A stretch of DNA of 64,000 nt, taken from NCBI GenBank assembly GCA_026005015.1, contig BPKG01000001.1, forward strand, positions 997,501 to 1,061,500, given 5' to 3'. The notes beneath the pieces were generated by a model that did no database searches, was not told the origin of the DNA, and saw only the letters and a list, made by a program, of their open reading frames with translations. The position numbers and the translations under genes are program-made. Of this stretch, positions 1-64,000 are shown piece after piece; within the stretch, counting starts at the first letter, position 1; every line of letters begins with the position of its first letter. Source of the stretch: Burkholderiales bacterium (GTDB lineage Bacteria; Pseudomonadota; Gammaproteobacteria; Burkholderiales; UBA6910).

Positions 1-420
1 CGCGTCGGTGGCGGAGAGCACCCGGTCCCGGAAGCGGGTCTTGCCGTTTTTGAAGCGCAACGCCTTGGCCCGCAGCATCAGGTGAGGAAAGTCCACGTTC
101 CACGGGTGGGGCGGCACGTAGGGGCATTTCGTCATATAGCACAGGTCGCACAGGTAGCAGTGGTCGACCACTTTCCAATAGTCTTCCTTCGCCACCCCGT
201 CCACTTCCATCGTCTCCGACGCGTCCACCAGGTCGAACAGGGTCGGAAACGCGTTGCACAGGCTCACGCAGCGCCGACAGCCGTGGCAGATGTCGAACAC
301 CCGCTCCAGCTCGGCGAACAGCGCCTTCTCGTCGTAGAACTCCGCCTCGCGCCACCTCAAGGGGTGCCGGGTGGGCGCTTCCAGGCTACCCTCGCGGGGA
401 CTTTCGACCGGCGTAGGCAT
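1..420 (-). CDS. Fe-S oxidoreductase (GlpC/heterodisulfide-reductase-like), partial at left edge
   Basis: The first 140 residues are present and the C-terminal part lies outside the window. The start ATG follows AAAGGAG. Two ferredoxin-type cysteine clusters are visible, CHGCRRCVSLC and CYLCDLCYMTKC, so this half should bind two [4Fe-4S] clusters. The missing half of such proteins usually carries CCG (heterodisulfide reductase B-type) domains. The gene lies downstream of rubrerythrin, and from memory this pairing recurs in betaproteobacteria, suggesting a role in peroxide or redox stress. The exact electron donor and acceptor cannot be read from the sequence. A hairpin followed by a T-run lies between the two genes, so it may be transcribed less than rubrerythrin. 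Confidence 0.85.
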   Translation of the reverse strand, partial: MPTPVESPREGSLEAPTRHPLRWREAEFYDEKALFAELERVFDICHGCRRCVSLCNAFPTLFDLVDASETMEVDGVAKEDYWKVVDHCYLCDLCYMTKCPYVPPHPWNVDFPHLMLRAKALRFKNGKTRFRDRVLSATDA

Positions 421-478
421 GATACGGGAACTCCTTTGGCTGGCTGATTCTCGGCTGGCAAGGAGCAGGCGCTTAGCC

Positions 479-510
479 CAAAAATCAGGGCCGGAGGACC
501 GGCCCTGATT
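479..510 (-). terminator. Rho-independent terminator or attenuator after rubrerythrin
   Basis: A perfect 12-bp stem with a 4-base loop spans 483-510 and is followed on the minus strand by TTTTT. It sits between rubrerythrin and the downstream Fe-S gene, so it either ends the rubrerythrin transcript or lets part of it read on. Confidence 0.8.
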
Positions 511-528
511 CCGGCGCCGTGCGTACGT

Positions 529-948
529 TTACTGGCCCAGTGTATCCAAGGCCTTCTGGAACCGGTTGGCGTGGGAGCGCTCGGCCTTCGCCAGCGTTTC
601 AAACCAGTCGGCGATCTCGTCGAAGCCCTCTTCCCGGGCGGTCTTAGCCATGCCGGGATACATGTCGGTGTACTCGTGGGTCTCGCCCGCGATGGCCGAC
701 TTCAGGTTATCCGGCGTGGGGCCGATGGGCAGATCGGTGACCGGGTCACCGCACTGCTCCAAGTATTCCAAGTGGCCATGGGCATGACCAGTTTCACCCT
801 CCGCCGTGGAGCGGAACACCGCAGCCACGTCGTTGTAGCCCTCCACATCCGCCTTGGCGGCAAAGTAGAGGTAACGCCGGTTGGCTTGGGATTCGCCGGC
901 AAACGCGTACTTCAAGTTTTCGTGGGTTTTGGATCCTTTGAGTTGCAT
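529..948 (-). CDS. rubrerythrin, short form without rubredoxin domain
   Basis: A 139-residue ferritin-like diiron protein. The ligand-type motifs are GESQAN near residue 19, GETGHAHGH near residue 52, GETHEY, and AKAERSH near the C-terminus, as expected for a four-helix diiron peroxidase. The C-terminal rubredoxin domain of classical rubrerythrins is absent, so an external electron donor is needed; the adjacent Fe-S oxidoreductase is a candidate. The likely role is cytoplasmic reduction of hydrogen peroxide. The start follows AAAGGAGAG. A sigma70-like promoter with an overlapping 15-bp palindrome lies about 100 bp upstream. Confidence 0.93.
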
Positions 949-1038
949 GGACGCTCTCCTTTCTTCGAGTTGAAGGGCCAGAGCAGTCTGCCCGAAGACC
1001 TAATTTCGGACTGACCGCTTTTAGCCCAAGGTTAGATT

Positions 1039-1053
1039 TTAGACTTAGTCTAA
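1039..1053. promoter_or_regulatory. 15-bp 7-1-7 palindromic operator before rubrerythrin
   Basis: TTAGACTTAGTCTAA is a perfect inverted repeat of 7 bases around one central base. It overlaps the -10 element of the rubrerythrin promoter, which is the place for a repressor. A 7-1-7 layout is typical of Fur/PerR-family boxes, so a peroxide- or iron-sensing repressor is the natural guess, but the half-site differs from the classical PerR box. Confidence 0.7.
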
Positions 1054-1075
1054 TTTACGACATCAGTACTGTCAA
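1047..1075 (-). promoter_or_regulatory. sigma70-type promoter of rubrerythrin
   Basis: On the minus strand TTGACA (1070-1075) is followed after 17 bp by TAGACT (1047-1052). The -35 matches consensus exactly and the -10 matches at four of six positions. The -10 lies inside the palindrome at 1039-1053. Confidence 0.7.
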
Positions 1076-1202
1076 CGGTCGTCTTCGTGACGGCGATAAC
1101 TCTTCGCGCTTTCTTTCTAAGAGAAAAAGCGATGAGCGGAGCCCGTCGGGCACTCTCGATCCAACGTTCAGGAGCTTGAACGAGCCCCCACGCCCGGGCC
1201 TG

Positions 1203-1748
1203 TCAGACTCCGCCCGGCTCCTCCGCCAGGGCCGGCATGGGTCGGCGGCGCAGCCGGGGTCGCCGGCGGGCCCGCGGCGGCTCCAGGTAACGGGCCAGCT
1301 CGGTGAGCGCCTGCTGGTAGACCGAGCGCTTGAACTCGACCACGGCGTCCAGGGGACCCCAATACTCGTACCAGCGCCAGGCGTCGAATTCCGGGTGATC
1401 GGTGGCGCGCAGGCACACGTCGCAATCCCGGCCCAGGAACCTCAACAGGAACCAGATCTGCTTCTGTCCCCGGTAGTGGCCTCGCCAGTCCCGGCGCAAC
1501 CACTGGGCCGGCACGTCGTAGCGCAGCCAGTCCCGGGTGCGCCCCAGGATCCGCACGTGCTCGGGGCCTAGGCCCACTTCCTCGCGCAGCTCCCGGTACA
1601 TGGCCTGTTCGGGGGTCTCCCCCGGCTTGATCCCGCCTTGCGGGAATTGCCAGGAATGCTGCTTGACTCGCTTCCCCCAGAAGACCTCGTTCTTGGCATT
1701 GAGCAGAATGATTCCAACGTTGGGGCGATATCCATTTCGGTCGATCAT
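1203..1748 (-). CDS. rppH: RNA pyrophosphohydrolase RppH
   Basis: Removes pyrophosphate from the 5' triphosphate of mRNA, starting RNase E-dependent decay. The Nudix box lies at about residues 38-60: GGIKPGE, then REL..EEVGL. The N-terminus [17 protein letters not shown] is the family's usual start and decides for the ATG at 1748; a GTG at 1757 and an ATG at 1754 are also in frame. The protein has 181 residues, with an Arg/Pro-rich tail after about residue 155 that is not part of the Nudix fold. It is divergent from proS, a pairing common in betaproteobacteria. Confidence 0.95.
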
Positions 1749-1848
1749 GGCCATCACCCGTACAATTTCATGAACCGATTCGATTTTTTCACATTTCGAA
1801 AAGCAAGGAAAGCGGCTTTCGCAAATCGCCGCCCGCCCCGGGGACGGC

Positions 1849-1878
1849 CTGACAGGCTTGTGTCTTCCCCTGTAGAAT
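1849..1878 (+). promoter_or_regulatory. sigma70-type promoter of proS
   Basis: CTGACA (1849-1854) and TAGAAT (1873-1878) are separated by 18 bp. Each differs from consensus at one position. The proS ATG follows 28 bp after the -10. Confidence 0.6.
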
Positions 1879-1906
1879 TTTTCTTTTTTACCGACGGACT
1901 TGCAGT

Positions 1907-3634
1907 ATGCGGGTATCCCGATTCTTTCTTTCCACGCTCAAGGAGGCCCCCGCCGAGGCGGAAATCGTCAGCCATAAGCTGATGCTGCGCGCGGGGCTCA
2001 TCCGGCGCCTGGGCAGCGGACTCTACACCTGGATGCCCCTGGGGCTGCGGGTGCTGCGTAAGGTGGAAGCCATCGTGCGGGAGGAAATGAACGCGGCCGG
2101 CGCCCTCGAGCTGCTGATGCCCGCCGTGCAGCCCGCCGAGTTGTGGCAGGAGTCGGGCCGCTGGGAGGCCTTTGGCCCCCTCATGCTCAAGATCAAGGAC
2201 CGCCACCAGCGGGACTTCTGCTTCGGCCCCACCCACGAGGAGGTGATCACCGACATTGCGCGGCGGGAGATCAAGAGCTATCGCCAGCTTCCGGTCAACT
2301 TCTACCAGATTCAAACCAAGTTCCGGGACGAGATCCGCCCCCGCTTCGGCGTCATGCGGGCCCGGGAATTTCTCATGAAGGACGCCTACTCTTTTCATGC
2401 CGATCGGGCGAGCCTGGAGGCTACCTACCGGCTCATGTACGACGCCTACAGCCGAATCTTCGCTCGCCTTGGGCTAACGTTCCGGGCAGTCGCCGCCGAT
2501 CCCGGCGCCATCGGCGGCAGCGCGTCCCATGAGTTCCACGTGCTGGCCGACGCCGGCGAGGACGCCATCGCCTACTGCCCCGATTCCGACTATGCGGCCA
2601 ACGTGGAACTGGCGGAGGCGCTTCCGCCGGCCGAGCCCCCTCCCCCCCCCACCCAGCCTATGACCCGGGTGCCCACCCCCGGCCGGCACAGCATTGAGGA
2701 AGTCGCCGCCTACTTGCGAGTGCCGCCGCGCAAGATCCTGAAGTCCCTGCTTGTCGTCACTCGGGACGGGAAGCCCTATCTGCTCTTGCTGCGCGGCGAC
2801 CACACGCTGAACGAAGTGAAGACCGCCAAACATTTCGCCTGCCGGGGCGGGTTCCGCTTCGCCGCCGAGGCCGAGATCCGGGAACGCTTCGGCTGCGGGG
2901 CGGGGTCCCTCGGCCCGGTGGACGCCCCGGTGCCTATCGTGGCCGACCGTTCCGTCCTGGCCATGGGCGATTTCGTCTGCGGCGCCAACCAGGACGGCTA
3001 CCATTACACGGGGGTCAATTTCGGCCGGGATCTCCCGGTTCCTGAAACCGTAGCCGACCTGCGCAACGTGGTGGCCGGGGACCCGAGTCCCGACGGCAAA
3101 GGACGGCTGGAGATCGTGCGGGGCATCGAGGTCGGCCACATCTTCCAGCTCGGCACCAAGTACTCGGAAGCGATGAACGCCACCTTCCTGGACGAGACCG
3201 GGCAGAGCCGACCCATGGAGATGGGCTGCTACGGGATCGGCGTGTCCCGGATCGTGGCCGCCGCCATCGAGCAGAACTACGACGAGCGGGGCATCATCTT
3301 CCCCGCCCCCATGGCGCCCTTCCAGGTGGCGCTGGTAGCCCTGGGGCTCGCCCGCAGCCCGGGGGTGCGGGAAACCGCCGAGCGCCTGCACGCGGAATTG
3401 GAGGCGGCGGGGGTGGAGGTCCTCTTCGACGATCGGGACGAACGTCCTGGCGTGATGTTTGCAGACATGGAGCTGATCGGCATCCCCCACCGGGTGGTGG
3501 TGTCCGAGCGGGGCCTGAAACAAAGCAGCATCGAATATCAAGGGCGGCGCGATCCGGAGCCCCAGCCCGTCCCCCTGCCCTCGGCCGAGGAGTTTTTAAA
3601 ATCAAAGGTATCCGCCTCGCTTCGGTCCTCCTGA
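1907..3634 (+). CDS. proS: prolyl-tRNA synthetase, bacterial type
   Basis: Charges tRNA-Pro with proline in the cytoplasm. The 575 residues match the bacterial class II form. The N-terminus carries the usual [12 protein letters not shown]; motif 2 includes [17 protein letters not shown], and motif 3 includes [17 protein letters not shown]. Between motifs 2 and 3 lies the editing (INS) domain, about residues 230-400, which clears mischarged Ala-tRNA-Pro. A C-terminal anticodon-binding domain follows. A proline-rich stretch ([12 protein letters not shown], about residue 240) marks the entry to the editing domain. The last bases overlap the likely signal-peptide region of the next gene. Confidence 0.97.
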
Positions 3635-4230
3635 GCGCGTGCCTGCCCGCCCTGGCCTGGGGCGGGGACCAGCGCTACGAGCCCCTTTCGGCCAGCGTGC
3701 GGGCCGCCCTCCACCGAGCCGTCTCCGACCGGGCGGTACAGCGCGCCGCGTTCAATTCCGACGCGGAAGGGCAACGGTGGCTGGCCGAGATGTCCCGGCG
3801 CCTCGAGCGCCACTTCCCGGAGCCGCGCGCCCGGGAGGACTTCCTGCGCACCGTCCACTACGAAGCCACCCGGGCCGGTCTCGATCCTCAGCTCGTTCTG
3901 GCGGTGATCCAGGTGGAGAGCGCCTTCCGCAAATACGCTGTCTCTTCCGCCGGCGCCCGGGGCTACATGCAGGTGATGCCCTTCTGGGTGAAGGAAATCG
4001 GCGCGGAGGAGCACAACCTCTTTCACCTGCGGGTGAACCTCCGCTACGGCTGCACCATCCTGCGCCATTACCTGGACCTGGAACAAGGGGACCTCTACCG
4101 GGCCCTCGGCCGGTACAACGGCAGCCTGGGCAAGCCCGAATATCCCAACGCGGTGCTGGAAGCCTGGAGAAGAGCCTGGTCCTATCCGGGAACGACTGCC
4201 GGAATGCCTTCCCAGGACCGGGAGGGCTAA
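3601..4230 (+). CDS. lytic murein transglycosylase (SLT domain), probable non-canonical AUC start
   Basis: Periplasmic enzyme cleaving peptidoglycan glycan strands. The SLT domain has the catalytic Glu in [15 protein letters not shown] and the usual [10 protein letters not shown] that follows. The first ordinary in-frame start is a GTG at 3697, which would give a protein of 177 residues without export signal. Reading upstream in the same frame gives a good signal peptide ([20 protein letters not shown]) but no ATG, GTG or TTG. An ATC at 3601 lies 8 bases after GAGGAG, so I propose an AUC start and a protein of 209 residues, overlapping the end of proS by 34 bp. A sequencing error in the start codon is the alternative. 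Confidence 0.8.
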
Positions 4231-4246
4231 ACCCGCCTGCAGGCAT

Positions 4247-4616
4247 TCAGGCGGATTCCCCGCGGCTGCGGCGCTTCCGGGCAAGAGGAAACACCGTCAG
4301 CCAGCGCCACGTCTGGTGGATCAGGAAATAACCGGCGGGGGCGCCAGCCGTGAACGGATTGGTGACCAGGGTGCTCATAGCGGCCACCGGCAGGTTGACC
4401 CTGAAGCATATCGCGGCCACCGCAGCGCCCAGAATCTGGCCCACGGGGATCAGTAATCCGAAAAAAACCCCTCGGCGACCCCGCCCGCGACGGTGCGGCG
4501 ATTGGATTGAAATGCCACAGCTGAGGATGGGACAGCGCGGGGGCCAGGGGCTTCAGCCAGCGGTTCTGCCGCAAGCTTTCCGCGGTGGGAAACCGTGCCT
4601 TAAGCCAGCGGCGCAC
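4247..4616 (-). pseudogene. DUF2062 membrane protein gene with two frameshifts
   Basis: The product would be a small inner-membrane protein of unknown role. Three reading frames must be joined. The first, from a GTG at 4616 after GGAAAGGGAG, gives RRWLKARFP..LRQNRWLKPL..HPQLWHFN. The second covers RRTVAGGVAEGFF. The third gives GLLIPVGQILGAAVAAICFR and FRVNLPVAAMSTLVTNPFT, which is the typical DUF2062 core. The first shift coincides with a tandem duplication of CAATC (about 4499-4512). The second lies in a run of seven T (4461-4467 on the plus strand as A). Either the gene is dead or the sequence has indel errors. Confidence 0.75.
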
Positions 4617-4802
4617 GGGCTCCCTTTCCAAGACATCGCACCCGGCCCGTGGCCCCTCCGATGCGGGACCCGGGCGTACTCGGGGCAACGATGGTCAACC
4701 CGCTCAGGCCCATCGGCTTGCGGGCGCACCGAACGTTCCCGCGCCGGACAACGGGACGATGAACGCCGGGGGCCTTGCAAATAGGTTGCTTCAGCATGCC
4801 CT

Positions 4803-4808
4803 TATAAT
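4803..4808 (+). promoter_or_regulatory. candidate -10 element before the WrbA-like gene
   Basis: A perfect TATAAT lies 36 bp before the ATG at 4845. No good -35 is placed at 16-18 bp, so only the -10 is claimed. Confidence 0.35.
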
Positions 4809-4829
4809 AACAAGCCAACCGCTGCCTGA

Positions 4830-5444
<615 letters not shown>

Positions 5445-5495
5445 TCGCCTAATGAGCGTCCTCTAAAGCCTTACGGAAGCTCAATAAACCCAGGG

Positions 5496-7031
5496 CTATA
5501 GCTGCGGGTGGGCCCGCTCGCCGGGCGCCTGGAGCCGATTGAGGGCGTGGATATAGGCCTTGGCGGAAGCGACGATGATGTCGGTGTCCGCTCCCTGGCC
5601 GTTCACGATGCGCCCGCCCTTCTGCAACCGCACCGTGACCTCCCCCTGGGCGTCGGTGCCGCTGGTGATGGCGTTCACCGAGTAGAGCTGCAGCTCCGCG
5701 CCGCTCTTGACGATGGACTCGATCGCCTTGAACGTGGCGTCTACCGGGCCGCTCCCCGTGGCCGTGCCCGTGCGCTCCACCCCGTTGTCGGAAAGCATCA
5801 CCCGGGCGAGGGGGGGTTCCCCGGTCTCGGAGCAGACCTTGAGGAAGACGAGCCGGTAATGCTCCTGGTCCAGGGCGAGGGCCTCCTCGCTCATCAAGGC
5901 GTGCAGGTCCTCGTCGAAGATCTCGTGCTTCTTGTCCGCCAGCTCCTTGAACCGGGCGAACGCGGCGTTCAGCACCTCCTCCGACTCGATCTCGATGCCC
6001 AGCTCCTTGAGCCGCGTGCGGAAGGCGTTGCGGCCGCTGTGCTTGCCCAGCACCATGCGGTTGGCGGCCCAGCCCACGTCCTCCGCCCGCATGATCTCGT
6101 AGGTCTCCCGGCTCTTGAGCACCCCGTCCTGATGGATGCCCGATTCGTGGGCGAAGGCGTTGGCGCCCACGATGGCCTTGTTGGGCTGCACGGGGAAACC
6201 CGTGATTCCCGCCACCAGCCGGCTCGCCGGGACGATCTGGGTGGTGTCGATGCGGGTGTCGCACGGGAATATGTCCCGGCGCGTGCGCACCGCCATCACG
6301 ATCTCCTCCAGCGCCGCGTTTCCTGCCCGCTCGCCCAGGCCGTTGATGGTGCACTCCACCTGGCGCGCGCCGTTGAGCACCGCGGCAAGCGAATTGGCCA
6401 CCGCCAGGCCCAGGTCGTTATGGCAATGCACCGACCACACCACCTGGTCGGCGTTAGGGATGCGGCTGCGCAATTGCCGGATCAGCGCCCCGAACTGCTC
6501 CGGGATACTATAGCCCACCGTGTCCGGGATGTTGATGGTGGTGGCCCCCGCCGCGATCACCCGCTCCAGGATGCGGCACAGAAAGTCGATCTCAGAGCGG
6601 GCCGCGTCCTCAGGGGAGAACTCCACGTCGTCGGAATGCTGGCGCGCCCACTTCACCGCCTTAACCGCCTGCTCCACCACCTGGTCGGGCTCCATGCGCA
6701 GCTTCTTCTGCATGTGGATGGGGCTGGTGGCGATAAAGGTATGGATGCGCCCCGAAGCCGCCCCCTTGAGGGCCTGGGCCGCCTGCTGGATGTCGCGCTC
6801 CGTGGCCCGGGCGAGCGCGCATACGGTACTGTCCTTGATCGCCTCGGCCACCGCCTTGACCGCCTCGAAGTCGCCGGGGCTGGCAGCGGGGAAGCCCGCC
6901 TCGATCACGTCCACCCGCATGCGCTCGAGCTGCCGGGCGATGCGTAGCTTCTCTTCCCTGGTCATGGACGCGCCGGGGCTCTGCTCGCCGTCGCGCAACG
7001 TGGTATCGAATATGATCAGCCTGTCTTCCAT
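5496..7031 (-). CDS. leuA: 2-isopropylmalate synthase
   Basis: First committed step of leucine synthesis: condenses 2-oxoisovalerate with acetyl-CoA. The 511-residue protein has the catalytic domain with [11 protein letters not shown] near residue 10 and the metal-binding [12 protein letters not shown] near residue 205. [12 protein letters not shown] follows, then the C-terminal leucine-sensing domain (about 390-511). The gene is last in the ilvB-ilvN-ilvC-psd-pssA-leuA block, so branched-chain amino-acid synthesis is grouped here with phosphatidylethanolamine synthesis. Feedback inhibition by leucine is expected from the regulatory domain. Confidence 0.97.
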
Positions 7032-7143
7032 GGCCTCGTCTCCCGTCCGGCTCGGTACGGTACCGCCCGCACGAGCCCGCGTCTATTTTGCCGGCCTTCC
7101 CGGGAAAACGGCCAGCGCCGCCGCGCCGTCCCCCGCCCGGAGC

Positions 7144-7920
7144 TCAAGGGGCGGCCCCGGGCGGCGTCTTGAGGCGGCGGCGCTTGAAGCGCTCCCAGAC
7201 CCACAGGGCGTAGCCGGAAAGGCTATAGCCGACGAACAGCAGGAACAGCACCGTCGGGGGGTCGCTCGAGATGAGCACGATCGCGAGCACCAGGGCGAGC
7301 AGCACGGCGAACGGGACGCTCTTGCGTAGGTTCACGTCCTTACCGCTGTAGAAGCGCAGGTTGCTCACCATGCTCACCCCCGCGAAAACCGTCACGATCC
7401 ACGCAAGCCACATGACCTCCCGGCCCCTCACGTCGTAGTCGTGCATGATCCACACCAGTCCGGCGATGAGAGCCGCCGCCGCTGGGCTCGGCAATCCCTG
7501 GAAGTAGCGCTTGTCCACCACGTCGATGTTGGTGTTGAAGCGGGCCAGCCGCAGCGCCGCGCCGACGCAGTAGACGAACGCGCCCAGCCATCCGAGCTTG
7601 CCCAGTCCCTGCAGCGCCCACTCGTACACCACCAGGGCGGGCGCCACGCCGAAGGACACCATGTCGGAGAGGCTGTCGTATTCGGCGCCGAAGGCGCTTT
7701 GGGTATGGGTGAGCCGCGCCACCCGCCCGTCCAGGGCGTCCAGCACCATAGCGATGAAGATCGCCACCGCCGAGTGCTCGAAGCGTCCGTTCATCGCCTG
7801 GACGATGGCGTAGAAACCAGCGAAGAGAGCCGCGGTGGTGAACAGGTTAGGCAGAAGGTAGATCCCCCGCCGGCGCACGGCAGGGTTGAGCAGGGCCTTG
7901 CGGTTCGGGTCGTGGAGCAT
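7144..7920 (-). CDS. pssA: CDP-diacylglycerol--serine O-phosphatidyltransferase
   Basis: Makes phosphatidylserine from CDP-diacylglycerol and serine in the inner membrane. The CDP-alcohol phosphotransferase signature is intact, DALDGRVARL.. then GAEYDSLSD, i.e. DGx2ARx8Gx3Dx3D. The 258 residues include several hydrophobic segments, with a basic C-terminal tail (ERFKRRRLK). The start MLHDPNRKALLNPAVRRRGIY is the family start; a longer upstream reading frame overlaps psd and is not used. Its partner psd lies directly upstream. Confidence 0.95.
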   Translation of the reverse strand: MLHDPNRKALLNPAVRRRGIYLLPNLFTTAALFAGFYAIVQAMNGRFEHSAVAIFIAMVLDALDGRVARLTHTQSAFGAEYDSLSDMVSFGVAPALVVYEWALQGLGKLGWLGAFVYCVGAALRLARFNTNIDVVDKRYFQGLPSPAAAALIAGLVWIMHDYDVRGREVMWLAWIVTVFAGVSMVSNLRFYSGKDVNLRKSVPFAVLLALVLAIVLISSDPPTVLFLLFVGYSLSGYALWVWERFKRRRLKTPPGAAP

Positions 7921-8000
7921 CGGGCGCTCACCCGCAGCAGTCAAGGAGCCTCGCCATGGCTTCCCGCGGGAGCCGCTGCCCCCGCCAAATCCACCAAAGC

Positions 8001-8678
8001 TTAACCGAAATCGCCGGCGACGGCATTGCCGCCCGGCGTGGCGGGCAACCGGGCGATGACGCTCTTCGCCGCGTAGACCTTGTCGCCGATGCCTACCCGG
8101 GGCCGGGCCCCCCGCGGAAGATACACGTCCAAGCGGGAGCCGAAACGGATGAAGCCGTAGCGCTCGCCGCGGCCGAGCCGGGCGCCCTCGTCCACGTAGC
8201 ACAGGATGCGCCGGGCTACCAGCCCCGCCACCTGCACGCAGGTGACGTCGAAACCCTCCGGGGTCTTGAGCCACAAGGCGTTGCGCTCGTTCTCCAGGGA
8301 GGCCTTGGAAAGCTCGGCGTTGAAGAACCTGCCCGGGAAGTACCAGCGCTTGACCACCCGGCCGTCCACGGGACTGCGGTTGGAATGGGCGTTGAACACG
8401 TTCATGAAGACCGAGATGCGCAGCGCGTCGCGCTCGATGAACGGATCGCGGCAGGCCTCCACCGACACTACCCGTCCGTCCGCCGGCGAAAGCACCAGCC
8501 CCGCCCCCTGGGGAACGGGGCGGGGCGGGTCGCGGAAGAACTGCAGCACGAAGGCGAACAGCAGCCACAGGGGCGCCGACCATGCCCCCAGCAGGAACGT
8601 TGCGGCGAGGGCCGTCGCCAACGTCACGGCGACGAACGGCCAGCCTTCCCGGGCGATGAGGGGATGGGGGTAGTTCAT
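8001..8678 (-). CDS. psd: phosphatidylserine decarboxylase, short form
   Basis: Converts phosphatidylserine to phosphatidylethanolamine. The enzyme is made as a proenzyme and cuts itself at a Gly-Ser bond to form its pyruvoyl group; the site is [12 protein letters not shown] near the C-terminus. The 225 residues match the short family. An N-terminal membrane anchor (about residues 10-45) precedes the DGRVVSVE and [16 protein letters not shown] motifs. ATG 8678 ([15 protein letters not shown]) is chosen over an upstream in-frame start because the family begins there. It lies between ilvC and pssA on the same strand. Confidence 0.95.
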
Positions 8679-8745
8679 CGGCTCGCCCGCCCCGGGGCAG
8701 GCATTCGCGGGCCGCATCCGGGCGGCACCCTGCGGGTCCCGCGCT

Positions 8746-10339
<1,594 letters not shown>

Positions 10340-10429
10340 TTCGGTAACCAGAAGTCAGAAGACAAGGGACTGGGGCGGGTGGTCGGAATCGCGCTTCTCC
10401 CATCGTCGTGACCGTCGTCGACGATGGCG

Positions 10430-12127
10430 TCAGACCAGGATCATCTCGGACAGGCCCTTGCCACCGGGCACCATGGGGAAAACGTTCTCAGCCTGGTCGG
10501 TGATGAAGTCCATGAACACCAGGCGATCCTTCATGGAGAACGCTTCCCGCAGCGCCCCCTCCACGTCGCCGGGCTTTTCGATCTTCATGCCCACGTGCCC
10601 GTAGCTCTCGGCCAGCTTGACGAAATCAGGAAGGGCGTCCATGTAGGACTCGGCGTAGCGGTTGCCATGGAAGAATTCCTGCCACTGGCGCACCATGCCC
10701 AGGTACTTGTTGTTGAGGTTCACGATCTTGATCGGCAGGCGGTACTGCTTGCAAGTGGAAAGCTCCTGGATGCACATCTGGATGCTTGCCTCGCCGGTCA
10801 CGCACACCACCATCGCCTCGGGATGGGCGAGCTGCACGCCTATCGCCGCGGGCAGCCCGAAGCCCATGGTGCCCAGCCCCCCGGAATTGATCCAGCGCCG
10901 CGGCTTGTCGAACTTGTAGAACTGGGCCGCCCACATCTGGTGCTGGCCCACGTCCGAAGTCACGTAAGCGTCCCCGCGGGTCACCTCGTAGAGCTTCTCC
11001 AGCACGTACTGGGGCTTGATGACCGGGCTCGAGCGGTCGTAGCGCAGGCAGTCCCGGGCGCGCCACAGCTCGATCTGGGTCCACCACGCCTTGAGCGCCT
11101 GGGGATCGGGCCGCTCCCGGGTTTCCTTGAGCAGACGCAGCAGCTCCTCCAGCACGTCGCGCACGTTGCCCACAATGGGCACGTCCACCTTCACCCGCTT
11201 GGAAATGGAGGAGGGGTCGATGTCGATGTGGATGATCTTGCGCTCCGGGTTGTAGAAGTGCTTGGGGTTTCCGATCACCCGGTCGTCGAAGCGTGCGCCG
11301 ATGGCCACCAGCACGTCGCAGTGCTGCATCGCCATGTTGGCCTCGTAGGTGCCGTGCATGCCCAGCATGCCGACGAAGAGGGGGTCCGTGGCCGGAAAGC
11401 CACCCAGGCCCATGAGGGTGTTGGTGCACGGGAAGCCCAGCAGCCGGACGAATTCCGTGAGGAGCTCCGAGGCGTTGCTCAGGATGACCCCGCCCCCGGA
11501 ATAGACCATGGGCCGCTTGGCCTCCAGGATCAACTGCACCGCCTTGCGGATCTGCCCGGCGTGCCCCTTCACCACCGGGTTGTAGGAGCGCATGGACACG
11601 GTCTCCGGGTAGCGGAATTCGCACTTGGCCGTGGTCACGTCCTTGGGGATGTCCACCACCACCGGCCCCGGGCGCCCCGTGGAGGCGATGTAGAACGCCT
11701 TCTTGATGGTAATGGCCAGGTCCTTGACGTCCTTCACCAGGAAGTTGTGCTTCACGCACGGGCGGGTGATGCCTACCGTGTCGCACTCCTGGAAGGCGTC
11801 CTGGCCGATGGCGTGGGTGGGCACCTGCCCGGTGATGACCACCAGCGGAATGGAATCCATGTAGGCGGTGGCGATGCCCGTGACCGCGTTAGTGACGCCC
11901 GGTCCCGAGGTCACCAGGGCGACGCCCACTTTTTCGGTAGCGCGGGCGTAGCCGTCGGCGGCATGGAGCGCGGCTTGCTCGTGGCGTACCAGGATATGCT
12001 TGACCTTGTCCTGCTTGAACAGCTCGTCGTAAATGTACAGGACCGCCCCGCCGGGATAGCCGAACACGTAGTCGACTTTTTCCTCCTGGAGGCAGCGCAC
12101 CACGATTTCTGCGCCGGTCAGTTCCAT
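10430..12127 (-). CDS. ilvB: acetolactate synthase large (catalytic) subunit
   Basis: Thiamine-diphosphate and FAD enzyme making acetolactate or acetohydroxybutyrate. The catalytic Glu lies in VRHEQAALHAADGYARAT. The central FAD domain is followed by the ThDP-binding GEASIQMCIQELSTCKQYRLPIKIVNLNNKYLGM. The length of 565 residues is normal. It is the first gene of the branched-chain block; a sigma70-like promoter lies about 45 bp upstream. Confidence 0.98.
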   Translation of the reverse strand: MELTGAEIVVRCLQEEKVDYVFGYPGGAVLYIYDELFKQDKVKHILVRHEQAALHAADGYARATEKVGVALVTSGPGVTNAVTGIATAYMDSIPLVVITGQVPTHAIGQDAFQECDTVGITRPCVKHNFLVKDVKDLAITIKKAFYIASTGRPGPVVVDIPKDVTTAKCEFRYPETVSMRSYNPVVKGHAGQIRKAVQLILEAKRPMVYSGGGVILSNASELLTEFVRLLGFPCTNTLMGLGGFPATDPLFVGMLGMHGTYEANMAMQHCDVLVAIGARFDDRVIGNPKHFYNPERKIIHIDIDPSSISKRVKVDVPIVGNVRDVLEELLRLLKETRERPDPQALKAWWTQIELWRARDCLRYDRSSPVIKPQYVLEKLYEVTRGDAYVTSDVGQHQMWAAQFYKFDKPRRWINSGGLGTMGFGLPAAIGVQLAHPEAMVVCVTGEASIQMCIQELSTCKQYRLPIKIVNLNNKYLGMVRQWQEFFHGNRYAESYMDALPDFVKLAESYGHVGMKIEKPGDVEGALREAFSMKDRLVFMDFITDQAENVFPMVPGGKGLSEMILV

Positions 12128-12169
12128 CGGATCTGTCTGAAAAACCTGGTAATCGAGAATAAACGTAGA

Positions 12170-12198
12170 ACGATATCGATAAGAAAAGATCCGGTCAA
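12170..12198 (-). promoter_or_regulatory. sigma70-type promoter of the ilvB operon
   Basis: On the minus strand TTGACC (12193-12198) and TATCGT (12170-12175) are 17 bp apart. They match consensus at five and four of six positions. No leader peptide rich in branched-chain codons was seen in the short 5' region, so attenuation is not supported. Confidence 0.55.
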
Positions 12199-12397
12199 GC
12201 CCGGGGAAGGCAACCGCCCCTCCAGGGCAAGGGCTTGCCCGGTCGGGAAATTCCGCCCCCGGCGGGCCCTACGGGCCGTTCGGGCACCGACGCCCTGGCC
12301 CGGGGCAGTCTCACTGCCATCACGACTTTTTTGCTACCATGGGGCGCCTTTTGTAAGGGTTTCCCGATCTCTTGGTCCACCCCGAGGTTGATGCAAG

Positions 12398-12961
12398 CTG
12401 GCTACCTCCAGGGAACTGTCCGACTTTTTGGCGGGCGTAGAACGCCGCGCCTACAAGCAGGCCCTGTTTGCGGTCAAGAACCAGGACCTGGCACTGGACC
12501 TCGTCCAGGAGGCCATGTTGCGGCTGGCCGAGAAATACGGAGAACGCCCGGCCGAGGAGTTGCCCCTCATCTTTCAGCGCATCCTCCAGAACGTTATCCG
12601 CGATTCGTTCCGCCGGCAGAAAGTAGCCAGCATGTGGACCACCCTAGCCTCGGCGCTCGTGCCGGGCCGGGACCCCGAGCAGGATCCCCTCGAAACTCTC
12701 GAACCCGCTGCAGCCTCCAACGCGATGGAGGGTCCTGCAGAGTGCCTGGAGCGCTCCCAAGTGCTTGCTATCCTTGAGCAAGGCATCCAGAGCCTGCCTG
12801 CCCGTCAACGGGAAGCCTTCCTTTTGCGTTACTGGGAAGAGTTGGATGTGGCCGAGACCGCCCGCATCATGGGCTGCTCCCAGGGCAGCGTGAAAACCCA
12901 CTGTTCCCGGGCGACCCATGCCTTGGCTCAATGGCTGCGGTCCAAGGGCATCGAATTATGA
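12398..12961 (+). CDS. RNA polymerase sigma factor, ECF-like
   Basis: Region 2 is recognisable in LDLVQEAMLRLAEKYGERP and FQRILQNVIRDSFRRQKV; region 4 is LPARQREAFLLRYWEELDVAETARIMGCSQGSVKTHCSRA. A family-like N-terminus (ATSRELSDFLAGVERRAYKQ) is only reached by starting at a CTG at 12398, ten bases after GAGG. The first TTG lies at 12428 and would drop ten conserved residues. It overlaps the next gene by 4 bp (ATGA), so the two are translationally coupled. From memory this sigma factor with DUF3619, DUF3106 and RDD genes is a common betaproteobacterial group. Its targets are unknown. Confidence 0.85.
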   Translation: MATSRELSDFLAGVERRAYKQALFAVKNQDLALDLVQEAMLRLAEKYGERPAEELPLIFQRILQNVIRDSFRRQKVASMWTTLASALVPGRDPEQDPLETLEPAAASNAMEGPAECLERSQVLAILEQGIQSLPARQREAFLLRYWEELDVAETARIMGCSQGSVKTHCSRATHALAQWLRSKGIEL

Positions 12962-13341
12962 ACGACGAGACACGCTTCGCTGGAAAGATCCGTGCGCTGC
13001 TCGATGACGGGTTGAAAAACCTGGATCCCGCCATCGGCGCCCGCCTCGAGCAGGCCCGGGAGCGGGCCCTCGCCCGCCACCGGACAACAGAGCCGGCCGT
13101 GGACCTGGCGGGAGCGGGCCGCGGGCGGGGGTTGGGGCTACCCGGACACTCCCCCTGGCGCTTGTGGAGGTCCGCAAGCGTGGTGGCGGTCGCCCTGGCG
13201 GTGGCGGTCGTTTTCTGGTCCCAGCGGGAGAGCCCCCTTGATCCCGGCGAGCTGGACGCTGCGCTGCTCTCGGGCGACCTTCCGGTACGCGCTTACCTCC
13301 ACCCCCAATTCCCTTCATGGCTCCAGCATTCCGAGCAATAG
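12958..13341 (+). CDS. DUF3619 family protein, possible anti-sigma factor
   Basis: A 127-residue protein with a soluble basic N-terminal half (DETRFAGKIRALLDDGLKNLDPAI) and one transmembrane segment (SASVVAVALAVAVVFW, about residues 75-90). A short periplasmic tail follows. The size, the single membrane span and the ATGA overlap with the sigma gene fit an anti-sigma factor. That role is inferred; the classical zinc-binding anti-sigma motif is not present. Confidence 0.8.
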   Translation: MNDETRFAGKIRALLDDGLKNLDPAIGARLEQARERALARHRTTEPAVDLAGAGRGRGLGLPGHSPWRLWRSASVVAVALAVAVVFWSQRESPLDPGELDAALLSGDLPVRAYLHPQFPSWLQHSEQ

Positions 13342-13742
13342 TCCTGTGGCTGGCATTGCTCGGCGTGTTCTCGAGCCCCTTGACCGCGGCGGGGGAGCGG
13401 CAACCCTCCTGGTCGGAGCTGACGCCCAAGCAACGGGAAATCCTGGCGCCCCTGGCCAACGAGTGGGACAGCTTCTCCGACGTGCAAAAGAAAAAGCTGT
13501 TGGGCGTGGCGCGGCAATACCCGAAGCTCACCCCGGAGCAGCAGAAGCGGCTCCAATCCCGGCTCCTGGAGTGGAGCCGGCTCACCCCCGAAGAGCGGGA
13601 GCTCGCCCGCAGGAACTACCAGAACCTCAAGCAGATGCCGCCGGAGAAGCGCCGGGAAATCAAGCGCAAATGGCAGGAATACAGCGAATTCCAGGCAGAG
13701 GAGGCCAAGCCGGACGCCGGCGCCCCGCCTGCCTCCCGATAG
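13317..13742 (+). CDS. DUF3106 family secreted protein
   Basis: A 141-residue protein with a signal peptide (about residues 1-25, ending near LTAAGE). The mature part repeats short helical units rich in W, L, T, P and E, such as WSELTPKQREILAPL, YPKLTPEQQKRLQSRL and WSRLTPEERELAR. The pattern resembles DUF3106 proteins, which are small periplasmic proteins of unknown function. It overlaps the preceding gene by 25 bp and belongs to the sigma-factor operon. Confidence 0.88.
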   Translation: MAPAFRAIVLWLALLGVFSSPLTAAGERQPSWSELTPKQREILAPLANEWDSFSDVQKKKLLGVARQYPKLTPEQQKRLQSRLLEWSRLTPEERELARRNYQNLKQMPPEKRREIKRKWQEYSEFQAEEAKPDAGAPPASR

Positions 13743-13764
13743 CCAGCTTGGCGCCTCCCACCCC

Positions 13765-14178
13765 ATGATTCCCACGGCCTACGCCAGCCTCGGGCGCCGG
13801 TTTCTGAGCCTCCTCTACGACGGCTTGCTGCTTTTCGCAGTCCTCCTGATCGCGGACCTGGCGCTGCTGCTGGCAGTGCCCGCCGCCCGGGAGCCGGCGC
13901 TGCGTCCCCTGACCCAGACCTATCTGCTGGCGGTCTCGGGGGCTTACTTCGTGGGGCAGTGGACCCACGGCGGCCAGACCCTCGCCATGAAAACCTGGCG
14001 CCTGCGGCTGATGTCCGCCGACGGGGGCCCGGTGTCCGCCCAGCAGGCCGTGCTGCGCTTCCTGACGGCCACCCTCACCCTGCTCCTGCCGGCTTTCCTG
14101 TGGGCGCTCCTGGACCGGGAACGTCAGTTCCTCCATGACCGCCTGGCGGGAACCCGGATCGTCCAGGAAAAAGGCTGA
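13765..14178 (+). CDS. RDD family membrane protein
   Basis: A 137-residue inner-membrane protein. It has the family's R..D pattern at the N-terminus (LGRRFLSLLYDGLLLFAVLL) and about three transmembrane segments. The typical GQTLAMKTWRLRL loop follows, and the C-terminus includes LLDRERQFLHDRLAGTRIV. Its molecular role is not known. It is last in the sigma-factor group and converges on lptG. Confidence 0.92.
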   Translation: MIPTAYASLGRRFLSLLYDGLLLFAVLLIADLALLLAVPAAREPALRPLTQTYLLAVSGAYFVGQWTHGGQTLAMKTWRLRLMSADGGPVSAQQAVLRFLTATLTLLLPAFLWALLDRERQFLHDRLAGTRIVQEKG

Positions 14179-14204
14179 GCTGGCCCACGGGCTCCGCGGC
14201 CGGC

Positions 14205-15278
14205 TTACCTCCTCTCCACCCACCACATGGCTGCGAAGGCAAGACCCAGGAACGCCGCGGTTGGGCCCATGCCGCTCAAGGCCGGCGGCCACTCGTTGAG
14301 CACTCCCAGGTGGGCGAACAGGCGGTTCAACAAGTGGAAGCCCAGGCCCACCATGATGGCGATGAACACCCGGGCTCCTACCCCGCCGGCACGGCGCTGG
14401 TGCTGGGCGAAGGGGATGGCGAGCAACATCATCACCAGCACCGCCCCGGGATACACCACCTTGCGCCACAAGGCGATCTCGAACCGGGTGCTGTTCTGCC
14501 GGTTCTCGCGCAGGTGCTGGATGTAACTCCACAGGTTGGCGAGGGTCATTTTGTGGGGATCTACCAGCAGCACGTTGATCACTTCCGGGCTCAAGACCGA
14601 TCGCCAGCGCTCCTGAGGGAGCTTCACCACTCGGCTTTCCGTTCCCTGGAATTCGGTGCGCACCACGTTGGACAAGGACCACCAGTGATCCCCCAGGTAT
14701 TCGCCGCGCTCGGCGAAGCTGATGGAGCGCAGGTGAAACCCATCGTCGAACTGGAAGATCTTCACCCCGCGCAGGGAGAAATCCAGGTGCACCTGGCGCA
14801 CGTTGATGAAGCTGCCCTCGTCCTTGACCCACAGGCCGGAGCGGAATTCCTGTCCCACCACCGTGCTGGTGGCGCGCAGCCGCAGCCGCTGGGCGGCCCG
14901 GTCGCTCGCCGGGGCGATGAACTCCCCCACCACCAGGGTAATGAGCGCCAGGGTGAGGCCCGCCAGGCACACCGCCAGGGCCAGCCGGTAGAGGGACACG
15001 CCCGAGGCCCGGATCACGGTGAGCTCGGAGTGGGCCGCCAACTGGGAAAGGGCGACCACGGTGCCGATCAGGGCCGCGATCGGGAACAGCTCGTAGGCGT
15101 GGCCGGGAACGCTCAAGAGCACGTAAGCCACCGCCTGGGACACCCGGTAGGCGCTCTTGCCCACGTCGCTCAGCTCGTGGATCAAGTCGAAGATGATGAA
15201 GAGGGAGATGAGCGCCGCGAACACCAGGCCGGTCGCCAAGTAGATCTCCCGCGCCACGTAACGCCGCAGGACCTTCAT
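14205..15278 (-). CDS. lptG: LPS export ABC transporter permease LptG
   Basis: Inner-membrane permease of the LptB2FGC complex that extracts lipopolysaccharide and passes it to the periplasmic bridge. At 357 residues it has the normal length. The start is MKVLRRYVAREIYLATGLVF; a longer reading frame upstream overlaps lptF and is not used. Two membrane helices at each end surround a periplasmic jellyroll domain. The ATG overlaps the lptF stop by 4 bp. Confidence 0.95.
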   Translation of the reverse strand: MKVLRRYVAREIYLATGLVFAALISLFIIFDLIHELSDVGKSAYRVSQAVAYVLLSVPGHAYELFPIAALIGTVVALSQLAAHSELTVIRASGVSLYRLALAVCLAGLTLALITLVVGEFIAPASDRAAQRLRLRATSTVVGQEFRSGLWVKDEGSFINVRQVHLDFSLRGVKIFQFDDGFHLRSISFAERGEYLGDHWWSLSNVVRTEFQGTESRVVKLPQERWRSVLSPEVINVLLVDPHKMTLANLWSYIQHLRENRQNSTRFEIALWRKVVYPGAVLVMMLLAIPFAQHQRRAGGVGARVFIAIMVGLGFHLLNRLFAHLGVLNEWPPALSGMGPTAAFLGLAFAAMWWVERR

Positions 15279-16402
15279 GCCCGCAACCGCCCCAGGCTGA
15301 ACACCGAAAGCCGGCGATAGAAGAAGGCGGCGATGAACGCGAGCATCGCCCCATGCACCCCCCACAACCCCAGGGCCGGATCGATCCGCTGGAACGCCAC
15401 CCAGACCTGGGCCACGCTCAAGGTGTTGGTGTAGATCATGTAGATGAGGATCGCCATGACCAGGTTGAGGGACCGCCCGGCCCGTGGGTTCACCTGGGCC
15501 AGGGGGATCGCCAGGAGGGCAAGCAGCACGGCGCTGATGGGCTGACTCAGCCGCCTCCCCAGCTCCGCGACATGCTCGGGCGTGCGGTTTTCCAGCAGCT
15601 CGAGGAAGGGCCGGGATTTGGTGGAAGGCACGGCGGGGCGAGCCTCCGCCTGCTGGATGCGCACCGCGTAGCGGTCGAAATGCATGATCCTGTACTCGGG
15701 GGAGCCGGGAGGGCCGTCGAACCGGGCGCCGCTCTCCATGACCAGGAAGCGGTCGCCGTTCTCCGCCGTCTCCACCCGGCCGATGCGGGCCACCATCACC
15801 GCGACGGTGTCCTTCTCCATCGACTGCACGAACACGTTCTCCACCCGCTGCTTGTCCTGGCTTACGGCCTCGACGAAGAAGACCCGGTCGGCGTGGCGCG
15901 ATTCCTGGAAGGTGCCGGGACTCACGAGGGAGGCGTCATCCCGGGTGCGGAGGATCTGCCTCAGCTCCTCGCTCTTGGCGATGGCCCAGGGCGAGAGGAA
16001 AAGGGCGAGGGCCGCCACAATGCAGGCGATCGGCACGGAAAACAGGAGCACCGGGCGCACCCAGGCGGTCAGGCTCAATCCGGCGCTGAACCACACCACC
16101 ATCTCGGAGTCCCGGTAGGCTCGGCTCAGGCTCAACAGAATGGCGACGAAGGTGGTGCCGGCGAGCAGCGGCGCGAGATAGCTCAAGGTGCGGAAACCGA
16201 GGAGTGCCAACACCCCCTCGGCGGGAATCGACCCGCTAGCGGCCTGGTCCAGCAGGCGGATCACCTGGGTGACCAGGGTGATGGCCAGAACCACCACGAA
16301 GACCACGATCCCGGTGGTGGAGAACTCGCGCAAGGCGCTTCGGGTGAAGATCCGCGGCGCGTTCTTTGACTTGTACGCGCCTGAGCGGGGATAATTCGGC
16401 AT
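15275..16402 (-). CDS. lptF: LPS export ABC transporter permease LptF
   Basis: Partner permease of LptG. FTRSALREFSTTGIVVFVVVLAITLVTQ is the typical first helix, and the C-terminal helices include PISAVLLALLAIPLAQVNPRAGRS. The chosen ATG gives about 17 residues before the usual family start; no nearer start codon exists in frame. It is divergent from pepA, a widespread arrangement. The pepA promoter lies within its 5' end. Confidence 0.95.
   Translation of the reverse strand: MPNYPRSGAYKSKNAPRIFTRSALREFSTTGIVVFVVVLAITLVTQVIRLLDQAASGSIPAEGVLALLGFRTLSYLAPLLAGTTFVAILLSLSRAYRDSEMVVWFSAGLSLTAWVRPVLLFSVPIACIVAALALFLSPWAIAKSEELRQILRTRDDASLVSPGTFQESRHADRVFFVEAVSQDKQRVENVFVQSMEKDTVAVMVARIGRVETAENGDRFLVMESGARFDGPPGSPEYRIMHFDRYAVRIQQAEARPAVPSTKSRPFLELLENRTPEHVAELGRRLSQPISAVLLALLAIPLAQVNPRAGRSLNLVMAILIYMIYTNTLSVAQVWVAFQRIDPALGLWGVHGAMLAFIAAFFYRRLSVFSLGRLRA
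16366..16395 (+). promoter_or_regulatory. sigma70-type promoter of pepA
   Basis: TTGACT (16366-16371) and GATAAT (16390-16395) are 18 bp apart, each with one mismatch to consensus. The pepA GTG follows about 50 bp after the -10. Confidence 0.65.
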
Positions 16403-16444
16403 TCGCGAAAGACCTAAAAACGCAATCCAGACGAGGAGTTAGTC

Positions 16445-17962
16445 GTGGAATTTAGCATAAAAAGCGGCGCCCCCGAGAAAAGCCGCACCGCCTGTCTGGT
16501 GGTCGGCGTGTTCGAGCCGCACCGATTGAGCGCTCCGGCCCAGGCCATCGACAGCGCCGCCCAGGGCTTTGTTTCCGACATTCTCCGCCGCGGCGATATG
16601 GAAGGAAAATCCGGCTCCACCCTGATGCTGCACAAAGTGCCGGGAATCCTGGCCGACCGGGTGCTGCTCACGGGCCTGGGACCGGAGCGGGAGTTCCGGG
16701 AAAAGGAGTACCGCAACGCCGTGGCTGCGGCCGTGCGCGCCCTCGCTGAGAGCGGCGCGGCCGAAGCGACCCTATGCCTGCCGGAGGTGGAGGTGAAAAA
16801 GCGGGACGTGGCGTGGAAGGTCTCGACGGCGGTCGTGGCGGCTATGGAGACGGCCTACCGCTTCGACCGCTTGAAGAGCAAGCCGGAGGAAGCCCGCCGG
16901 CTGCGCAAGCTCACGCTGGCGGTGCCCCGGCGGGCCGACGTGAGCCCGGCAGAAGAAGGCCTGCACCAGGGCCAAGCCATCGCCTGCGGCATGAACCTGG
17001 CGAAAGACCTGGGCAACCTGCCGAGCAACATCTGCACCCCCTCCTACCTGGCGGAGCAGGCCACCGGCATGGCCAAGGCCTACGACTTCAAGGTCCAGGT
17101 GCTGGAGCGCAAGGACATGGAAAAGCTGGGCATGGGCGCCCTGCTCGCCGTGGCCAAGGGAACCCACGAGCCCCCCAAGCTCATCATCCTCGAGTACCAC
17201 GGCGCAGACCGGAAACAGGCTCCCGTCGCCCTGGTGGGCAAGGGCGTCACCTTCGACACCGGGGGCATTTCCATCAAACCCGCCCAGGACATGGACGAGA
17301 TGAAATTCGACATGTGCGGCGCCGCGGCCGTGCTGGGCACCTTCAAAGCCCTCGCACAACTGCAATTGCCCATGAACGTGGTGGGCGTCATCCCGGCGAC
17401 GGAGAACATGCCGGGCGGTCGGGCCAGCAAGCCCGGCGACGTGGTGACCAGCCTCTCCGGCCAGACCATCGAGATCCTGAACACCGACGCGGAAGGACGC
17501 CTGATCCTGTGCGACGCCCTGACCTACGCCGAGCGTTACAAGCCCGCCACGGTGATCGACATCGCCACCTTGACCGGCGCCTGCGTCATCGCCCTGGGCC
17601 ATGTGGCGACCGGGCTCTTCAGCAACGACGAGGCGCTCGCCAAGGAGATCATCCGGGCGGGCGAGCAGGCCCTGGACCGGGTCTGGCAGATGCCCCTGTG
17701 GGAAGACTACCAGGAACAACTCAAAAGCAACTTCGCCGACATGGCCAACATCGGCGGCCGGCCAGCGGGCAGCGTCACCGCCGCCTGCTTCCTCGCCCGG
17801 TTCACCAAGAAGTTCCGTTGGGCCCATCTAGACATCGCCGGCACCGCCTGGAAGTCGGGCAAGGAGAAGGGCGCCACCGGCCGCCCCGTGCCCCTGCTCA
17901 CCCAGTTTCTCATCAACCGCGTTACAGAAGCCAGGGGACGGAAAGCCGAAGGAGGAAGATGA
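16445..17962 (+). CDS. pepA: leucyl aminopeptidase (M17)
   Basis: Cytoplasmic hexameric metallopeptidase removing N-terminal residues. The metal-binding and catalytic region is complete: GKGVTFDTGGISIKPAQ, DEMKFDMCGAAAV and the signature NTDAEGRLILCDAL. The GTG start follows GAGGAG. The length of 505 residues is normal. The order lptGF/pepA-holC-valS is conserved in many proteobacteria. Confidence 0.97.
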   Translation: MEFSIKSGAPEKSRTACLVVGVFEPHRLSAPAQAIDSAAQGFVSDILRRGDMEGKSGSTLMLHKVPGILADRVLLTGLGPEREFREKEYRNAVAAAVRALAESGAAEATLCLPEVEVKKRDVAWKVSTAVVAAMETAYRFDRLKSKPEEARRLRKLTLAVPRRADVSPAEEGLHQGQAIACGMNLAKDLGNLPSNICTPSYLAEQATGMAKAYDFKVQVLERKDMEKLGMGALLAVAKGTHEPPKLIILEYHGADRKQAPVALVGKGVTFDTGGISIKPAQDMDEMKFDMCGAAAVLGTFKALAQLQLPMNVVGVIPATENMPGGRASKPGDVVTSLSGQTIEILNTDAEGRLILCDALTYAERYKPATVIDIATLTGACVIALGHVATGLFSNDEALAKEIIRAGEQALDRVWQMPLWEDYQEQLKSNFADMANIGGRPAGSVTAACFLARFTKKFRWAHLDIAGTAWKSGKEKGATGRPVPLLTQFLINRVTEARGRKAEGGR

Positions 17963-18019
17963 CTCTCGATGGCAAAGGGCAAAAATGGGTGAATTCTGTC
18001 CTCTGAATCCTAGCTTCTG

Positions 18020-18454
18020 ATGACCCAGATCGACTTCTACACCCGCGTCGACGATAAGCTCGCCACCGCCTGCCGGCTGGCGGCCAAGGCGTTCCAGCAG
18101 GGCTTGCGGGTGCTGGTGCTGACGCCGGACGGGGAAACGACGGAAAAAGTGGACCGGCTGTTGTGGACCGTGCCTGCGACCGGCTTCATTCCCCATTGCC
18201 GCAACGCCAGTCCCCTCGCCGCGGCGACGCCGGTCGTCGTGGACCATGCGCCCGAGCCGCTGCCCCATGACGAAGTGCTGATCAACCTGTGTCCGGGGTG
18301 GCCGACGTTCTTCAGCCGCTTCCAGCGGCTGGTGGAGATCGTCTCCACCGACGAGGCGGACAGTCAGGCGGCCCGGGAGCGTTACCGCTTCTACCAGCAG
18401 CGGGGCTACGCCATCCGGCATCACGACCTCTCCGCTTTGAGGGGACGAGACTGA
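18020..18454 (+). CDS. holC: DNA polymerase III chi subunit
   Basis: The chi subunit links the clamp loader to single-strand-binding protein during replication. The 144 residues start [25 protein letters not shown] and contain [21 protein letters not shown] and [23 protein letters not shown], all typical of HolC. It lies between pepA and valS. Confidence 0.93.
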
Positions 18455-18464
18455 GCTCGCGCCC

Positions 18465-21400
18465 ATGACCGAGGCGTCCCGACCCATCGACGAAACGGAC
18501 GCGCTGCTCGCCAAGCTGGACGCGCTGCTCGCCAAGCATCGCCCGCGGCAGGCAGAGCCCGCGTCTTCCGAGGACCCGGATCCCTTCCCCCTCCTGAGCG
18601 AGGTTCTGGAGGAGCCCGAGCCGGTCGCTTTCGAGGAAAGCGCAGAAGATGAAGAGGGCCTGCCCGTTCTCCGGGAGGAGATTGCCGAGGGCGCTTCGCG
18701 AGCGGGCGAGCCGTGGGAAAGCCGCATCGCGGAGGTCCTGCGCGCCCATCTGGCCCCGGCGCTCCCCGAAGGGCAGCGGGAAACCCTGATCGCGCAAGCC
18801 GCCCGGGCGGTGGCCCTGACCGTCACGGCGCCCGGCGCGGAATCCCGCCCCGGGAGCGGGGTCCCGTCCATGCCCTTGGGCCCTATAATACGTAGCTTTT
18901 CGACCTCGCCCCCGCCCATGGGAGAACTCGCCAAAAGCTTCGATCCGCGCGGGATCGAGCAACGCTGGTACGAATACTGGGAGTCCCGCGGGTATTTCGC
19001 CGCCCGCGACGAGCCCGATCGGCCGGTCTTTTGCATTCAGCTCCCCCCGCCCAACGTGACGGGGACGCTCCACATGGGGCACGCCTTCCAGCAGACGCTG
19101 ATGGACGTGCTGGTGCGCTACCACCGCATGCGGGGCTACAACGCCAACTGGATCGTGGGCACCGACCACGCCGGCATCGCCACCCAGATCGTGGTGGAGC
19201 GCCAGTTGGAAGCTGAAGGCAAGACCCGGCACGACCTGGGCCGGGAGAAGTTCGTCGAGCGGGTATGGCAGTGGAAACAGCATTCGGGGGCCACCATCAC
19301 CCGCCAGATGCGGCGGCTGGGCGTCTCGGCCAATTGGACCTATGCCGACACCGAGGGCCAGCGGGCCGGCTACTTCACCATGGACGCGCGCATGTCCCGG
19401 GCGGTGATCGAGGTCTTCGTGCGGCTCTACCAGCAGGGGCTCATCTACCGGGGCCAGCGCCTGGTCAACTGGGACCCGGTGCTGGGCACCGCGGTCTCCG
19501 ACCTGGAGGTGGACAGCGAAGAGGAGGACGGCCGGCTCTGGGAAATCCGCTATCCCCTGGCCGACGGCTCGGGGGCGGTGGTGGTGGCCACTACCCGCCC
19601 CGAGACTATGCTGGGGGACGTGGCGGTGGCGGTCCATCCCGATGACGAGCGCTACCGGCATCTGGTCGGCAGAGGGGTCACCCTGCCCCTCACCGGGCGG
19701 ACGATCCCGGTCATCGCCGACGAGCACGTGGACCCGGAATTCGGCACCGGGTGCGTGAAGATCACCCCGGCCCACGACTTCAACGACTACCAGGTGGCGG
19801 CGCGCCACGCGCTCGCGCCCTTGAACATCCTCACCCTGGACGCCAGGATCAACGACCAGGCGCCCCCGGCTTATCGAGGGCTCGACCGCTTCGAGGCCCG
19901 GCACCGCGTGCTGGAAGACCTGCGGGCCCAGGGGCTGCTCGTCTCCGAGAAGCCCCACCGGTTGAAGGTGCCCCGCTCCGGCCGCACCGGCGTCGTCGTG
20001 GAGCCCATGCTCACCGACCAGTGGTTCGTCGCCACGTCCGCCCCGGCCCCCGAGGGAACCCTCTTCCCGGGCAAGTCCCTGGCCCAGATGGCGCTGGAGG
20101 CGGTGGCGCGGGGCGAGGTCAGGTTTTTTCCCGAGCACTGGGCCACCACCTACAACCACTGGCTGGAGAACATCCAGGACTGGTGCATCTCCCGCCAGCT
20201 CTGGTGGGGCCACCAGATCCCCGCCTGGTACGACGAGCAAGGCCGGGTGTTCGTCGCCCGCACCGAGGCGGAGGCCTACGCCCAGGCCCGAGCCGCCGGC
20301 TATACCGGCCCCCTGCGGCGCGATCCCGACGTGCTCGACACCTGGTTTTCCTCGGCCCTGGTGCCCTTCAGCTCCCTGGGCTGGCCAGAGCCGACCCGGG
20401 ACCTGGAGCTGTATCTTCCCTCCTCGGTGCTGGTGACCGGCTTCGACATCATCTTCTTCTGGGTCGCCCGCATGGTCATGATGACCAAGCACTTCACCGG
20501 CAAGGCGCCCTTCCGCCACGTCTACATCAACGCCATCGTGCGCGACGCGGAAGGCCAGAAGATGTCCAAGTCCAAGGGCAATACCATCGATCCCATCGAC
20601 CTGATCGACGGGATTTCACTGCCCGAGCTGCTGGCCAAATCCACGGTGGGGTTGCTCCGCGCCGAGCACAAGGAGAGGATCGAGCAGTACATCCGCAGCC
20701 ATTTTCCTGAGGGCATTCCCGCCTTCGGCGCCGATGCCCTGAGGTTCACCTTCGCGTCTCTGGCCACCTTCGCCCGCACCCTCAACTTCGACCTGAACCG
20801 CTGCGAAGGCTACCGCAACTTCTGCAACAAGCTATGGAACGCCACCCGCTTCGTGCTGATGAACACGGAGGGGCAGGATTGCGGGCTCGACGAGGGGGCG
20901 TCTGTCGAGCTTTCGGTCTTCGACCGCTGGATCGTCGGCCGCCTGCAACAGGCGGAGCAACAGGTGATCGACGCCCTGGCCGAGTATCGCTTCGACCTGG
21001 CCGCCCGGGCGATCTACGAGTTCGTCTGGGACGAGTACTGCGACTGGTACCTGGAGCTCGCCAAGGTGCAGCTCGCCGAGGGGGGCGAGGCGGTCCGGCG
21101 CGGGACGCGCCGCACCCTGGTGCGGGTGCTGGAAGCGCTGCTGCGCCTGGCGCACCCCTTCATTCCCTTCATCACCGAGGAGCTGTGGCAGCGGGTCGCG
21201 CCCCTGGCGGGGAAGAAGGAAAGCGATGCCCTTATGCTGGCGCCCTATCCCCAGCCCGACCCGGACAGGATCGACGAGGCCGCCGCGGCCCGGGTACAAG
21301 CGTTCAAGGAGGTGGTGAACGCCTGCCGGCACCTGCGCAGCCAGATGGGGCTGTCGCCCTCCCAGCGGGTCCCTTTGCTGGCGGTCGGCCCGCGAACGCT

Positions 21401-21743
21401 CATCGAGGCCCATGCCGCCCCCCTGCGGGCCCTGGCCCGCCTGTCGGAGGTTCAGGCGGTGGAGGGCAGCCTGCCCCCCGCCGACGCGCCCGTGGCCATT
21501 GCGGGCGACTACCAGCTCATGCTGAAGGTGGAAGTGGACGTGGCGGCCGAGCGGGCGCGCCTCGCCAAGGAACTCGCCCGGGTGGAAGCCGAGATCCAGA
21601 AAGCCCAGGCCAAGCTCGCCAATCCCAATTTCGTGGAGCGGGCGCCGGCGGCGGTGGTGGCCCAGGAACGCCAGCGCCTGGAGGCCTTCCGCGACGCCCT
21701 GGACAAGCTCAGGGGCCAGATGGAAAAGCTGCCCCCGGCCTGA
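18465..21743 (+). CDS. valS: valyl-tRNA synthetase with an in-frame N-terminal extension
   Basis: Charges tRNA-Val. The class I signature is [16 protein letters not shown] and the KMSKS loop is [14 protein letters not shown]. The editing domain lies between them, and a C-terminal coiled coil ([23 protein letters not shown]) closes the protein. The usual ValS start is the ATG at 18918 ([22 protein letters not shown]). The frame is open upstream to an ATG at 18465. That adds 151 acidic, Pro- and Leu-rich residues that resemble a separate small gene often found between holC and valS. No Shine-Dalgarno sequence precedes 18918, though a TATAAT lies at 18884-18889. Whether one fused protein or two are made is open. 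Confidence 0.95.
18498..18536 (+). repeat. short tandem duplication in the valS extension
   Basis: Two identical 18-base copies (18498-18515 and 18519-18536) separated by CTG encode the repeated DALLAK. It keeps the frame. Confidence 0.8.
18884..18889 (+). promoter_or_regulatory. candidate -10 element before the usual valS start
   Basis: A perfect TATAAT lies 28 bp before the canonical valS ATG at 18918, inside the upstream extension. The -35 region is poor. Confidence 0.35.
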
Positions 21744-21830
21744 GCTTTTTCCCTCACCCCAGCTTTCGGCGCAAAGAACGCAGCCACAGACGCTGTGTCA
21801 AGCGCACCCTGCTCGCAGAACGCCCTCTGA

Positions 21831-22226
21831 TCAGCGCCCGCTGCCCCAGCCGAACTGGTCGCAATAGAGCTTGAGCTTTTCCACGATCTCCTCCCGCTCG
21901 AAAAAGCGGTCGGCCCGGGCGAGGCGCGCCTGATCCCGGGTGGCCGGGTCTCCGCCGAAGCACAAGATCGGCACGTTGAGCATCATCTCCATGCGCACCC
22001 GCTCGATGACCGCCAGCGGGTCGAAGGCCTGAGCCTCGTCCAGGTCGAGCAGGATGAAGCGGTAGAGCAGCACGTCCTGGTAGCCGCCGAGCGCCTCCAG
22101 ATCAGTGCACTCGACCAGCGTCCACCCCGACGGCAGCGCGGCGCGCAGCTCGTCCAGCAACAGCGGGTCCGTGGTCATGACGATGAGCTTGCGCTCAAGG
22201 CGCGCTTTGACGGTGGGAATGGTCAT
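21831..22226 (-). CDS. degenerate response-regulator receiver-like protein
   Basis: A 131-residue protein whose predicted strand pattern resembles a CheY-type receiver: LIVMTTDPLLLDEL, then FILLDLDEAQAFDP, then NVPILCFGG. An Asp is present after the third strand (ILLDLD). The Thr/Ser of strand four and the Lys of strand five are not evident, so phosphorylation is uncertain. There is no output domain. The start ATG overlaps the stop of the lipoate-ligase-like gene by 4 bp. It is the last gene of the FadL module and may act as a protein-interaction domain. Confidence 0.6.
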   Translation of the reverse strand: MTIPTVKARLERKLIVMTTDPLLLDELRAALPSGWTLVECTDLEALGGYQDVLLYRFILLDLDEAQAFDPLAVIERVRMEMMLNVPILCFGGDPATRDQARLARADRFFEREEIVEKLKLYCDQFGWGSGR

Positions 22227-23218
22227 GGCACACCGGCAGCGGCTTCGACGATGAACCGGGACCAGCGGGCCGAGCGATCCGCAGACAGCGCCGCCAGGGC
22301 CCTCTGGAGAGTGCCCTGATCGACCGGCAGGCCGGGAGTCGCCTCCAGACACGATTGCACCTCGTCGTCCGAAGCGGCGATGCGCGCGATGCGCTTGCGG
22401 TCGATCACAAGCCGCACCCACTCCTCGCCCGCTCGGCGTTCGATGAGAAAACGGGCCGCGTTGAGCTTGAGGCCGTGCCGGACGGCGCGGCGCGGGGGGG
22501 TGTACCAGGGCTCCTCCACCTCCTCAAGCGCCGCTGCCCGGGCGCAGAGCTCTTCATCGGTCAGAGTGGCCGTCTTTAGATGCCAACCGAGGCGCCGCGC
22601 ACAAGCGCTGCGGAACGCTTCGAGCAACGCCTCTTCCGGCGGAGGCTCGCCTTCCCGCGCCCAGTCCGAGACAGCCTCGGTCAGTTCCTCCACCAGCCAG
22701 ACGCGGAACGCTTCGCTCGGCGAGGCAACACAGCGGCCGAAGCGCTCGGCGGGAAAGCGATACAGGAAGCTCGATCCGATCACCGCGGCTCGTCCGATGC
22801 TGGCCGAGCCGCTGCCGGCGATCTTGCGCCCGCGGCACCACAGGTCTTGCTCCACGCGCTCCACGGCGAGCCCGAAGGAAGCGTAAGTGTCCAGCGCCGG
22901 CGCCAGCGCCCAGTCGCCCCATTGCGCGGGCCGCCCCCGGAGCCGCGCCTGGGGCACTACGATGGCAAAGCAGTACTGGTCCGGATCGATCCACACGCAG
23001 CCGCCCCCCAGAGGCCGCCGCACCACCGGCACGTCCAGCTCGGCCGCCAGCTCAGCCTCGCGGGACTGGTGCTGGCCGATGCTGACATGCTCCGCGGCTT
23101 GACCCCAGACGATGGCAGGCGGATCGTCATCCTTCATGCACCTGGCGACCGCGGCATAAGTGGCGTGCAGGACCTCTCCTGTCACGAATCCCACGTTGAT
23201 CAGTCGCGCGCTCCTCAT
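22223..23218 (-). CDS. lipoate-protein ligase-like protein (second copy)
   Basis: A BPL/LplA-fold protein of 331 residues. The substrate loop is RRPLGGGCVWIDPDQYCFA, where most LplA proteins have a Ser or Thr before GGG. The catalytic-type lysine loop is GRKIAGSGSASIG. The C-terminal part (EPWYTPPRR to the end) resembles an LplB-type accessory domain. It differs clearly from the sLpl-type ligase at 28173-29258, so it may serve another lipoate-binding protein or transfer octanoate. It shares a strand and probably a transcript with the FadL gene. Start ATG 23218 (MRSARLINVGFV) is chosen because the longer upstream frame is not protein-like. Confidence 0.75.
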   Translation of the reverse strand: MRSARLINVGFVTGEVLHATYAAVARCMKDDDPPAIVWGQAAEHVSIGQHQSREAELAAELDVPVVRRPLGGGCVWIDPDQYCFAIVVPQARLRGRPAQWGDWALAPALDTYASFGLAVERVEQDLWCRGRKIAGSGSASIGRAAVIGSSFLYRFPAERFGRCVASPSEAFRVWLVEELTEAVSDWAREGEPPPEEALLEAFRSACARRLGWHLKTATLTDEELCARAAALEEVEEPWYTPPRRAVRHGLKLNAARFLIERRAGEEWVRLVIDRKRIARIAASDDEVQSCLEATPGLPVDQGTLQRALAALSADRSARWSRFIVEAAAGVP

Positions 23219-23420
23219 CCCGCGCCCATTTATCCTTCCATCTCCGACACAGAAGCATTCCCCTGCCTGTGCTCGCCCGCTCCCAAAGGGGGGGCGGTCG
23301 CCGCGGGGAGAGGACGGGCTTACCCATGGGCTTTGGGGCGGCGAGGTGGTATCACGCGCCGGCGCCGCGGCTTGGCAGCAATCCAACGCCAAAACACGAG
23401 CCCGACGCTTGGCGGGACGC

Positions 23421-23843
23421 CTACTGTTGCTCGCCCGCTGAGCCTTCGGGACAGGTTTTGAAAAAGCAAGCAAAATAGAAGTCGCGCTGCTCCAACGCTT
23501 GCAAAGCCTTGACCCGCGCCTCCATGCCCTCGCGAAAGATGTCCGCCAAGTGACGCCCCTGCTCGCCATCGAGCACGTGGATCTGCCCCAGGAACGGATG
23601 CCCGTTCTGATCCACCTCGTCTAAGGTGAGCACCCGAGCGGTCAACTCATCGGGCGGCGGCAGATACAGGAGATACGCTTCACAGTCGGGATCCTCCGGG
23701 TCCAGCGGGCACAGGACGATGCGGCCCAGCCAGGCGAGCCGCGCTGCCTGGTTGAAGTGCACGATGTCGAGCTTTTTTCCCTTGCGGTACTTATTGAGCT
23801 CGTTCTTGAGCCGGCTGATGTCGGTGAGGTTGATCTGTTTCAT
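23421..23843 (-). CDS. hypothetical protein of 140 residues in the FadL module
   Basis: I do not recognise this family. It has no signal peptide or membrane segment, so it should be cytoplasmic. The N-terminus MKQINLTDISRLKNELNKYRKGKKLDIVHF is charged, the middle is rich in hydrophobic strands (GRIVLCPLDPEDPDCEAYLL), and two cysteines near the end lie in FACFFKTCP. It sits 35 bp after the SCP2-like gene and 200 bp before the ligase-like gene, all on one strand. That placement suggests a part in sulfur or lipoate handling, which is inference only. Confidence 0.7.
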   Translation of the reverse strand: MKQINLTDISRLKNELNKYRKGKKLDIVHFNQAARLAWLGRIVLCPLDPEDPDCEAYLLYLPPPDELTARVLTLDEVDQNGHPFLGQIHVLDGEQGRHLADIFREGMEARVKALQALEQRDFYFACFFKTCPEGSAGEQQ

Positions 23844-23877
23844 GTCGCCCGCGGGATCGCTCGCAGGTACTCCCATT

Positions 23878-24393
23878 CTACCGCGCGGGGCAGGAGGCGG
23901 CATCGCCCGGCACCTTGCCCACCAGGAGCAAGAAGCTCTCGAAGGGCCCCATGTTGCCCATCGCCTCGAAGCGGGGCCCCTCGAACTGCAAGCGGTTGAA
24001 GAACATGGCGCGCATCGGGCCGTATTCGCCGCGGCCCATCTCCTGCCAGCGCTTCGTCTCCGCCCACATCAGGTAGTCCGCCGACGAATCGAGCTTGGAC
24101 TCGGCTGCGCCGCCGTAGACGCACCGCGCGCTGCCGTCCTGCTCGCTCACCCGCAACTCGATGCGGAGGCTGTCCGGGCAGTCCTGGCGGTAGAGTTGCA
24201 TGACCTTATAGCCACGGCCGGCATGATTCTTGACCCATCCCGATTCGACCAATTGCCGGGTGAGCACGGGGTCGGCATTCCACGCGGCGCACAGGGCCCG
24301 GGCCCATTCAGTTGACATCAAAACCGGCGCCGGCCACGCCGCCGGCGCAGTCGCCAGAACAAGCGCCACACTGAGCCCCACCTTCCTGGCCAT
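23878..24393 (-). CDS. secreted SCP2-like lipid-binding protein
   Basis: A 171-residue protein with a signal peptide (about residues 1-22, ending near AWPAP). It starts after GGAGGAGAG. The mature part follows the SCP2 sterol-carrier pattern: MSTEWARALCAAWNADPVL, a central beta region, then ADYLMWAETKRWQEMGRGEYGPMRAMFFNRLQFEGP, ending in GPFESFLLLVGKV. SCP2 folds bind hydrophobic ligands. It lies 106 bp after the FadL gene, so a periplasmic carrier for a ligand taken up by the channel is plausible but unproven. Confidence 0.75.
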   Translation of the reverse strand: MARKVGLSVALVLATAPAAWPAPVLMSTEWARALCAAWNADPVLTRQLVESGWVKNHAGRGYKVMQLYRQDCPDSLRIELRVSEQDGSARCVYGGAAESKLDSSADYLMWAETKRWQEMGRGEYGPMRAMFFNRLQFEGPRFEAMGNMGPFESFLLLVGKVPGDAASCPAR

Positions 24394-24499
24394 CTCTCCT
24401 CCTTTATCGAATTGAAGCGCCCCGACCCTCCTTCCCGGGGGCCCGAGCCTCGGCGCCCGCGCCCCCCTGGAAGCCGAGGCGGAAGCGCACGCAAGCCGC

Positions 24500-25837
24500 T
24501 CACATCCTCCAGCTATAGGCGACCCCGATCGAGTTCTGATACATCTTGATGGTCTCGGTCGTGGTCGGCGGTGCGCCGAAGTTGGTGAAGAACGACTGGG
24601 CCGTGACGCCGGTGTTGAAGGCATGCATATAGAAGAATGTCCATTCGCCGCCCGTCGGTGTCACGTACGTCGCCCCCAGGGTCACGTGGTCCCGGATCAC
24701 CCCGGGCGCCAGGATGTTGATGGTAACGTCCTGGGCCCGGATCGGGTTGTCGCTGCGGTTGTAGCCGGCGCGCAGGGTCCAGCGCTGGTTGTACTGGTAC
24801 TCCACGCCCAGCTTGAACACGTTGACGTCCTGCCAACCGAAGCCTGCTCCGTTCGAGCCGCCCAGGCAGTTGGAGAGATTCCCCCCGGCGCAGCCGAGCA
24901 ACAGGCCGCTGGGGTTGCCGACCGATTTCACGTCGCTGTAGTTGATGCGCTGGTAGTCAAAAGCGATGGCCAGCTTCGGGGTGGCTTGCCAGGCGATGCC
25001 CACGTTGTAATTCTCGGGGATGTCGAAATCGCCCTGCTCAGCGAAGAGGCCCTTATACTTGTCGAACTCGTCCATGTAGATCTTGGTCGCGTAGGCGGCG
25101 CCCACCGAGAGGCCTGGTGCGAGCCTGCCGAAGTAGCCCACGCGCACCCCCGCGCCGACGGAGGTCTCGTGCCCGCGGTTGGTGAAGTTGGCGGGATCGG
25201 TGGAAAAGCCGGCGAACGCCTGGAGCCCCTTCGCCGCGAAGCGCTGGCCGGCGAGGAGAGGCGCCACGCCGATGGAATGATCGGGGTGGAACTTGTAGGC
25301 CAAGGTGGGGGCGATGATCACCTGGGCGAGATCGACGCCCAGGCGCCCGTCGCCGCACAGCAGGTTGTAGCTGGGCTTGCCCGGGTTGAACGCGGCGCAG
25401 GCGCTCGCCGCCGGAATCTGGCCGCCGGGATAATCGGTGTTCATGCCGCCGTTTCCATACACGGTCACGCCCAGCGCGAGATTGGGGGTAAGCATCCAGT
25501 TCACCCCGAACTCGGGAATCAAGAAAAACTTCCGGTCGCTTTCCGCGGTTCCGTCGATGCCCGCCACTCCGCTGCCGAAGCGGCTAGACTCCCGGATCGG
25601 GCTGAAGACCATGGCACCGATGCCGACGTCGAGGCGGTTGCCGAGAAAGGCCATGCTGGCGGGATTGTTGGCGCCGCCGAAGGCATCGACGGCCCGGGCC
25701 GTCGCCGCGCCCCCCATGCCCTTGTTCTTCATGCCGTAGCCTTCCTGGAAATAGCCGTCGGTGGCGAGGGCGGCGCCGGACAAGCAGGCGCAGCCCAGGG
25801 TGAACGCCGTGGCCAGGGTTTTCCTCTGTCTCCTCAT
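24500..25837 (-). CDS. FadL/OmpP1-type outer-membrane transport protein
   Basis: A 445-residue outer-membrane beta barrel for hydrophobic molecules. It has a signal peptide ending near GAALA. The mature N-terminus carries the FadL-type hatch motif DGYFQEGYGMKNKGMGGAATARAVDAFGGANNPASMAF. Alternating strands end in the aromatic terminus NSIGVAYSWRM. The start follows AGGAGG. The promoter contains a near-perfect copy of the operator also found before shdr and sox genes. In this setting the substrate could be a hydrophobic sulfur compound rather than a fatty acid; that is inference. Confidence 0.9.
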   Translation of the reverse strand: MRRQRKTLATAFTLGCACLSGAALATDGYFQEGYGMKNKGMGGAATARAVDAFGGANNPASMAFLGNRLDVGIGAMVFSPIRESSRFGSGVAGIDGTAESDRKFFLIPEFGVNWMLTPNLALGVTVYGNGGMNTDYPGGQIPAASACAAFNPGKPSYNLLCGDGRLGVDLAQVIIAPTLAYKFHPDHSIGVAPLLAGQRFAAKGLQAFAGFSTDPANFTNRGHETSVGAGVRVGYFGRLAPGLSVGAAYATKIYMDEFDKYKGLFAEQGDFDIPENYNVGIAWQATPKLAIAFDYQRINYSDVKSVGNPSGLLLGCAGGNLSNCLGGSNGAGFGWQDVNVFKLGVEYQYNQRWTLRAGYNRSDNPIRAQDVTINILAPGVIRDHVTLGATYVTPTGGEWTFFYMHAFNTGVTAQSFFTNFGAPPTTTETIKMYQNSIGVAYSWRM

Positions 25838-25906
25838 TGTTGTCCTCCTGAAAGTGGGCTCGAACGAGCCGTTTTTCCACGAACATCCTAGGGTTATTTT
25901 TATTAA

Positions 25907-25935
25907 ATTTCAATATTATTCATTGCTAATGTCAA
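25907..25935 (-). promoter_or_regulatory. sigma70-type promoter of the FadL gene
   Basis: On the minus strand TTGACA (25930-25935) and TGAAAT (25907-25912) are separated by 17 bp. The spacer is almost entirely the operator-like repeat at 25915-25930. Confidence 0.65.
25915..25930. promoter_or_regulatory. sulfur-regulon operator copy 4 (before fadL)
   Basis: ATTATTCATTGCTAAT fits ATTAG-N6-CTAAT with one mismatch in one half-site. It lies between the -35 and -10 elements, where a bound repressor would block RNA polymerase. Confidence 0.65.
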
Positions 25936-25967
25936 CTCTGCTTTAATGCCTTGAAAAGACTGCCTCT

Positions 25968-27098
25968 TTATTCACTAGGTGCCCGGTCCTCGCCCCGCAT
26001 CTGGCGCCGGACGATGGCCACGTCCCGGCGATTCAGGGCGAAAGGGAAGGAGCGGATATCGGTCGGGCTAGAATCGCCGTAGGGGCGGTTGCAGGCGGAG
26101 ACTTCCTCGTCGTCCTTGCCCGGGCAACCGGAGGTGCGGAAGGGCTTGCCGGAGCGGATCAGCAGCTCCAGCTCGTCTTCGGGAAGCCCGAAGTCAACGA
26201 CCCGCCCCGCCTCGTCGAACTGCATGTCGTCGATGCGCCCGCCGGCGTAATCGATGATGAACCGGGCAAGCTGCACCCGGCGCCACTGGGCCCGGTCCAC
26301 CGGCGGCCAGTCTTCCATGAGGGAGCCCCGCTCCGGGAAGAAAGCGAACATGTGGTTGTGCCCCCCCATGTCCTTGATCCGCTGCGCCACGGTGAGGATC
26401 TCCCGCTCGGTCTCGCCCAGGCCGCAGATGAGATGGGCGCCGAATTTCTCGGGGCCGAACACCTCGGCGGCCCACTCGATGGCCTGCCAGTACTTTTCCC
26501 ACTTGTGGGGACTGTCTACCCCCTTGCCCCGGGTGCGGTCGAAGATGGCTGGCGTGACTGCGTCCAGGGCCACGGTGAAGATGTCCGCGCCCATGGCCTT
26601 TAGGCGCTTCAAGTCCTCCTTCTCCATGGTGGTGGGATTGGAAAGGATGGACACCGGAATGTGCTGGATTTCCCGCACCCATTTCTCCAGGAGGGCGAAG
26701 GTGTCCTGGTCCGAATTCGGGTGGGTGATCATGGAAATGCACATGCGCTGAAACTGCCCCCGGTCTTCCGCGGCCTTCACCCGCTCGATCACTTCGTCGT
26801 AGCGCACCGTGGGCCAGTCCACGCGGATGAAATTCCGGTCGGCGTAGTCTCGGGCCTCCTCCCGGTGCCGGGCGAGCCCGCAATAAGCGCAATTGGCCCG
26901 GCAGCCTTCCGGATAGGTCACCAGCAGGTTGAGACAGTGGGTGCAGGCGGTGCGGTACATCCGCCCGGGGACGAGCCCCAGGGTGATGGCCGCGGCGGTG
27001 CTCATCTGCACGTACTCCGGCGAACGCATCTGGGGGGTTTTGATGTGGTAGTTGGGGCGGTAGAAGCGGATCGGCTGGGCTTCCGGCACGGCGTTCAT
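25968..27098 (-). CDS. lipS2: radical SAM sulfur-insertion enzyme LipS2 type
   Basis: One of two radical SAM proteins that together build lipoate on a bound octanoyl group in the LipS1/LipS2 route. The 376 residues contain the SAM-cluster motif CRANCAYC near residue 74, preceded by further Cys in CTHCLNL. A second C-terminal cysteine region (SGCPGKDDEEVSACNRP) could bind an auxiliary cluster. Its place after lipT and near sLpl supports the assignment. Which of the two radical SAM genes is LipS1 and which LipS2 is taken from gene order and is not certain. Confidence 0.8.
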   Translation of the reverse strand: MNAVPEAQPIRFYRPNYHIKTPQMRSPEYVQMSTAAAITLGLVPGRMYRTACTHCLNLLVTYPEGCRANCAYCGLARHREEARDYADRNFIRVDWPTVRYDEVIERVKAAEDRGQFQRMCISMITHPNSDQDTFALLEKWVREIQHIPVSILSNPTTMEKEDLKRLKAMGADIFTVALDAVTPAIFDRTRGKGVDSPHKWEKYWQAIEWAAEVFGPEKFGAHLICGLGETEREILTVAQRIKDMGGHNHMFAFFPERGSLMEDWPPVDRAQWRRVQLARFIIDYAGGRIDDMQFDEAGRVVDFGLPEDELELLIRSGKPFRTSGCPGKDDEEVSACNRPYGDSSPTDIRSFPFALNRRDVAIVRRQMRGEDRAPSE

Positions 27099-27110
27099 CT
27101 GTTTTCTCCT

Positions 27111-28172
27111 TCAAGCGAAATACTCTGCAAACGCGATCCAGCCGCGACGGTGGAACGCGTCGGTCCGGGCGCTGGGCGTCCGCCACCCGGCGCTCATCGC
27201 CCGCCGCCGGCGCACCGCCCGCGCCACCGAGTCTTCGAACTGATCCCGCACGTCCTCTTCGAAATCGGCCAGCGCCCGGGCTCGGCCCGCGAGGACCTCC
27301 GCCGCCGCTTGTCCCGCGCGCTCCCCCGAGATCACCGCGGCGGGTATGCCCGCGCCGGTGATGGGGTGAGTGAGGCCCGCGGCGTCGCCCGCGAACAGTA
27401 CCGGACCGTGGACCAGCGCCGGGCGCAAGCCCCCCACGGGAATCGCGCCGCCCGTACGGGACGCGATTTCGCGGCCCACCCGGCCTTCTTCCTGCAGCCG
27501 GCGATGGAGCGCTTCCAGGGGCCCTTTCAAGTCGGGGGCGAAGGCCCGGTCCAGGCCCAATCCCAGGTTGGCCCAGGGCCCCTTGGGGAAAAGCCATGCG
27601 TAGCCGCCTGGATAGTCACTCGAGAGCCAGACCTCGGTGACGGCGCTGGGCCGAGTGAGGGGCACCGTGTACTGCCGAGTCTCCACGCATTCCAGGGACG
27701 ATAATCCCAAAGCCTGGGCCACCCGGGAACGGGGCCCGTCCGCAGCCACCAGGAGCTTGAACTCCACCTCCAGCGGCCCATCGGGCCCCTCCGCCCATGC
27801 CCGCCGCCGGGACAGGTCGATGCCTGCAAGGCACGTGCCCGTCTCCACTTGGGCGCCCGCCGCTGCGGCCGCCCGGACGAAGGCCTGGTCGAAGGCCGCC
27901 CGGTCCACCATCAAGCCGGGGAATGGGGTGCGCTCCCCATGCCCCGAGGGCAGCCGGCTTTCCATGGCTTCGATCCGCTGCAAGAGCACCCCGGGGTCCC
28001 GGGTCCAGCGGCCGAGGGGCAATGGCACGAATTCCGCGCACTGCACCGGCAGGCCCACCACCCGCTTGCGCTCCAGGGCGATCACTCGGAGCCCCCGGCG
28101 CGCCGCCGTCCACGCGGCTGCGCCTCCTGCAGGGCCCAAACCGACCACCAGGAGATCGCAGCGCCGGACCAT
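27111..28172 (-). CDS. lipT: FAD-dependent oxidoreductase LipT (geranylgeranyl-reductase-like)
   Basis: A 353-residue flavoprotein. The FAD-binding start is CDLLVVGLGPAGGAAAWTAARRGLRVIALERK, and a second FAD motif is VLFAGDAAGLTHPITGAGI near residue 255. The family is related to geranylgeranyl reductases. In sHdr-type gene clusters a homologue named LipT accompanies lipS1, lipS2 and sLpl and is thought to supply electrons for lipoate assembly. The gene begins directly after the sLpl stop and ends 12 bp before lipS2, so the set is one operon. Confidence 0.82.
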   Translation of the reverse strand: MVRRCDLLVVGLGPAGGAAAWTAARRGLRVIALERKRVVGLPVQCAEFVPLPLGRWTRDPGVLLQRIEAMESRLPSGHGERTPFPGLMVDRAAFDQAFVRAAAAAGAQVETGTCLAGIDLSRRRAWAEGPDGPLEVEFKLLVAADGPRSRVAQALGLSSLECVETRQYTVPLTRPSAVTEVWLSSDYPGGYAWLFPKGPWANLGLGLDRAFAPDLKGPLEALHRRLQEEGRVGREIASRTGGAIPVGGLRPALVHGPVLFAGDAAGLTHPITGAGIPAAVISGERAGQAAAEVLAGRARALADFEEDVRDQFEDSVARAVRRRRAMSAGWRTPSARTDAFHRRGWIAFAEYFA

Positions 28173-29258
28173 TCAGGAGGGCTCCTCCTGGGAGGAGGGG
28201 TATCGGGACGCGAGCGCTTTGCGCACCACTTGGGCAAAATCGGCGGGCTTCAGCATGAGCAGGTCCACGGACCGCCCAGCGAAAAAAGCCTCCACGCGCT
28301 CTTCCAGGCGCTCGAGGGGCGCATCTTTCAGGTGGGCTTCCAGGTCCATCACCGCCCGCCGCGGCCGCACGAAAAAATCTCCGGTGAACCAGACCTGCCT
28401 GACCCGCTCGCCCGCGGCGTCATAGAGGACGGCGGCGCGCACCAATCCCCCGGGGAACTTCGCTGCCGCCTCCAGCAGGGGCTGCTCCGTTCTGGGGCGG
28501 GTGAGCAGGTGCACCCAGTCGGGATGATCCATTTCCGCCAAGGCCTGACGATAGCGGGCCTCCTCCGGCGGCGTGAGCCCCGAGGGGACGAAATCCACGC
28601 CGAAGGCCCGGGAGAACGCCTCGGCGAGACGGGCCTTGATGTCCGCAAGGGGCGGCGCAGTGCCCAGCAGCTCGGCGAGGCTCGTCACCCGTTCCCGGGC
28701 GGAACCGATCGCCTTGTCCGAGAGCTTGTCCGCGGGGATGCGCAGCACCCGCAGCATGCGCTCCACGTCGAACTGGATCAGCAGGGTCCCCTGGTACATG
28801 AGCGCCTCCCCATCGAAAGCGCCGCCCGTGCCGGAGATCTTGCGCCCGCCCACCTCGATGTCGTTACGCGGCCGGTACCGGGCATCGACGCCGAGAGCGC
28901 GGATCCCCTCCGCCGCCGCTTCGCAGATGCGTCGGGCGATGGCAGCCATGTCCGCCGCTCCCAGCTCCCGCCGGGAGAGGTAGAGTTCCCAGCCGAGCTG
29001 GCCTGGGTCCATGTAGATGGCGCCTCCGCCGGTGATGCGCCGTTGCACGGCGATGCCCTCGGCGGCGCAGCGCTCCAGGTCGAGCTCCTGCTCGGCGCTC
29101 TGGTGGTAACCGAGCAGCGCTGACGGGAGAAACTGGAGAAACCGCAGCGTGGGCGGCGCCTCACCCGCCTGGCGCGCCTCCAGCAGGGCCCGGTTGAGGG
29201 CCATGTTCTCCGCCGCCCGGCGAATCCCCGTATCGAGCAAGCGCCAGCGTGCGGTCAC
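28173..29258 (-). CDS. sulfur-oxidation lipoate-protein ligase sLpl(AB)
   Basis: Attaches lipoate or octanoate to the lipoate-binding protein of the sHdr system. The 361 residues start at a GTG after a G-rich ribosome site. The LplA-type loop is VQRRITGGGAIYMDPGQLGWELY and the lysine loop is GGRKISGTGGAFDGEAL. The C-terminal third (RTEQPLLEAAAKFPGG to LMLKPADFAQVV) is the LplB-like accessory domain, so both parts are fused. It lies 10 bp after lipS1 and abuts lipT. A longer upstream frame to 29321 overlaps lipS1 and looks untranslated. Confidence 0.88.
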   Translation of the reverse strand: MTARWRLLDTGIRRAAENMALNRALLEARQAGEAPPTLRFLQFLPSALLGYHQSAEQELDLERCAAEGIAVQRRITGGGAIYMDPGQLGWELYLSRRELGAADMAAIARRICEAAAEGIRALGVDARYRPRNDIEVGGRKISGTGGAFDGEALMYQGTLLIQFDVERMLRVLRIPADKLSDKAIGSARERVTSLAELLGTAPPLADIKARLAEAFSRAFGVDFVPSGLTPPEEARYRQALAEMDHPDWVHLLTRPRTEQPLLEAAAKFPGGLVRAAVLYDAAGERVRQVWFTGDFFVRPRRAVMDLEAHLKDAPLERLEERVEAFFAGRSVDLLMLKPADFAQVVRKALASRYPSSQEEPS

Positions 29259-29268
29259 GGTCCCCCCT

Positions 29269-30426
29269 TCAGCCCGGCGATCCCGACACCACGACCCGGA
29301 TTCCGGCGAGCCCGCCGGCACCGGCCGGGGGTCGGCTGCGCCGTCGTTCCTCTTCGATCACGCGATCGAGGTCGATCGTGAGACCCTCGCTGTCGCCCTC
29401 CAGGGCAAGCACTTCGTCCCCCACCGCGATGGAGCAGCAGGCGGGCGTCACCCGCACGTCCCGCCCCAGGCGCGCCGCCAGCTCCACCATGCCGTCCGCA
29501 GGATGAGCGATGCCGTTCAGCCCCGCCAGCACCGCGTAGGCGTCGATCTCGGTCTTAGCCCGGCCCGCTGGGCGGGCGCAGCCCAGGAGGATCGGCGTGT
29601 CGGGCAGGGCCTCCCGGGCGTCCATGAAAAAGGCCCCCACCTCCTTCGGGTCCGTCGTGGCGAAGGGGCGGTGCGCCGGCGCGTAAAAGGGCATCACCAC
29701 CACCAGCACCAGCGCATCTGGCGGATGGCGCTTGAGCATCTCCAGGGCGTTCCACTCCCCCAGGAGCCGACCGTAGTGCAGGCCAATCACGATATGGGGC
29801 ACCACCTTGAGGGAAGTCTCGGTAAGGTACGCCAGGGAGGCCTCGAAGTCCTCCACGCCGCGGCGCAGGTGGTAGACCTGGCGGATGGTGTCCTGGGCGC
29901 CGATCACGTCCATCATGGCGGCGTCGATTCCGGAGTCTTCCATGCGCCGGGCAATGTCCCGGTCCACCAGCGCCGTGTGCAGCGCGATCTTGAACCCGGG
30001 GAAGGCGTCCTTGATGCGCCGGATCACGGGGTAAAAAGGCCCGTACTCCACCTCGTTGCGGTGGTTGGAGCCGCCGGTGAGGAGCATCCCCCGGGCGCCC
30101 GCGGCGATCTGCTCGTTCACCACTTGCCACAGGGCTTCGGGCGTCCTGGCAGGGATCATGGGCTCCAAGATCTTGGCCTTGCAGTGGTCGCAGGCGAGCT
30201 TGCATTCGGGCCCGGTGATGGACACGGCGGGCCAGGCGCTCTTGCCGCAACCGGCGATCTCGGAGGTGGCGTAGGCCTTGAACGTGGGGGTATAGAAATT
30301 GATCCCGTCTATGCGCTCGCCGCTGAGCCTGCCGTAGCGGGAGGCCATGCCATCGACCAGCCGGGGATCCAGCTCCAGGTCCTCCAGCGCCTCCACGCGC
30401 TCAACGATGCTCAACCAGTCGGACAT
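29269..30426 (-). CDS. lipS1: radical SAM sulfur-insertion enzyme LipS1 type
   Basis: Partner of LipS2 in lipoate assembly. The 385 residues contain the SAM-cluster motif CKLACDHC near residue 74, followed by glycine-rich LLTGGSNHRNEVEYGPF. Cysteines in LGCARPAGRAKTE and TPACCSIAVG near the C-terminus may hold an auxiliary cluster that donates sulfur. The gene follows lbpA directly (46 bp). The LipS1 name rests on gene order and could be swapped with the gene at 25968-27098. Confidence 0.8.
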   Translation of the reverse strand: MSDWLSIVERVEALEDLELDPRLVDGMASRYGRLSGERIDGINFYTPTFKAYATSEIAGCGKSAWPAVSITGPECKLACDHCKAKILEPMIPARTPEALWQVVNEQIAAGARGMLLTGGSNHRNEVEYGPFYPVIRRIKDAFPGFKIALHTALVDRDIARRMEDSGIDAAMMDVIGAQDTIRQVYHLRRGVEDFEASLAYLTETSLKVVPHIVIGLHYGRLLGEWNALEMLKRHPPDALVLVVVMPFYAPAHRPFATTDPKEVGAFFMDAREALPDTPILLGCARPAGRAKTEIDAYAVLAGLNGIAHPADGMVELAARLGRDVRVTPACCSIAVGDEVLALEGDSEGLTIDLDRVIEEERRRSRPPAGAGGLAGIRVVVSGSPG

Positions 30427-30472
30427 GAGAATTTCTTCTTTTCTCTATGCCTCCGTGGTTGCATCCTCATGC

Positions 30473-30913
30473 TCAAGCGCAACCGCCGAAACCGTCGGCC
30501 TGCATCTTGGCCTCGAAGGCCTGGGCGGCGGCCGCCCCCGTCTGGAGGTTCGCCGATTCCGCATCCCACTGGCTCGGCTTCATCTTGACCAGCCAGCCGG
30601 CGCCGTAGGGATCCGCGTTGATGGTGCCCGGCTTCGCCTGCACCGCGTCGTTGACGGCGATCACCTCGCCCGAGACCGGCGCCTTGACCGGACCGACCCA
30701 CTTGCCGGACTCCACGGTGCACACGGACTTGTTGAGTTCGACGTTTTTTCCCACCTTCTTTGGCGTATACGAGACGATCTCCCCCGCCAGCGCACAGGCG
30801 TAGCTGGTCAAGCCGACGGTGACGGTGCCGTCCGCCTCCCGGCGCGCCCACACGTTGTTCTCCACGTTGTAGTACAAGTCGTCAGGAAAGTTGCAGCCTC
30901 GCACGGTCGCCAT
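30473..30913 (-). CDS. lbpA: lipoate-binding protein LbpA
   Basis: A GcvH-like carrier dedicated to sulfur oxidation. The 146 residues hold the lipoyl hairpin with the modified lysine in CTVESGKWVGPVKAPVSGEV (about residues 66-85). The N-terminus CNFPDDLYYNVENNVWARREADGTVTVGLTSYACALAGEI is typical of LbpA. Its lipoyl arm is thought to carry sulfur intermediates for the sHdr complex, replacing thiol disulfides. It lies between a DsrE-family gene and lipS1. Confidence 0.93.
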   Translation of the reverse strand: MATVRGCNFPDDLYYNVENNVWARREADGTVTVGLTSYACALAGEIVSYTPKKVGKNVELNKSVCTVESGKWVGPVKAPVSGEVIAVNDAVQAKPGTINADPYGAGWLVKMKPSQWDAESANLQTGAAAAQAFEAKMQADGFGGCA

Positions 30914-30936
30914 GTCGGTTCCCCTTTATTTGTCGT

Positions 30937-31332
30937 TCAGAAAAACATGGTCTTGTCGCAGCCGAGGATCAGGTCCGCCAGGGCCCCCGCAGGAGAGATT
31001 TCGTCCACCTCGTCGATCACCTCTTCCACCTCCAGCTCGTAGCCCGGCATCGCCGGCTTGCACAGGTGGAGCCTGACGCCCGCCGCCTTCGCCTCGCGCA
31101 TGAACTCGATGATTTTCTTACCGCCTTTCATGGCGGTCAAATTCTCCGGCACACCCTTCTGGGCGAGCAGCACCCCCTCCATGGTGAGGAAGATGCGCAC
31201 GTCCGCGTCCATAGAGGCGAGGAGGGCCCCGATGTAGAACGGCGTGGCGCAGCGGTGGGGCGTGCTGGGGCCGCTGGTCATCACGATGACCACCCGCTGC
31301 TCCCCGTGATCCAGGTAATGGGACTCGGCCAT
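30937..31332 (-). CDS. DsrE-family sulfurtransferase-like protein
   Basis: A 131-residue cytoplasmic protein of the DsrE/F-like fold: VVIVMTSGPSTPHRCATPFYIGALLASMDADVRIFLTMEG, and RLHLCKPAMPGYE with the likely reactive cysteine near residue 90. The start ATG overlaps the stop of the preceding lipoate-binding gene by one base. It is different from the DsrE protein at 37750-38262. A role in passing sulfane sulfur to or from the lipoyl carriers is inferred from its place between two of them. Confidence 0.85.
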   Translation of the reverse strand: MAESHYLDHGEQRVVIVMTSGPSTPHRCATPFYIGALLASMDADVRIFLTMEGVLLAQKGVPENLTAMKGGKKIIEFMREAKAAGVRLHLCKPAMPGYELEVEEVIDEVDEISPAGALADLILGCDKTMFF

Positions 31333-31778
31333 CAGGACGAGGGCCTTTCGCAGCGGATGTCCTCGCGCCGGGCCCGGGCGCAGTAGCCCGTGCGGGCCGC
31401 CTCGCCGGTCACCAGGCCTTCGAGGGCTTTCTCCAGATCGCCAGCGGGCCGCACCCGGGCGATCCAGGCGTCGAAGGGAGCACGATTGAGCAGCGCCGGA
31501 TCGTCCAGCACTTCGGGGTTGGCCGCTTCGATGGTGCAATCGAAGGGATTGGGCACGGGCCCCGCCCACTTACCGCTTTCGATGGTGGCCACGGGCTTGC
31601 CGGCGGGCCGCAGCGTCCCCGGGCGGCGCACCCGCACGTGCAGGATCCGGCCGGCAATGGTTTGGGAGAGGTCGGTCATGCCCACGGACACCGTCCCGTC
31701 GTTCTCCACGCGGACCCAGATCTGGTACTCCCCATCGTAATACAGCTCGGGTCGAAACTCGCAGCCATTGCACTCCAT
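31332..31778 (-). CDS. second, divergent lipoate-binding protein (LbpA-like)
   Basis: A 148-residue GcvH-like protein. The lipoyl lysine is retained in VATIESGKWAGPVPNPFDCTI, and the N-terminus CNGCEFRPELYYDGEYQIWVRVENDGTVSVGMTDLSQTIAGRI parallels LbpA. It differs strongly from the LbpA at 30473-30913, with two N-terminal cysteines (CNGC) and a cysteine-bearing C-terminal tail. It follows shdrB2 by 87 bp and precedes the DsrE gene. Two such carriers in one cluster are known from some sulfur oxidisers, and they may act at different steps. Confidence 0.85.
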   Translation of the reverse strand: MECNGCEFRPELYYDGEYQIWVRVENDGTVSVGMTDLSQTIAGRILHVRVRRPGTLRPAGKPVATIESGKWAGPVPNPFDCTIEAANPEVLDDPALLNRAPFDAWIARVRPAGDLEKALEGLVTGEAARTGYCARARREDIRCERPSS

Positions 31779-31865
31779 GGCGGTCAGCTTACACGAGCCT
31801 CCAGCGCAAGGCACGCGTGCCGGCCGTGCAGGGGCGCCTACCGCCGACCATCCATCACCGGAAGC

Positions 31866-32780
31866 TCAGATGATCCCTTTTTCGTGCAGGAAATCCAGCG
31901 AGTCGCTCACGTTCTCGTGAATCCCGAGCTTTCTCGCCGACAATCCCATGGCCAGGCCCAGGAGCTGGGTGAAATAGAGGATCTTCACGCTGGTCTTGAT
32001 CCCGAACTGGGTCTCGGCGCGCACCTGGTGCATCTCCAGCCCGGAATGGCAGGTGGGGCATTCGGTGGCGATGACCTCGGCCCCCGCTTCTTCGGCCGCC
32101 TGCAGCAGGTTGAGCACCAGTTGGGTGGAGGTGTCCGCGTCGGACAGGGTATGGGCGCCGCCGCAACAGGCGGTCTTCAGAGGGAAGTCCACGTTCACCG
32201 CTCCGGCCGCCGCCAGCAGATCGTCCATGAAGTGGGGCTTATGGGTGGACTCGGAGCCCGGCCCCCGGTCCTTCTCCGGAAAGATCTGCCGCGGGCGCGT
32301 GTACATGCAGCCGTAGTAGTTGGCCACCCTGATGCCGTTCAGGCTCTTCTTGAGGCGCGCCTTGATGCCCTCCGGGCCCAGCTCCTCCATGAGCCATTCC
32401 AGCAAGTGGAGGGTGCGCACGTCCCCCTTGTACACCGGATCGTCGGCCTGCCGCGCCAGATCCTGCACGGTCTTGAGGGCTTCCTCGGAGGTGGCCAGCT
32501 CGTATTCGGCTTTCTTCAGGTTGTGATAGCAGCCGTTGCAGGGCGCCATCACGGTATCGAACCCCATCTTCACGCCGGCGATGGCCAGGTTGCGCGCCGA
32601 CATGTAGGTCTGGAGCATGGGATGGACGTTCTTCACCTCCATGGCCCCGCAGCAGTTCCAGTCCTCCAGATCGTGCATCTCCAGCTCCAGCGCCTTCACC
32701 AGCGCCCGGGTGGAGCGGTCGTAGGGACCGCCGGAGCCTTCTAGCGCGCAGCCGGGGTAATACGCCACTTTGGACATCAT
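31866..32780 (-). CDS. shdrB2: sulfur-oxidising heterodisulfide reductase-like subunit sHdrB2
   Basis: A 304-residue protein of two CCG domains expected to bind noncubane iron-sulfur clusters. The cysteine groups are GCALEGSG..NCCGAMEV, APCNGCYHN, GCMYTRP, TACCGGAHT and ATECPTCHSG. In the sHdr complex the B subunits hold the catalytic sulfur site. It follows shdrC2 by 12 bp. The complex oxidises protein-bound sulfane sulfur in the cytoplasm, with sulfite as a likely product. Confidence 0.93.
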   Translation of the reverse strand: MMSKVAYYPGCALEGSGGPYDRSTRALVKALELEMHDLEDWNCCGAMEVKNVHPMLQTYMSARNLAIAGVKMGFDTVMAPCNGCYHNLKKAEYELATSEEALKTVQDLARQADDPVYKGDVRTLHLLEWLMEELGPEGIKARLKKSLNGIRVANYYGCMYTRPRQIFPEKDRGPGSESTHKPHFMDDLLAAAGAVNVDFPLKTACCGGAHTLSDADTSTQLVLNLLQAAEEAGAEVIATECPTCHSGLEMHQVRAETQFGIKTSVKILYFTQLLGLAMGLSARKLGIHENVSDSLDFLHEKGII

Positions 32781-32792
32781 TGACTCCTCACG

Positions 32793-33563
32793 TCAACCAT
32801 GGGCGATGCGCTTCTGCTCCTCCACGTACCGGCGCAGGATCTCGCCGGTGCGACCCCACGACCGGGTGCGCGGCTTGAACACCAGGTTCCACGCCATGTG
32901 CATAGGCATGAGGATGGGCACGCGGGCGAGGAAGCGGCCGATACGCCCCTTCTTGAGCTCGGTCCACTTGTTCATGCGGGCGACGAAGATCCCCAGCCAG
33001 CCCCGGGTGGCGAGCTGCCAGAGGTTCTGGCGGGTCTGCTTGAAAAAGTTGAGCAGCACCTCGGAATCCTCGATCCGCCCCCGCTCCAGGCACTGGCGGG
33101 TGAACTCCTCGTCGAACAGGGTGGAGGGGGCCTTGGGCACGTAGCCCTGGTCTTCCATCCAGTGCTGGATGGCCTTCATCACCCCTTCCGGCCGCACGTC
33201 CTTCGGGCAGATGTTGGTGCACTTGTTGCACGACACGCACTGCCAGATGATGTCCTTGTCCTTGAGCAGCTCGTCCTTGAGGCCCAGGCGGACCAGGTAG
33301 ATCCAGTAGCGGGGGTTAAAGTCGATGTTGATGGCGTACATGGTGCAGGAATTGGTGCAGGACCCGCACTGCCAGCAGCGATGCACGTTTTCGCCGCCCC
33401 CGTACGCCTGGATGGTCTTCTCGAAGTCCTCGTCGTAGTCGGTGAGGGTGCGCGGCAGGATCATGGTGTTCCAGTGCCCGGAAACGTCCACCCCGTCCAC
33501 CACCAGCTTATCCGCCTGGAGCACCTGCTCCGGCGCGAGCAACGTCTTCTCGTGTATCGGCAT
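32793..33563 (-). CDS. shdrC2: sulfur-oxidising heterodisulfide reductase-like subunit sHdrC2
   Basis: A 256-residue ferredoxin-type electron-transfer subunit with two [4Fe-4S] motifs, CWQCGSCTNSC near residue 63 and CVSCNKCTNICP near residue 108. The C-terminal half contains a basic amphipathic stretch (KKGRIGRFLARVPIL). It lies between the hypothetical protein and shdrB2 in the usual C1-B1-A-hyp-C2-B2 order. Confidence 0.93.
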   Translation of the reverse strand: MPIHEKTLLAPEQVLQADKLVVDGVDVSGHWNTMILPRTLTDYDEDFEKTIQAYGGGENVHRCWQCGSCTNSCTMYAINIDFNPRYWIYLVRLGLKDELLKDKDIIWQCVSCNKCTNICPKDVRPEGVMKAIQHWMEDQGYVPKAPSTLFDEEFTRQCLERGRIEDSEVLLNFFKQTRQNLWQLATRGWLGIFVARMNKWTELKKGRIGRFLARVPILMPMHMAWNLVFKPRTRSWGRTGEILRRYVEEQKRIAHG

Positions 33564-33583
33564 GGGTTTGCCTGCTCCTCGCT

Positions 33584-34456
33584 TCAGCTCCGCTGGCCGG
33601 TTGCGGCCTTTTTCACCCGCGTCCGGCCGTCGAGGCAGTCGATGCCCAGCAGCTTCTTCAACTGCTCCCCCGGCTGGGCGCCACGGCCGAAATCGCCCCC
33701 CAGGTTGCCCTCCGCCACCGAGCGTAGGTAGGTCACATAGGCCTGGGCCAGCACCAGGTCGATCCAGAAATGCACGTCCCGGAACACGCCCTGTTCGGCA
33801 ATCCGGGCCTTGAGCCAGACGCGGGCGCCTTCGAACGTCTCGGGGCTGGCGTCGAGGGCTAAGCCCCCCGAGGCGTCGCGCTCCCGGACGAACTCCCGCA
33901 GCGCGCCACTGCGGGTGGCCGGGTCCCAGACCCAGCGGCTCATGAGGGGATAGCGCACCGGGTCGAGGAAGTGAAGCAGCTCGGCGGCGAAGTCAAAGGC
34001 CGCGCGCCGGGCTTTGGCGGCGAGCCGGGCGTCTCCGGTAACGCCCTGGGCCGCCGCCACGAGTTCCGCAGCGAAACGCTCCATCCGCTCCCGCACCCCT
34101 CCTGGGCCCTCCAGCAACGCCTGCAGCGCCCCGCGCAGCCACGCCTCCCCGGCCGCGGCGAGCAGGGGATGGATCCGCCTGCGGGCGGTGAACACCGCGC
34201 CCAGGAGCCGCTCGGCGTCGGGGAACGCCACGGCCGCATGACGCCCCTCGCCCAAGAGCTCGGCGAAGAGCCGCCGCTTGGCGTCGAGGCGCTCTAGGCA
34301 GACCTCGATCCCGCCGCTCGCCTCCAGGCTCACCTGCAGGGCGGCCAGGTGGTGGAGAAACAGCCGTTCGTCCAGAGCGACCGGCAGCTCGGCGGGAACG
34401 ATCAAATCACGCTCGGGCGCCGGCGGCTCATGCCGCTGCTTTGTGAACCAGAGCAT
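33584..34456 (-). CDS. conserved hypothetical protein of the shdr cluster
   Basis: A 290-residue soluble protein, mainly helical and rich in Leu, Ala and Arg, with no cofactor motif that I can see. A protein of unknown function at this exact place, between shdrA and shdrC2, is a standing part of shdr clusters. It overlaps the shdrA end by 29 bp, so translation is coupled. The only visible feature of note is a Trp-rich middle (YPLMSRWVWDP). Confidence 0.85.
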   Translation of the reverse strand: MLWFTKQRHEPPAPERDLIVPAELPVALDERLFLHHLAALQVSLEASGGIEVCLERLDAKRRLFAELLGEGRHAAVAFPDAERLLGAVFTARRRIHPLLAAAGEAWLRGALQALLEGPGGVRERMERFAAELVAAAQGVTGDARLAAKARRAAFDFAAELLHFLDPVRYPLMSRWVWDPATRSGALREFVRERDASGGLALDASPETFEGARVWLKARIAEQGVFRDVHFWIDLVLAQAYVTYLRSVAEGNLGGDFGRGAQPGEQLKKLLGIDCLDGRTRVKKAATGQRS

Positions 34457-35483
34457 TCAGGTCTCCGACCGCCCTCATGGCCATCGCTAGGCCGTGGGAG
34501 ACGCAGGTGTCGATGTCTTCGGGCCCGAGGGCGGCGCCCCCCACGTAGACGCCACGGCGGGTGCTGCTGAAGGAGCTGGTGTAGTGCTCGCCGCGCTCCA
34601 GGAAGCCGTGCTTCTCCAGTCCCACCCCGAACACCCGGGCGATCTCCGGGTTGTCCAGGTTCGGGTCCATGCCGATGGCGTGGACCACCAGATCCATGGG
34701 AATCACGATGGGGCGCTTGACCAGGGTGTCCTCCCCTTTCACCAGGAGCCGCCCGTCGGGCCCCTGGGTGACCTCGGCAATGCGGGCCTTCACGAACTTG
34801 GTCTTAAACTCCTCCTGGGATTTCCAGTAGTACTTGTCCTCGTACAGCCCGAAGGTGCGGATGTCCATGTAGTAGATAAAGACATCCGTCTTGGGAGAGA
34901 TCTCCTTGATCTCTATCGCCAGGTTGGCGGAGACGGTGCAACAGATCTTGGAGCACCACTCCCGCCCGATCTGTCGGTCGCGGGAACCCACGCACAGCAG
35001 GATCGCCACCCGCTCCGGCACCCGCCCGTCGGACGGACAATAGATCTTGCCGGCGGCCACCATCTGTTCCACCTGGGTGGTGGTCACCACGTCCTCGAAG
35101 GTGCCGAAGCCCCACTCGGGCTTGTTGATGGAGTCGAAATGGGTGAAGCCGGTGCCGAGGAGGATGGCACCGCACTTGACCGTCTGGCCGTTGGACAGCG
35201 TCGCCGTGAAGTCGCCGTGGCTGCCCTCCACCTTCGTCACCCTGGCGCTTTTGTGCACGGTAATCAGCGGGTTCTCCACCACCCGCTTGACCATGCGGCC
35301 GATGGCGTCCTTGGCCCATTCCCCGGAAGGGACCAGCTTGGCGTAGCCGGAGAGGATCGGCGCGCCTCCCAGAATGTTCTCCTTCTCCACCAGCACGACC
35401 CGCTGGCCCGCCGAAGCCACCGCCGCCGCCGCCGACAACCCGGTGGGGCCCGCCCCCACCACCAGCACAGTTTTTTCCGTCAT
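34428..35483 (-). CDS. shdrA: sulfur-oxidising heterodisulfide reductase-like subunit sHdrA
   Basis: The flavin subunit of the complex, 351 residues. The FAD-binding loop is VLVVGAGPTGLSAAAAVASAG at the N-terminus. The HdrA-type cysteine region is CVGSRDRQIGREWCSKICC near residue 170. The C-terminal FAD contact is RGVYVGGAALGPEDI. It lacks the extra ferredoxin and thioredoxin-reductase parts of methanogen HdrA, as is usual in sHdr. The ATG overlaps the shdrB1 stop by 4 bp; a longer upstream frame is not used. Confidence 0.93.
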   Translation of the reverse strand: MTEKTVLVVGAGPTGLSAAAAVASAGQRVVLVEKENILGGAPILSGYAKLVPSGEWAKDAIGRMVKRVVENPLITVHKSARVTKVEGSHGDFTATLSNGQTVKCGAILLGTGFTHFDSINKPEWGFGTFEDVVTTTQVEQMVAAGKIYCPSDGRVPERVAILLCVGSRDRQIGREWCSKICCTVSANLAIEIKEISPKTDVFIYYMDIRTFGLYEDKYYWKSQEEFKTKFVKARIAEVTQGPDGRLLVKGEDTLVKRPIVIPMDLVVHAIGMDPNLDNPEIARVFGVGLEKHGFLERGEHYTSSFSSTRRGVYVGGAALGPEDIDTCVSHGLAMAMRAVGDLNALVHKAAA

Positions 35484-36829
35484 GCCGCCATGCTCCCAGC
35501 GAGTTTCGGGTCGTAGAGGTGCTCGATCCGGCCGGCCTTGACCTCCTGGAGATAGGCCTCGAAATTCTTCTTCGCCTCGGTCCAGGAGATGCCCATTTTC
35601 TCCACCAGCTCCTCGCACGGGCTCGCGTGCCACTGGAGCTGCACGATCTTGAAGGGGTCCGCCCCGCAGGCGAGCGCCGCGAACTGGATGTCGGCCATCA
35701 CCGGGATCTGGAAGTTCTGGCCGTGGGCGCGCCCGATCCACTGGTTCTTGTCCATGGTGGTGATGCAGCCCGTGTCGTTGCCGATCATCACGTCCGCCTT
35801 GGCCTCCTCCACCGCCACCCGGATCTTACGGTCCATGGTGAAGGAGCGGGTGAACTCCCGCTCGGAAATGATATGGCGGAAGCCGAAGCCGCAGCAGTCG
35901 TACCAGGTGGAGTAATCGATCACCTGGGCGCCGAGGGCCTGGGCGATGGAGGTGCCCACCGCGGTGCGGTTGCCGCCGAGCACCGTCGGGTCGTAGATCG
36001 CGTCCTCGTGCACCATCTTGTAGTAGTGACAGGCGGCGTGCATGACCACGCGGATATGCGAGACGTCGATCTTCTGCAGCTCGGAGGCGATGCGGTTGCG
36101 CATCACGTGCACCCATTCCGAGTAGTGGACGATCTCCTCCGGGATCACGAGCTTGCCGTCCACCAGCCGCCCGAGCTTGGCGAGGATCTTTTTCACCCGC
36201 TCCCGCAGCTCGGCGGATTCGAGCAGGTACTTGCGGATCTCCTTGTAGTTGCCGAAGGAGGTCCCGCAGTGGACAAGCGGATAAAAGTGGCCGGCGCCGT
36301 AGCCGTGCTGCTTGCCGGAGACGTAGGCCTGGTGGAAGTTTCGCAGGAACACGGCGGCGAGCGACTCCACGTTGCCGATGCCCGAGCCGTGGTAGTTCCA
36401 GGCGGTGCAGGAGGTCTGGTCGGTCTCGTCCAGGTAGTCCCGGCCGGGGACGAAGCCGAGCCGGTTCATGGTCCAGAGCAAGGACGTTGGGTAGCCCGGG
36501 ATGTTGCCGCACTGGCCGCAGGACTTGTGGTGCCAGAGCTGCACCGTGGGGATCTTCTTGGTCCAGCCGAAGAGCGTCTGCACCTCCACCGGCCGGTGGG
36601 CGTCGGTCACGCGGTGAACGATGATCTCGCCGTCCTTCTCCAGCTCCCACAGGTGCTCGCGCACGTCTTCCATGCGCTCGCCCAGGTCGATGGTGCGCCG
36701 GTCCACGTGCTTGCGCACCCACTCGGTGGCCTTTTCGGCCTCCTCCTTGGACAGGTTGGTCGGCTGGAAAAACGAGCCGTGGCCGGCGATGCCGCTGCCG
36801 TCGGAGGGAAGGGAAAACGGGTTGCTCAT
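35480..36829 (-). CDS. shdrB1: sulfur-oxidising heterodisulfide reductase-like subunit sHdrB1
   Basis: A 449-residue subunit with two CCG-type regions. The cysteine groups are HKSCGQCGNIPGYP near residue 103, CTAWNYHG near 143, HAACHYYK and WYDCCGFGFRH. These should bind noncubane clusters. It is longer than sHdrB2 because of an N-terminal extension of about 90 residues. It lies 30 bp after shdrC1. Confidence 0.92.
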   Translation of the reverse strand: MSNPFSLPSDGSGIAGHGSFFQPTNLSKEEAEKATEWVRKHVDRRTIDLGERMEDVREHLWELEKDGEIIVHRVTDAHRPVEVQTLFGWTKKIPTVQLWHHKSCGQCGNIPGYPTSLLWTMNRLGFVPGRDYLDETDQTSCTAWNYHGSGIGNVESLAAVFLRNFHQAYVSGKQHGYGAGHFYPLVHCGTSFGNYKEIRKYLLESAELRERVKKILAKLGRLVDGKLVIPEEIVHYSEWVHVMRNRIASELQKIDVSHIRVVMHAACHYYKMVHEDAIYDPTVLGGNRTAVGTSIAQALGAQVIDYSTWYDCCGFGFRHIISEREFTRSFTMDRKIRVAVEEAKADVMIGNDTGCITTMDKNQWIGRAHGQNFQIPVMADIQFAALACGADPFKIVQLQWHASPCEELVEKMGISWTEAKKNFEAYLQEVKAGRIEHLYDPKLAGSMAA

Positions 36830-36859
36830 GGTCGCATCTCCTTTAAGGTGTGCGGCGGC

Positions 36860-37543
36860 TCAGTCCTGCTCCTGTTCCTCGAGCCACTCTTCGTATTCCT
36901 CTTTCTTCTCGTCGATGAAGTCCTCGATCACGTCGTACAGGTTCTCGTCCATCGTTTCCAGGGACTTGAGGACGCCGGTCATCTCCCAGATGGTGTACAT
37001 CTCGATCGAGGTCTTGAGGGAGACCTCCCAGGCCGTTTCGGTGGTCTGGAGGGTCTTCATGGGGATCGCCTTGCGCAGGGTCTTCAGGTCCCCTTCCACC
37101 TTCTGGATGTTGGGGCCCCAGTCGGGAAAGTGGTCCGGCTGGATCATGTCCGGCGAGAGCTGGTTGCCGGTGGTGATGAGCTTGAGCATCACCCGCCCGA
37201 AGGGGCGCAGCACGTCTTTCGCCGACTGCATCCCGTGCTTGATGGCCACCTCCCGCATGATGGCCACGAGGCCCCCGGGGGAATTCTTGAACGGGCAACG
37301 CGCGGCGCAGGTCATGCACTGGGCGCAGGCCCAGATCTTCTCCTGCATCGCGTCGTAGATCTGCTCCACGTTCTCGGTCCACAGGAGCTGGACGATCTCC
37401 CGGGGGCTGTAATCGTAGAACTGGGCCGAGGGACAGGTGGCGGTGCAGATGCCGCAGTTGAGGCAGCCGTTGAGCTCGTGGTCGTAGCGGAAATCGCTAC
37501 GGATGTCGTCGAAAATCTCCTGCATCTCGGCGTAGGTCGCCAT
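36860..37543 (-). CDS. shdrC1: sulfur-oxidising heterodisulfide reductase-like subunit sHdrC1
   Basis: First gene of the sHdr core. A 227-residue electron carrier with two [4Fe-4S] motifs, CLNCGICTATCP near residue 27 and CAQCMTCAARCP near residue 73. The C-terminus is acidic (DEKKEEYEEWLEEQEQD). The start follows GAGGAGG. An operator copy lies 50 bp upstream and a 7-bp hairpin lies between the operator and the ribosome site, so a separate regulated promoter is likely. Confidence 0.93.
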   Translation of the reverse strand: MATYAEMQEIFDDIRSDFRYDHELNGCLNCGICTATCPSAQFYDYSPREIVQLLWTENVEQIYDAMQEKIWACAQCMTCAARCPFKNSPGGLVAIMREVAIKHGMQSAKDVLRPFGRVMLKLITTGNQLSPDMIQPDHFPDWGPNIQKVEGDLKTLRKAIPMKTLQTTETAWEVSLKTSIEMYTIWEMTGVLKSLETMDENLYDVIEDFIDEKKEEYEEWLEEQEQD

Positions 37544-37561
37544 CGATGCCTCCTCACCAGA

Positions 37562-37579
37562 AGGACGGATGACCGTCCT
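37562..37579 (-). promoter_or_regulatory. hairpin in the shdrC1 leader
   Basis: A 7-bp perfect stem (AGGACGG/CCGTCCT) with a 4-base loop lies just upstream of the ribosome-binding site. There is no T-run, so it is not a terminator. It may protect the transcript end or affect translation. Confidence 0.4.
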
Positions 37580-37593
37580 GAATGAGATGGATT

Positions 37594-37609
37594 ATTAGAA
37601 GCTGCTAAT
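37594..37609. promoter_or_regulatory. sulfur-regulon operator copy 3 (before shdrC1)
   Basis: ATTAGAAGCTGCTAAT is a perfect ATTAG-N6-CTAAT inverted repeat in the AT-rich leader before shdrC1. No strong -35/-10 pair could be fixed around it. Confidence 0.7.
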
Positions 37610-37749
37610 GTTCCAATATTAAGCCAGCCCGCAGCCGGTTACAACCCCTCGAATCGATCGAATTTCCTTATGATCGAATCAGGGAGTGCCCGGGCTAAGC
37701 CGAAGACGCTCCCGCATCCCGAACCGCTCGTGGCGCCCCGTCCCGATCC

Positions 37750-38262
37750 TCAGATGAACAGGCACACATCCGACTCCCCCGCGAATTCGAAAAAGGTGGC
37801 GGCTCCCCCGTACTCGATGCCGTCAATGAAGTCGTCGTGGCTGAAGCCGAAGAGATCCACCGTCATTTCGCAGCCGATGAAGGTCACCCCCGCTTCCAGG
37901 CACAGCTCCCGCAGCTCCGGAATCGGAGCCACCCCTTTCTGCCGGATGGTCTGTTTCATGAGGACGCTCGCCAGGGATTCGAAGCCGGGAACCAGGGCCT
38001 GCACGGCGTTGGGGATCTTCCAGTTGATGCTGCGAAACCACTTGGGGCCGAAAGGCATCTTCATGGGCATCGCCGGGTTGCCCAGGGGGCTCACCTTGAG
38101 GTCCGACAGATCTTTACGCAGCAACTGCAGGCCGTAGAAGGTGAAGAACATCTTCACCTCGTAGCCCAGAGCAGCGCCGGTGGACGCGAGAATGAAGGGC
38201 GGATAAGCCCAGTCGAGGGTGCCCTTGGTGGCGATCAACGCCAGCTTCTTCGCTTCGTCCAT
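37750..38262 (-). CDS. dsrE: DsrE3-type sulfurtransferase
   Basis: A 170-residue cytoplasmic protein of the DsrE/DrsE family. The likely active cysteine is in VTFIGCEMTVDLFGFSHDDF near residue 130, with another in RELCLEAG. In sHdr organisms a DsrE3 protein takes part in a relay with Rhd and TusA that feeds sulfane sulfur to the sHdr complex. The gene order rhd-tusA-dsrE upstream of shdrC1 fits that relay. Confidence 0.9.
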   Translation of the reverse strand: MDEAKKLALIATKGTLDWAYPPFILASTGAALGYEVKMFFTFYGLQLLRKDLSDLKVSPLGNPAMPMKMPFGPKWFRSINWKIPNAVQALVPGFESLASVLMKQTIRQKGVAPIPELRELCLEAGVTFIGCEMTVDLFGFSHDDFIDGIEYGGAATFFEFAGESDVCLFI

Positions 38263-38316
38263 CGAATCCTCCTCCCGCCCGGCCCGTCGAGTCCGGTGGT
38301 GTGCGCCGGCAATCGG

Positions 38317-38544
38317 CTATTTCTTCTTGAGCCAGAAATGGAATTCGCCGTTGACTTCGGCGGAGTTCAACAGCTCGTTCCCGGTTTGCTTGGAAAATGC
38401 CTGGAAGTCCTTCACCGAGCCCGGATCGGTGGCCACAATCTTGAGGACCTGCCCGGACTGCATGTCAGCCAGGGATTTTTTGGTGCGCAGGATGGGCAGC
38501 GGGCAGTTGAGGCCGCGGGCATCCAGTTCCTTGTCGAAATTCAT
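38317..38544 (-). CDS. tusA: TusA family sulfur carrier
   Basis: A 75-residue sulfur-transfer protein. The active cysteine is in ARGLNCPLPILRTKKSL, the family's CPxP motif near residue 14. It carries sulfur as a persulfide between rhodanese and DsrE or sHdr. The start is at ATG 38544; the longer upstream frame is not used because the family begins at this point. Confidence 0.95.
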   Translation of the reverse strand: MNFDKELDARGLNCPLPILRTKKSLADMQSGQVLKIVATDPGSVKDFQAFSKQTGNELLNSAEVNGEFHFWLKKK

Positions 38545-38611
38545 GGTGTCTCCTTCCGGATGATCGAACAACAGGTGCAATCTCCTCGAACGCGCGCCGG
38601 ATCCACCGGGC

Positions 38612-38944
38612 TCAGATCGACCGTGCCACGGCTTGGCCCGAGCGCAACCATTCGAGTATCCCACCTTTCAGATTATACGGACTCGCGAACCCCTGGGCGG
38701 CGAGGTAAGCGCACGCCTGGGCCGAGCGGACCCCCGACCGGCAATAGACGACCGTAACTGCGCCCGGGTCCAGTTCCCCAACCCGGCGGGGCAGCAGGTG
38801 CAACGGGATGTGTATCGCCCCCTCGATCATGCCCCGCGCCACTTCCTCCTCTGTGCGCACGTCCAGGACCTGGATTGGGCCTTGAGCCGCCAACGCGGCC
38901 AGCCCTTGGCTGTCGATCTGCCGGATCCTATGCATCGGTTCCAT
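38612..38944 (-). CDS. single-domain rhodanese
   Basis: A 110-residue rhodanese domain with the active-site loop CRSGVRSAQACAYL near residue 72. It should load sulfane sulfur onto TusA. The start lies 11 bp from a perfect operator copy, which overlaps the promoter, so expression is tightly controlled. The gene begins about 70 bp after the end of soeC on the same strand. Confidence 0.92.
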   Translation of the reverse strand: MEPMHRIRQIDSQGLAALAAQGPIQVLDVRTEEEVARGMIEGAIHIPLHLLPRRVGELDPGAVTVVYCRSGVRSAQACAYLAAQGFASPYNLKGGILEWLRSGQAVARSI

Positions 38945-38954
38945 AATCCAAGAT

Positions 38955-38970
38955 ATTAGGAAATTCTAAT
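38955..38970. promoter_or_regulatory. sulfur-regulon operator copy 1 (before rhd)
   Basis: ATTAGGAAATTCTAAT is a perfect ATTAG-N6-CTAAT repeat. Its reverse complement is identical over all 16 bases to copy 2 at 43853-43868. It covers the -10 of the rhd promoter. Confidence 0.8.
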
Positions 38971-38991
38971 ACGTCTTCCGTTCGGCGGCAA
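38963..38991 (-). promoter_or_regulatory. sigma70-type promoter of rhd-tusA-dsrE
   Basis: On the minus strand TTGCCG (38986-38991) and TAGAAT (38963-38968) are 17 bp apart. The -10 lies inside the operator at 38955-38970. Confidence 0.6.
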
Positions 38992-39014
38992 GGTGGAGCC
39001 TATGCCGCCATCCC

Positions 39015-39977
39015 CTAAGAAACTACTTGATAATAAAGATTTTGCGGGTGATTGGCCTGGGCGAAGAAAAACCAGCGCTCAGCCACCAGGCCCAGGTATT
39101 GAAGGGCGAAGGCGGCCGCCAGCAGGGAAAAAGAGAACGCCTGCTTGCCCGCGGCCAGCGCGTAGAGGCCTGCGGCCAGGAGGATCAGCGGAACGGGGAA
39201 AGCGAGCACCAGGAACGCCCACTTGACATGTCTGAGGACCGCCGGGGGCTTCCCGTGGAAAAACTCCCGGGTGTTGAAGGAGCCCCCCATGAACCCCTGG
39301 GACTTCTGCACGATGCGGCTGTGGCGGACGCCGATGGCGGTTTGCAGGGACGATTTGGGCCTCAAGCGGGCGTTGCGCACCAGGGTGGCGCTCCGGGTGA
39401 GGAAGGCGGCGAAGGTGAGGGCGATGGCCCAGGCGCCGAGAAAGGGGACGTTGGTCTCCCCATGCCAAGCAGCCCAGGCCGTGGCCAAGGTGAACCCGGA
39501 GGCGGAGCCGAGGAGCAGGTAGTTCACCACCGTGAGGGGCGAGTGCCATTCCTGGAGGAACTTGATGCACGCGTAGATCATCCCCGTGCAGACGAAAAGC
39601 GCCACGGAGACGATCACCGCCGCGGCCCCGAGAACCGCCATGCCGGGCCAGCCGAGCCACTTGCCCAGGCTCCACAGGCAGACGAGGGTCATGAACAAGG
39701 GCAGCACGATGACCTCTCGGGATAGCCAGGAGGTGCGCCACATGGCGGCCGAGCGCCACGCCCGCTCGGGATGCCCCAGGTGGAAAAAGGAAGCGAGGAG
39801 CCCCGCGGCAAGAAGCACGAGGGCGATGAGCCCGCCCAGGGCGTGGAAAGACGCGTCGTCCATGGGCGGGAGCCTTCCGAGCCGAGCCCCCAGATCCACC
39901 AGATAGAGGGCCATGTACAACCCCTGGCCAGCGCCGATCAAGGTCGTCAGGAAAATGACGGAAAAAGCGGGATGCAT
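39015..39977 (-). CDS. soeC: sulfite dehydrogenase membrane subunit SoeC (DmsC/NrfD-like)
   Basis: A 320-residue inner-membrane protein with about eight hydrophobic segments, starting PAFSVIFLTTLIGAGQGLYMALYLVDLG. It anchors the SoeAB catalytic part and passes electrons to quinone. It follows soeB by about 90 bp. Family members act with DMSO or polysulfide reductases too; the sulfur-oxidation setting favours Soe. Confidence 0.88.
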   Translation of the reverse strand: MHPAFSVIFLTTLIGAGQGLYMALYLVDLGARLGRLPPMDDASFHALGGLIALVLLAAGLLASFFHLGHPERAWRSAAMWRTSWLSREVIVLPLFMTLVCLWSLGKWLGWPGMAVLGAAAVIVSVALFVCTGMIYACIKFLQEWHSPLTVVNYLLLGSASGFTLATAWAAWHGETNVPFLGAWAIALTFAAFLTRSATLVRNARLRPKSSLQTAIGVRHSRIVQKSQGFMGGSFNTREFFHGKPPAVLRHVKWAFLVLAFPVPLILLAAGLYALAAGKQAFSFSLLAAAFALQYLGLVAERWFFFAQANHPQNLYYQVVS

Positions 39978-40063
39978 GGATTCGATTTCTTACCTATCGG
40001 AGGCGCCCCGGCCCGCCAGCTCATGGCGCCGGCGGAATCGGACGAAGGCGCAGGGCTCGGGTC

Positions 40064-40795
40064 TTACCAGCTCGTCACATCGTCCAGGGAGGGTTCCTTC
40101 AGGGCGGGCTTGGGCAGCTTGCCGTCGATCTTGAGAGGGTTGTCGGCCCGCTGCAGGTCCTCGGCCCGGATCTCCAGCCGGGTCTTGCGCCGCGGGAGAT
40201 AGTGGTTCGCCGGGTGGGTGCCCCACTCCGGCATCAACGTGTAGCCAGCGTTTTCCCGGATCGCCCTGGACACCTCCGATTCGGGGTCATGAACGTCGCC
40301 GAACAGCCGCGCGTTGGTGGGGCAGGCCAGCACGCAGGCGGGCTTGCGCTCCGAGGGCGGAAGCCGCTCGTCGTAGATGCGGTCCACGCACAGGGTGCAC
40401 TTCTTCATCACCTTCTGGTGCTCGTCCAGCTCCCGCACGCCGTAGGGGCAGGCCCAGGAGCAGTACTTGCAGCCGATGCACTTGTCGTAGTCCACCAGCA
40501 CGATGCCGTCTTCCGCCCGCTTGTAGCTGGCCCCGGTGGGACACACCGGTACGCAGGGTGGATCCTCGCAATGCAGGCAGGACTTGGGGAAATGCACGGT
40601 CTCGGTGTGGGGGTACTCCCCCACCTCGAAAGTCTGCACCCGGTTGAAGAAGCAGCCGGTCGGGTCGGCCTCGTAGGGCCGGTCATCCGACAGGTAGCCG
40701 GCCTGACCCGAGGTATTCCACTCTTTGCAGCTGGTGACGCAGGCGTGACAGCCCACGCACACGTTGAGATCGATGACCAGGGCAAGCTGCGTCAT
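40064..40795 (-). CDS. soeB: sulfite dehydrogenase iron-sulfur subunit SoeB
   Basis: A 243-residue electron-transfer subunit with four cysteine groups for four [4Fe-4S] clusters: CVGCHACVTSCKEW, CLHCEDPPCVPVCPTGA, CIGCKYCSWACPYGV and CTLCVDR..PACVLACPT. There is no signal peptide, so it is cytoplasmic. It lies between soeA and soeC. Confidence 0.92.
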   Translation of the reverse strand: MTQLALVIDLNVCVGCHACVTSCKEWNTSGQAGYLSDDRPYEADPTGCFFNRVQTFEVGEYPHTETVHFPKSCLHCEDPPCVPVCPTGASYKRAEDGIVLVDYDKCIGCKYCSWACPYGVRELDEHQKVMKKCTLCVDRIYDERLPPSERKPACVLACPTNARLFGDVHDPESEVSRAIRENAGYTLMPEWGTHPANHYLPRRKTRLEIRAEDLQRADNPLKIDGKLPKPALKEPSLDDVTSW

Positions 40796-40808
40796 GAAAA
40801 ATGCTCCT

Positions 40809-43706
40809 TCACTTCCACTCTCCCCTCCCCGCCACGAACGCCAGCCAGCGGGGCCGTGCCGGGGCGGTCCCAGGCGCCGGCGGCACCGGGTCGAACTGGG
40901 GCCAGACCTCTTTGGGCTCGTCCGCGGCGGCCTTGTAGATGCGCACCCGCACGTCGTACCAGCCGGCCTGGCCGGTCACCGGGTCGGAATTGGACACTCG
41001 CCCGCCTTCCGCATCGGGCAGCTCCTCGGTGATCAGGGGGTTGAGCAGGAATCCCTTGCGGAATTCGTTGGCGTCGGGGGCCAGATGCCAGGCCGCGGCC
41101 GCCTTGCCGATGGCGTTCCAGGTCCACACGGTACCGGGCTCCACCGCCTCGCTGAAGCGGCACATGCAGCGCACCCGACCCCATGGGCTCTCCACCCAGA
41201 TCCAATCCCCGTCCTCAATGCCCTGGGCGCGGGCGGTGCGCGGGTTGACGAAAAGATAGTTGTGGGTATGGATCTGCCGCAGCCAGGCGTTCTGGGAATC
41301 CCAGGAGTGGTACATGGCCATGGGCCGCTGGGTGACGGCGTTGAGCGGATATCGCTGGGTATCCGTGACCCGGGCTTCCAGCGGCTCGTAGTAGAAGGGC
41401 AGGGGATCGAAGTAGGTTTCGATGCGCTTTTTCAGGTGCGCCGGCGGCTTGCGTCCCGGCCACTTGCCCTGGGCCGCCAGGCGGAACTTCTGCAGCACCT
41501 CGGAGTACACGTGGATCAGGACCGGCTCCGAGTAGCGGATGATGCGCGCCCGCTGGGCCCATTCCAGGTAGCCCTTGTTCCAGTTGCGCATGTACTGATA
41601 GCTCGGCGGCAGCTTGTAGTGGAAGACGCAGTTGTTCTTGGCGTACATCTCCCACTGCCGGGGGTTGGGCTCGCCGCGCATGAACTTCTCGCCTCCCTTG
41701 CCCCGCCAGCCGGCGAGGAACCCGATCCCCGAGCCGGGCTCCGTTTCGTAGTTGACGATGAAGTCGGGATAGTCGCGGAACTTGCGCGAGCCGTCAGCGT
41801 TCACGAAGGCGGGCAGCTTCAACCGGCTCGCCAGCTCGATCAGCACCTCCTGGAACGGCTTGCATTCCCCCTTGGGCGGCACCACCGGGATGCGCACCGC
41901 GTCCACCGGCCCGTCGAACTCGGAGATGGGCCGGTCCAGCATGGACATCACGTCGTGGCGCTCCAGATAGGTGGTGTCGGGCAGCACCAGGTCGGCGTAG
42001 GCCACCATTTCGGACTGGAACGCATCGCACACCACCAGGAACGGGATCTTGTACTCGCCGTTCTCGTCGCGGTCGTTGAGCATCTTACGCACCTCCACCG
42101 TGTTCATGGTGGAGTTCCAGGCCATGTTGGCCATGAAGATGAGCAGCGTGTCGATGGGGTAAGGATCGCCGCGCCAGGCGTTGGTAATGACGTTGTGCAT
42201 GAGCCCATGCACCGACAAGGGGTACTCCCAGGAGAAGCCCTTGTCGATGCGCACCGGCGAGCCGTCGGGGTTGACGAACAGATCGTCGGGGTCGGCGGGC
42301 CAGCCGAGGGCCATGCCGTCCAGGGGTTTCCCGGGCTGCACCGCCTCCGGCCCGGTGGGGGTCTTTGCACAGGGGGGAATGGGCCGCGGAAACGGCGCCT
42401 TGTGGCGGAATCCGCCGGGGCGGTCGATGGTGCCGAGCAGGGTCATCAGGATGCCCAGGGCCCGGATGGTGTGGAAGCCGTTGGAATGGGCGGCCAGCCC
42501 CCGCATGGCGTGGAACGCCACCGGGTTGCCGGTCACCGACTCGTGTTCCCGGTTCCAGCTATCGGTCCAGGGGATGGGCAGCTCGATTTTCTCGTCCCGG
42601 GCGGTGATTCCCATCTCGTAAGCAAGGCGCCGGATGGTGGCGGCGGGCACGCCGGTGATGCCTTCCGCCCACTCCGGCGTATACGGCCGCATCCGCTCCT
42701 CCAGGAGCTGGAACGCGGGCTTGACCGGCGTGCCGTCGGAAAGCCGGAAGCTGCCGAGCAGGTACGGGTCCGCGCCCTCGGTGTGCGTCAGCACGGCCTT
42801 GTTGGTGAAGCGGTCCCACCACAGCTTGTTCTGGGGATCGATGCACCCCGCGTAGTCCACGTCGTCCTCGTCCACGCGGACGAACAGCCCGTGCTTGTCG
42901 GAGGCCTCGTCCACGTTCACCAGTTGCGCCGCGTTGGTGTAGCGGGTGAGAAACTCCCGGTCGTAGAGCCCCTGGGCGACGATCTCGTGGATGATGGCCA
43001 GCAGCAGCGCCCCGTCGGTGCCGGGCCTCACGGGTACCCACTCGTCGGCGATGGCGGAATAGCCGGTGCGCACGGGATTGATGGAGATGAAGCGACCGCC
43101 GGAACGCTTGAACTTGGAGATGGCGATCTTCAGGGGATTGGAGTGATGGTCCTCCGCCGTGCCGATCATGACGAAGAGCCTGGCCCGCTCCAGGTCCGGC
43201 CCGCCGAACTCCCAGAACGAGCCGCCGATGGTGTAGATCAAGCCCGCCGCCATGTTCACCGAGCAGAAACCGCCGTGGGCGGCGTAGTTGGGGGTGCCGA
43301 ACTGCTTGGCGAAGAGGCCCGTCAGCGCCTGCATCTGGTCGCGGCCGGTGAACAGGGCGAACTTCTTGGGGTCCGTCTCCCGGATTTTCCGCAGCCGCTC
43401 CTCCAGGATGGAGAAGGCCTCCTCCCAGGTGATGGGCTCGAACTGGCCGCTGCCCCGCTCAGCGCCGCTTTTGCGCAGGAGGGGGCGGGTGAGCCGGGCC
43501 GGGGAGTACTGCTTCATGATGCCGGAGGACCCCTTGGCGCAGATCACGCCCTTATTCAGGGGATGGGCCGGGTTGCCCTCGATGTAGCGCACTTCCCCGT
43601 TCACCACGTGCACGCGGATGCCGCAGCGGCAAGCGCACATGTAGCAGGTGGTGGTCTTCACCTCCCGGACCGGCTCGTTGGAATGTTCGGAGAGAACTGC
43701 GCTCAT
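40809..43706 (-). CDS. soeA: sulfite dehydrogenase molybdopterin subunit SoeA
   Basis: A 965-residue molybdopterin enzyme expected to oxidise sulfite to sulfate in the cytoplasm. The N-terminal [4Fe-4S] motif is CYMCACRCGIRVHVVNGEVRYIEGNPAHPLNKGVICAKG. No Tat signal is seen, in contrast to periplasmic DMSO or polysulfide reductases, which supports Soe. The start is unsure: ATG 43706 (MSAVLSEHSNEPV) is preferred, but a TTG at 43757 is in frame, and neither has a clear ribosome site. An operator copy lies about 150 bp upstream. Confidence 0.9.
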   Translation of the reverse strand: MSAVLSEHSNEPVREVKTTTCYMCACRCGIRVHVVNGEVRYIEGNPAHPLNKGVICAKGSSGIMKQYSPARLTRPLLRKSGAERGSGQFEPITWEEAFSILEERLRKIRETDPKKFALFTGRDQMQALTGLFAKQFGTPNYAAHGGFCSVNMAAGLIYTIGGSFWEFGGPDLERARLFVMIGTAEDHHSNPLKIAISKFKRSGGRFISINPVRTGYSAIADEWVPVRPGTDGALLLAIIHEIVAQGLYDREFLTRYTNAAQLVNVDEASDKHGLFVRVDEDDVDYAGCIDPQNKLWWDRFTNKAVLTHTEGADPYLLGSFRLSDGTPVKPAFQLLEERMRPYTPEWAEGITGVPAATIRRLAYEMGITARDEKIELPIPWTDSWNREHESVTGNPVAFHAMRGLAAHSNGFHTIRALGILMTLLGTIDRPGGFRHKAPFPRPIPPCAKTPTGPEAVQPGKPLDGMALGWPADPDDLFVNPDGSPVRIDKGFSWEYPLSVHGLMHNVITNAWRGDPYPIDTLLIFMANMAWNSTMNTVEVRKMLNDRDENGEYKIPFLVVCDAFQSEMVAYADLVLPDTTYLERHDVMSMLDRPISEFDGPVDAVRIPVVPPKGECKPFQEVLIELASRLKLPAFVNADGSRKFRDYPDFIVNYETEPGSGIGFLAGWRGKGGEKFMRGEPNPRQWEMYAKNNCVFHYKLPPSYQYMRNWNKGYLEWAQRARIIRYSEPVLIHVYSEVLQKFRLAAQGKWPGRKPPAHLKKRIETYFDPLPFYYEPLEARVTDTQRYPLNAVTQRPMAMYHSWDSQNAWLRQIHTHNYLFVNPRTARAQGIEDGDWIWVESPWGRVRCMCRFSEAVEPGTVWTWNAIGKAAAAWHLAPDANEFRKGFLLNPLITEELPDAEGGRVSNSDPVTGQAGWYDVRVRIYKAAADEPKEVWPQFDPVPPAPGTAPARPRWLAFVAGRGEWK

Positions 43707-43852
43707 GGAGCAATCGAGGTGGCTCGAGGCCTTGGCAGAAAGGGCGCTATTGTGCAAAACAAAATCGTTCTCAGCAAAAGAATTGTTTTTATGGGCCTTC
43801 CCCTCCTCCTTTATGGGGAAAATCGATTGAGGTGGCGGGCCTGCCGTGATAA

Positions 43853-43868
43853 ATTAGAATTTCCTAAT
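43853..43868. promoter_or_regulatory. sulfur-regulon operator copy 2 (between soeA and the 102-residue gene)
   Basis: ATTAGAATTTCCTAAT is a perfect ATTAG-N6-CTAAT repeat and the exact reverse complement of copy 1. It lies in the divergent region, 14 bp before the GTG at 43883 and about 150 bp before soeA, so it may control both. Confidence 0.78.
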
Positions 43869-43882
43869 GTACGGAGGCCGCC

Positions 43883-44191
43883 GTGGATAAGAGCCACTTC
43901 AAGGAGGATACCCGCTATACGGTGACTTGGCGCGACCCCGCCACCGGCAAGGTTCGGCCGGCGAACTTTCACGTCTTGCGCACCTACGAGCAGTTCATGA
44001 TCGTCCGCGAGACCTCGGGTGGGGGGCTGCTGCGCAAGCTTCCCTACGAGGACATCGAGCGGATCGTCCAGGAGGTGCCCGTGGACTCGGCGCACCGGTA
44101 TAAAGTCCCGGCCGCGCTCCTGGACGAGAAGCTGTGGCGGGACCGGACCCTAATAGAACACTATTTCAGCTCCCCGGCGCTGGGGAAGTGA
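43883..44191 (+). CDS. small unknown protein under the sulfur-regulon operator
   Basis: A 102-residue soluble protein starting at a GTG after ACGGAGG. I do not recognise the family. It is rich in charged and aromatic residues (TRYTVTWRDPATGKVRPANFHVLRTYEQFMIVRE), has no cysteine and no export signal. The C-terminal part (DEKLWRDRTLIEHYF) looks helical. It is divergent from soeA and shares its control region, so it is probably made with the sulfur-oxidation proteins. Confidence 0.75.
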   Translation: MDKSHFKEDTRYTVTWRDPATGKVRPANFHVLRTYEQFMIVRETSGGGLLRKLPYEDIERIVQEVPVDSAHRYKVPAALLDEKLWRDRTLIEHYFSSPALGK

Positions 44192-44362
44192 GCGACGCAT
44201 CCCCCTTTCCGAGCATCCTGAGTCTTTTTTTGGTCCGCTGAAGACCCAGCTTCCTGCCCTTCGTGGGGACGGGAACGGAAGTTTTGGAGAAGCGCTGCGC
44301 CGCACTTGTAACCCATCCCCCTCCCGGCCTCCCCTTTTAAGTGGGAGGATGACATGGGCATG

Positions 44363-45661
44363 TCAAAGGAGCGGAATCTGGCGCTCGGCGAGGAGTTGGG
44401 AGAGCCGCACGTTGGCCATGGCCAGCCGGTCCACCAGGATGCCCAGGAAGGCGCCGTTGAACTTCTGGCGGCAGGCCTCCGAGGCGTTGTTCAACATCTC
44501 GGCGCCGATTTCCACCACCGTCACCTCGGTGAGCGTGGCCACCGTGGCCGAGCGGGTGAACGCCCGCCGGGCGAGATAGGCCATCTCCCCGAAGCAGTCC
44601 CCCGCCTTCAACACGTTGAGCAGCTTTCCATCCACGGTGACGCTGACTTCGCCCGAGGTGAGGACGTAGAACGAGCTGCCGGTGTCACCCTCGCGGATCA
44701 GGGCGGTGCCCTGGGGATAGCGATGCCAGGAGGTAATGCGCACCACCTCCCACAGCTCCACGTCCGTGAACTCCCGGAAGAACTCGAGGGAGCGCAGGGC
44801 GTTGAACTTTTCGGTGTCCGAGATTTCCTGCACCGAGCCCTTCACCAGCTCGTGGACGTTCACCAGGTCCCGGGCGAACTGCTCCCAGGTCTGGTAGCGC
44901 GCCTCCAGGTCCTTGGCCATGGCCTTGAGCACGACGGCGTCCAAGGCCGGGGGGACTTCCGGCCGCATCGTGCTCGGCTTGGGCGGCTCGGCGTTCAGGA
45001 TCTGGTAGATCATGCTCACGTTGGTGCTGGCGTTGAAGGGGAGCCGTCCCGTGAGCGCCTTGTACATCACCACGCCCAGGGAGTAGATGTCGGTCTGGTG
45101 GGTGAGGGGGTGTTCCTTGATCTGCTGGGGCGACATGTAGGCGGGCGAGCCCACGGCGCTGATCTGGGTGGTATGCAGGGTGTCCGCCGTGATGGCCGCC
45201 CCGAAGTCCGAGATCTTGATGTCCGTGCCGCCGGGAAGCAGGATGTTGGCCGGCTTGATGTCCCGATGGATCACGCCGTGGCGCTGGGCGTAGTCCAGGG
45301 CCTTGCAGCACTTGTAGATGATCTCGATCACGTCGGAGAGGGGCAGCAGATTGTCCACCTCGCAGAACCGCTCCAGGGTGGATCCCGGCACGTACTCCAT
45401 GACGATGTAGCTCTGCTCCTCCTCCACCACCGCGTCGATGATTTCGACGATGTGGGGGTGCTTGAGCTTGCCCGCGAGGGAGGCCTCGGTCAAGAACAGC
45501 TTGCGGTAAAGCTTGCCCTTGGCCTTGTCCTTGAGCGCTTCGGGATAGATCAGCTTGATCGCCACCTCGCGCTGGGTGAAGGGGTCGAGGCCCAGGTAGA
45601 CGGCGCTGGTGGCGCCGCTGCCGATCTTGCGCACCACCTGGTACTTGCCGATCCTGTCCAT
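44363..45661 (-). CDS. serine/threonine protein kinase with C-terminal cyclic-nucleotide-binding domain
   Basis: A 432-residue protein. The kinase domain (about 1-270) has the Gly loop [12 protein letters not shown], the Lys in VAIKLI, the catalytic [11 protein letters not shown] and SDFGAAIT. The C-terminal domain (about 300-420) has a cNMP-binding fold with [24 protein letters not shown]. No transmembrane segment is seen. The ligand could be cyclic nucleotide or only structural. It follows the broken moaC on the same strand. Confidence 0.93.
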
Positions 45662-45699
45662 CGCCGGCCCCCCGCGCGAAAATGTCGAAAAGAGGGGCG

Positions 45700-46180
45700 T
45701 CAGCCCCCGATCCAATGACCGGACTTGCCGCCCTGCTTTTCCAGTAGCCGGATCGCCTCCAGCCGCATGCCCCGGTCCACCGCCTTGCACATGTCGTAGA
45801 TCGTGAGCAGGGCGACGCTCACCGCGGTGAGCGCCTCCATTTCCACGCCCGTGCGCCCCACGGTCTCGGCGGTCACCTGGCAGTCGATGGCGCTGCGCTT
45901 CCTCGTCGGCGACGAACTCCACCTGGATACGGGTGAGGGCCACGGGATGGCACAGGGGGATCAGCTCCGCCGTGCGCTTGGACGCCTGGATCGCGGCGAT
46001 GCGGGCCACTCCCAGCACGTCGCCCTTTTTGGCCCCGCCCTCGAGGATGAGCTTCAGCGTATCCGGGCGCATGCAGATCGACCCCGCCGCCCGCGCCACC
46101 CGGCGGGTTTCCGCCTTCTCCCCCACATCCACCATGTGGGCCTGGCCGCTCGCGTCGAAATGGGTCAGTCCCTGTGTCAT
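45700..46180 (-). pseudogene. moaC: moaC (cyclic pyranopterin monophosphate synthase), frameshifted
   Basis: MoaC makes cyclic pyranopterin monophosphate, an early step of molybdenum cofactor synthesis. The first part is typical ([69 protein letters not shown]). After VADEE, near 45900, the frame changes. The second frame then continues normally ([49 protein letters not shown]). The span equals 160 codons plus one base, so a single-base insertion explains it. Because SoeA needs molybdenum cofactor, either another moaC exists or the shift is a sequence error. Confidence 0.8.
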
Positions 46181-46235
46181 GATAGCGCCTCCATCGATTG
46201 AACTCCGCCCGTCTGTCCCAATCATACCCAGCAGC

Positions 46236-47669
46236 ATGAAACTGCGTCACCTGATCGCCGGGGCGTGCCTGGGGGCGGCGGCCCTCGCCAACGCTCAGCA
46301 ACTGCCGGAGTTGGGCGACACCGCGGCCGCCCAATTGAGCCCCCAGCTCGAGAGCCGCATCGCCGACGAAATCGTCCGGGAAATCCGGCGCAGCCCCGCC
46401 CTGGTGGACGACGCGGAGCTCACCGACTACTTGAACGCCCTGGGCTACCGCCTGGTCGCCAACAGTCCGGGCGGGCGCCAGAATTTCCGCTTCTTCCTGA
46501 TCAAGGACCCCTCCATCAACGCCGCCGCGTTCGTGGGCGGAGTGATCATCGTGCACACGGGGCTGTTGCTCGCCGCCCAGTCCGAGTCGGAGGTGGCCGC
46601 GGTGCTGGCCCACGAAATCGCCCACGTCACCCAGCACCACATCGCCCGCATGATCGCCAAGCAGGAGCAGGCCACCCTGCCTACCCTGGCGGCACTGGCA
46701 CTGGCCATCCTCGCCGCCCGCTCCAACCCGGAGGTGGCCGAAGCGGCCATCGTCACCTCCCAAGCGGCAGCGATCCAGGCCCAGCTCAATTTCTCCCGGG
46801 ACGCGGAACGGGAGGCCGACCGGGTGGGGCTCCAGATCCTGGAGCAGGCGGGCTTCGATCCCCGCGCCATGCCCGCCTTCTTCGAGAAGCTGCAGCGGGC
46901 GGGCCGATTCCAGGAGTCGGCGGCCCCCGCCTACCTGCGCACCCATCCCCTCACCTACGAGCGCATCGCCGACATCCAGAACCGGGTCCAGTCCCTACCC
47001 TACCGGCAGGTGCCGGACAGCGCGGACTTCCACCTGGTCCGGGCTAAGCTGCAAGCCATGCAGGGCCCGGCCCTGGACGCGGTGCGGGACTTCGAGACCC
47101 GGCTCAAAGAGAAGAAGTACGCCCACGAAATGGCCACCCGCTACGGGCTGGCGCGGGCGCTGATCCGGGCCCAACAGCTTTCCCGGGCCGAGGCGGAGCT
47201 CACGACGCTGCGCGGCCGCTTCCCCCCCCACCCGATGGTGGAAACCCTGGCGGGCGAGTTGCTCTTCGCCCAGGGGAAGCGTCCAGAGGCGCTCGAGCAC
47301 TACCGGAAAGCTTTGGCCACCTTTCCCCGGCACCGGGCCTTGATGTACGACTACGCCCGGGGGCTCTTCGCCGACGGGCAAACCGAAGCGGCGATCCGGT
47401 TCGTCTCGAACCAGCTCGAGTATTTCCCCGACGATCCCCGCCTCTACCGCCTGCAGGCCGAGGCCCACGGGGCAAGGGGGGACCGCCTCGCCGCCCATCG
47501 CGCCCAGGCGGAAGCCTACGTCCGGGAGGGAGACTTGAGCGGCGCCGTGCAGCAGTTGGAGCTGGCCGCCCGCAGCGGGGGGGATTTTTACCAGCTCTCC
47601 ATCGTGGAGGCCCGGTTGCGGGAGCTGCGCCGGGAGCTGGCGGCCCAACAGCGGGAAGCGGCCCGTTGA
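46236..47669 (+). CDS. M48-family metalloprotease with TPR tail (BepA/YfgC-like)
   Basis: A 477-residue periplasmic protease thought to help outer-membrane protein assembly. It has a signal peptide (about residues 1-20, ending ALANAQQ). The zinc motif is AHEIAHV (HExxH) near residue 127, with a downstream EADRVGL providing the third ligand. The C-terminal half is TPR repeats. ATG 46236 is used; the longer frame upstream overlaps moaC and is not real. Confidence 0.92.
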
Positions 47670-47757
47670 AAAGGCCAGAGAGATATAAACTCCGTTTATC
47701 GTCGCATCAGAGTTAACTAATTAGAAACGAAAACGATTTTTTTGGGCTGCCGGGGGT

Positions 47758-47785
47758 TTGACGTCGCAGAAAATTACGTTATGCT
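47758..47785 (+). promoter_or_regulatory. sigma70-type promoter of soxYZ
   Basis: TTGACG (47758-47763) and TATGCT (47780-47785) are 16 bp apart. The -10 overlaps the operator at 47773-47788. Confidence 0.5.
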
Positions 47786-47788
47786 AAT
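47773..47788. promoter_or_regulatory. sulfur-regulon operator copy 5 (before soxY)
   Basis: ATTACGTTATGCTAAT fits ATTAG-N6-CTAAT with one mismatch. It overlaps the likely -10 of soxY, 55 bp before the start codon. An 8-bp palindrome CTAATTAG at 47717-47724 may be a further contact site. Confidence 0.65.
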
Positions 47789-47842
47789 TTTTGTCCGAGG
47801 AAGAGCGCCGGACCCCCAGTCCGGCCAAAGGAGGCGATACCC

Positions 47843-48313
47843 ATGAATCCATTGCGTAGAACGATACTCAGAGGGACGGGGGCGGCGGGGACACTGGCGG
47901 TGGCCGCCGCGGCAGGTTTGATTCGGCCCAGCGCGGTGTTGGCGGCCGAGTGGAACAAGGCCGCTTTCGAGGCGAAAAAGGTGGAGGAGGTGCTGAAGAC
48001 CATCGGCGTCGGCTCCCCGATCGAGTCGGGCGACATCGTGGTCAAGGCCCCCGACATCGCCGAAAACGGCGCCGTGGTGCCCGTGGAGGTGACCAGCAAG
48101 ATCGCCGGGACCGAGCGCATCGCCGTGATCGCTGAGAAAAACCCGTTCCCGCTGACCGGGAGCTTCAACCTGGGCAACGGAGCGGAAGGCTACGTGAGCT
48201 TTCGCATCAAGATGGGCCAGACCTCCAACGTGATGGCGCTGGTGACCGCGGGCGGAAAACACTATGTGGCCTCGAAAGAGGTCAAGGTCACCATCGGCGG
48301 GTGCGGCGGCTGA
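47843..48313 (+). CDS. soxY: thiosulfate-oxidation carrier protein SoxY
   Basis: A 156-residue periplasmic sulfur carrier. The N-terminus is a Tat-type signal (RRTILRGTGAAGTLAVAAAAGL). The swinging arm that binds sulfur is the C-terminal GGCGG. It forms a heterodimer with SoxZ and holds the substrate for SoxB and other Sox enzymes. soxAX and soxCD are not in this window. Confidence 0.95.
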   Translation: MNPLRRTILRGTGAAGTLAVAAAAGLIRPSAVLAAEWNKAAFEAKKVEEVLKTIGVGSPIESGDIVVKAPDIAENGAVVPVEVTSKIAGTERIAVIAEKNPFPLTGSFNLGNGAEGYVSFRIKMGQTSNVMALVTAGGKHYVASKEVKVTIGGCGG

Positions 48314-48352
48314 CCGGTATCTGCACGAAAGCGATCCCCAGGAGGACGACTC

Positions 48353-48664
48353 ATGGCGAGCATGAAAATCAGGGCCACCATGCAGGGCGAGGTGGCCGAC
48401 GTGAAATTGCTTATCAACCATCCCATGGAGACGGGCCAGCGCAAGGACCCGAAGACCGGCCAGCCCATCCCCGCCCATTTCATCACCAACGTGACCGCCA
48501 CACTCAACGGCAAGCCGGTTCTGGACGCCCAGTGGAGCCAGGCGGTTTCCAGGAACCCGTTCCTGGGCTTCCGGGTGAAGGGCGCCAAGGCGGGCGACAA
48601 GGTGAAGGTGAGCTGGGTCGACAACAAGGGCGAATCCGACAGTATCGAGACCACCGTCGGCTAG
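48353..48664 (+). CDS. soxZ: thiosulfate-oxidation carrier partner SoxZ
   Basis: A 103-residue partner of SoxY with the usual MKIRATMQGEVADVKLLINHPMETGQRKD start and IPAHFITNVTATLNGKPVL. It has no own signal peptide and is expected to be exported with SoxY. The start ATG follows AGGAGGACG. Hairpin terminator downstream. Confidence 0.95.
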   Translation: MASMKIRATMQGEVADVKLLINHPMETGQRKDPKTGQPIPAHFITNVTATLNGKPVLDAQWSQAVSRNPFLGFRVKGAKAGDKVKVSWVDNKGESDSIETTVG

Positions 48665-48728
48665 CGGGGCGGGCCGGGCTTTCCCCCGGAGAGCCATCCG
48701 CCAGCTAATGGCCATTCTGGCGTAAGCC

Positions 48729-48760
48729 GAAAAGCCCGGGAGCGCGCTCTCGGGCTTTTC
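48729..48760. terminator. Rho-independent terminator between soxZ and soxB
   Basis: A 10-bp outer stem (48729-48738 with 48751-48760) continues inward for four more pairs around CGCG. It is followed by CTTTT on the plus strand. A transcript from soxYZ would mostly end here, so soxB may need its own promoter or depend on read-through. Confidence 0.8.
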
Positions 48761-48793
48761 GCTTTTAAAGTAGAAAAATCCAGGAGGATGTTT

Positions 48794-50509
48794 ATGTCCA
48801 TGACTCGGCGCGAGTTTCTCCAGGTCCTGGCCGCCGCCGCTGCGGCGGGGCTGCCCCTGGGCAGCCGCTCGGCCTTGGCCGGAGCCCAGCCGGAAGAGTT
48901 CTACCGGATCCCCCGTTTCGGGCAGGTGAGCCTGCTGCACATGACCGACTGCCACGCCCAGCTCCTGCCCATCTACTTCCGAGAGCCGAGCGTCAACATC
49001 GGGGTCGCCACCGCCGCTGGACAGCCGCCCCACCTGGTAGGGGAAGCCCTGCTCAGGCACTACGGCATCCGGCCCGGCACGCCGGAAGCCCATGCCTTCA
49101 CCCACCTGGACTTCGTCCAGGCGGCCCGCACTTACGGCAAGGTGGGGGGCTTCGCCCACCTCGCCACCCTGGTGAAACAGCTCCGGGCTGAGCGTCCCGG
49201 CGCCCTCCTCCTGGACGGCGGCGACACCTGGCAGGGCTCGGCCACCTCCCTGTGGACTCAGGGCCAGGACATGGTGGACGCCTGCCTGCAACTGGGCGTG
49301 GACATCATGACCGCCCACTGGGAGTTCACCCTGGGCGCCGAGCGGGTGAAGGAGGTAGTGGAGAGAGACTTCAAGGGCAAAGTGGCCTTCGTCGCCCAGA
49401 ACGTGAAGACCACTGACTTCGGCGACCCGGTGTTCGAGCCCTACGTGATCCGGGAGATCAACGGGGTGCCGGTGGCCATCATCGGCCAGGCCTTCCCCTA
49501 CACCCCTATCGCCAACCCCCGTTACATGGTCCCCGAGTGGACCTTCGGTATCCAGGACGATCGGCTGCAGAAGCTGGTGCACGAGGTACGGGAAAAAGGC
49601 GCCCAGGTGGTGGCGCTCCTCTCCCACAACGGCATGGATGTCGACCTGAAGCTGGCCACCCGAGTGACCGGCATCGACGTCATCCTGGGCGGGCACACCC
49701 ATGACGGGGTGCCCCAGCCTTCGGTGGTCAAAAACGCCGCCGGCCGGACCCTGGTCACCAACGGGGGCTCCAATGGCAAGTTCCTGGGGGTGCTGGACCT
49801 GGAGGTAAAAGGGGGGAAGGTGACCGATTACCGCTACCGGCTGCTTCCGGTCTTCGCCAATCTCCTGCCGCCGGACCCGGACATGGAACAATTGATCCGC
49901 AAGCTCCGCGCCCCCTACGAAAACCGGCTCCAGGAGAAGCTGGCGGTGAGCGAAGGGCTCCTCTACCGGCGCGGCAACTTCAACGGCTCCTTCGACCAGG
50001 TGATCTTGGACGCCCTCATGGCGGTCAAGGGGGCGGAGATCGCCTTCTCCCCGGGCTTCCGCTGGGGCACCACCATCCTGCCGGGGGAGCCCATCACCAT
50101 GGAGCGGCTCATGGACCAGACCGCCATCACTTACCCCTACACCACTCTCAACGAGCTGACCGGGGAGCAGATCAAAACGATCCTGGAGGACGTGTGCGAC
50201 AACCTGTTCAATCCCGACCCCTACCTGCAGCAAGGCGGGGACATGGTGCGGGTGGGCGGGCTCCAGTACACCTGCGCCCCCAACGAGACCATCGGCCGCC
50301 GCATCAGCAACATGACCTTGAAAGGCAAGCCCCTCGATCCGGCGAAGAAGTACAAAGTGGCGGGATGGGCGCCGGTGGCCGAGGGCGCCTCGGGGGAGCC
50401 GGTCTGGGAAGTGGTGGCCCGCTACCTGCGGGACCGGAAAACGATCCCTGCGCCGAAACTCAACCTGCCCAAGCTGGTCGGTATGAAAGGCAATCCGGGC
50501 ATCGCGTAA
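48794..50509 (+). CDS. soxB: thiosulfohydrolase SoxB
   Basis: A 571-residue periplasmic dimanganese hydrolase that releases sulfate from SoxY-bound sulfur. It has a Tat signal (TRREFLQVLAAAAAAGLPLG). Metal-binding motifs are LLHMTDCHAQLLP, LLDGGDTWQGS, LLSHNGMDVD and ILGGHTHDGVP; QGGDMVRVGGLQYTC is the C-terminal signature. ATG 48794 is chosen because AGGAGG is 6 bases before it; the ATG at 48788 abuts the same site. Confidence 0.96.
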   Translation: MSMTRREFLQVLAAAAAAGLPLGSRSALAGAQPEEFYRIPRFGQVSLLHMTDCHAQLLPIYFREPSVNIGVATAAGQPPHLVGEALLRHYGIRPGTPEAHAFTHLDFVQAARTYGKVGGFAHLATLVKQLRAERPGALLLDGGDTWQGSATSLWTQGQDMVDACLQLGVDIMTAHWEFTLGAERVKEVVERDFKGKVAFVAQNVKTTDFGDPVFEPYVIREINGVPVAIIGQAFPYTPIANPRYMVPEWTFGIQDDRLQKLVHEVREKGAQVVALLSHNGMDVDLKLATRVTGIDVILGGHTHDGVPQPSVVKNAAGRTLVTNGGSNGKFLGVLDLEVKGGKVTDYRYRLLPVFANLLPPDPDMEQLIRKLRAPYENRLQEKLAVSEGLLYRRGNFNGSFDQVILDALMAVKGAEIAFSPGFRWGTTILPGEPITMERLMDQTAITYPYTTLNELTGEQIKTILEDVCDNLFNPDPYLQQGGDMVRVGGLQYTCAPNETIGRRISNMTLKGKPLDPAKKYKVAGWAPVAEGASGEPVWEVVARYLRDRKTIPAPKLNLPKLVGMKGNPGIA

Positions 50510-50581
50510 AGATCCCCCGAGCGCATCCCCTCCCGGCGGCTCACCAAGGCGGCGAGCGGCCTCCCCCGGCCGGCGGGCGGT

Positions 50582-50587
50582 TATAAT
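50582..50587 (+). promoter_or_regulatory. candidate -10 element before the MacAB-type operon
   Basis: A perfect TATAAT lies 43 bp before the ATG at 50630. The -35 region is GC-rich and poor. Confidence 0.4.
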
Positions 50588-50629
50588 CACTCGGCGCGTG
50601 CGGGCCATTCATCCCGGCGCCGGAGTTCG

Positions 50630-51781
50630 ATGCGGATCAAAGCGGTTCTTTTCGTCGCGGCCCTGGCGTTGGCCGCGGCCGCCGGCGGCTGGGAGTACCT
50701 CAACCGCGTCAACGATCGTCCGCCCTATGTGACCGCCACCGTGGACCGGGGCGACATCGTCCAGACCATCGCCGCCAACGGTACCTTGAACCCGGTGATC
50801 CTGGTCAACGTGGGCACCCAAATCTCGGGCACGGTCCACAAGATTCACGTCGACTTCAACGATCAGGTGAAGGCCGGCCAAGTCCTGGCCGAGCTGGACC
50901 CGGCCCTCATCCAGGCCGCCATCGCCCAGCGCCGGGCCGACCTGGCTAGCGCCGAGGCGAACCTCCGGCTCGCCCAGGTCAAGGAGCGCCGCACCCGGGA
51001 ACTGGTGGCCAAGGGTTTCGTGCACCAGGCTCAGTTGGACGACGCGGTCAAGGAAACCGAAGCCGCCGAAGCCCAGGTGGCGGCGGCCCGGGCCCAGCTC
51101 GAGCGGGAGCAGGTCAACCTGCGCTATTCCGTGATCCGCTCCCCCATCTCGGGGATCGTGGTCGCCCGCAACGTGGACGTGGGCCAGACCGTGGCCGCCA
51201 GCTTCCAAACCCCCACCCTGTTCCAGATCGCCAAGGACTTGAAGCAGATGCAGATCTACGCGGCGGTGGCGGAAGCCGACGTGGGCGCCATCCAGATCGG
51301 CCAGCGGGTGCGCTTCACCGTGGATGCGTTTCCCGAGCGCACCTTCGTCGGCACGGTCAACCAGATACGCCTCAACCCCACGGTGCAGCAGAACGTGGTG
51401 ACCTACAACGTGGTGGTCACGGCGGACAACCCGGACGGCATCCTCCTGCCCGGCATGACCGCCCACGTGTACATCACGCTGCGCACGCGGGAAAACGCCC
51501 TGCGCGTTCCCAACGCGGCGTTGCGCTTCGTCCCCCAGGGCGAGCGGGAAGCCCAGCCGGCGCGCCCCCAGCGTCCCGAGCCTCCCGGCACCAAGACGGT
51601 CTACCGCCTGGAGCAAGGCAAGCACCTCGTGCCCGTGCGGATCCGCACCGGGCTCAGCGACGGCAACTATACCGAAGTGGTGAGCGGCGAGCTCAAGGCG
51701 GGGGACACCATCGTCGTCCGCCAGGCGCGCACCGAGCGCCGCCCGGAGACGAGCGGTCCCCTGTTCCGCTTCCGCCTATGA
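50630..51781 (+). CDS. periplasmic adaptor subunit (MacA/HlyD-like)
   Basis: A 383-residue membrane-fusion protein of an ABC-type exporter. It has an N-terminal anchor or signal (about 1-22). The lipoyl-like domain contains GTQISGTVHKIHVDFNDQVKAGQVLAELDP, followed by a coiled coil of about 80 residues and a beta-barrel domain with FTVDAFPERTFVGTV. It overlaps the ATPase gene by 4 bp. Export of a drug, peptide or lipid is possible; the substrate is not known. Confidence 0.9.
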   Translation: MRIKAVLFVAALALAAAAGGWEYLNRVNDRPPYVTATVDRGDIVQTIAANGTLNPVILVNVGTQISGTVHKIHVDFNDQVKAGQVLAELDPALIQAAIAQRRADLASAEANLRLAQVKERRTRELVAKGFVHQAQLDDAVKETEAAEAQVAAARAQLEREQVNLRYSVIRSPISGIVVARNVDVGQTVAASFQTPTLFQIAKDLKQMQIYAAVAEADVGAIQIGQRVRFTVDAFPERTFVGTVNQIRLNPTVQQNVVTYNVVVTADNPDGILLPGMTAHVYITLRTRENALRVPNAALRFVPQGEREAQPARPQRPEPPGTKTVYRLEQGKHLVPVRIRTGLSDGNYTEVVSGELKAGDTIVVRQARTERRPETSGPLFRFRL

Positions 51782-52524
51782 GCGCAAGCGAGCTCCTCGT
51801 GCGCCTGGAGGGCATCGTCAAGCGCTACCCCGCGGCGGCGGACGAGCGCCCGGCCCTCCAGGGCGTGGACCTGACGATCCGGCACGGCGAGTTCGTCGCC
51901 ATCATGGGCCCGTCGGGCTCGGGCAAATCGACCCTCATGAACATCCTGGGCTGTCTCGACGTCCCCACCGCGGGCCGGTACTTCCTCGACGGCCGCGATA
52001 CGTCCAGGTTGAGCCCGGACGCCCTGGCGCGGCTGCGCAACCGCACCATCGGCTTCGTGTTCCAAGGCTTTAACCTCCTCCCGCGCGTGAATGCCGTGGA
52101 CAACGTGGCGCTGCCCCTGCTCTACGCCGGCCTGCGCCTCGCCGAGCGCCGCCGCCGCGCCCGCGAACTGCTGGAACGCATGGACCTCGGCCGCTTCGCC
52201 GAGTCTCTGCCCAACCAGATGTCGGGCGGCCAGCAGCAGCGCATCGCCATCGCCCGCGCCCTGATCAACGATCCTCAACTGCTCTTGGCCGACGAGCCGA
52301 CCGGGAACCTGGACACCCACACCAGCGCCGCCATCATGGCATTGCTCACGGAGCTCAATCAAACCCGCGGCATCACCGTCGTGCTGGTGACCCATGAATC
52401 CGACATCGCGGCCTGCGCCCGGCGCCTGGTGCGCTTCCTGGACGGGCGGATCGTACAGGACTTAAGCAAGCCACGAATGGACACGCAGGATGAACACGGA
52501 TTGATCATGAATTCATCCCTATGA
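51778..52524 (+). CDS. ABC transporter ATP-binding protein (MacB-type)
   Basis: A 248-residue ATPase of the LolD/MacB class. Walker A is GPSGSGKST, the signature is MSGGQQQR and Walker B is LLLADEPTG. The last about 18 residues ([19 protein letters not shown]) are unlike the family, so the 3' end may have been altered. It is made with the adaptor and permease genes around it. Confidence 0.95.
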
Positions 52525-52567
52525 ACGACGAAAACGGGTTATTGCATGGGGATTTAACCACAAGATT

Positions 52568-53791
52568 ATGCATTTCCTAGCCCTCGCCGCTGAGAGCTGG
52601 CGCGCCCTCGGCCAGAACCGCCTGCGGGCGGCGCTCACCATGCTGGGCATGGTGATCGGGGTCGCCTCCGTGGTGCTCATGCTGGCCATCGGCCAGGGCA
52701 CCCAGACCACGGTCAACCAGGCCATCGCCAGCATGGGAAGCAACCTGATCGTGGTGGTGCCCGGGGCCACCACCCAGGGGGGCGTGCGCCTGGGCGCCGG
52801 GACCGCCGGCCCCCTCACCGTCGCCGACGCCGAGGCGATCGCCGCCCTGCCGGACATCGCGGAGGTCGCCCCCATGCACAGCGGCGCGCTGCAGATCGTG
52901 TACGGCCCCAACAACTGGGGCACCAACGTCTACGGCGTCCTTCCGACTTTCTGGCGCATCCGCGGCTGGGGCATCGAGCTAGGGGATGGATTCACCGAAG
53001 CCGAGGTGCGCTCAGCGGCACGGGTTGCCGTTCTCGGAAAGGTGGTGGCTGAAAACCTTTTCGGCGCTGAGAACCCGGTGGGCAAAACCATCCGTATCCG
53101 CGACCTCCCCTTCGTCGTGGTGGGGGTGCTCTCCCCGAAAGGCCAGAATCTGGACGGGCGCGACCAGGACGATACCGTTCATGTGCCGCTCACCACCGCC
53201 CAGCGCCAGCTCTTCGGCATGTCGGTGCCCGGAGCCGTCCGTTTCCTGGTGGTCCAGGCCCGCTCAGCCGAGGTCATGGAGCAAGCGCAGGAAGAAATCC
53301 GCAGCCTCCTGCGCCAGCGCCGCCGCGTCGCGCCAGGCCAGGAGGACGACTTCACCGTGCGCAATCTTTCGGCCGTGGCCGAGACCGCGGCCTTGTCGGC
53401 GCGCATCTTGTCCCTCACCTTGGGAGCGATCGCCTCCATTTCGCTGGTCGTCGGCGGCATCGGCATCATGAACATCATGCTGGTGTCCGTGACCGAGCGC
53501 ACGCGGGAGATCGGCATTCGCATGGCGGTCGGGGCCCGGCGCCGGGACATTCTGGCCCAGTTCTTGCTAGAAGCGGTCTTGATCTGTACCGTTGGGGGTC
53601 TCGCAGGGGTAGCTTTGGGGATAGCTATCGCATGGATGCTGAGCGAGACCGCCGGTATGACCGTGGTGGTCAGCCTGAGCGCCATTGCCCTCTCGTTCGG
53701 CTTCGCCGCCGGTATCGGTGTCTTTTTCGGTTTTTACCCGGCGCAAAAGGCGGCGAGCCTCCAGCCGGTGGAAGCGTTGCGGCACGAGTGA
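52568..53791 (+). CDS. ABC transporter permease (MacB/FtsX type)
   Basis: A 407-residue inner-membrane permease. One transmembrane helix near the N-terminus (LTMLGMVIGVASVVLMLAIG) is followed by a large periplasmic domain. Three C-terminal helices start at ARILSLTLGAIASISLVVGGIGIMNIMLVSVTERTREIGIR. In full-length MacB the ATPase is fused; here it is a separate gene. Confidence 0.94.
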   Translation: MHFLALAAESWRALGQNRLRAALTMLGMVIGVASVVLMLAIGQGTQTTVNQAIASMGSNLIVVVPGATTQGGVRLGAGTAGPLTVADAEAIAALPDIAEVAPMHSGALQIVYGPNNWGTNVYGVLPTFWRIRGWGIELGDGFTEAEVRSAARVAVLGKVVAENLFGAENPVGKTIRIRDLPFVVVGVLSPKGQNLDGRDQDDTVHVPLTTAQRQLFGMSVPGAVRFLVVQARSAEVMEQAQEEIRSLLRQRRRVAPGQEDDFTVRNLSAVAETAALSARILSLTLGAIASISLVVGGIGIMNIMLVSVTERTREIGIRMAVGARRRDILAQFLLEAVLICTVGGLAGVALGIAIAWMLSETAGMTVVVSLSAIALSFGFAAGIGVFFGFYPAQKAASLQPVEALRHE

Positions 53792-53849
53792 GCCGCTGCG
53801 CTTCTCTTGGTCTGCCTACCGGGTCACTGAACGGCCACCATTCGTTTCC

Positions 53850-55340
53850 GTGAACGCCCATCGCCTCGCCCGGAACACGCTCTACAACTTGATCGGACAA
53901 GGGGTGCCTCTGTTCCTGGCGCTCCTCGCCTTCCCCCTGCTGATCCAGCAGCTCGGAACCGATCGGTTTGGCGCACTGACGCTTCTTTGGGCGGTCATCG
54001 GCTATTTCAGCCTGTTCGACCTGGGCATCAGCCGGGCACTCATCAAGGTCGTGGCGGAGAAAAGCGCAGCGGGCGAGACCGATCAGGTGCCCGCCTTCAT
54101 CGACACGGCCCTGATACTGACGGGCTCGCTCGGCGTCGCGGCAGCGCTGCTGCTCGCCGCCGTAACGCCGTGGCTGGTCACCAGCACGTTGAGCATGCCT
54201 CCCGAACTGGCGCAGGAAACCCGCTCCGCCTTGTACATCCTCGCCGCAAGCCTTCCCCTCGTCACCACTTCCGCCACTTTCAAAGGCGTGTTGGAAGGCC
54301 AGCAGCGCTTCGGGACCAGCAACGCCATCCAGGTCGGAATGGGCGCGGTCACGTTCATCGGGCCGCTTGCCGTCCTAGCGGTGTCCGTGAGCCTCACCGC
54401 AATCGCGACGGCGCTCGCGGCTGGCCGCATCGTGGCGTGGATTGCGTACTTCATCTCGTCCGCACGCCTATTTCCGGCAGCATCGCGGGGCTTGGCGCTG
54501 CAAGGTCGCGCCGCCGCGGCGCTTCTCAGGATCGGCGGCTGGATGGCGGTTTCGAGCGTGATCGGCCCTATCATGGTCTACATGGACCGCTTCGTCATCG
54601 GCAGCGTCATCTCCTTGACCGCGGTGGCGTATTACGTCACGCCTTACGAGGTCGTCACCAAACTATGGCTCATCCCGGGTGCGCTGGCCGCGGTGCTTTA
54701 TCCGGCGTTCTCCGCTTCCTTCAATCGGGACCGCGAACGGACGGCAAGACTTTTCGGTCAAGGGACCAAGTACGCCTTCATCGCCCTTTTCCCCATCACC
54801 CTAGTGCTCGTGACCTTCTCCCATGAAGCCCTGGCGCTGTGGATCGGCGCCGAGTTCGCGCGGAACAGCTACCGCGTCTTTCAAATCCTCGCGGTGGGCG
54901 TCCTGATTAACAGCCTGGCGCAGATCGCCTACGCCTTGGTGCAGGGCGCGGGAAGACCCGATCTTACGGCCAAGTTTCATCTCGCCGAACTGCCCTTCTA
55001 CCTGGCCGCCCTGGGATGGCTGGTCCCCGCCTATGGGGTCACGGGTGCCGCGCTCGCATGGACCGGGCGGGTGATAGTGGATGCGGCATTGCTTTTTTAT
55101 GCATCCGCGAATCTCATTTCCGTCGAAACGCTACCTCGCGTAAACCAGGCATGGCTGCTGCCCTTTCTGGCAGGCATCGTGATCGCCATGGGGGCAGCCC
55201 TGGAAAACGCCCTCGCAAAGCTTGGATTTTTAGGCGTAGGTTTGCCCGTGCTGCTCGCCTGGTGCTGGTTACGGTGTTTCTCGGCCGACGAACGAGCGGT
55301 GGTGCTCGGCTTGTTCTTGCATTCCAACACCAAGCCATGA
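53850..55340 (+). CDS. polysaccharide flippase (Wzx/MATE-like)
   Basis: A 496-residue inner-membrane protein with about 12-14 transmembrane segments, starting NAHRLARNTLYNLIGQGVPLFLALLAFPLLIQQLGTDRFG. It should move lipid-linked sugar units across the membrane for surface polysaccharide. The start is the GTG at 53850; the frame further upstream runs through the end of the permease gene. It overlaps the methyltransferase by 4 bp. Confidence 0.9.
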   Translation: MNAHRLARNTLYNLIGQGVPLFLALLAFPLLIQQLGTDRFGALTLLWAVIGYFSLFDLGISRALIKVVAEKSAAGETDQVPAFIDTALILTGSLGVAAALLLAAVTPWLVTSTLSMPPELAQETRSALYILAASLPLVTTSATFKGVLEGQQRFGTSNAIQVGMGAVTFIGPLAVLAVSVSLTAIATALAAGRIVAWIAYFISSARLFPAASRGLALQGRAAAALLRIGGWMAVSSVIGPIMVYMDRFVIGSVISLTAVAYYVTPYEVVTKLWLIPGALAAVLYPAFSASFNRDRERTARLFGQGTKYAFIALFPITLVLVTFSHEALALWIGAEFARNSYRVFQILAVGVLINSLAQIAYALVQGAGRPDLTAKFHLAELPFYLAALGWLVPAYGVTGAALAWTGRVIVDAALLFYASANLISVETLPRVNQAWLLPFLAGIVIAMGAALENALAKLGFLGVGLPVLLAWCWLRCFSADERAVVLGLFLHSNTKP

Positions 55341-56371
55341 CGGCTCCGGATGTGCAGATCAGAGCTTATCCCGCTCCACGCTGTTTTCTATGTGGTACGG
55401 AAGGCGCCGTCCTGTACCGCGGTCTGGAAGATCGATTGTTCGGCACCCCCGGTAAATGGGGCGTGAGGCGCTGCGCCGATCCAGCTTGCGGGGTGTTGTG
55501 GCTGGATCCAATGCCTTTTCCGGAGGACATCGGTCGTGCGTACCAGGCGTATTACACCCATGCCGAAAAGAAGCGGCACAGAAATCCGCGCCTGCAAAAG
55601 GTCTTCGACTCGGCGAGATCCGGATATTTGGCCCAGCGATATGGATATCCCTTTAATGGGAACAAAATGGTCGAAGGTCTGCTCGGGCTATTGATCCGAT
55701 TGCATCCCACCCGCCGTGCAAGCCTGGACTTCGATGTGATGTATCTTCCCCATAAACCGGGCGGCAGGCTGTTGGAAATAGGTTGCGGCAGCGGCAAGCT
55801 TCTTGAATTCCTGAAATCCCTTGGTTGGATCGTTCAGGGCGTGGACTTCGACTCTCGCGCCATCGATCGCGCCCGCGAAAAAGGGTTGGAAGTTCGATGG
55901 GGAACGTTGCAGGACCAGCGCTATCCGGACAACTTCTTTGACGCCGTTGTCATGAGCCATGTTATCGAGCATATTCATAATCCGGAAGGGTTGCTTCGCG
56001 AGTGCCACCGGATTGTACGAGACCGGGGACAGATCACGGTCGCGACACCCAATGCCCAAAGCCTTGGCCATAGAGTGTTCAAATCGGATTGGAGAGGCCT
56101 GGAGCCTCCTCGCCACCTACAAGTATTTACAGCACCCGCCCTGCATTCACTAATTGAGAAGGTCGGCTTTAGCCGCACGAAACTGTTGATTACCAGCCGG
56201 GGTGCTCAGGAAATCTATGTCGCCAGCCAAGCCATTCGCCGAAAACTTGCATCGTCCAAACCAAATGCGCTCGACCGTGCAATGGCGATTGCCTTCCAAC
56301 TTACCGAACTGGGCGCTGGTCTCGTGCAGCCGGACGTGGGTGAAGAGATCGTTATGATCGCTTGGAAATGA
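55337..56371 (+). CDS. SAM-dependent methyltransferase, class I
   Basis: A 344-residue protein. The SAM loop is LLEIGCGSGKLLEFLKSLG near residue 143, and VVMSHVIEHIHNPEGLLRE follows. The N-terminus has a CFLCG..CADPACGVLW cysteine pattern like the zinc-binding region of some sugar or lipid methyltransferases. It is coupled to the flippase by an ATGA overlap, so it probably methylates a surface sugar. The following pilin gene is convergent. Confidence 0.88.
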   Translation: MTAPDVQIRAYPAPRCFLCGTEGAVLYRGLEDRLFGTPGKWGVRRCADPACGVLWLDPMPFPEDIGRAYQAYYTHAEKKRHRNPRLQKVFDSARSGYLAQRYGYPFNGNKMVEGLLGLLIRLHPTRRASLDFDVMYLPHKPGGRLLEIGCGSGKLLEFLKSLGWIVQGVDFDSRAIDRAREKGLEVRWGTLQDQRYPDNFFDAVVMSHVIEHIHNPEGLLRECHRIVRDRGQITVATPNAQSLGHRVFKSDWRGLEPPRHLQVFTAPALHSLIEKVGFSRTKLLITSRGAQEIYVASQAIRRKLASSKPNALDRAMAIAFQLTELGAGLVQPDVGEEIVMIAWK

Positions 56372-56800
56372 TTACTTGCACGCCTGGGGACGATACAGTT
56401 GCGGGATGCTTCCGCTGTAACAAGCCCAGGTTTTTCCATCGTCGCTCGTCATGACCAGCGTCCGGCCGGAAATTTCCGGCGCCACATCAGTCGTGCGCAT
56501 TGTCGCCACCACCTCGATGGTCCCCGTGGCACCCGTCGCCCCCACGAGCTCCACCTTTTCCACGTATTTCCCTGCCGCGGTCTCGATCACCGAGCTCGCG
56601 GCGATGGGCCACCGCCCCATGTCTGAATAAAATTCCGCAAGCGGCCCGCGCACGGCGCCAGTAAGCACAATGGCTTCAGACACTTGCGCCCTCGCGTGAT
56701 AATCCCGATACGCGGGGATTGCCACTGCGGCCAGAATCCCGATGATCGCCACCACGATCATCAACTCGATCAAGGTGAAACCTTTTACCCCCCGAGACAT
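56372..56800 (-). CDS. type IV pilin (PilA-like), copy 1
   Basis: A 142-residue major or minor pilin. The leader ends in Gly before the methylated Phe: [43 protein letters not shown]. The Glu at mature position 5 is present. Two cysteines near the end (WACYSG and PQACK) form the usual disulfide loop. The start follows GGAGGGG. A perfect sigma54 promoter lies upstream. It is a paralogue of the pilin at 63141-63578. Confidence 0.93.
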
Positions 56801-56867
56801 GTTTTGCCCCTCCGCGTCAGCTTCCGAGTTCCAAACCCTGTCAAAACACAGACTTACCAATCTTAAG

Positions 56868-56882
56868 GCAAGGCCCGTGCCA
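56868..56882 (-). promoter_or_regulatory. sigma54 promoter of pilin copy 1
   Basis: On the minus strand TGGCACGGGCCTTGC matches the -24/-12 consensus TGGCACG-N4-TTGC in every fixed base. It lies 68 bp before the start codon. PilR-type activation is expected from knowledge of the family. Confidence 0.88.
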
Positions 56883-56958
56883 GTTAAGAAAGCTTAACAA
56901 AGTGGGGCGACCACCCTGGATTGCGTCCCAAAGGCAGCACAAAGTGCAGCCAAGCGGA

Positions 56959-57984
56959 TCAGTGCCTTACAGGCCCCTTCCCGGAAAGTTCCTCGAACAG
57001 TTGAATATACTTTGGCATGATCGCTTCTTCCGAAAACAACCGGACAGCCCGTTCGCGCGCTGCCTCGCCCATGCGCCTGCGCAGCGCCGGGTCCTCCGCC
57101 AGCCTTCTGCAGGCCTGGGCGAACGCATTCACATTGTCTGGCTCGCATAAAATCCCGCATGCCCCGTCCTCCACCACCTCCGGCAGAGAGCTGGAATTAG
57201 AGGCGATCACCGGTTTCCCGCACGCCATGGCTTCCAGAGCTGCATATCCAAATCCCTCGAAACGGGAAGGAAATAGCAACGCGTCGCAATCCTGGTAGAT
57301 CTCGATCAGCCTTTCCTCCTCCAACCTCCCCAGGAAAGTCATGTTGGATGGCGAATTTGCCCTGATGCCAGATCTCAGCCCGGTAGTGTAAAAAAGCTCG
57401 AAATCCCTCCCCAGCGCTTGCATGATAGGCGCCAGCAGGTCCGCGCCTTTTCGCCGCGAGAGGTTTCCCACATATAGCAGACGGAAAGGGCGTCTTCTCC
57501 CTTCTGCTTCAGATGGGGTTCTCGGCTTGAATTTCCCTACGTCGATCCAGTTATGGATGACGCGCACCCGCTCGAATCCCAGGAACGCTCTCAAGCCGTT
57601 AGCGGTAAACTCGCTGACGGCTACAACGGCATCCGCCCTTGCCAGGGACGCGCGCTCGTAGGGTTTGATCAGCGCCCGATGATACAGGTATTGCGGGAGC
57701 GACACGTAAGGTCGATAAAGGGGGTCCAAAACGCAGTGATGCTCGACGATGACGAGAGGAATTCCGCGTCGTTTAAATGCGTGGCCATTCCAAGAATTGG
57801 CCACCACCACATCAACATCCGGCGGGACACGTGCTGGACGCAGGAGAAATGGAGCAAGCTCGAGCCATCTCCAATACCATCGGATTTCCGCTCGGACATC
57901 GCGTTTCCTGAGCGCTTCGGCAAGCCGGATTGTATACACGTCGGCCCCCGAACCCGCCCGGATCGCCGGAAACCATGTTTTCAT
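56959..57984 (-). CDS. glycosyltransferase family 4
   Basis: A 341-residue GT-B enzyme. The N-terminal domain has a glycine loop GSGADVYTIRLAEAL. The C-terminal nucleotide-sugar domain has LLYVGNLSRRKGADLL and the EX7E-type motif PSRFEGFGYAALEAMACGKPVIAS. It lies in the glycan region with three more glycosyltransferases on the same strand. The donor and acceptor sugars are unknown. Confidence 0.92.
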   Translation of the reverse strand: MKTWFPAIRAGSGADVYTIRLAEALRKRDVRAEIRWYWRWLELAPFLLRPARVPPDVDVVVANSWNGHAFKRRGIPLVIVEHHCVLDPLYRPYVSLPQYLYHRALIKPYERASLARADAVVAVSEFTANGLRAFLGFERVRVIHNWIDVGKFKPRTPSEAEGRRRPFRLLYVGNLSRRKGADLLAPIMQALGRDFELFYTTGLRSGIRANSPSNMTFLGRLEEERLIEIYQDCDALLFPSRFEGFGYAALEAMACGKPVIASNSSSLPEVVEDGACGILCEPDNVNAFAQACRRLAEDPALRRRMGEAARERAVRLFSEEAIMPKYIQLFEELSGKGPVRH

Positions 57985-58009
57985 TCAACCGTCTTTCCGC
58001 TCGATTTCA

Positions 58010-58907
58010 TTACGGAGTTCGAACCTTGAGCGGTAGCCAGGACAACACGTAGGCGTAGAGGGGTATAGCGCTCCGGTACCGGACACATCGTATGAAGGCT
58101 CGGGCAGCCAGAGCTAGGAGCTTGCACAGCACCATGAATGGGATTTCGACGGGCGATCGCCACGTCTTTAGCGCTAGCAACAAGTGCGCTCGGACCAGAT
58201 GATATTCGTAAAACAATCCCGCTTTGGAGGAGGAAGCTCCACCTTCATGCTGGACAAGGGCGTCTCGGAGACACCTCATTTCTTTCCCTGCTCTCGACAA
58301 TTGCCATCCAAGCGCCGCATCCTCGCCGTACATGAAAAAATCCTCATCAAAAAGCTTTCCAGAGCCAGCAAGATTTCTCCTGAACATCAGACAGCAGCCA
58401 GTAAGGTAAGGAAAGGCAAGCGGTGTCCTGCGCTCTGTGAGAAGGCCAAAGTAACGGTGATACCACACCAGGGCTTGTTGCTTACCCGATACCGAGAAAA
58501 TAGAAGGGGCGACTAGGCAAAGTTGTGGATCACTGTCGAGTGCTCGCTTGAGCTGGGAAATCAGGTTGGGAGTTGCCTCCGCATCGTTATTGATCAGAAG
58601 ATAGTAGTCATATAGCGTGTCACTGTGCGCAGCGTGCTGCAAAGCAAAGTTCATCCCTTTTGCGAATCCCAGATTTTCTTCTGGCGTAAGCAGGCGAATG
58701 GTAAATTCTGGGTCTTCACGACATATCGTCTCAAGCACAGCCGACAATTCCCGCGATGCTTTAGCATCGGCTGAATTATCGACGACGATGATCTGATCTA
58801 TTCCATGGCCGACCAGCGAGCGTAAACATTTGGCGGTCTTCTGCGCACCGCGGTAATCCAGAGACGATGGCGCAAACCTTCCCCTGGCTGCTTCGGCTTG
58901 AACTCAC
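58010..58907 (-). pseudogene. glycosyltransferase family 2, frameshifted near the start
   Basis: From a GTG at 58907 one frame gives SSSRSSQGKVCAIVS, the first strand of a GT2 domain. The next frame continues LDYRGAQKTAKCLRSL.. then QIIVVDNSADAKA, LINNDAEATPNL and FDEDFFMYGEDAALGWQL. One missing base near 58866 explains the switch. Without it the only start in the main frame is a TTG at 58747, which removes the substrate-binding first strand. The gene is either broken or misread. Confidence 0.65.
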
Positions 58908-58921
58908 ATTTCTAGTCGAGA

Positions 58922-60133
58922 TCACTGAGCAAGCGCCTCGATCAGTCGAGCATAGCGGTCGGCCACTACTTCCCAGTCAAATCGCGCCAGAACGTGCCGC
59001 CTCCCTTCTTCAGCAAGGCGCTTGCGAAGATCGGGATTGTCCAATAATGCGATCACCTTTGAAGCAAGATCGGCGCTGTTTCGCTCGCGTGCCGTCAGAC
59101 CGGTAACCCCATCGATGACCACATCGCGAATGGCCGGAAGGTCGGAGGCCACGACGGGACATTCGCACGCCAGGGCCTCCGCGAGCACTAGTCCAAGCCC
59201 TTCTTGATCCCCGCTCTCCGCAACGATCGACGGCGCGATAAACACGGCCGCACGGCGATACAGGTGAGGAAGCTCCGGGTTTGGAATCGGCCCGAGAAAA
59301 GTCACACGATCGGAAATTCCCAACTTGTCGGCTAGGAACCGAAGGCGTTCCTCCTCCGGGCCGCTGCCCGCGATGGACAAGCTTGCGCGGGGGTGTCTGG
59401 CCAGGATGGCAGGCAGAGCGCCGAGCAGGTAGGTCAACCCTTTCTTTTCGACCAATCGCCCCACGAACAAAAGCTCGTGATCCCTTCTCTCACCGCGCCT
59501 TGCCGGTGTAAATAGCGTTTGAGCGTCGACACCCATGGAAATGACGTGCAGGGACTCGGCCTTGGCTCCGAGCCTCACTGCCAGTTCTGCCATTACCCGG
59601 CTTACCACCGTCAACGCAGCCGTCCGCTTGATAATCGCCCGTTTCGGGCGGTCGAGCCATACTCCTCGCAAACCGTAGAGATCTGCTCCGTGGGACGTAC
59701 AGAGCAACCTGGGCCCTTTGCGCAGGAGCAGCGCCCATATTGCTACCAGCCCCTGGGGTATCAACCAATGGGCATGGATAACGTTGAATTTCCTCTTGCC
59801 CAGAATGCGAATCAAGGCAAGCAATTGAAAGAGAAAAAAGAAAGGCACTTGTAGATAACGCCATCTGTTCTGGCGCAGTTTCGCCAGGATACCTCCCTCA
59901 TACGCCAGATTCTGCCAGCGGGGAAAAAAATAGCGAAAACGCACCACCTCGACGCCACCCATGGTTTCTCGTCGCTTCGCTCCTGGAGCGTGAGGAGCCA
60001 ACACCAAGACGTCGAAACGGGTTACGAGTCGGCGGCAAAGCTCATAGACAAACGGCGGCTCGTGATCCCCTTCCCAGCGCGGGAACGTCGAGGTGAGCAC
60101 CAGGACGCGTCGGCGAGCGGTCTCAGCGGTCAC
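58922..60133 (-). CDS. glycosyltransferase family 4
   Basis: A 403-residue GT-B protein. The N-terminal domain holds FPRWEGDHEPPFVYELCRRL and HAHWLIPQGLVAIW. The C-terminal domain holds LLFVGRLVEKKGLTYLL and SGDQEGLGLVLAEALACECPVVAS. It overlaps the following GT2 gene by 11 bp. It probably adds a sugar to the lipid-linked glycan of this region. Confidence 0.92.
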   Translation of the reverse strand: MTAETARRRVLVLTSTFPRWEGDHEPPFVYELCRRLVTRFDVLVLAPHAPGAKRRETMGGVEVVRFRYFFPRWQNLAYEGGILAKLRQNRWRYLQVPFFFLFQLLALIRILGKRKFNVIHAHWLIPQGLVAIWALLLRKGPRLLCTSHGADLYGLRGVWLDRPKRAIIKRTAALTVVSRVMAELAVRLGAKAESLHVISMGVDAQTLFTPARRGERRDHELLFVGRLVEKKGLTYLLGALPAILARHPRASLSIAGSGPEEERLRFLADKLGISDRVTFLGPIPNPELPHLYRRAAVFIAPSIVAESGDQEGLGLVLAEALACECPVVASDLPAIRDVVIDGVTGLTARERNSADLASKVIALLDNPDLRKRLAEEGRRHVLARFDWEVVADRYARLIEALAQ

Positions 60134-60986
60134 TGTCTTTGTAGTTCAAGTTCGTGATCTGTTCCGAGACGAGTCCCATGAGAAAAACCAAAATCGACGT
60201 AATGAACAATAGCGCCGACATGTTGGTGAAGCGATGGAAACTCAAATAGGTGTAGAGGTAGTACCCTAACCCGGTTAGAAAGAAGAAAGCGCTCACCGGG
60301 ACAAAGAGTTTCAATGGTGAATAAAGCGTGCCGATTTTGAAAATGATGAGCAAAAACCGGATCCCGTCCCGGAATAAGCGCAGATGGCTTTTCCCGATAC
60401 GTGGCGGTGCCACGATGGGCACGTAGGCCACAGGATAACCCGCCCGGAAGAAGCTCATGGTGATGGTGGTGGGATAGGAAAAGCCGTTCGGCAGTAGGTA
60501 CAGAAATCTGCGAAACTTATTGGCCCTTACGGCGCGGAAGCCTGAGGTCAAGTCCGCCACCCGCTGGCCCACCATCCAACTCGCCAGGCGATTGTAAAAC
60601 CCGTTGGCGACCGCACGATGGGCTCCAGCCTGGGAGCTTCCGTCCCGGGCCCCGACCACCATGTCGTAACCCTCCTCCAGCTTCTCCAGCAGCCTGGAAA
60701 TATCTTCCGGACGGTGCTGTCCGTCGGCGTCCATGAAGACCAGGATTTCTCCCCGCGCCGCCCGAGCGCCCGTTTTGACCGCAGCGCCGTTGCCTAGACG
60801 GTAAGGGTGAACGACCCGATTGACCCTGTAGCGCCGGCAAAGCTCCGGTGTCTCGTCTTCCGACGCGTCGTCTACGAGGAGGATTTCGGATTCCGGATAG
60901 TGCCGGCGAAGCGCCGGGAGAAGGGTTTCCAGGCTTGCCGCTTCGTTTCGCGCAGGAATCACGATGCTGACAGTTTTTAGATCCAT
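60123..60986 (-). CDS. glycosyltransferase family 2 (dolichyl-phosphate-mannose-synthase-like)
   Basis: A 287-residue protein with a cytoplasmic GT2 domain and two C-terminal transmembrane segments. Motifs are SIVIPARNEAASLE, LLVDDASEDETPE and VFMDADGQHRPEDI. The membrane part is LKLFVPVSAFFFLTGLGYYLY and SALLFITSILVFLMGLV. Such enzymes load a sugar on polyprenyl phosphate for later transfer outside the membrane. The start MDLKTVSIVIP is preferred over an upstream GTG. Confidence 0.9.
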   Translation of the reverse strand: MDLKTVSIVIPARNEAASLETLLPALRRHYPESEILLVDDASEDETPELCRRYRVNRVVHPYRLGNGAAVKTGARAARGEILVFMDADGQHRPEDISRLLEKLEEGYDMVVGARDGSSQAGAHRAVANGFYNRLASWMVGQRVADLTSGFRAVRANKFRRFLYLLPNGFSYPTTITMSFFRAGYPVAYVPIVAPPRIGKSHLRLFRDGIRFLLIIFKIGTLYSPLKLFVPVSAFFFLTGLGYYLYTYLSFHRFTNMSALLFITSILVFLMGLVSEQITNLNYKDSDR

Positions 60987-61037
60987 GGGTGTGGGTCTTG
61001 TCGTGCGCACTGGGCTGCCACACCGTGATTATGCCTT

Positions 61038-63005
61038 CTAAAGCAAGCCCTTGTCTCGAAGAATAGTGCGCTCCAGCGCCGTGATCTCTTTCAGTTGCAG
61101 CTCACGCTTGAACGGTAGCACGCTCGCCGCATCTCGCGCCCTGTTAAGATAGCGCAAGGCATCGTCGTACAGCCCAGCACTCGCGAGCAGCTCTGCTTGC
61201 ATGAAAGCGATGTCCACACGCGGGCTTTTTGCATATGCGCGATCCAAAGCCTTAATAGCTGGATCTAGATGTCCAAGCTTTACGTATAACCTGCCTGCCA
61301 ACAAATTCAGGTTATCCGAATGAGCCTCATAGACCGGATTTTTTAGCAACGCGTCGATGAGTTCCAATATAAAATTTTCATCGAGCCGTCTACATTCCCC
61401 ATTCTCTTTTGCAGTCACAATGACATCAAGTGATGCCACAGGTGAATTTGAAAACTTCGCATTTTTAAGACGCTGCAGGAGCGTTTGCTGATCTGGTATT
61501 TTTATTGATTCGTCGTAACAACCAATACTTAACCATGCAATATAGCTTCCTGCCTGTTTAGGAAAATTTTTTCCCATTTCTTGATATATCTCTATCGCCT
61601 CCGGATATTCTCTTAAGGCATGCCAAATGCCTGCTAAGCGCTCCTGAGCCCTGATAGAGCCAGGCTTTTCCTGTGCCCAGGTATACGCCTGCTTGATCGG
61701 ATCGCCCCAGAGTCGAATCTCGTTAAACGAGACGGCCGCGAGTATCGAGAGATACAGAGCAGGAAACAAGTGGAGTAGCCGCTTTACCGAGCTAGACTCG
61801 ATCTTTTCCTCCAGGGCAACTCCATAAAAACTCAGGGCGAAGACAGGCCCTGCCATGGGCAAGTAGTTCCGGTGCTCGAAGTAAAGTTCCAGGGGGAATA
61901 TCGTGGATTCCAGCAAGTGACCAATGAAAAACCACAGCAAGCCGAACGCAAGCACGGGTGCTCGGCGCCTCGCGGCAAAGGCGAGTACGAGAAGACCAGC
62001 GATCAGGAGGCTGGACCAGAAGGTGGTAACAGGTGCAAACAACCCCCTGGAAGCGGCGTAGTCATCATGGTACAGCCCGAGTGCACTCGGGACGGGCGCG
62101 ACGACCAGGCCTAGGTACTCCACGAGCACCCTGGCCTGGGTCATCAGGCGCTCGACGAGCGTGAAGTCCCGGATGGCATAAGGTCCGAGCACCATCGTAT
62201 CGAACCGCCAAGCCACCACCAGCGCAAGGAGGACGAGGGGTCCGTACAGGAAAATAAACTTCCAGGCTCGCCAGCCACGCGGAGACGGGAAGCCCCGCAG
62301 CGAGGTCATTTCTAGCGCCAGCGCCAGCAGGCAGATCAAGATTCCGTTTTCCTTGCTCAGCGTGGCCAACAAGCCGAACAGACCGATTCCTAGAGAAGTC
62401 CACAAGTATCCTGAACGCCAAGCTCCGGCGCGATGACATTCCCGTCCGTAGAGGTATAGGAGAAGCCCCGCCAGCGTGAACAAGGCCGACAACTGGGTCA
62501 TGCGCTGGACGACGTATAAGGTCGTGGACACCAGGAGCGGATGCAACAGCCAGATACTTACCGCGATGAGGCCGATCAAGAGATTGCGCCGCGCCTCTAT
62601 ACCGCTCAATCGCCCTACCCGCAACCAGAGCCAGAAGAGGAGGCATCCGTTCAGCAGATGAAGCAAGACGTTGACATACTTGAAGGCGATCACATTTCGG
62701 GGCCAGTCGGCGTATTGGAGCGCGAAGCTGGCAAGGGATAATGGGCGTCCTAGGCCGCCGGTGATGCCCGACAGCACGGGCATGAGCCACTCCTGCGGCG
62801 ACAGGGAGGACACCTGCTCCAGGAAGCGCAGGTTCTGGTAGTCATCGAAGAGGAAATCCCCCTTCAGCCCCGGCCAATAGAGGAACGCGGCGAGAAGAAG
62901 AAGAGCTGCGAAAGCAACTCCCGCAATCAGTTGGATCCACAACATCACCGGCCGCGACTGAGCCCAATATATGGAATGAACCAATCCCGATGAATCAGTT
63001 ACCAT
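61038..63005 (-). CDS. multi-pass membrane protein with C-terminal TPR region, possible pilin glycosyltransferase
   Basis: A 655-residue protein with about ten transmembrane segments in the first 400 residues and helical TPR-like repeats after about residue 440. The first loop contains FDDYQNLRFLEQVSSLSPQEW, the acidic pair typical of GT-C glycosyltransferases of the TMTC type. A similar protein next to pilin genes in other bacteria glycosylates the pilin, but this is only inferred here. The start at 63005 is chosen because longer frames would run through the pilin terminator at 63087-63129. Confidence 0.78.
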   Translation of the reverse strand: MVTDSSGLVHSIYWAQSRPVMLWIQLIAGVAFAALLLLAAFLYWPGLKGDFLFDDYQNLRFLEQVSSLSPQEWLMPVLSGITGGLGRPLSLASFALQYADWPRNVIAFKYVNVLLHLLNGCLLFWLWLRVGRLSGIEARRNLLIGLIAVSIWLLHPLLVSTTLYVVQRMTQLSALFTLAGLLLYLYGRECHRAGAWRSGYLWTSLGIGLFGLLATLSKENGILICLLALALEMTSLRGFPSPRGWRAWKFIFLYGPLVLLALVVAWRFDTMVLGPYAIRDFTLVERLMTQARVLVEYLGLVVAPVPSALGLYHDDYAASRGLFAPVTTFWSSLLIAGLLVLAFAARRRAPVLAFGLLWFFIGHLLESTIFPLELYFEHRNYLPMAGPVFALSFYGVALEEKIESSSVKRLLHLFPALYLSILAAVSFNEIRLWGDPIKQAYTWAQEKPGSIRAQERLAGIWHALREYPEAIEIYQEMGKNFPKQAGSYIAWLSIGCYDESIKIPDQQTLLQRLKNAKFSNSPVASLDVIVTAKENGECRRLDENFILELIDALLKNPVYEAHSDNLNLLAGRLYVKLGHLDPAIKALDRAYAKSPRVDIAFMQAELLASAGLYDDALRYLNRARDAASVLPFKRELQLKEITALERTILRDKGLL

Positions 63006-63086
63006 CGTTCGAGAAAACCTGGCGCTTCTGGATCGTTTCCGAAAAAACAAACCAGCCATCCGTTGGTATAAAAAAACCGACTCTTG

Positions 63087-63129
63087 AAAAAAGAAACAGC
63101 CTGCCCGGTACTTCAGGCAGGCTGTTTCG
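63087..63129 (-). terminator. Rho-independent terminator after pilin copy 2
   Basis: A perfect 13-bp stem (63094-63106 with 63117-63129) with a 10-base loop is followed by TTTTTTC on the minus strand. It separates the pilin from the membrane glycosyltransferase-like gene. Confidence 0.92.
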
Positions 63130-63140
63130 GTCAAGCAAGA

Positions 63141-63578
63141 TTAGCGGCACGAAGCAGGCAGATATTTGGCATCAACGGGATCGGAGCCCCCGACCTTGCA
63201 GGTCCAGGTCCTGCCGCCGTCTGTCGTTTCCAGCACAGCAGTCTTGCCCTGAATTGCTGAATTGACCCCTGAGCTTCTCATCTGCGCTTGCAACGTAAGG
63301 GTCGATCCAGAAGGTGTGCCGCTATATGCAACGCTAGCCACGTATTTGCCAGACAAGGTATTCATAACAGAGCCTGGATCGGACGGCCACGTGCCCTTAT
63401 CCGCAAACCACTCTGCCAGCGGCGTCTTGCCGCCCGCCATGAGCTCCACCGCCTCGGACATTTGCGCCCGGGCGGTATAGTCCTGATACGCCGGGATCGC
63501 GATGGCGGCCAGAATGCCGATAATCGCCACCACGATCATCAGTTCGATCAACGTGAAACCTTTTTGCAACTGTTTCAT
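63141..63578 (-). CDS. type IV pilin (PilA-like), copy 2
   Basis: A 145-residue pilin with the leader [43 protein letters not shown]. Two cysteines (WTCKVG and PASCR) at the C-terminus suit a disulfide loop. The start follows AAAGGAG. A near-perfect sigma54 promoter lies 56 bp upstream and a strong terminator directly downstream, so it is a single-gene unit, probably the main pilin. Confidence 0.95.
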   Translation of the reverse strand: MKQLQKGFTLIELMIVVAIIGILAAIAIPAYQDYTARAQMSEAVELMAGGKTPLAEWFADKGTWPSDPGSVMNTLSGKYVASVAYSGTPSGSTLTLQAQMRSSGVNSAIQGKTAVLETTDGGRTWTCKVGGSDPVDAKYLPASCR

Positions 63579-63633
63579 AAAACGCTCCTTTTCACCGAAA
63601 AGACCCAAGGGACACACTCCCAGCCTCGGTGGA

Positions 63634-63648
63634 GCAAGGCGCATGCCA
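63634..63648 (-). promoter_or_regulatory. sigma54 promoter of pilin copy 2
   Basis: On the minus strand TGGCATGCGCCTTGC matches TGGCACG-N4-TTGC with one difference. Spacing between GG and GC is the required 10 bp. Confidence 0.8.
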
Positions 63649-63872
63649 AGCCGTCCGGGGGCCTCTCCGGGTTCATCTTTTTTTACATTGGGCCATGCAA
63701 GACCCGCGAACTGGGCATTTCCCGTACTGTCGCGCACCCTCTCCCCAGGGGTGGGGGCTGGGGAGTGGACCAGTCCGAGCGCGAAAGGCTGCCCCGACCG
63801 GTTATGCAAGGCCCAATAGGACCTCGATTAAGCTGACGAAAGGCGCTTTCGGCCCCTCGAGGCTCCCCGAGG

Positions 63873-64000
63873 TCAGCAAAAACTGCCGCTCTTCGTCACT
63901 TTCAGGTCGCTTGGTTCAAAAGCCCGCGGGTCGTAGCCGGGGATTTGGGCCTCGTCCACCTCGTCGATCTGCTCGGGCTCCAGGAATTCCCTGGCGTAGC
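63873..64000 (-). CDS. C-terminal end of an unrecognised protein, cut by the right edge
   Basis: The last 42 residues are visible (YAREFLEPEQIDEVDEAQIP, then GYDPRAFEPSDLKVTKSGSFC). They are acidic and end in Cys. Too little is present to name it. Confidence 0.5.
   Translation of the reverse strand, partial: YAREFLEPEQIDEVDEAQIPGYDPRAFEPSDLKVTKSGSFC

Follow-up and report, generated by a model that had tools for sequence, protein, structure and literature searches.

A sulfur-linked FadL channel gene with a secreted partner and a separate u140–ligase–receiver set beside the two-LbpA sHdr cluster of a Burkholderiales bacterium

The window, a stretch of 64,000 nucleotides from a Burkholderiales bacterium (GCA_026005015.1), carries on its minus strand a type I sHdr cluster with six syntenic core genes, C2 and B2 being unfused, as in the shdrC1B1AHC2B2 arrangement that defines this type (PMC11582611); the lipoate-assembly genes follow, lipS2 being the last (Table 1). 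Five further ORFs continue on the same strand from 25837 to 21831 in the order fadL, scp2, u140, ligase and receiver, just as a preliminary description of the sequence had listed them, and this layout is found again in congeneric and family genomes. Spacing is tight between scp2 and u140 (34 bp) and between the ligase and receiver genes (a 4-bp overlap), whilst the fadL–scp2 (106 bp), u140–ligase (202 bp) and lipS2–fadL (130 bp, operator inside) gaps are looser, so that transcription of the five genes as one unit is not established. Between genomes the parts come apart, for which reason a single five-gene module was rejected; the five genes are two separate modules attached 3′ of the sHdr/lipoate cluster, one formed by fadL and its secreted neighbour, the other by u140, the ligase and the receiver.

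Table 1. Positions of the genes and features discussed, numbered from the first letter of the window.
Feature	Position	Strand	Description and basis
Degenerate receiver-like protein	21831..22226	-	131 aa; PDB profile match
Second lipoate/octanoate-protein ligase-like enzyme	22223..23218	-	331 aa; PF21948
u140, cytoplasmic 140-aa family	23421..23843	-	two-LbpA sHdr marker; co-occurrence
scp2, secreted SCP2-fold protein	23878..24393	-	171 aa, apparent signal peptide; PF02036
fadL	24500..25837	-	FadL/TodX-type channel of the outer membrane, from a sulfur-associated clade, 445 aa; PF03349
Operator-like palindrome ATTAG-N6-CTAAT, 1 mismatch	25915..25930		in the lipS2–fadL gap, upstream of fadL
lipS2, last of the lipoate-assembly set	25968..27098	-	NCBIfam LipS2 best match, 205 bits, below the 270 cut-off
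lipT, sLpl(AB), lipS1 (context)	27111..30426	-	ORF list and profile searches
lbpA2, dsrE, lbpA1	30473..31814	-	two-LbpA arrangement tracked by u140; GcvH-like matches for both LbpA, order conserved
shdrB2, C2, H, A, B1, C1 (context)	31866..37543	-	type I sHdr core
dsrE2/3A, tusA, rhd	37750..38944	-	sulfur relay; NF047629 DsrE2 252.8 bits, above cut-off

The regulon operator that the preliminary description had placed in the fadL promoter is indeed present there. Six ATTAGN6CTAAT sites (one mismatch or fewer) occur in the window; shuffled sequence held 0.15 on average and 3 at most, and none of 100 shuffles gave six. The other sites lie upstream of shdrC1 (37594), rhd (38955, heading rhd-tusA), a SoeA/PhsA-like operon (43853) and soxYZB (47706 and 47773). 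The operon at 43853 is SoeABC-like. A similar operator occupies the same lipS2–fadL gap in another genome (G001; L024:13815, one mismatch), and the gap of a distant genome (G417) holds an exact copy (L191:12951). The predicted operator thus supports a tie of fadL to the sox/soe/shdr regulon and, with it, the sulfur control proposed earlier for this gene; one regulator would presumably act at all of these sites.

The fadL product belongs to the OmpP1/FadL/TodX family (PF03349; 86.2 bits, cut-off 29.7) and falls far below the cut-off of the canonical FadL equivalog (NF007988; 23.1 bits, cut-off 585). In the tree it is separated from the FadL of E. coli and from the canonical FadL that this genome also encodes, with a support of 100/100, a value that carries a long-branch warning. 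Members of its clade follow lipS2, usually directly, or adjoin the triplet of u140, ligase and receiver genes in about 34 of 42 two-LbpA sHdr genomes, so the co-occurrence with shdr that the preliminary description had offered as its own test is found. At E ≤ 1e-20, FadL was detected in 32/53 sHdr genomes as compared with 3/26 genomes without sHdrB1 (p = 3e-5). Searches of five two-LbpA genomes (G050, G092, G093, G504 and G670) found no FadL, which is accordingly not essential to this form of the pathway.

Co-occurrence with fatty-acid genes, the outcome that the preliminary description had set against itself, is not the pattern seen; the clade instead tracks the sulfur carrier DsrE2/3A (14/15 versus 7/29, p = 1.4e-5), even where shdr is missing. 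Relay genes of the dsrE2/3A-tusA-rhd type travel with fadL in other genomes: at five loci (L020, L021, L022, L181 and L278) FadL adjoins tusA/dsrE2/3A or soe with no shdr or lip gene in the fetched stretch, and in two single-LbpA clusters (L182, L184) fadL is co-oriented with tusA-dsrE2/3A, whilst the lip genes run divergently from it. G407, a genome with DsrC/DsrH/DsrMK-like ORFs and without a close sHdrB1, again has scp2 paired with fadL. A FadL-based scan of named genomes yielded five loci. Thiol-based activation of S8 at the channel is unsupported: cysteines number from 0 to 6 per FadL sequence and none is conserved, leaving no conserved thiol to open S8.

The scp2 product begins with an apparent signal peptide (MARKVGLSVALVLATAPAAWPA), as do most of the fetched relatives when judged by eye, and reaches the SCP2 superfamily threshold (PF02036; 22.3 bits, cut-off 21.3). 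Its AlphaFold (AF2) model (pLDDT 89) was matched by Foldseek to SCP2 folds (E 2.2e-6), with TM-scores to the target of 0.51–0.60 for the top three; 1pz4, a C16 complex, is among the matches. Four cysteines (C35, C72, C91 and C168) are invariant in 18 sequences of its family. These features agree with the earlier view of a secreted SCP2-like protein and support a predicted secreted protein of hydrophobic-ligand type as the neighbour of fadL. As a constant member of the module, by contrast, scp2 does not hold up: it is absent from many of the sHdr genomes searched, and an unrelated, unannotated secreted protein of ~300 aa often occupies its slot. What recurs between genomes is FadL with an adjoining secreted partner, and the linkage of this pair to sulfur metabolism is supported.

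The u140 product has no family match in Pfam or NCBIfam, and its AF2 model (pLDDT 81) matched no fold in the PDB (best E 0.5); a weak PDB profile match to Gloeobacter proteins and CpcN extends over ~60 aa (E 1.8e-5). The family is well conserved, with 33 invariant columns among 21 sequences, and its distribution is sharply defined. Across the 399 genomes of the order, u140 is present in exactly the 25 that have close sHdrB1 relatives and in 0/367 of those without, linked or not; in the class it is found in 16/16 genomes with close sHdrB1 relatives, and outside the class in one genome. None was found on plasmids. All 42 two-LbpA sHdr genomes tested carry u140, linked or not, as against 0/11 single-LbpA genomes, and u140 is therefore a marker of the two-LbpA sHdr form. 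We dropped a 'type II' label for the u140-negative sHdr clusters, because those seen have C2 and B2 and are thus, by the published definition, type I with a single lbpA.

The ligase and the receiver usually accompany u140. The ligase matches the lipoate-protein ligase A/B catalytic domain (PF21948; 66.4 bits), including the RR-x2-GGG loop and the lysine, and R66, G69-71, D123 and K130 are invariant in its family; its score against the LplA equivalog is well short of the cut-off (TIGR00545; 39.2 bits, cut-off 280), and the closest solved structure is Thermoplasma LplA (E 2.7e-20). The receiver has no family match in Pfam or NCBIfam. Its profile weakly matches a PDB entry for a response regulator (E 2e-4), and although D20 and D61 are invariant, no conserved Lys stands where one is expected, so that it does not qualify as a response-regulator receiver. 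In three genomes (G504, G588 and G604) u140 and the receiver are present and the ligase was not seen, which indicates that the ligase is not obligatory. No signal peptide was seen in u140, ligase or receiver, which by sequence are cytoplasmic, and the three genes stay together without an adjoining fadL or scp2 at L029, L032, L204 and L208. The triplet hence follows the two-LbpA sHdr form and not the envelope pair; the sulfur-linked uptake module of the preliminary description survives, as a candidate, for the channel and its secreted partner and fails for the other three genes. These three, apparently undescribed until now, have the look of accessory or maturation factors for sHdr.

From the computed gene content, operator, conservation of both modules, SCP2 fold, ligase residues and association statistics, we infer a direction of transport, a cargo, its hand-over, a common regulator and a maturation role, as follows. 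FadL and its partner would form the outer-envelope part of sulfur oxidation, expressed together with sox, soe and shdr through the common operator. The FadL β-barrel would let a compound of low water solubility through the outer membrane; in the periplasm a soluble protein (of SCP2 fold here, the unrelated ~300-aa protein in most relatives) would take the cargo and hand it on. The most likely cargo is hydrophobic zero-valent sulfur (S8, long polysulfanes or organic sulfane), which, once imported, may feed the Rhd-TusA-DsrE2/3A relay and then sHdr-LbpA. The module has no inner-membrane transporter, no inner-membrane sulfur importer was identified, and we found nothing direct in the literature on FadL with elemental sulfur. 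The triplet would act in the cytoplasm as an accessory set where LbpA1 and LbpA2 are both present, most likely helping assembly or lipoylation of the LbpA pair, with a ligase that, like sLpl(AB), may use free octanoate or lipoate. We give this two-module explanation as a whole, envelope sulfur uptake together with an LbpA accessory set, an even chance. The more specific joint proposition, that FadL with a secreted carrier is a dedicated route for hydrophobic zero-valent sulfur in sHdr and rDsr oxidizers, co-regulated with sox/soe/shdr, and that the triplet serves two-LbpA sHdr systems as an accessory set not recognised before, is put forward tentatively, as a possibility.

The main alternative, which we judge unlikely, is that FadL and its partner provide sLpl(AB) with octanoate or lipoate in free form, or with other fatty acids, by uptake from outside, FadL then being LipY. 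The usual position directly after lipS2 speaks for it, as do the binding of fatty acids by SCP2 folds (1pz4 again) and two genomes (G002, G052) in which fadL and the lip genes are kept with no sHdr core beside them, an arrangement that a lipoate role also fits; moreover, sLpl(AB) accepts only free octanoate or lipoate and is without octanoyltransferase activity (PMC10332631, PMC6067878), and in the same lipoate systems lipY is called a 'putative fatty acid transporter' in a figure legend (PMC10332631). The distribution of the channel argues otherwise. S-clade FadL is undetectable in five carriers of lip genes (G050, G092, G057, G061 and G348), and the loci where FadL lies beside tusA/dsrE2/3A or soe with no lip gene fetched, as well as the single-LbpA clusters, place it apart from the lip genes; tandem FadLs (L028, L191, L192 and L206) better suit a bulk substrate than a cofactor precursor. 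Octanoate, in addition, does not number among the classical substrates of FadL, and autotrophs have to synthesise their own.

Since the substrates of the FadL family are diverse and hydrophobic, FadL and its partners might also have a general role in the envelope or in lipid metabolism of sulfur oxidizers (trafficking of fatty acids, hydrocarbons or lipids, membrane adaptation) and be carried along by clustering. In Acidithiobacillus thiooxidans, FadL induction has been interpreted as an adaptation of the membrane to acid (PMC10487802), and one FadL relative (L023, 38% identity) lies beside a putative acyl-CoA dehydrogenase in a genome that gave no DsrE2/3A; the operator, the recurring association with sulfur genes in different families and the distinctness of the clade from canonical FadL make this quite improbable. 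For the triplet, a role in sulfur-responsive sensing or signalling, in place of maturation, is conceivable: the receiver and u140 would control sHdr or LbpA through protein contact, with the ligase as a reporter of lipoyl status. The invariant aspartates of the degenerate receiver and the persistence of u140 and receiver where the ligase was not seen (L194, L195 and L201) are consistent with such a set, which we nonetheless consider doubtful, as the triplet has no kinase or output domain and its ligase retains the catalytic lysine and glycine loop.

These findings bear on how insoluble elemental sulfur enters Gram-negative sulfur oxidizers: the SoxT study describes sulfur import as poorly understood and the inner-membrane SoxT1A, which is not general, as the only importer demonstrated experimentally (PMC11582611). 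In a channel of the outer membrane that is conserved, co-regulated and accompanied by a secreted partner there is a concrete target for deletion, and the association of the triplet with two-LbpA sHdr hints at components still lacking from the account of a major sulfur-oxidation pathway, possibly including a second LbpA ligase.

Amongst known systems, the closest to the channel is LipY of Tanabe et al. 2023 (PMC10332631), which they place in the lipoate-assembly clusters of proteobacteria under the name 'putative fatty acid transporter'; both are transporter genes within the sLpl(AB)-LipS1/S2 arrangement of sHdr oxidizers, and FadL is likely the published LipY, going by the figure-legend description and not by sequence. 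The part of that paper's text considered here mentions neither a role in sulfur metabolism nor an operator, a partner protein or a link to DsrE2/3A. With the FadL/TodX/TbuX family (PF03349) the channel shares family and size, and it differs in its separate clade and in its genomic setting, which is a sulfur regulon and not a group of fad genes. The scp2 product resembles SCP2 proteins (PF02036) in fold and Pfam match, and is set apart by its apparent signal peptide, its four invariant cysteines and a gene beside fadL. The catalytic domain of the ligase is of the same family as that of the sLpl(AB) of sHdr clusters (PMC6067878), of which this genome encodes its own, and has the same loop and lysine in the active site; at ~24% identity it nevertheless stands in a family apart, whose members mostly occur together with u140 and the receiver. 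SoxT1A (PMC11582611) is likewise proposed to import sulfur that the sHdr pathway uses in the cytoplasm; SoxT, a protein of YeeE type, sits in the inner membrane, whereas FadL would work at the outer one, and the two roles would be complementary.

A complete type I sHdr cluster lies on the minus strand of the window (contig positions 997501-1061500), with the five genes that concern us here coming after lipS2 (see table). The interval from the Soe-like operon to soxYZB encodes a ~100-residue protein whose family is unknown and a Ser/Thr kinase-like protein with an apparent cyclic-nucleotide-binding domain at its C-terminus.

Features in the window and, with L-numbers, in stretches fetched from compared genomes (G-numbers)
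Feature	Position	Strand	Remark
rhd, tusA, dsrE2/3A	38944-37750	minus	
shdrC1-B1-A-H-C2-B2	37543-31866	minus	
lbpA1-dsrE-lbpA2	31814-30473	minus	
lipS1, sLpl(AB), lipT, lipS2	30426-25968	minus	
SoeABC/PhsA-like molybdoenzyme operon	43757-39015		upstream of sHdr cluster
soxYZ, soxB	47843-50509		farther upstream; TIGR04488, TIGR04490, TIGR04486, each above cut-off
fadL	25837 (start codon)	minus	
SCP2-like	24393 (start codon)	minus	apparent signal peptide
u140 (140-residue family)	23843 (start codon)	minus	
LplA-like ligase	23218 (start codon)	minus	
degenerate receiver	22226 (start codon)	minus	
~100-residue protein	43883-44191		
kinase-like protein	44363-46237		
operators before soxY	47706-47721, 47773-47788		one mismatch each
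~105- and ~135-residue proteins	L197:11483-11797, 11996-12427		also L188, L189, L192-L195, L199-L204, L209
~300-residue secreted family	L205:3211-4098, L191:16033-16932, L196:3940-4860, L179:10737-11648, L019:11221-12183, others		repeatedly 3′ of sulfur-associated FadL; alignment A7

The preliminary description treated the five genes as one uptake module for hydrophobic sulfur; they are instead two modules, fadL with a secreted partner and the u140-ligase-receiver triplet. Within the order, u140 is present in 25 of 399 genomes, exactly those with sHdrB1 of at least 82% identity; across the class (274 genomes) it occurs in 16/16 genomes with such an sHdrB1 and is absent from the single genome at 70%, and in the phylum it is present in G670, where it is the only triplet gene seen in the stretch, and absent from G672, G719 and G894. 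Gene-order checks, in which a few contigs or fetched stretches stop short of lbpA (e.g. G588, G036, G101, G299), gave lbpA1-dsrE-lbpA2 in every u140-positive genome whose relevant stretch was seen; u140-negative sHdr genomes showed only lbpA2. Genomes with a large distance between triplet and shdr (G037, G050, G160, G417 and others) also keep the link, so it is not accounted for by plain clustering. The RRPLGGG loop and lysine of the ligase are conserved. G504, G588 and G604 retain u140 and the receiver, but no ligase was seen in them. Our best guess, given this strict company and the conserved active site, is that the triplet may serve the LbpA1/LbpA2 system in an accessory or maturation role. 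In other families of the class, the receiver has the conserved ~105- and ~135-residue proteins as neighbours; these match no Pfam families and were not found in the window.

Relatives of fadL adjoin u140 or come after lipS2 in ~34 of 42 two-LbpA genomes, a count which takes in divergent members recognised from context alone. The expected co-occurrence of fadL with shdr was found (at E≤1e-20, 32/53 sHdr genomes vs 3/26 without sHdrB1; p=3e-5); DsrE2/3A occurs in 14/15 FadL-positive vs 7/29 FadL-negative genomes (44 tested; p=1.4e-5), and, among sHdr genomes tested, FadL in 7/9 with DsrE2/3A vs 0/4 without (p=0.02; counting G002, where no sHdr core was seen), all p-values overstating independence because of relatedness among the genomes and the choice of loci by FadL similarity. 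In a tree, a split supported at 100/100 sets the sulfur-associated FadLs apart from E. coli FadL and from the canonical FadL that the window genome also encodes; the program's long-branch warning applies to this split. Tandem copies occur beside shdr or rhd-tusA-dsrE2/3A in L028, L191, L192, L206 and L278.

In the window's family the secreted partner is the SCP2-like protein. Its AlphaFold model (pLDDT 89) resembles known SCP2 structures (E 2.2e-6), and an alignment of 18 sequences has four invariant cysteines. The scp2-fadL pair also occurs in G407, a genome with no close sHdrB1, where reading by eye gave DsrC, DsrH and DsrMK-like ORFs; genus g37 has scp2 at a distance from shdr. About 19 other genomes carry after fadL, or before u140, a secreted ~300-residue protein which matches no Pfam family, and which follows fadL in G052 and L019 too, without an adjacent shdr cluster.

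The putative channel and its soluble partner would most likely import a hydrophobic sulfane source, which would then enter the Rhd-TusA-DsrE2/3A relay. The main rival cargo, free octanoate or lipoate for sLpl(AB), is suggested by the literature's ‘lipY’, named a ‘putative fatty acid transporter’ (PMC10332631), and G002 and G052, with fadL and lip genes in the genome and no adjacent sHdr core, count against sulfur. Sulfur is nonetheless favoured because, where relay and lip genes separate, FadL goes with the relay: lip genes occur without FadL in G050, G092, G057, G061 and G348, and fadL occurs in stretches without shdr and, as far as fetched, without lip genes. Of these stretches, L020 and L181 have fadL adjoining dsrE2/3A, L022 has it together with tusA-dsrE2/3A and soe, L021 has it together with soe, and L278 (from G046) has a tandem pair 3′ of rhd-tusA-dsrE2/3A. 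In the single-LbpA clusters L182 and L184, fadL shares the strand of tusA-dsrE2/3A, with the lip genes in opposite orientation. The compared genomes are drafts, in which apparent absences may be contig ends, and their gene calls are crude (six-frame with GC3 choice).

G002 (L026 2341-11605) and G052 (L277 4402-10580) combine lbpA2 with genes for lipoate assembly and with the rhd-tusA-dsrE2/3A relay, no sHdr core standing alongside; in G002, which is 85% complete, dsrE2/3A continues directly into dsrE-lbpA2. A close sHdrB1 match was found in neither genome. It would be unusual for a lipoylated LbpA to exist in the absence of sHdr. Two full-length sHdrB1 copies, and so probably two sHdr clusters, occur in some genomes (G285:C15; G369:C5 and C13; G417:C1; G569:C5 and C6).

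The operator that had been placed in the fadL promoter holds up: ATTAG-N6-CTAAT occurs in the 64 kb as three exact and three one-mismatch copies, against 0.15 expected from shuffles, upstream of shdrC1, rhd, the Soe-like operon, fadL and soxYZB (two copies). The lipS2-fadL gap likewise holds a one-mismatch copy in G001 and, in the distant G417 with its two fadL genes, an exact copy (L191:12951) ahead of the first one; the motif was not seen in several other genomes and is thus not universal. Regions of this kind are acted on in Hyphomicrobium by the sulfane-responsive ArsR repressors SoxR and sHdrR (PMC10451225, PMC12423496).
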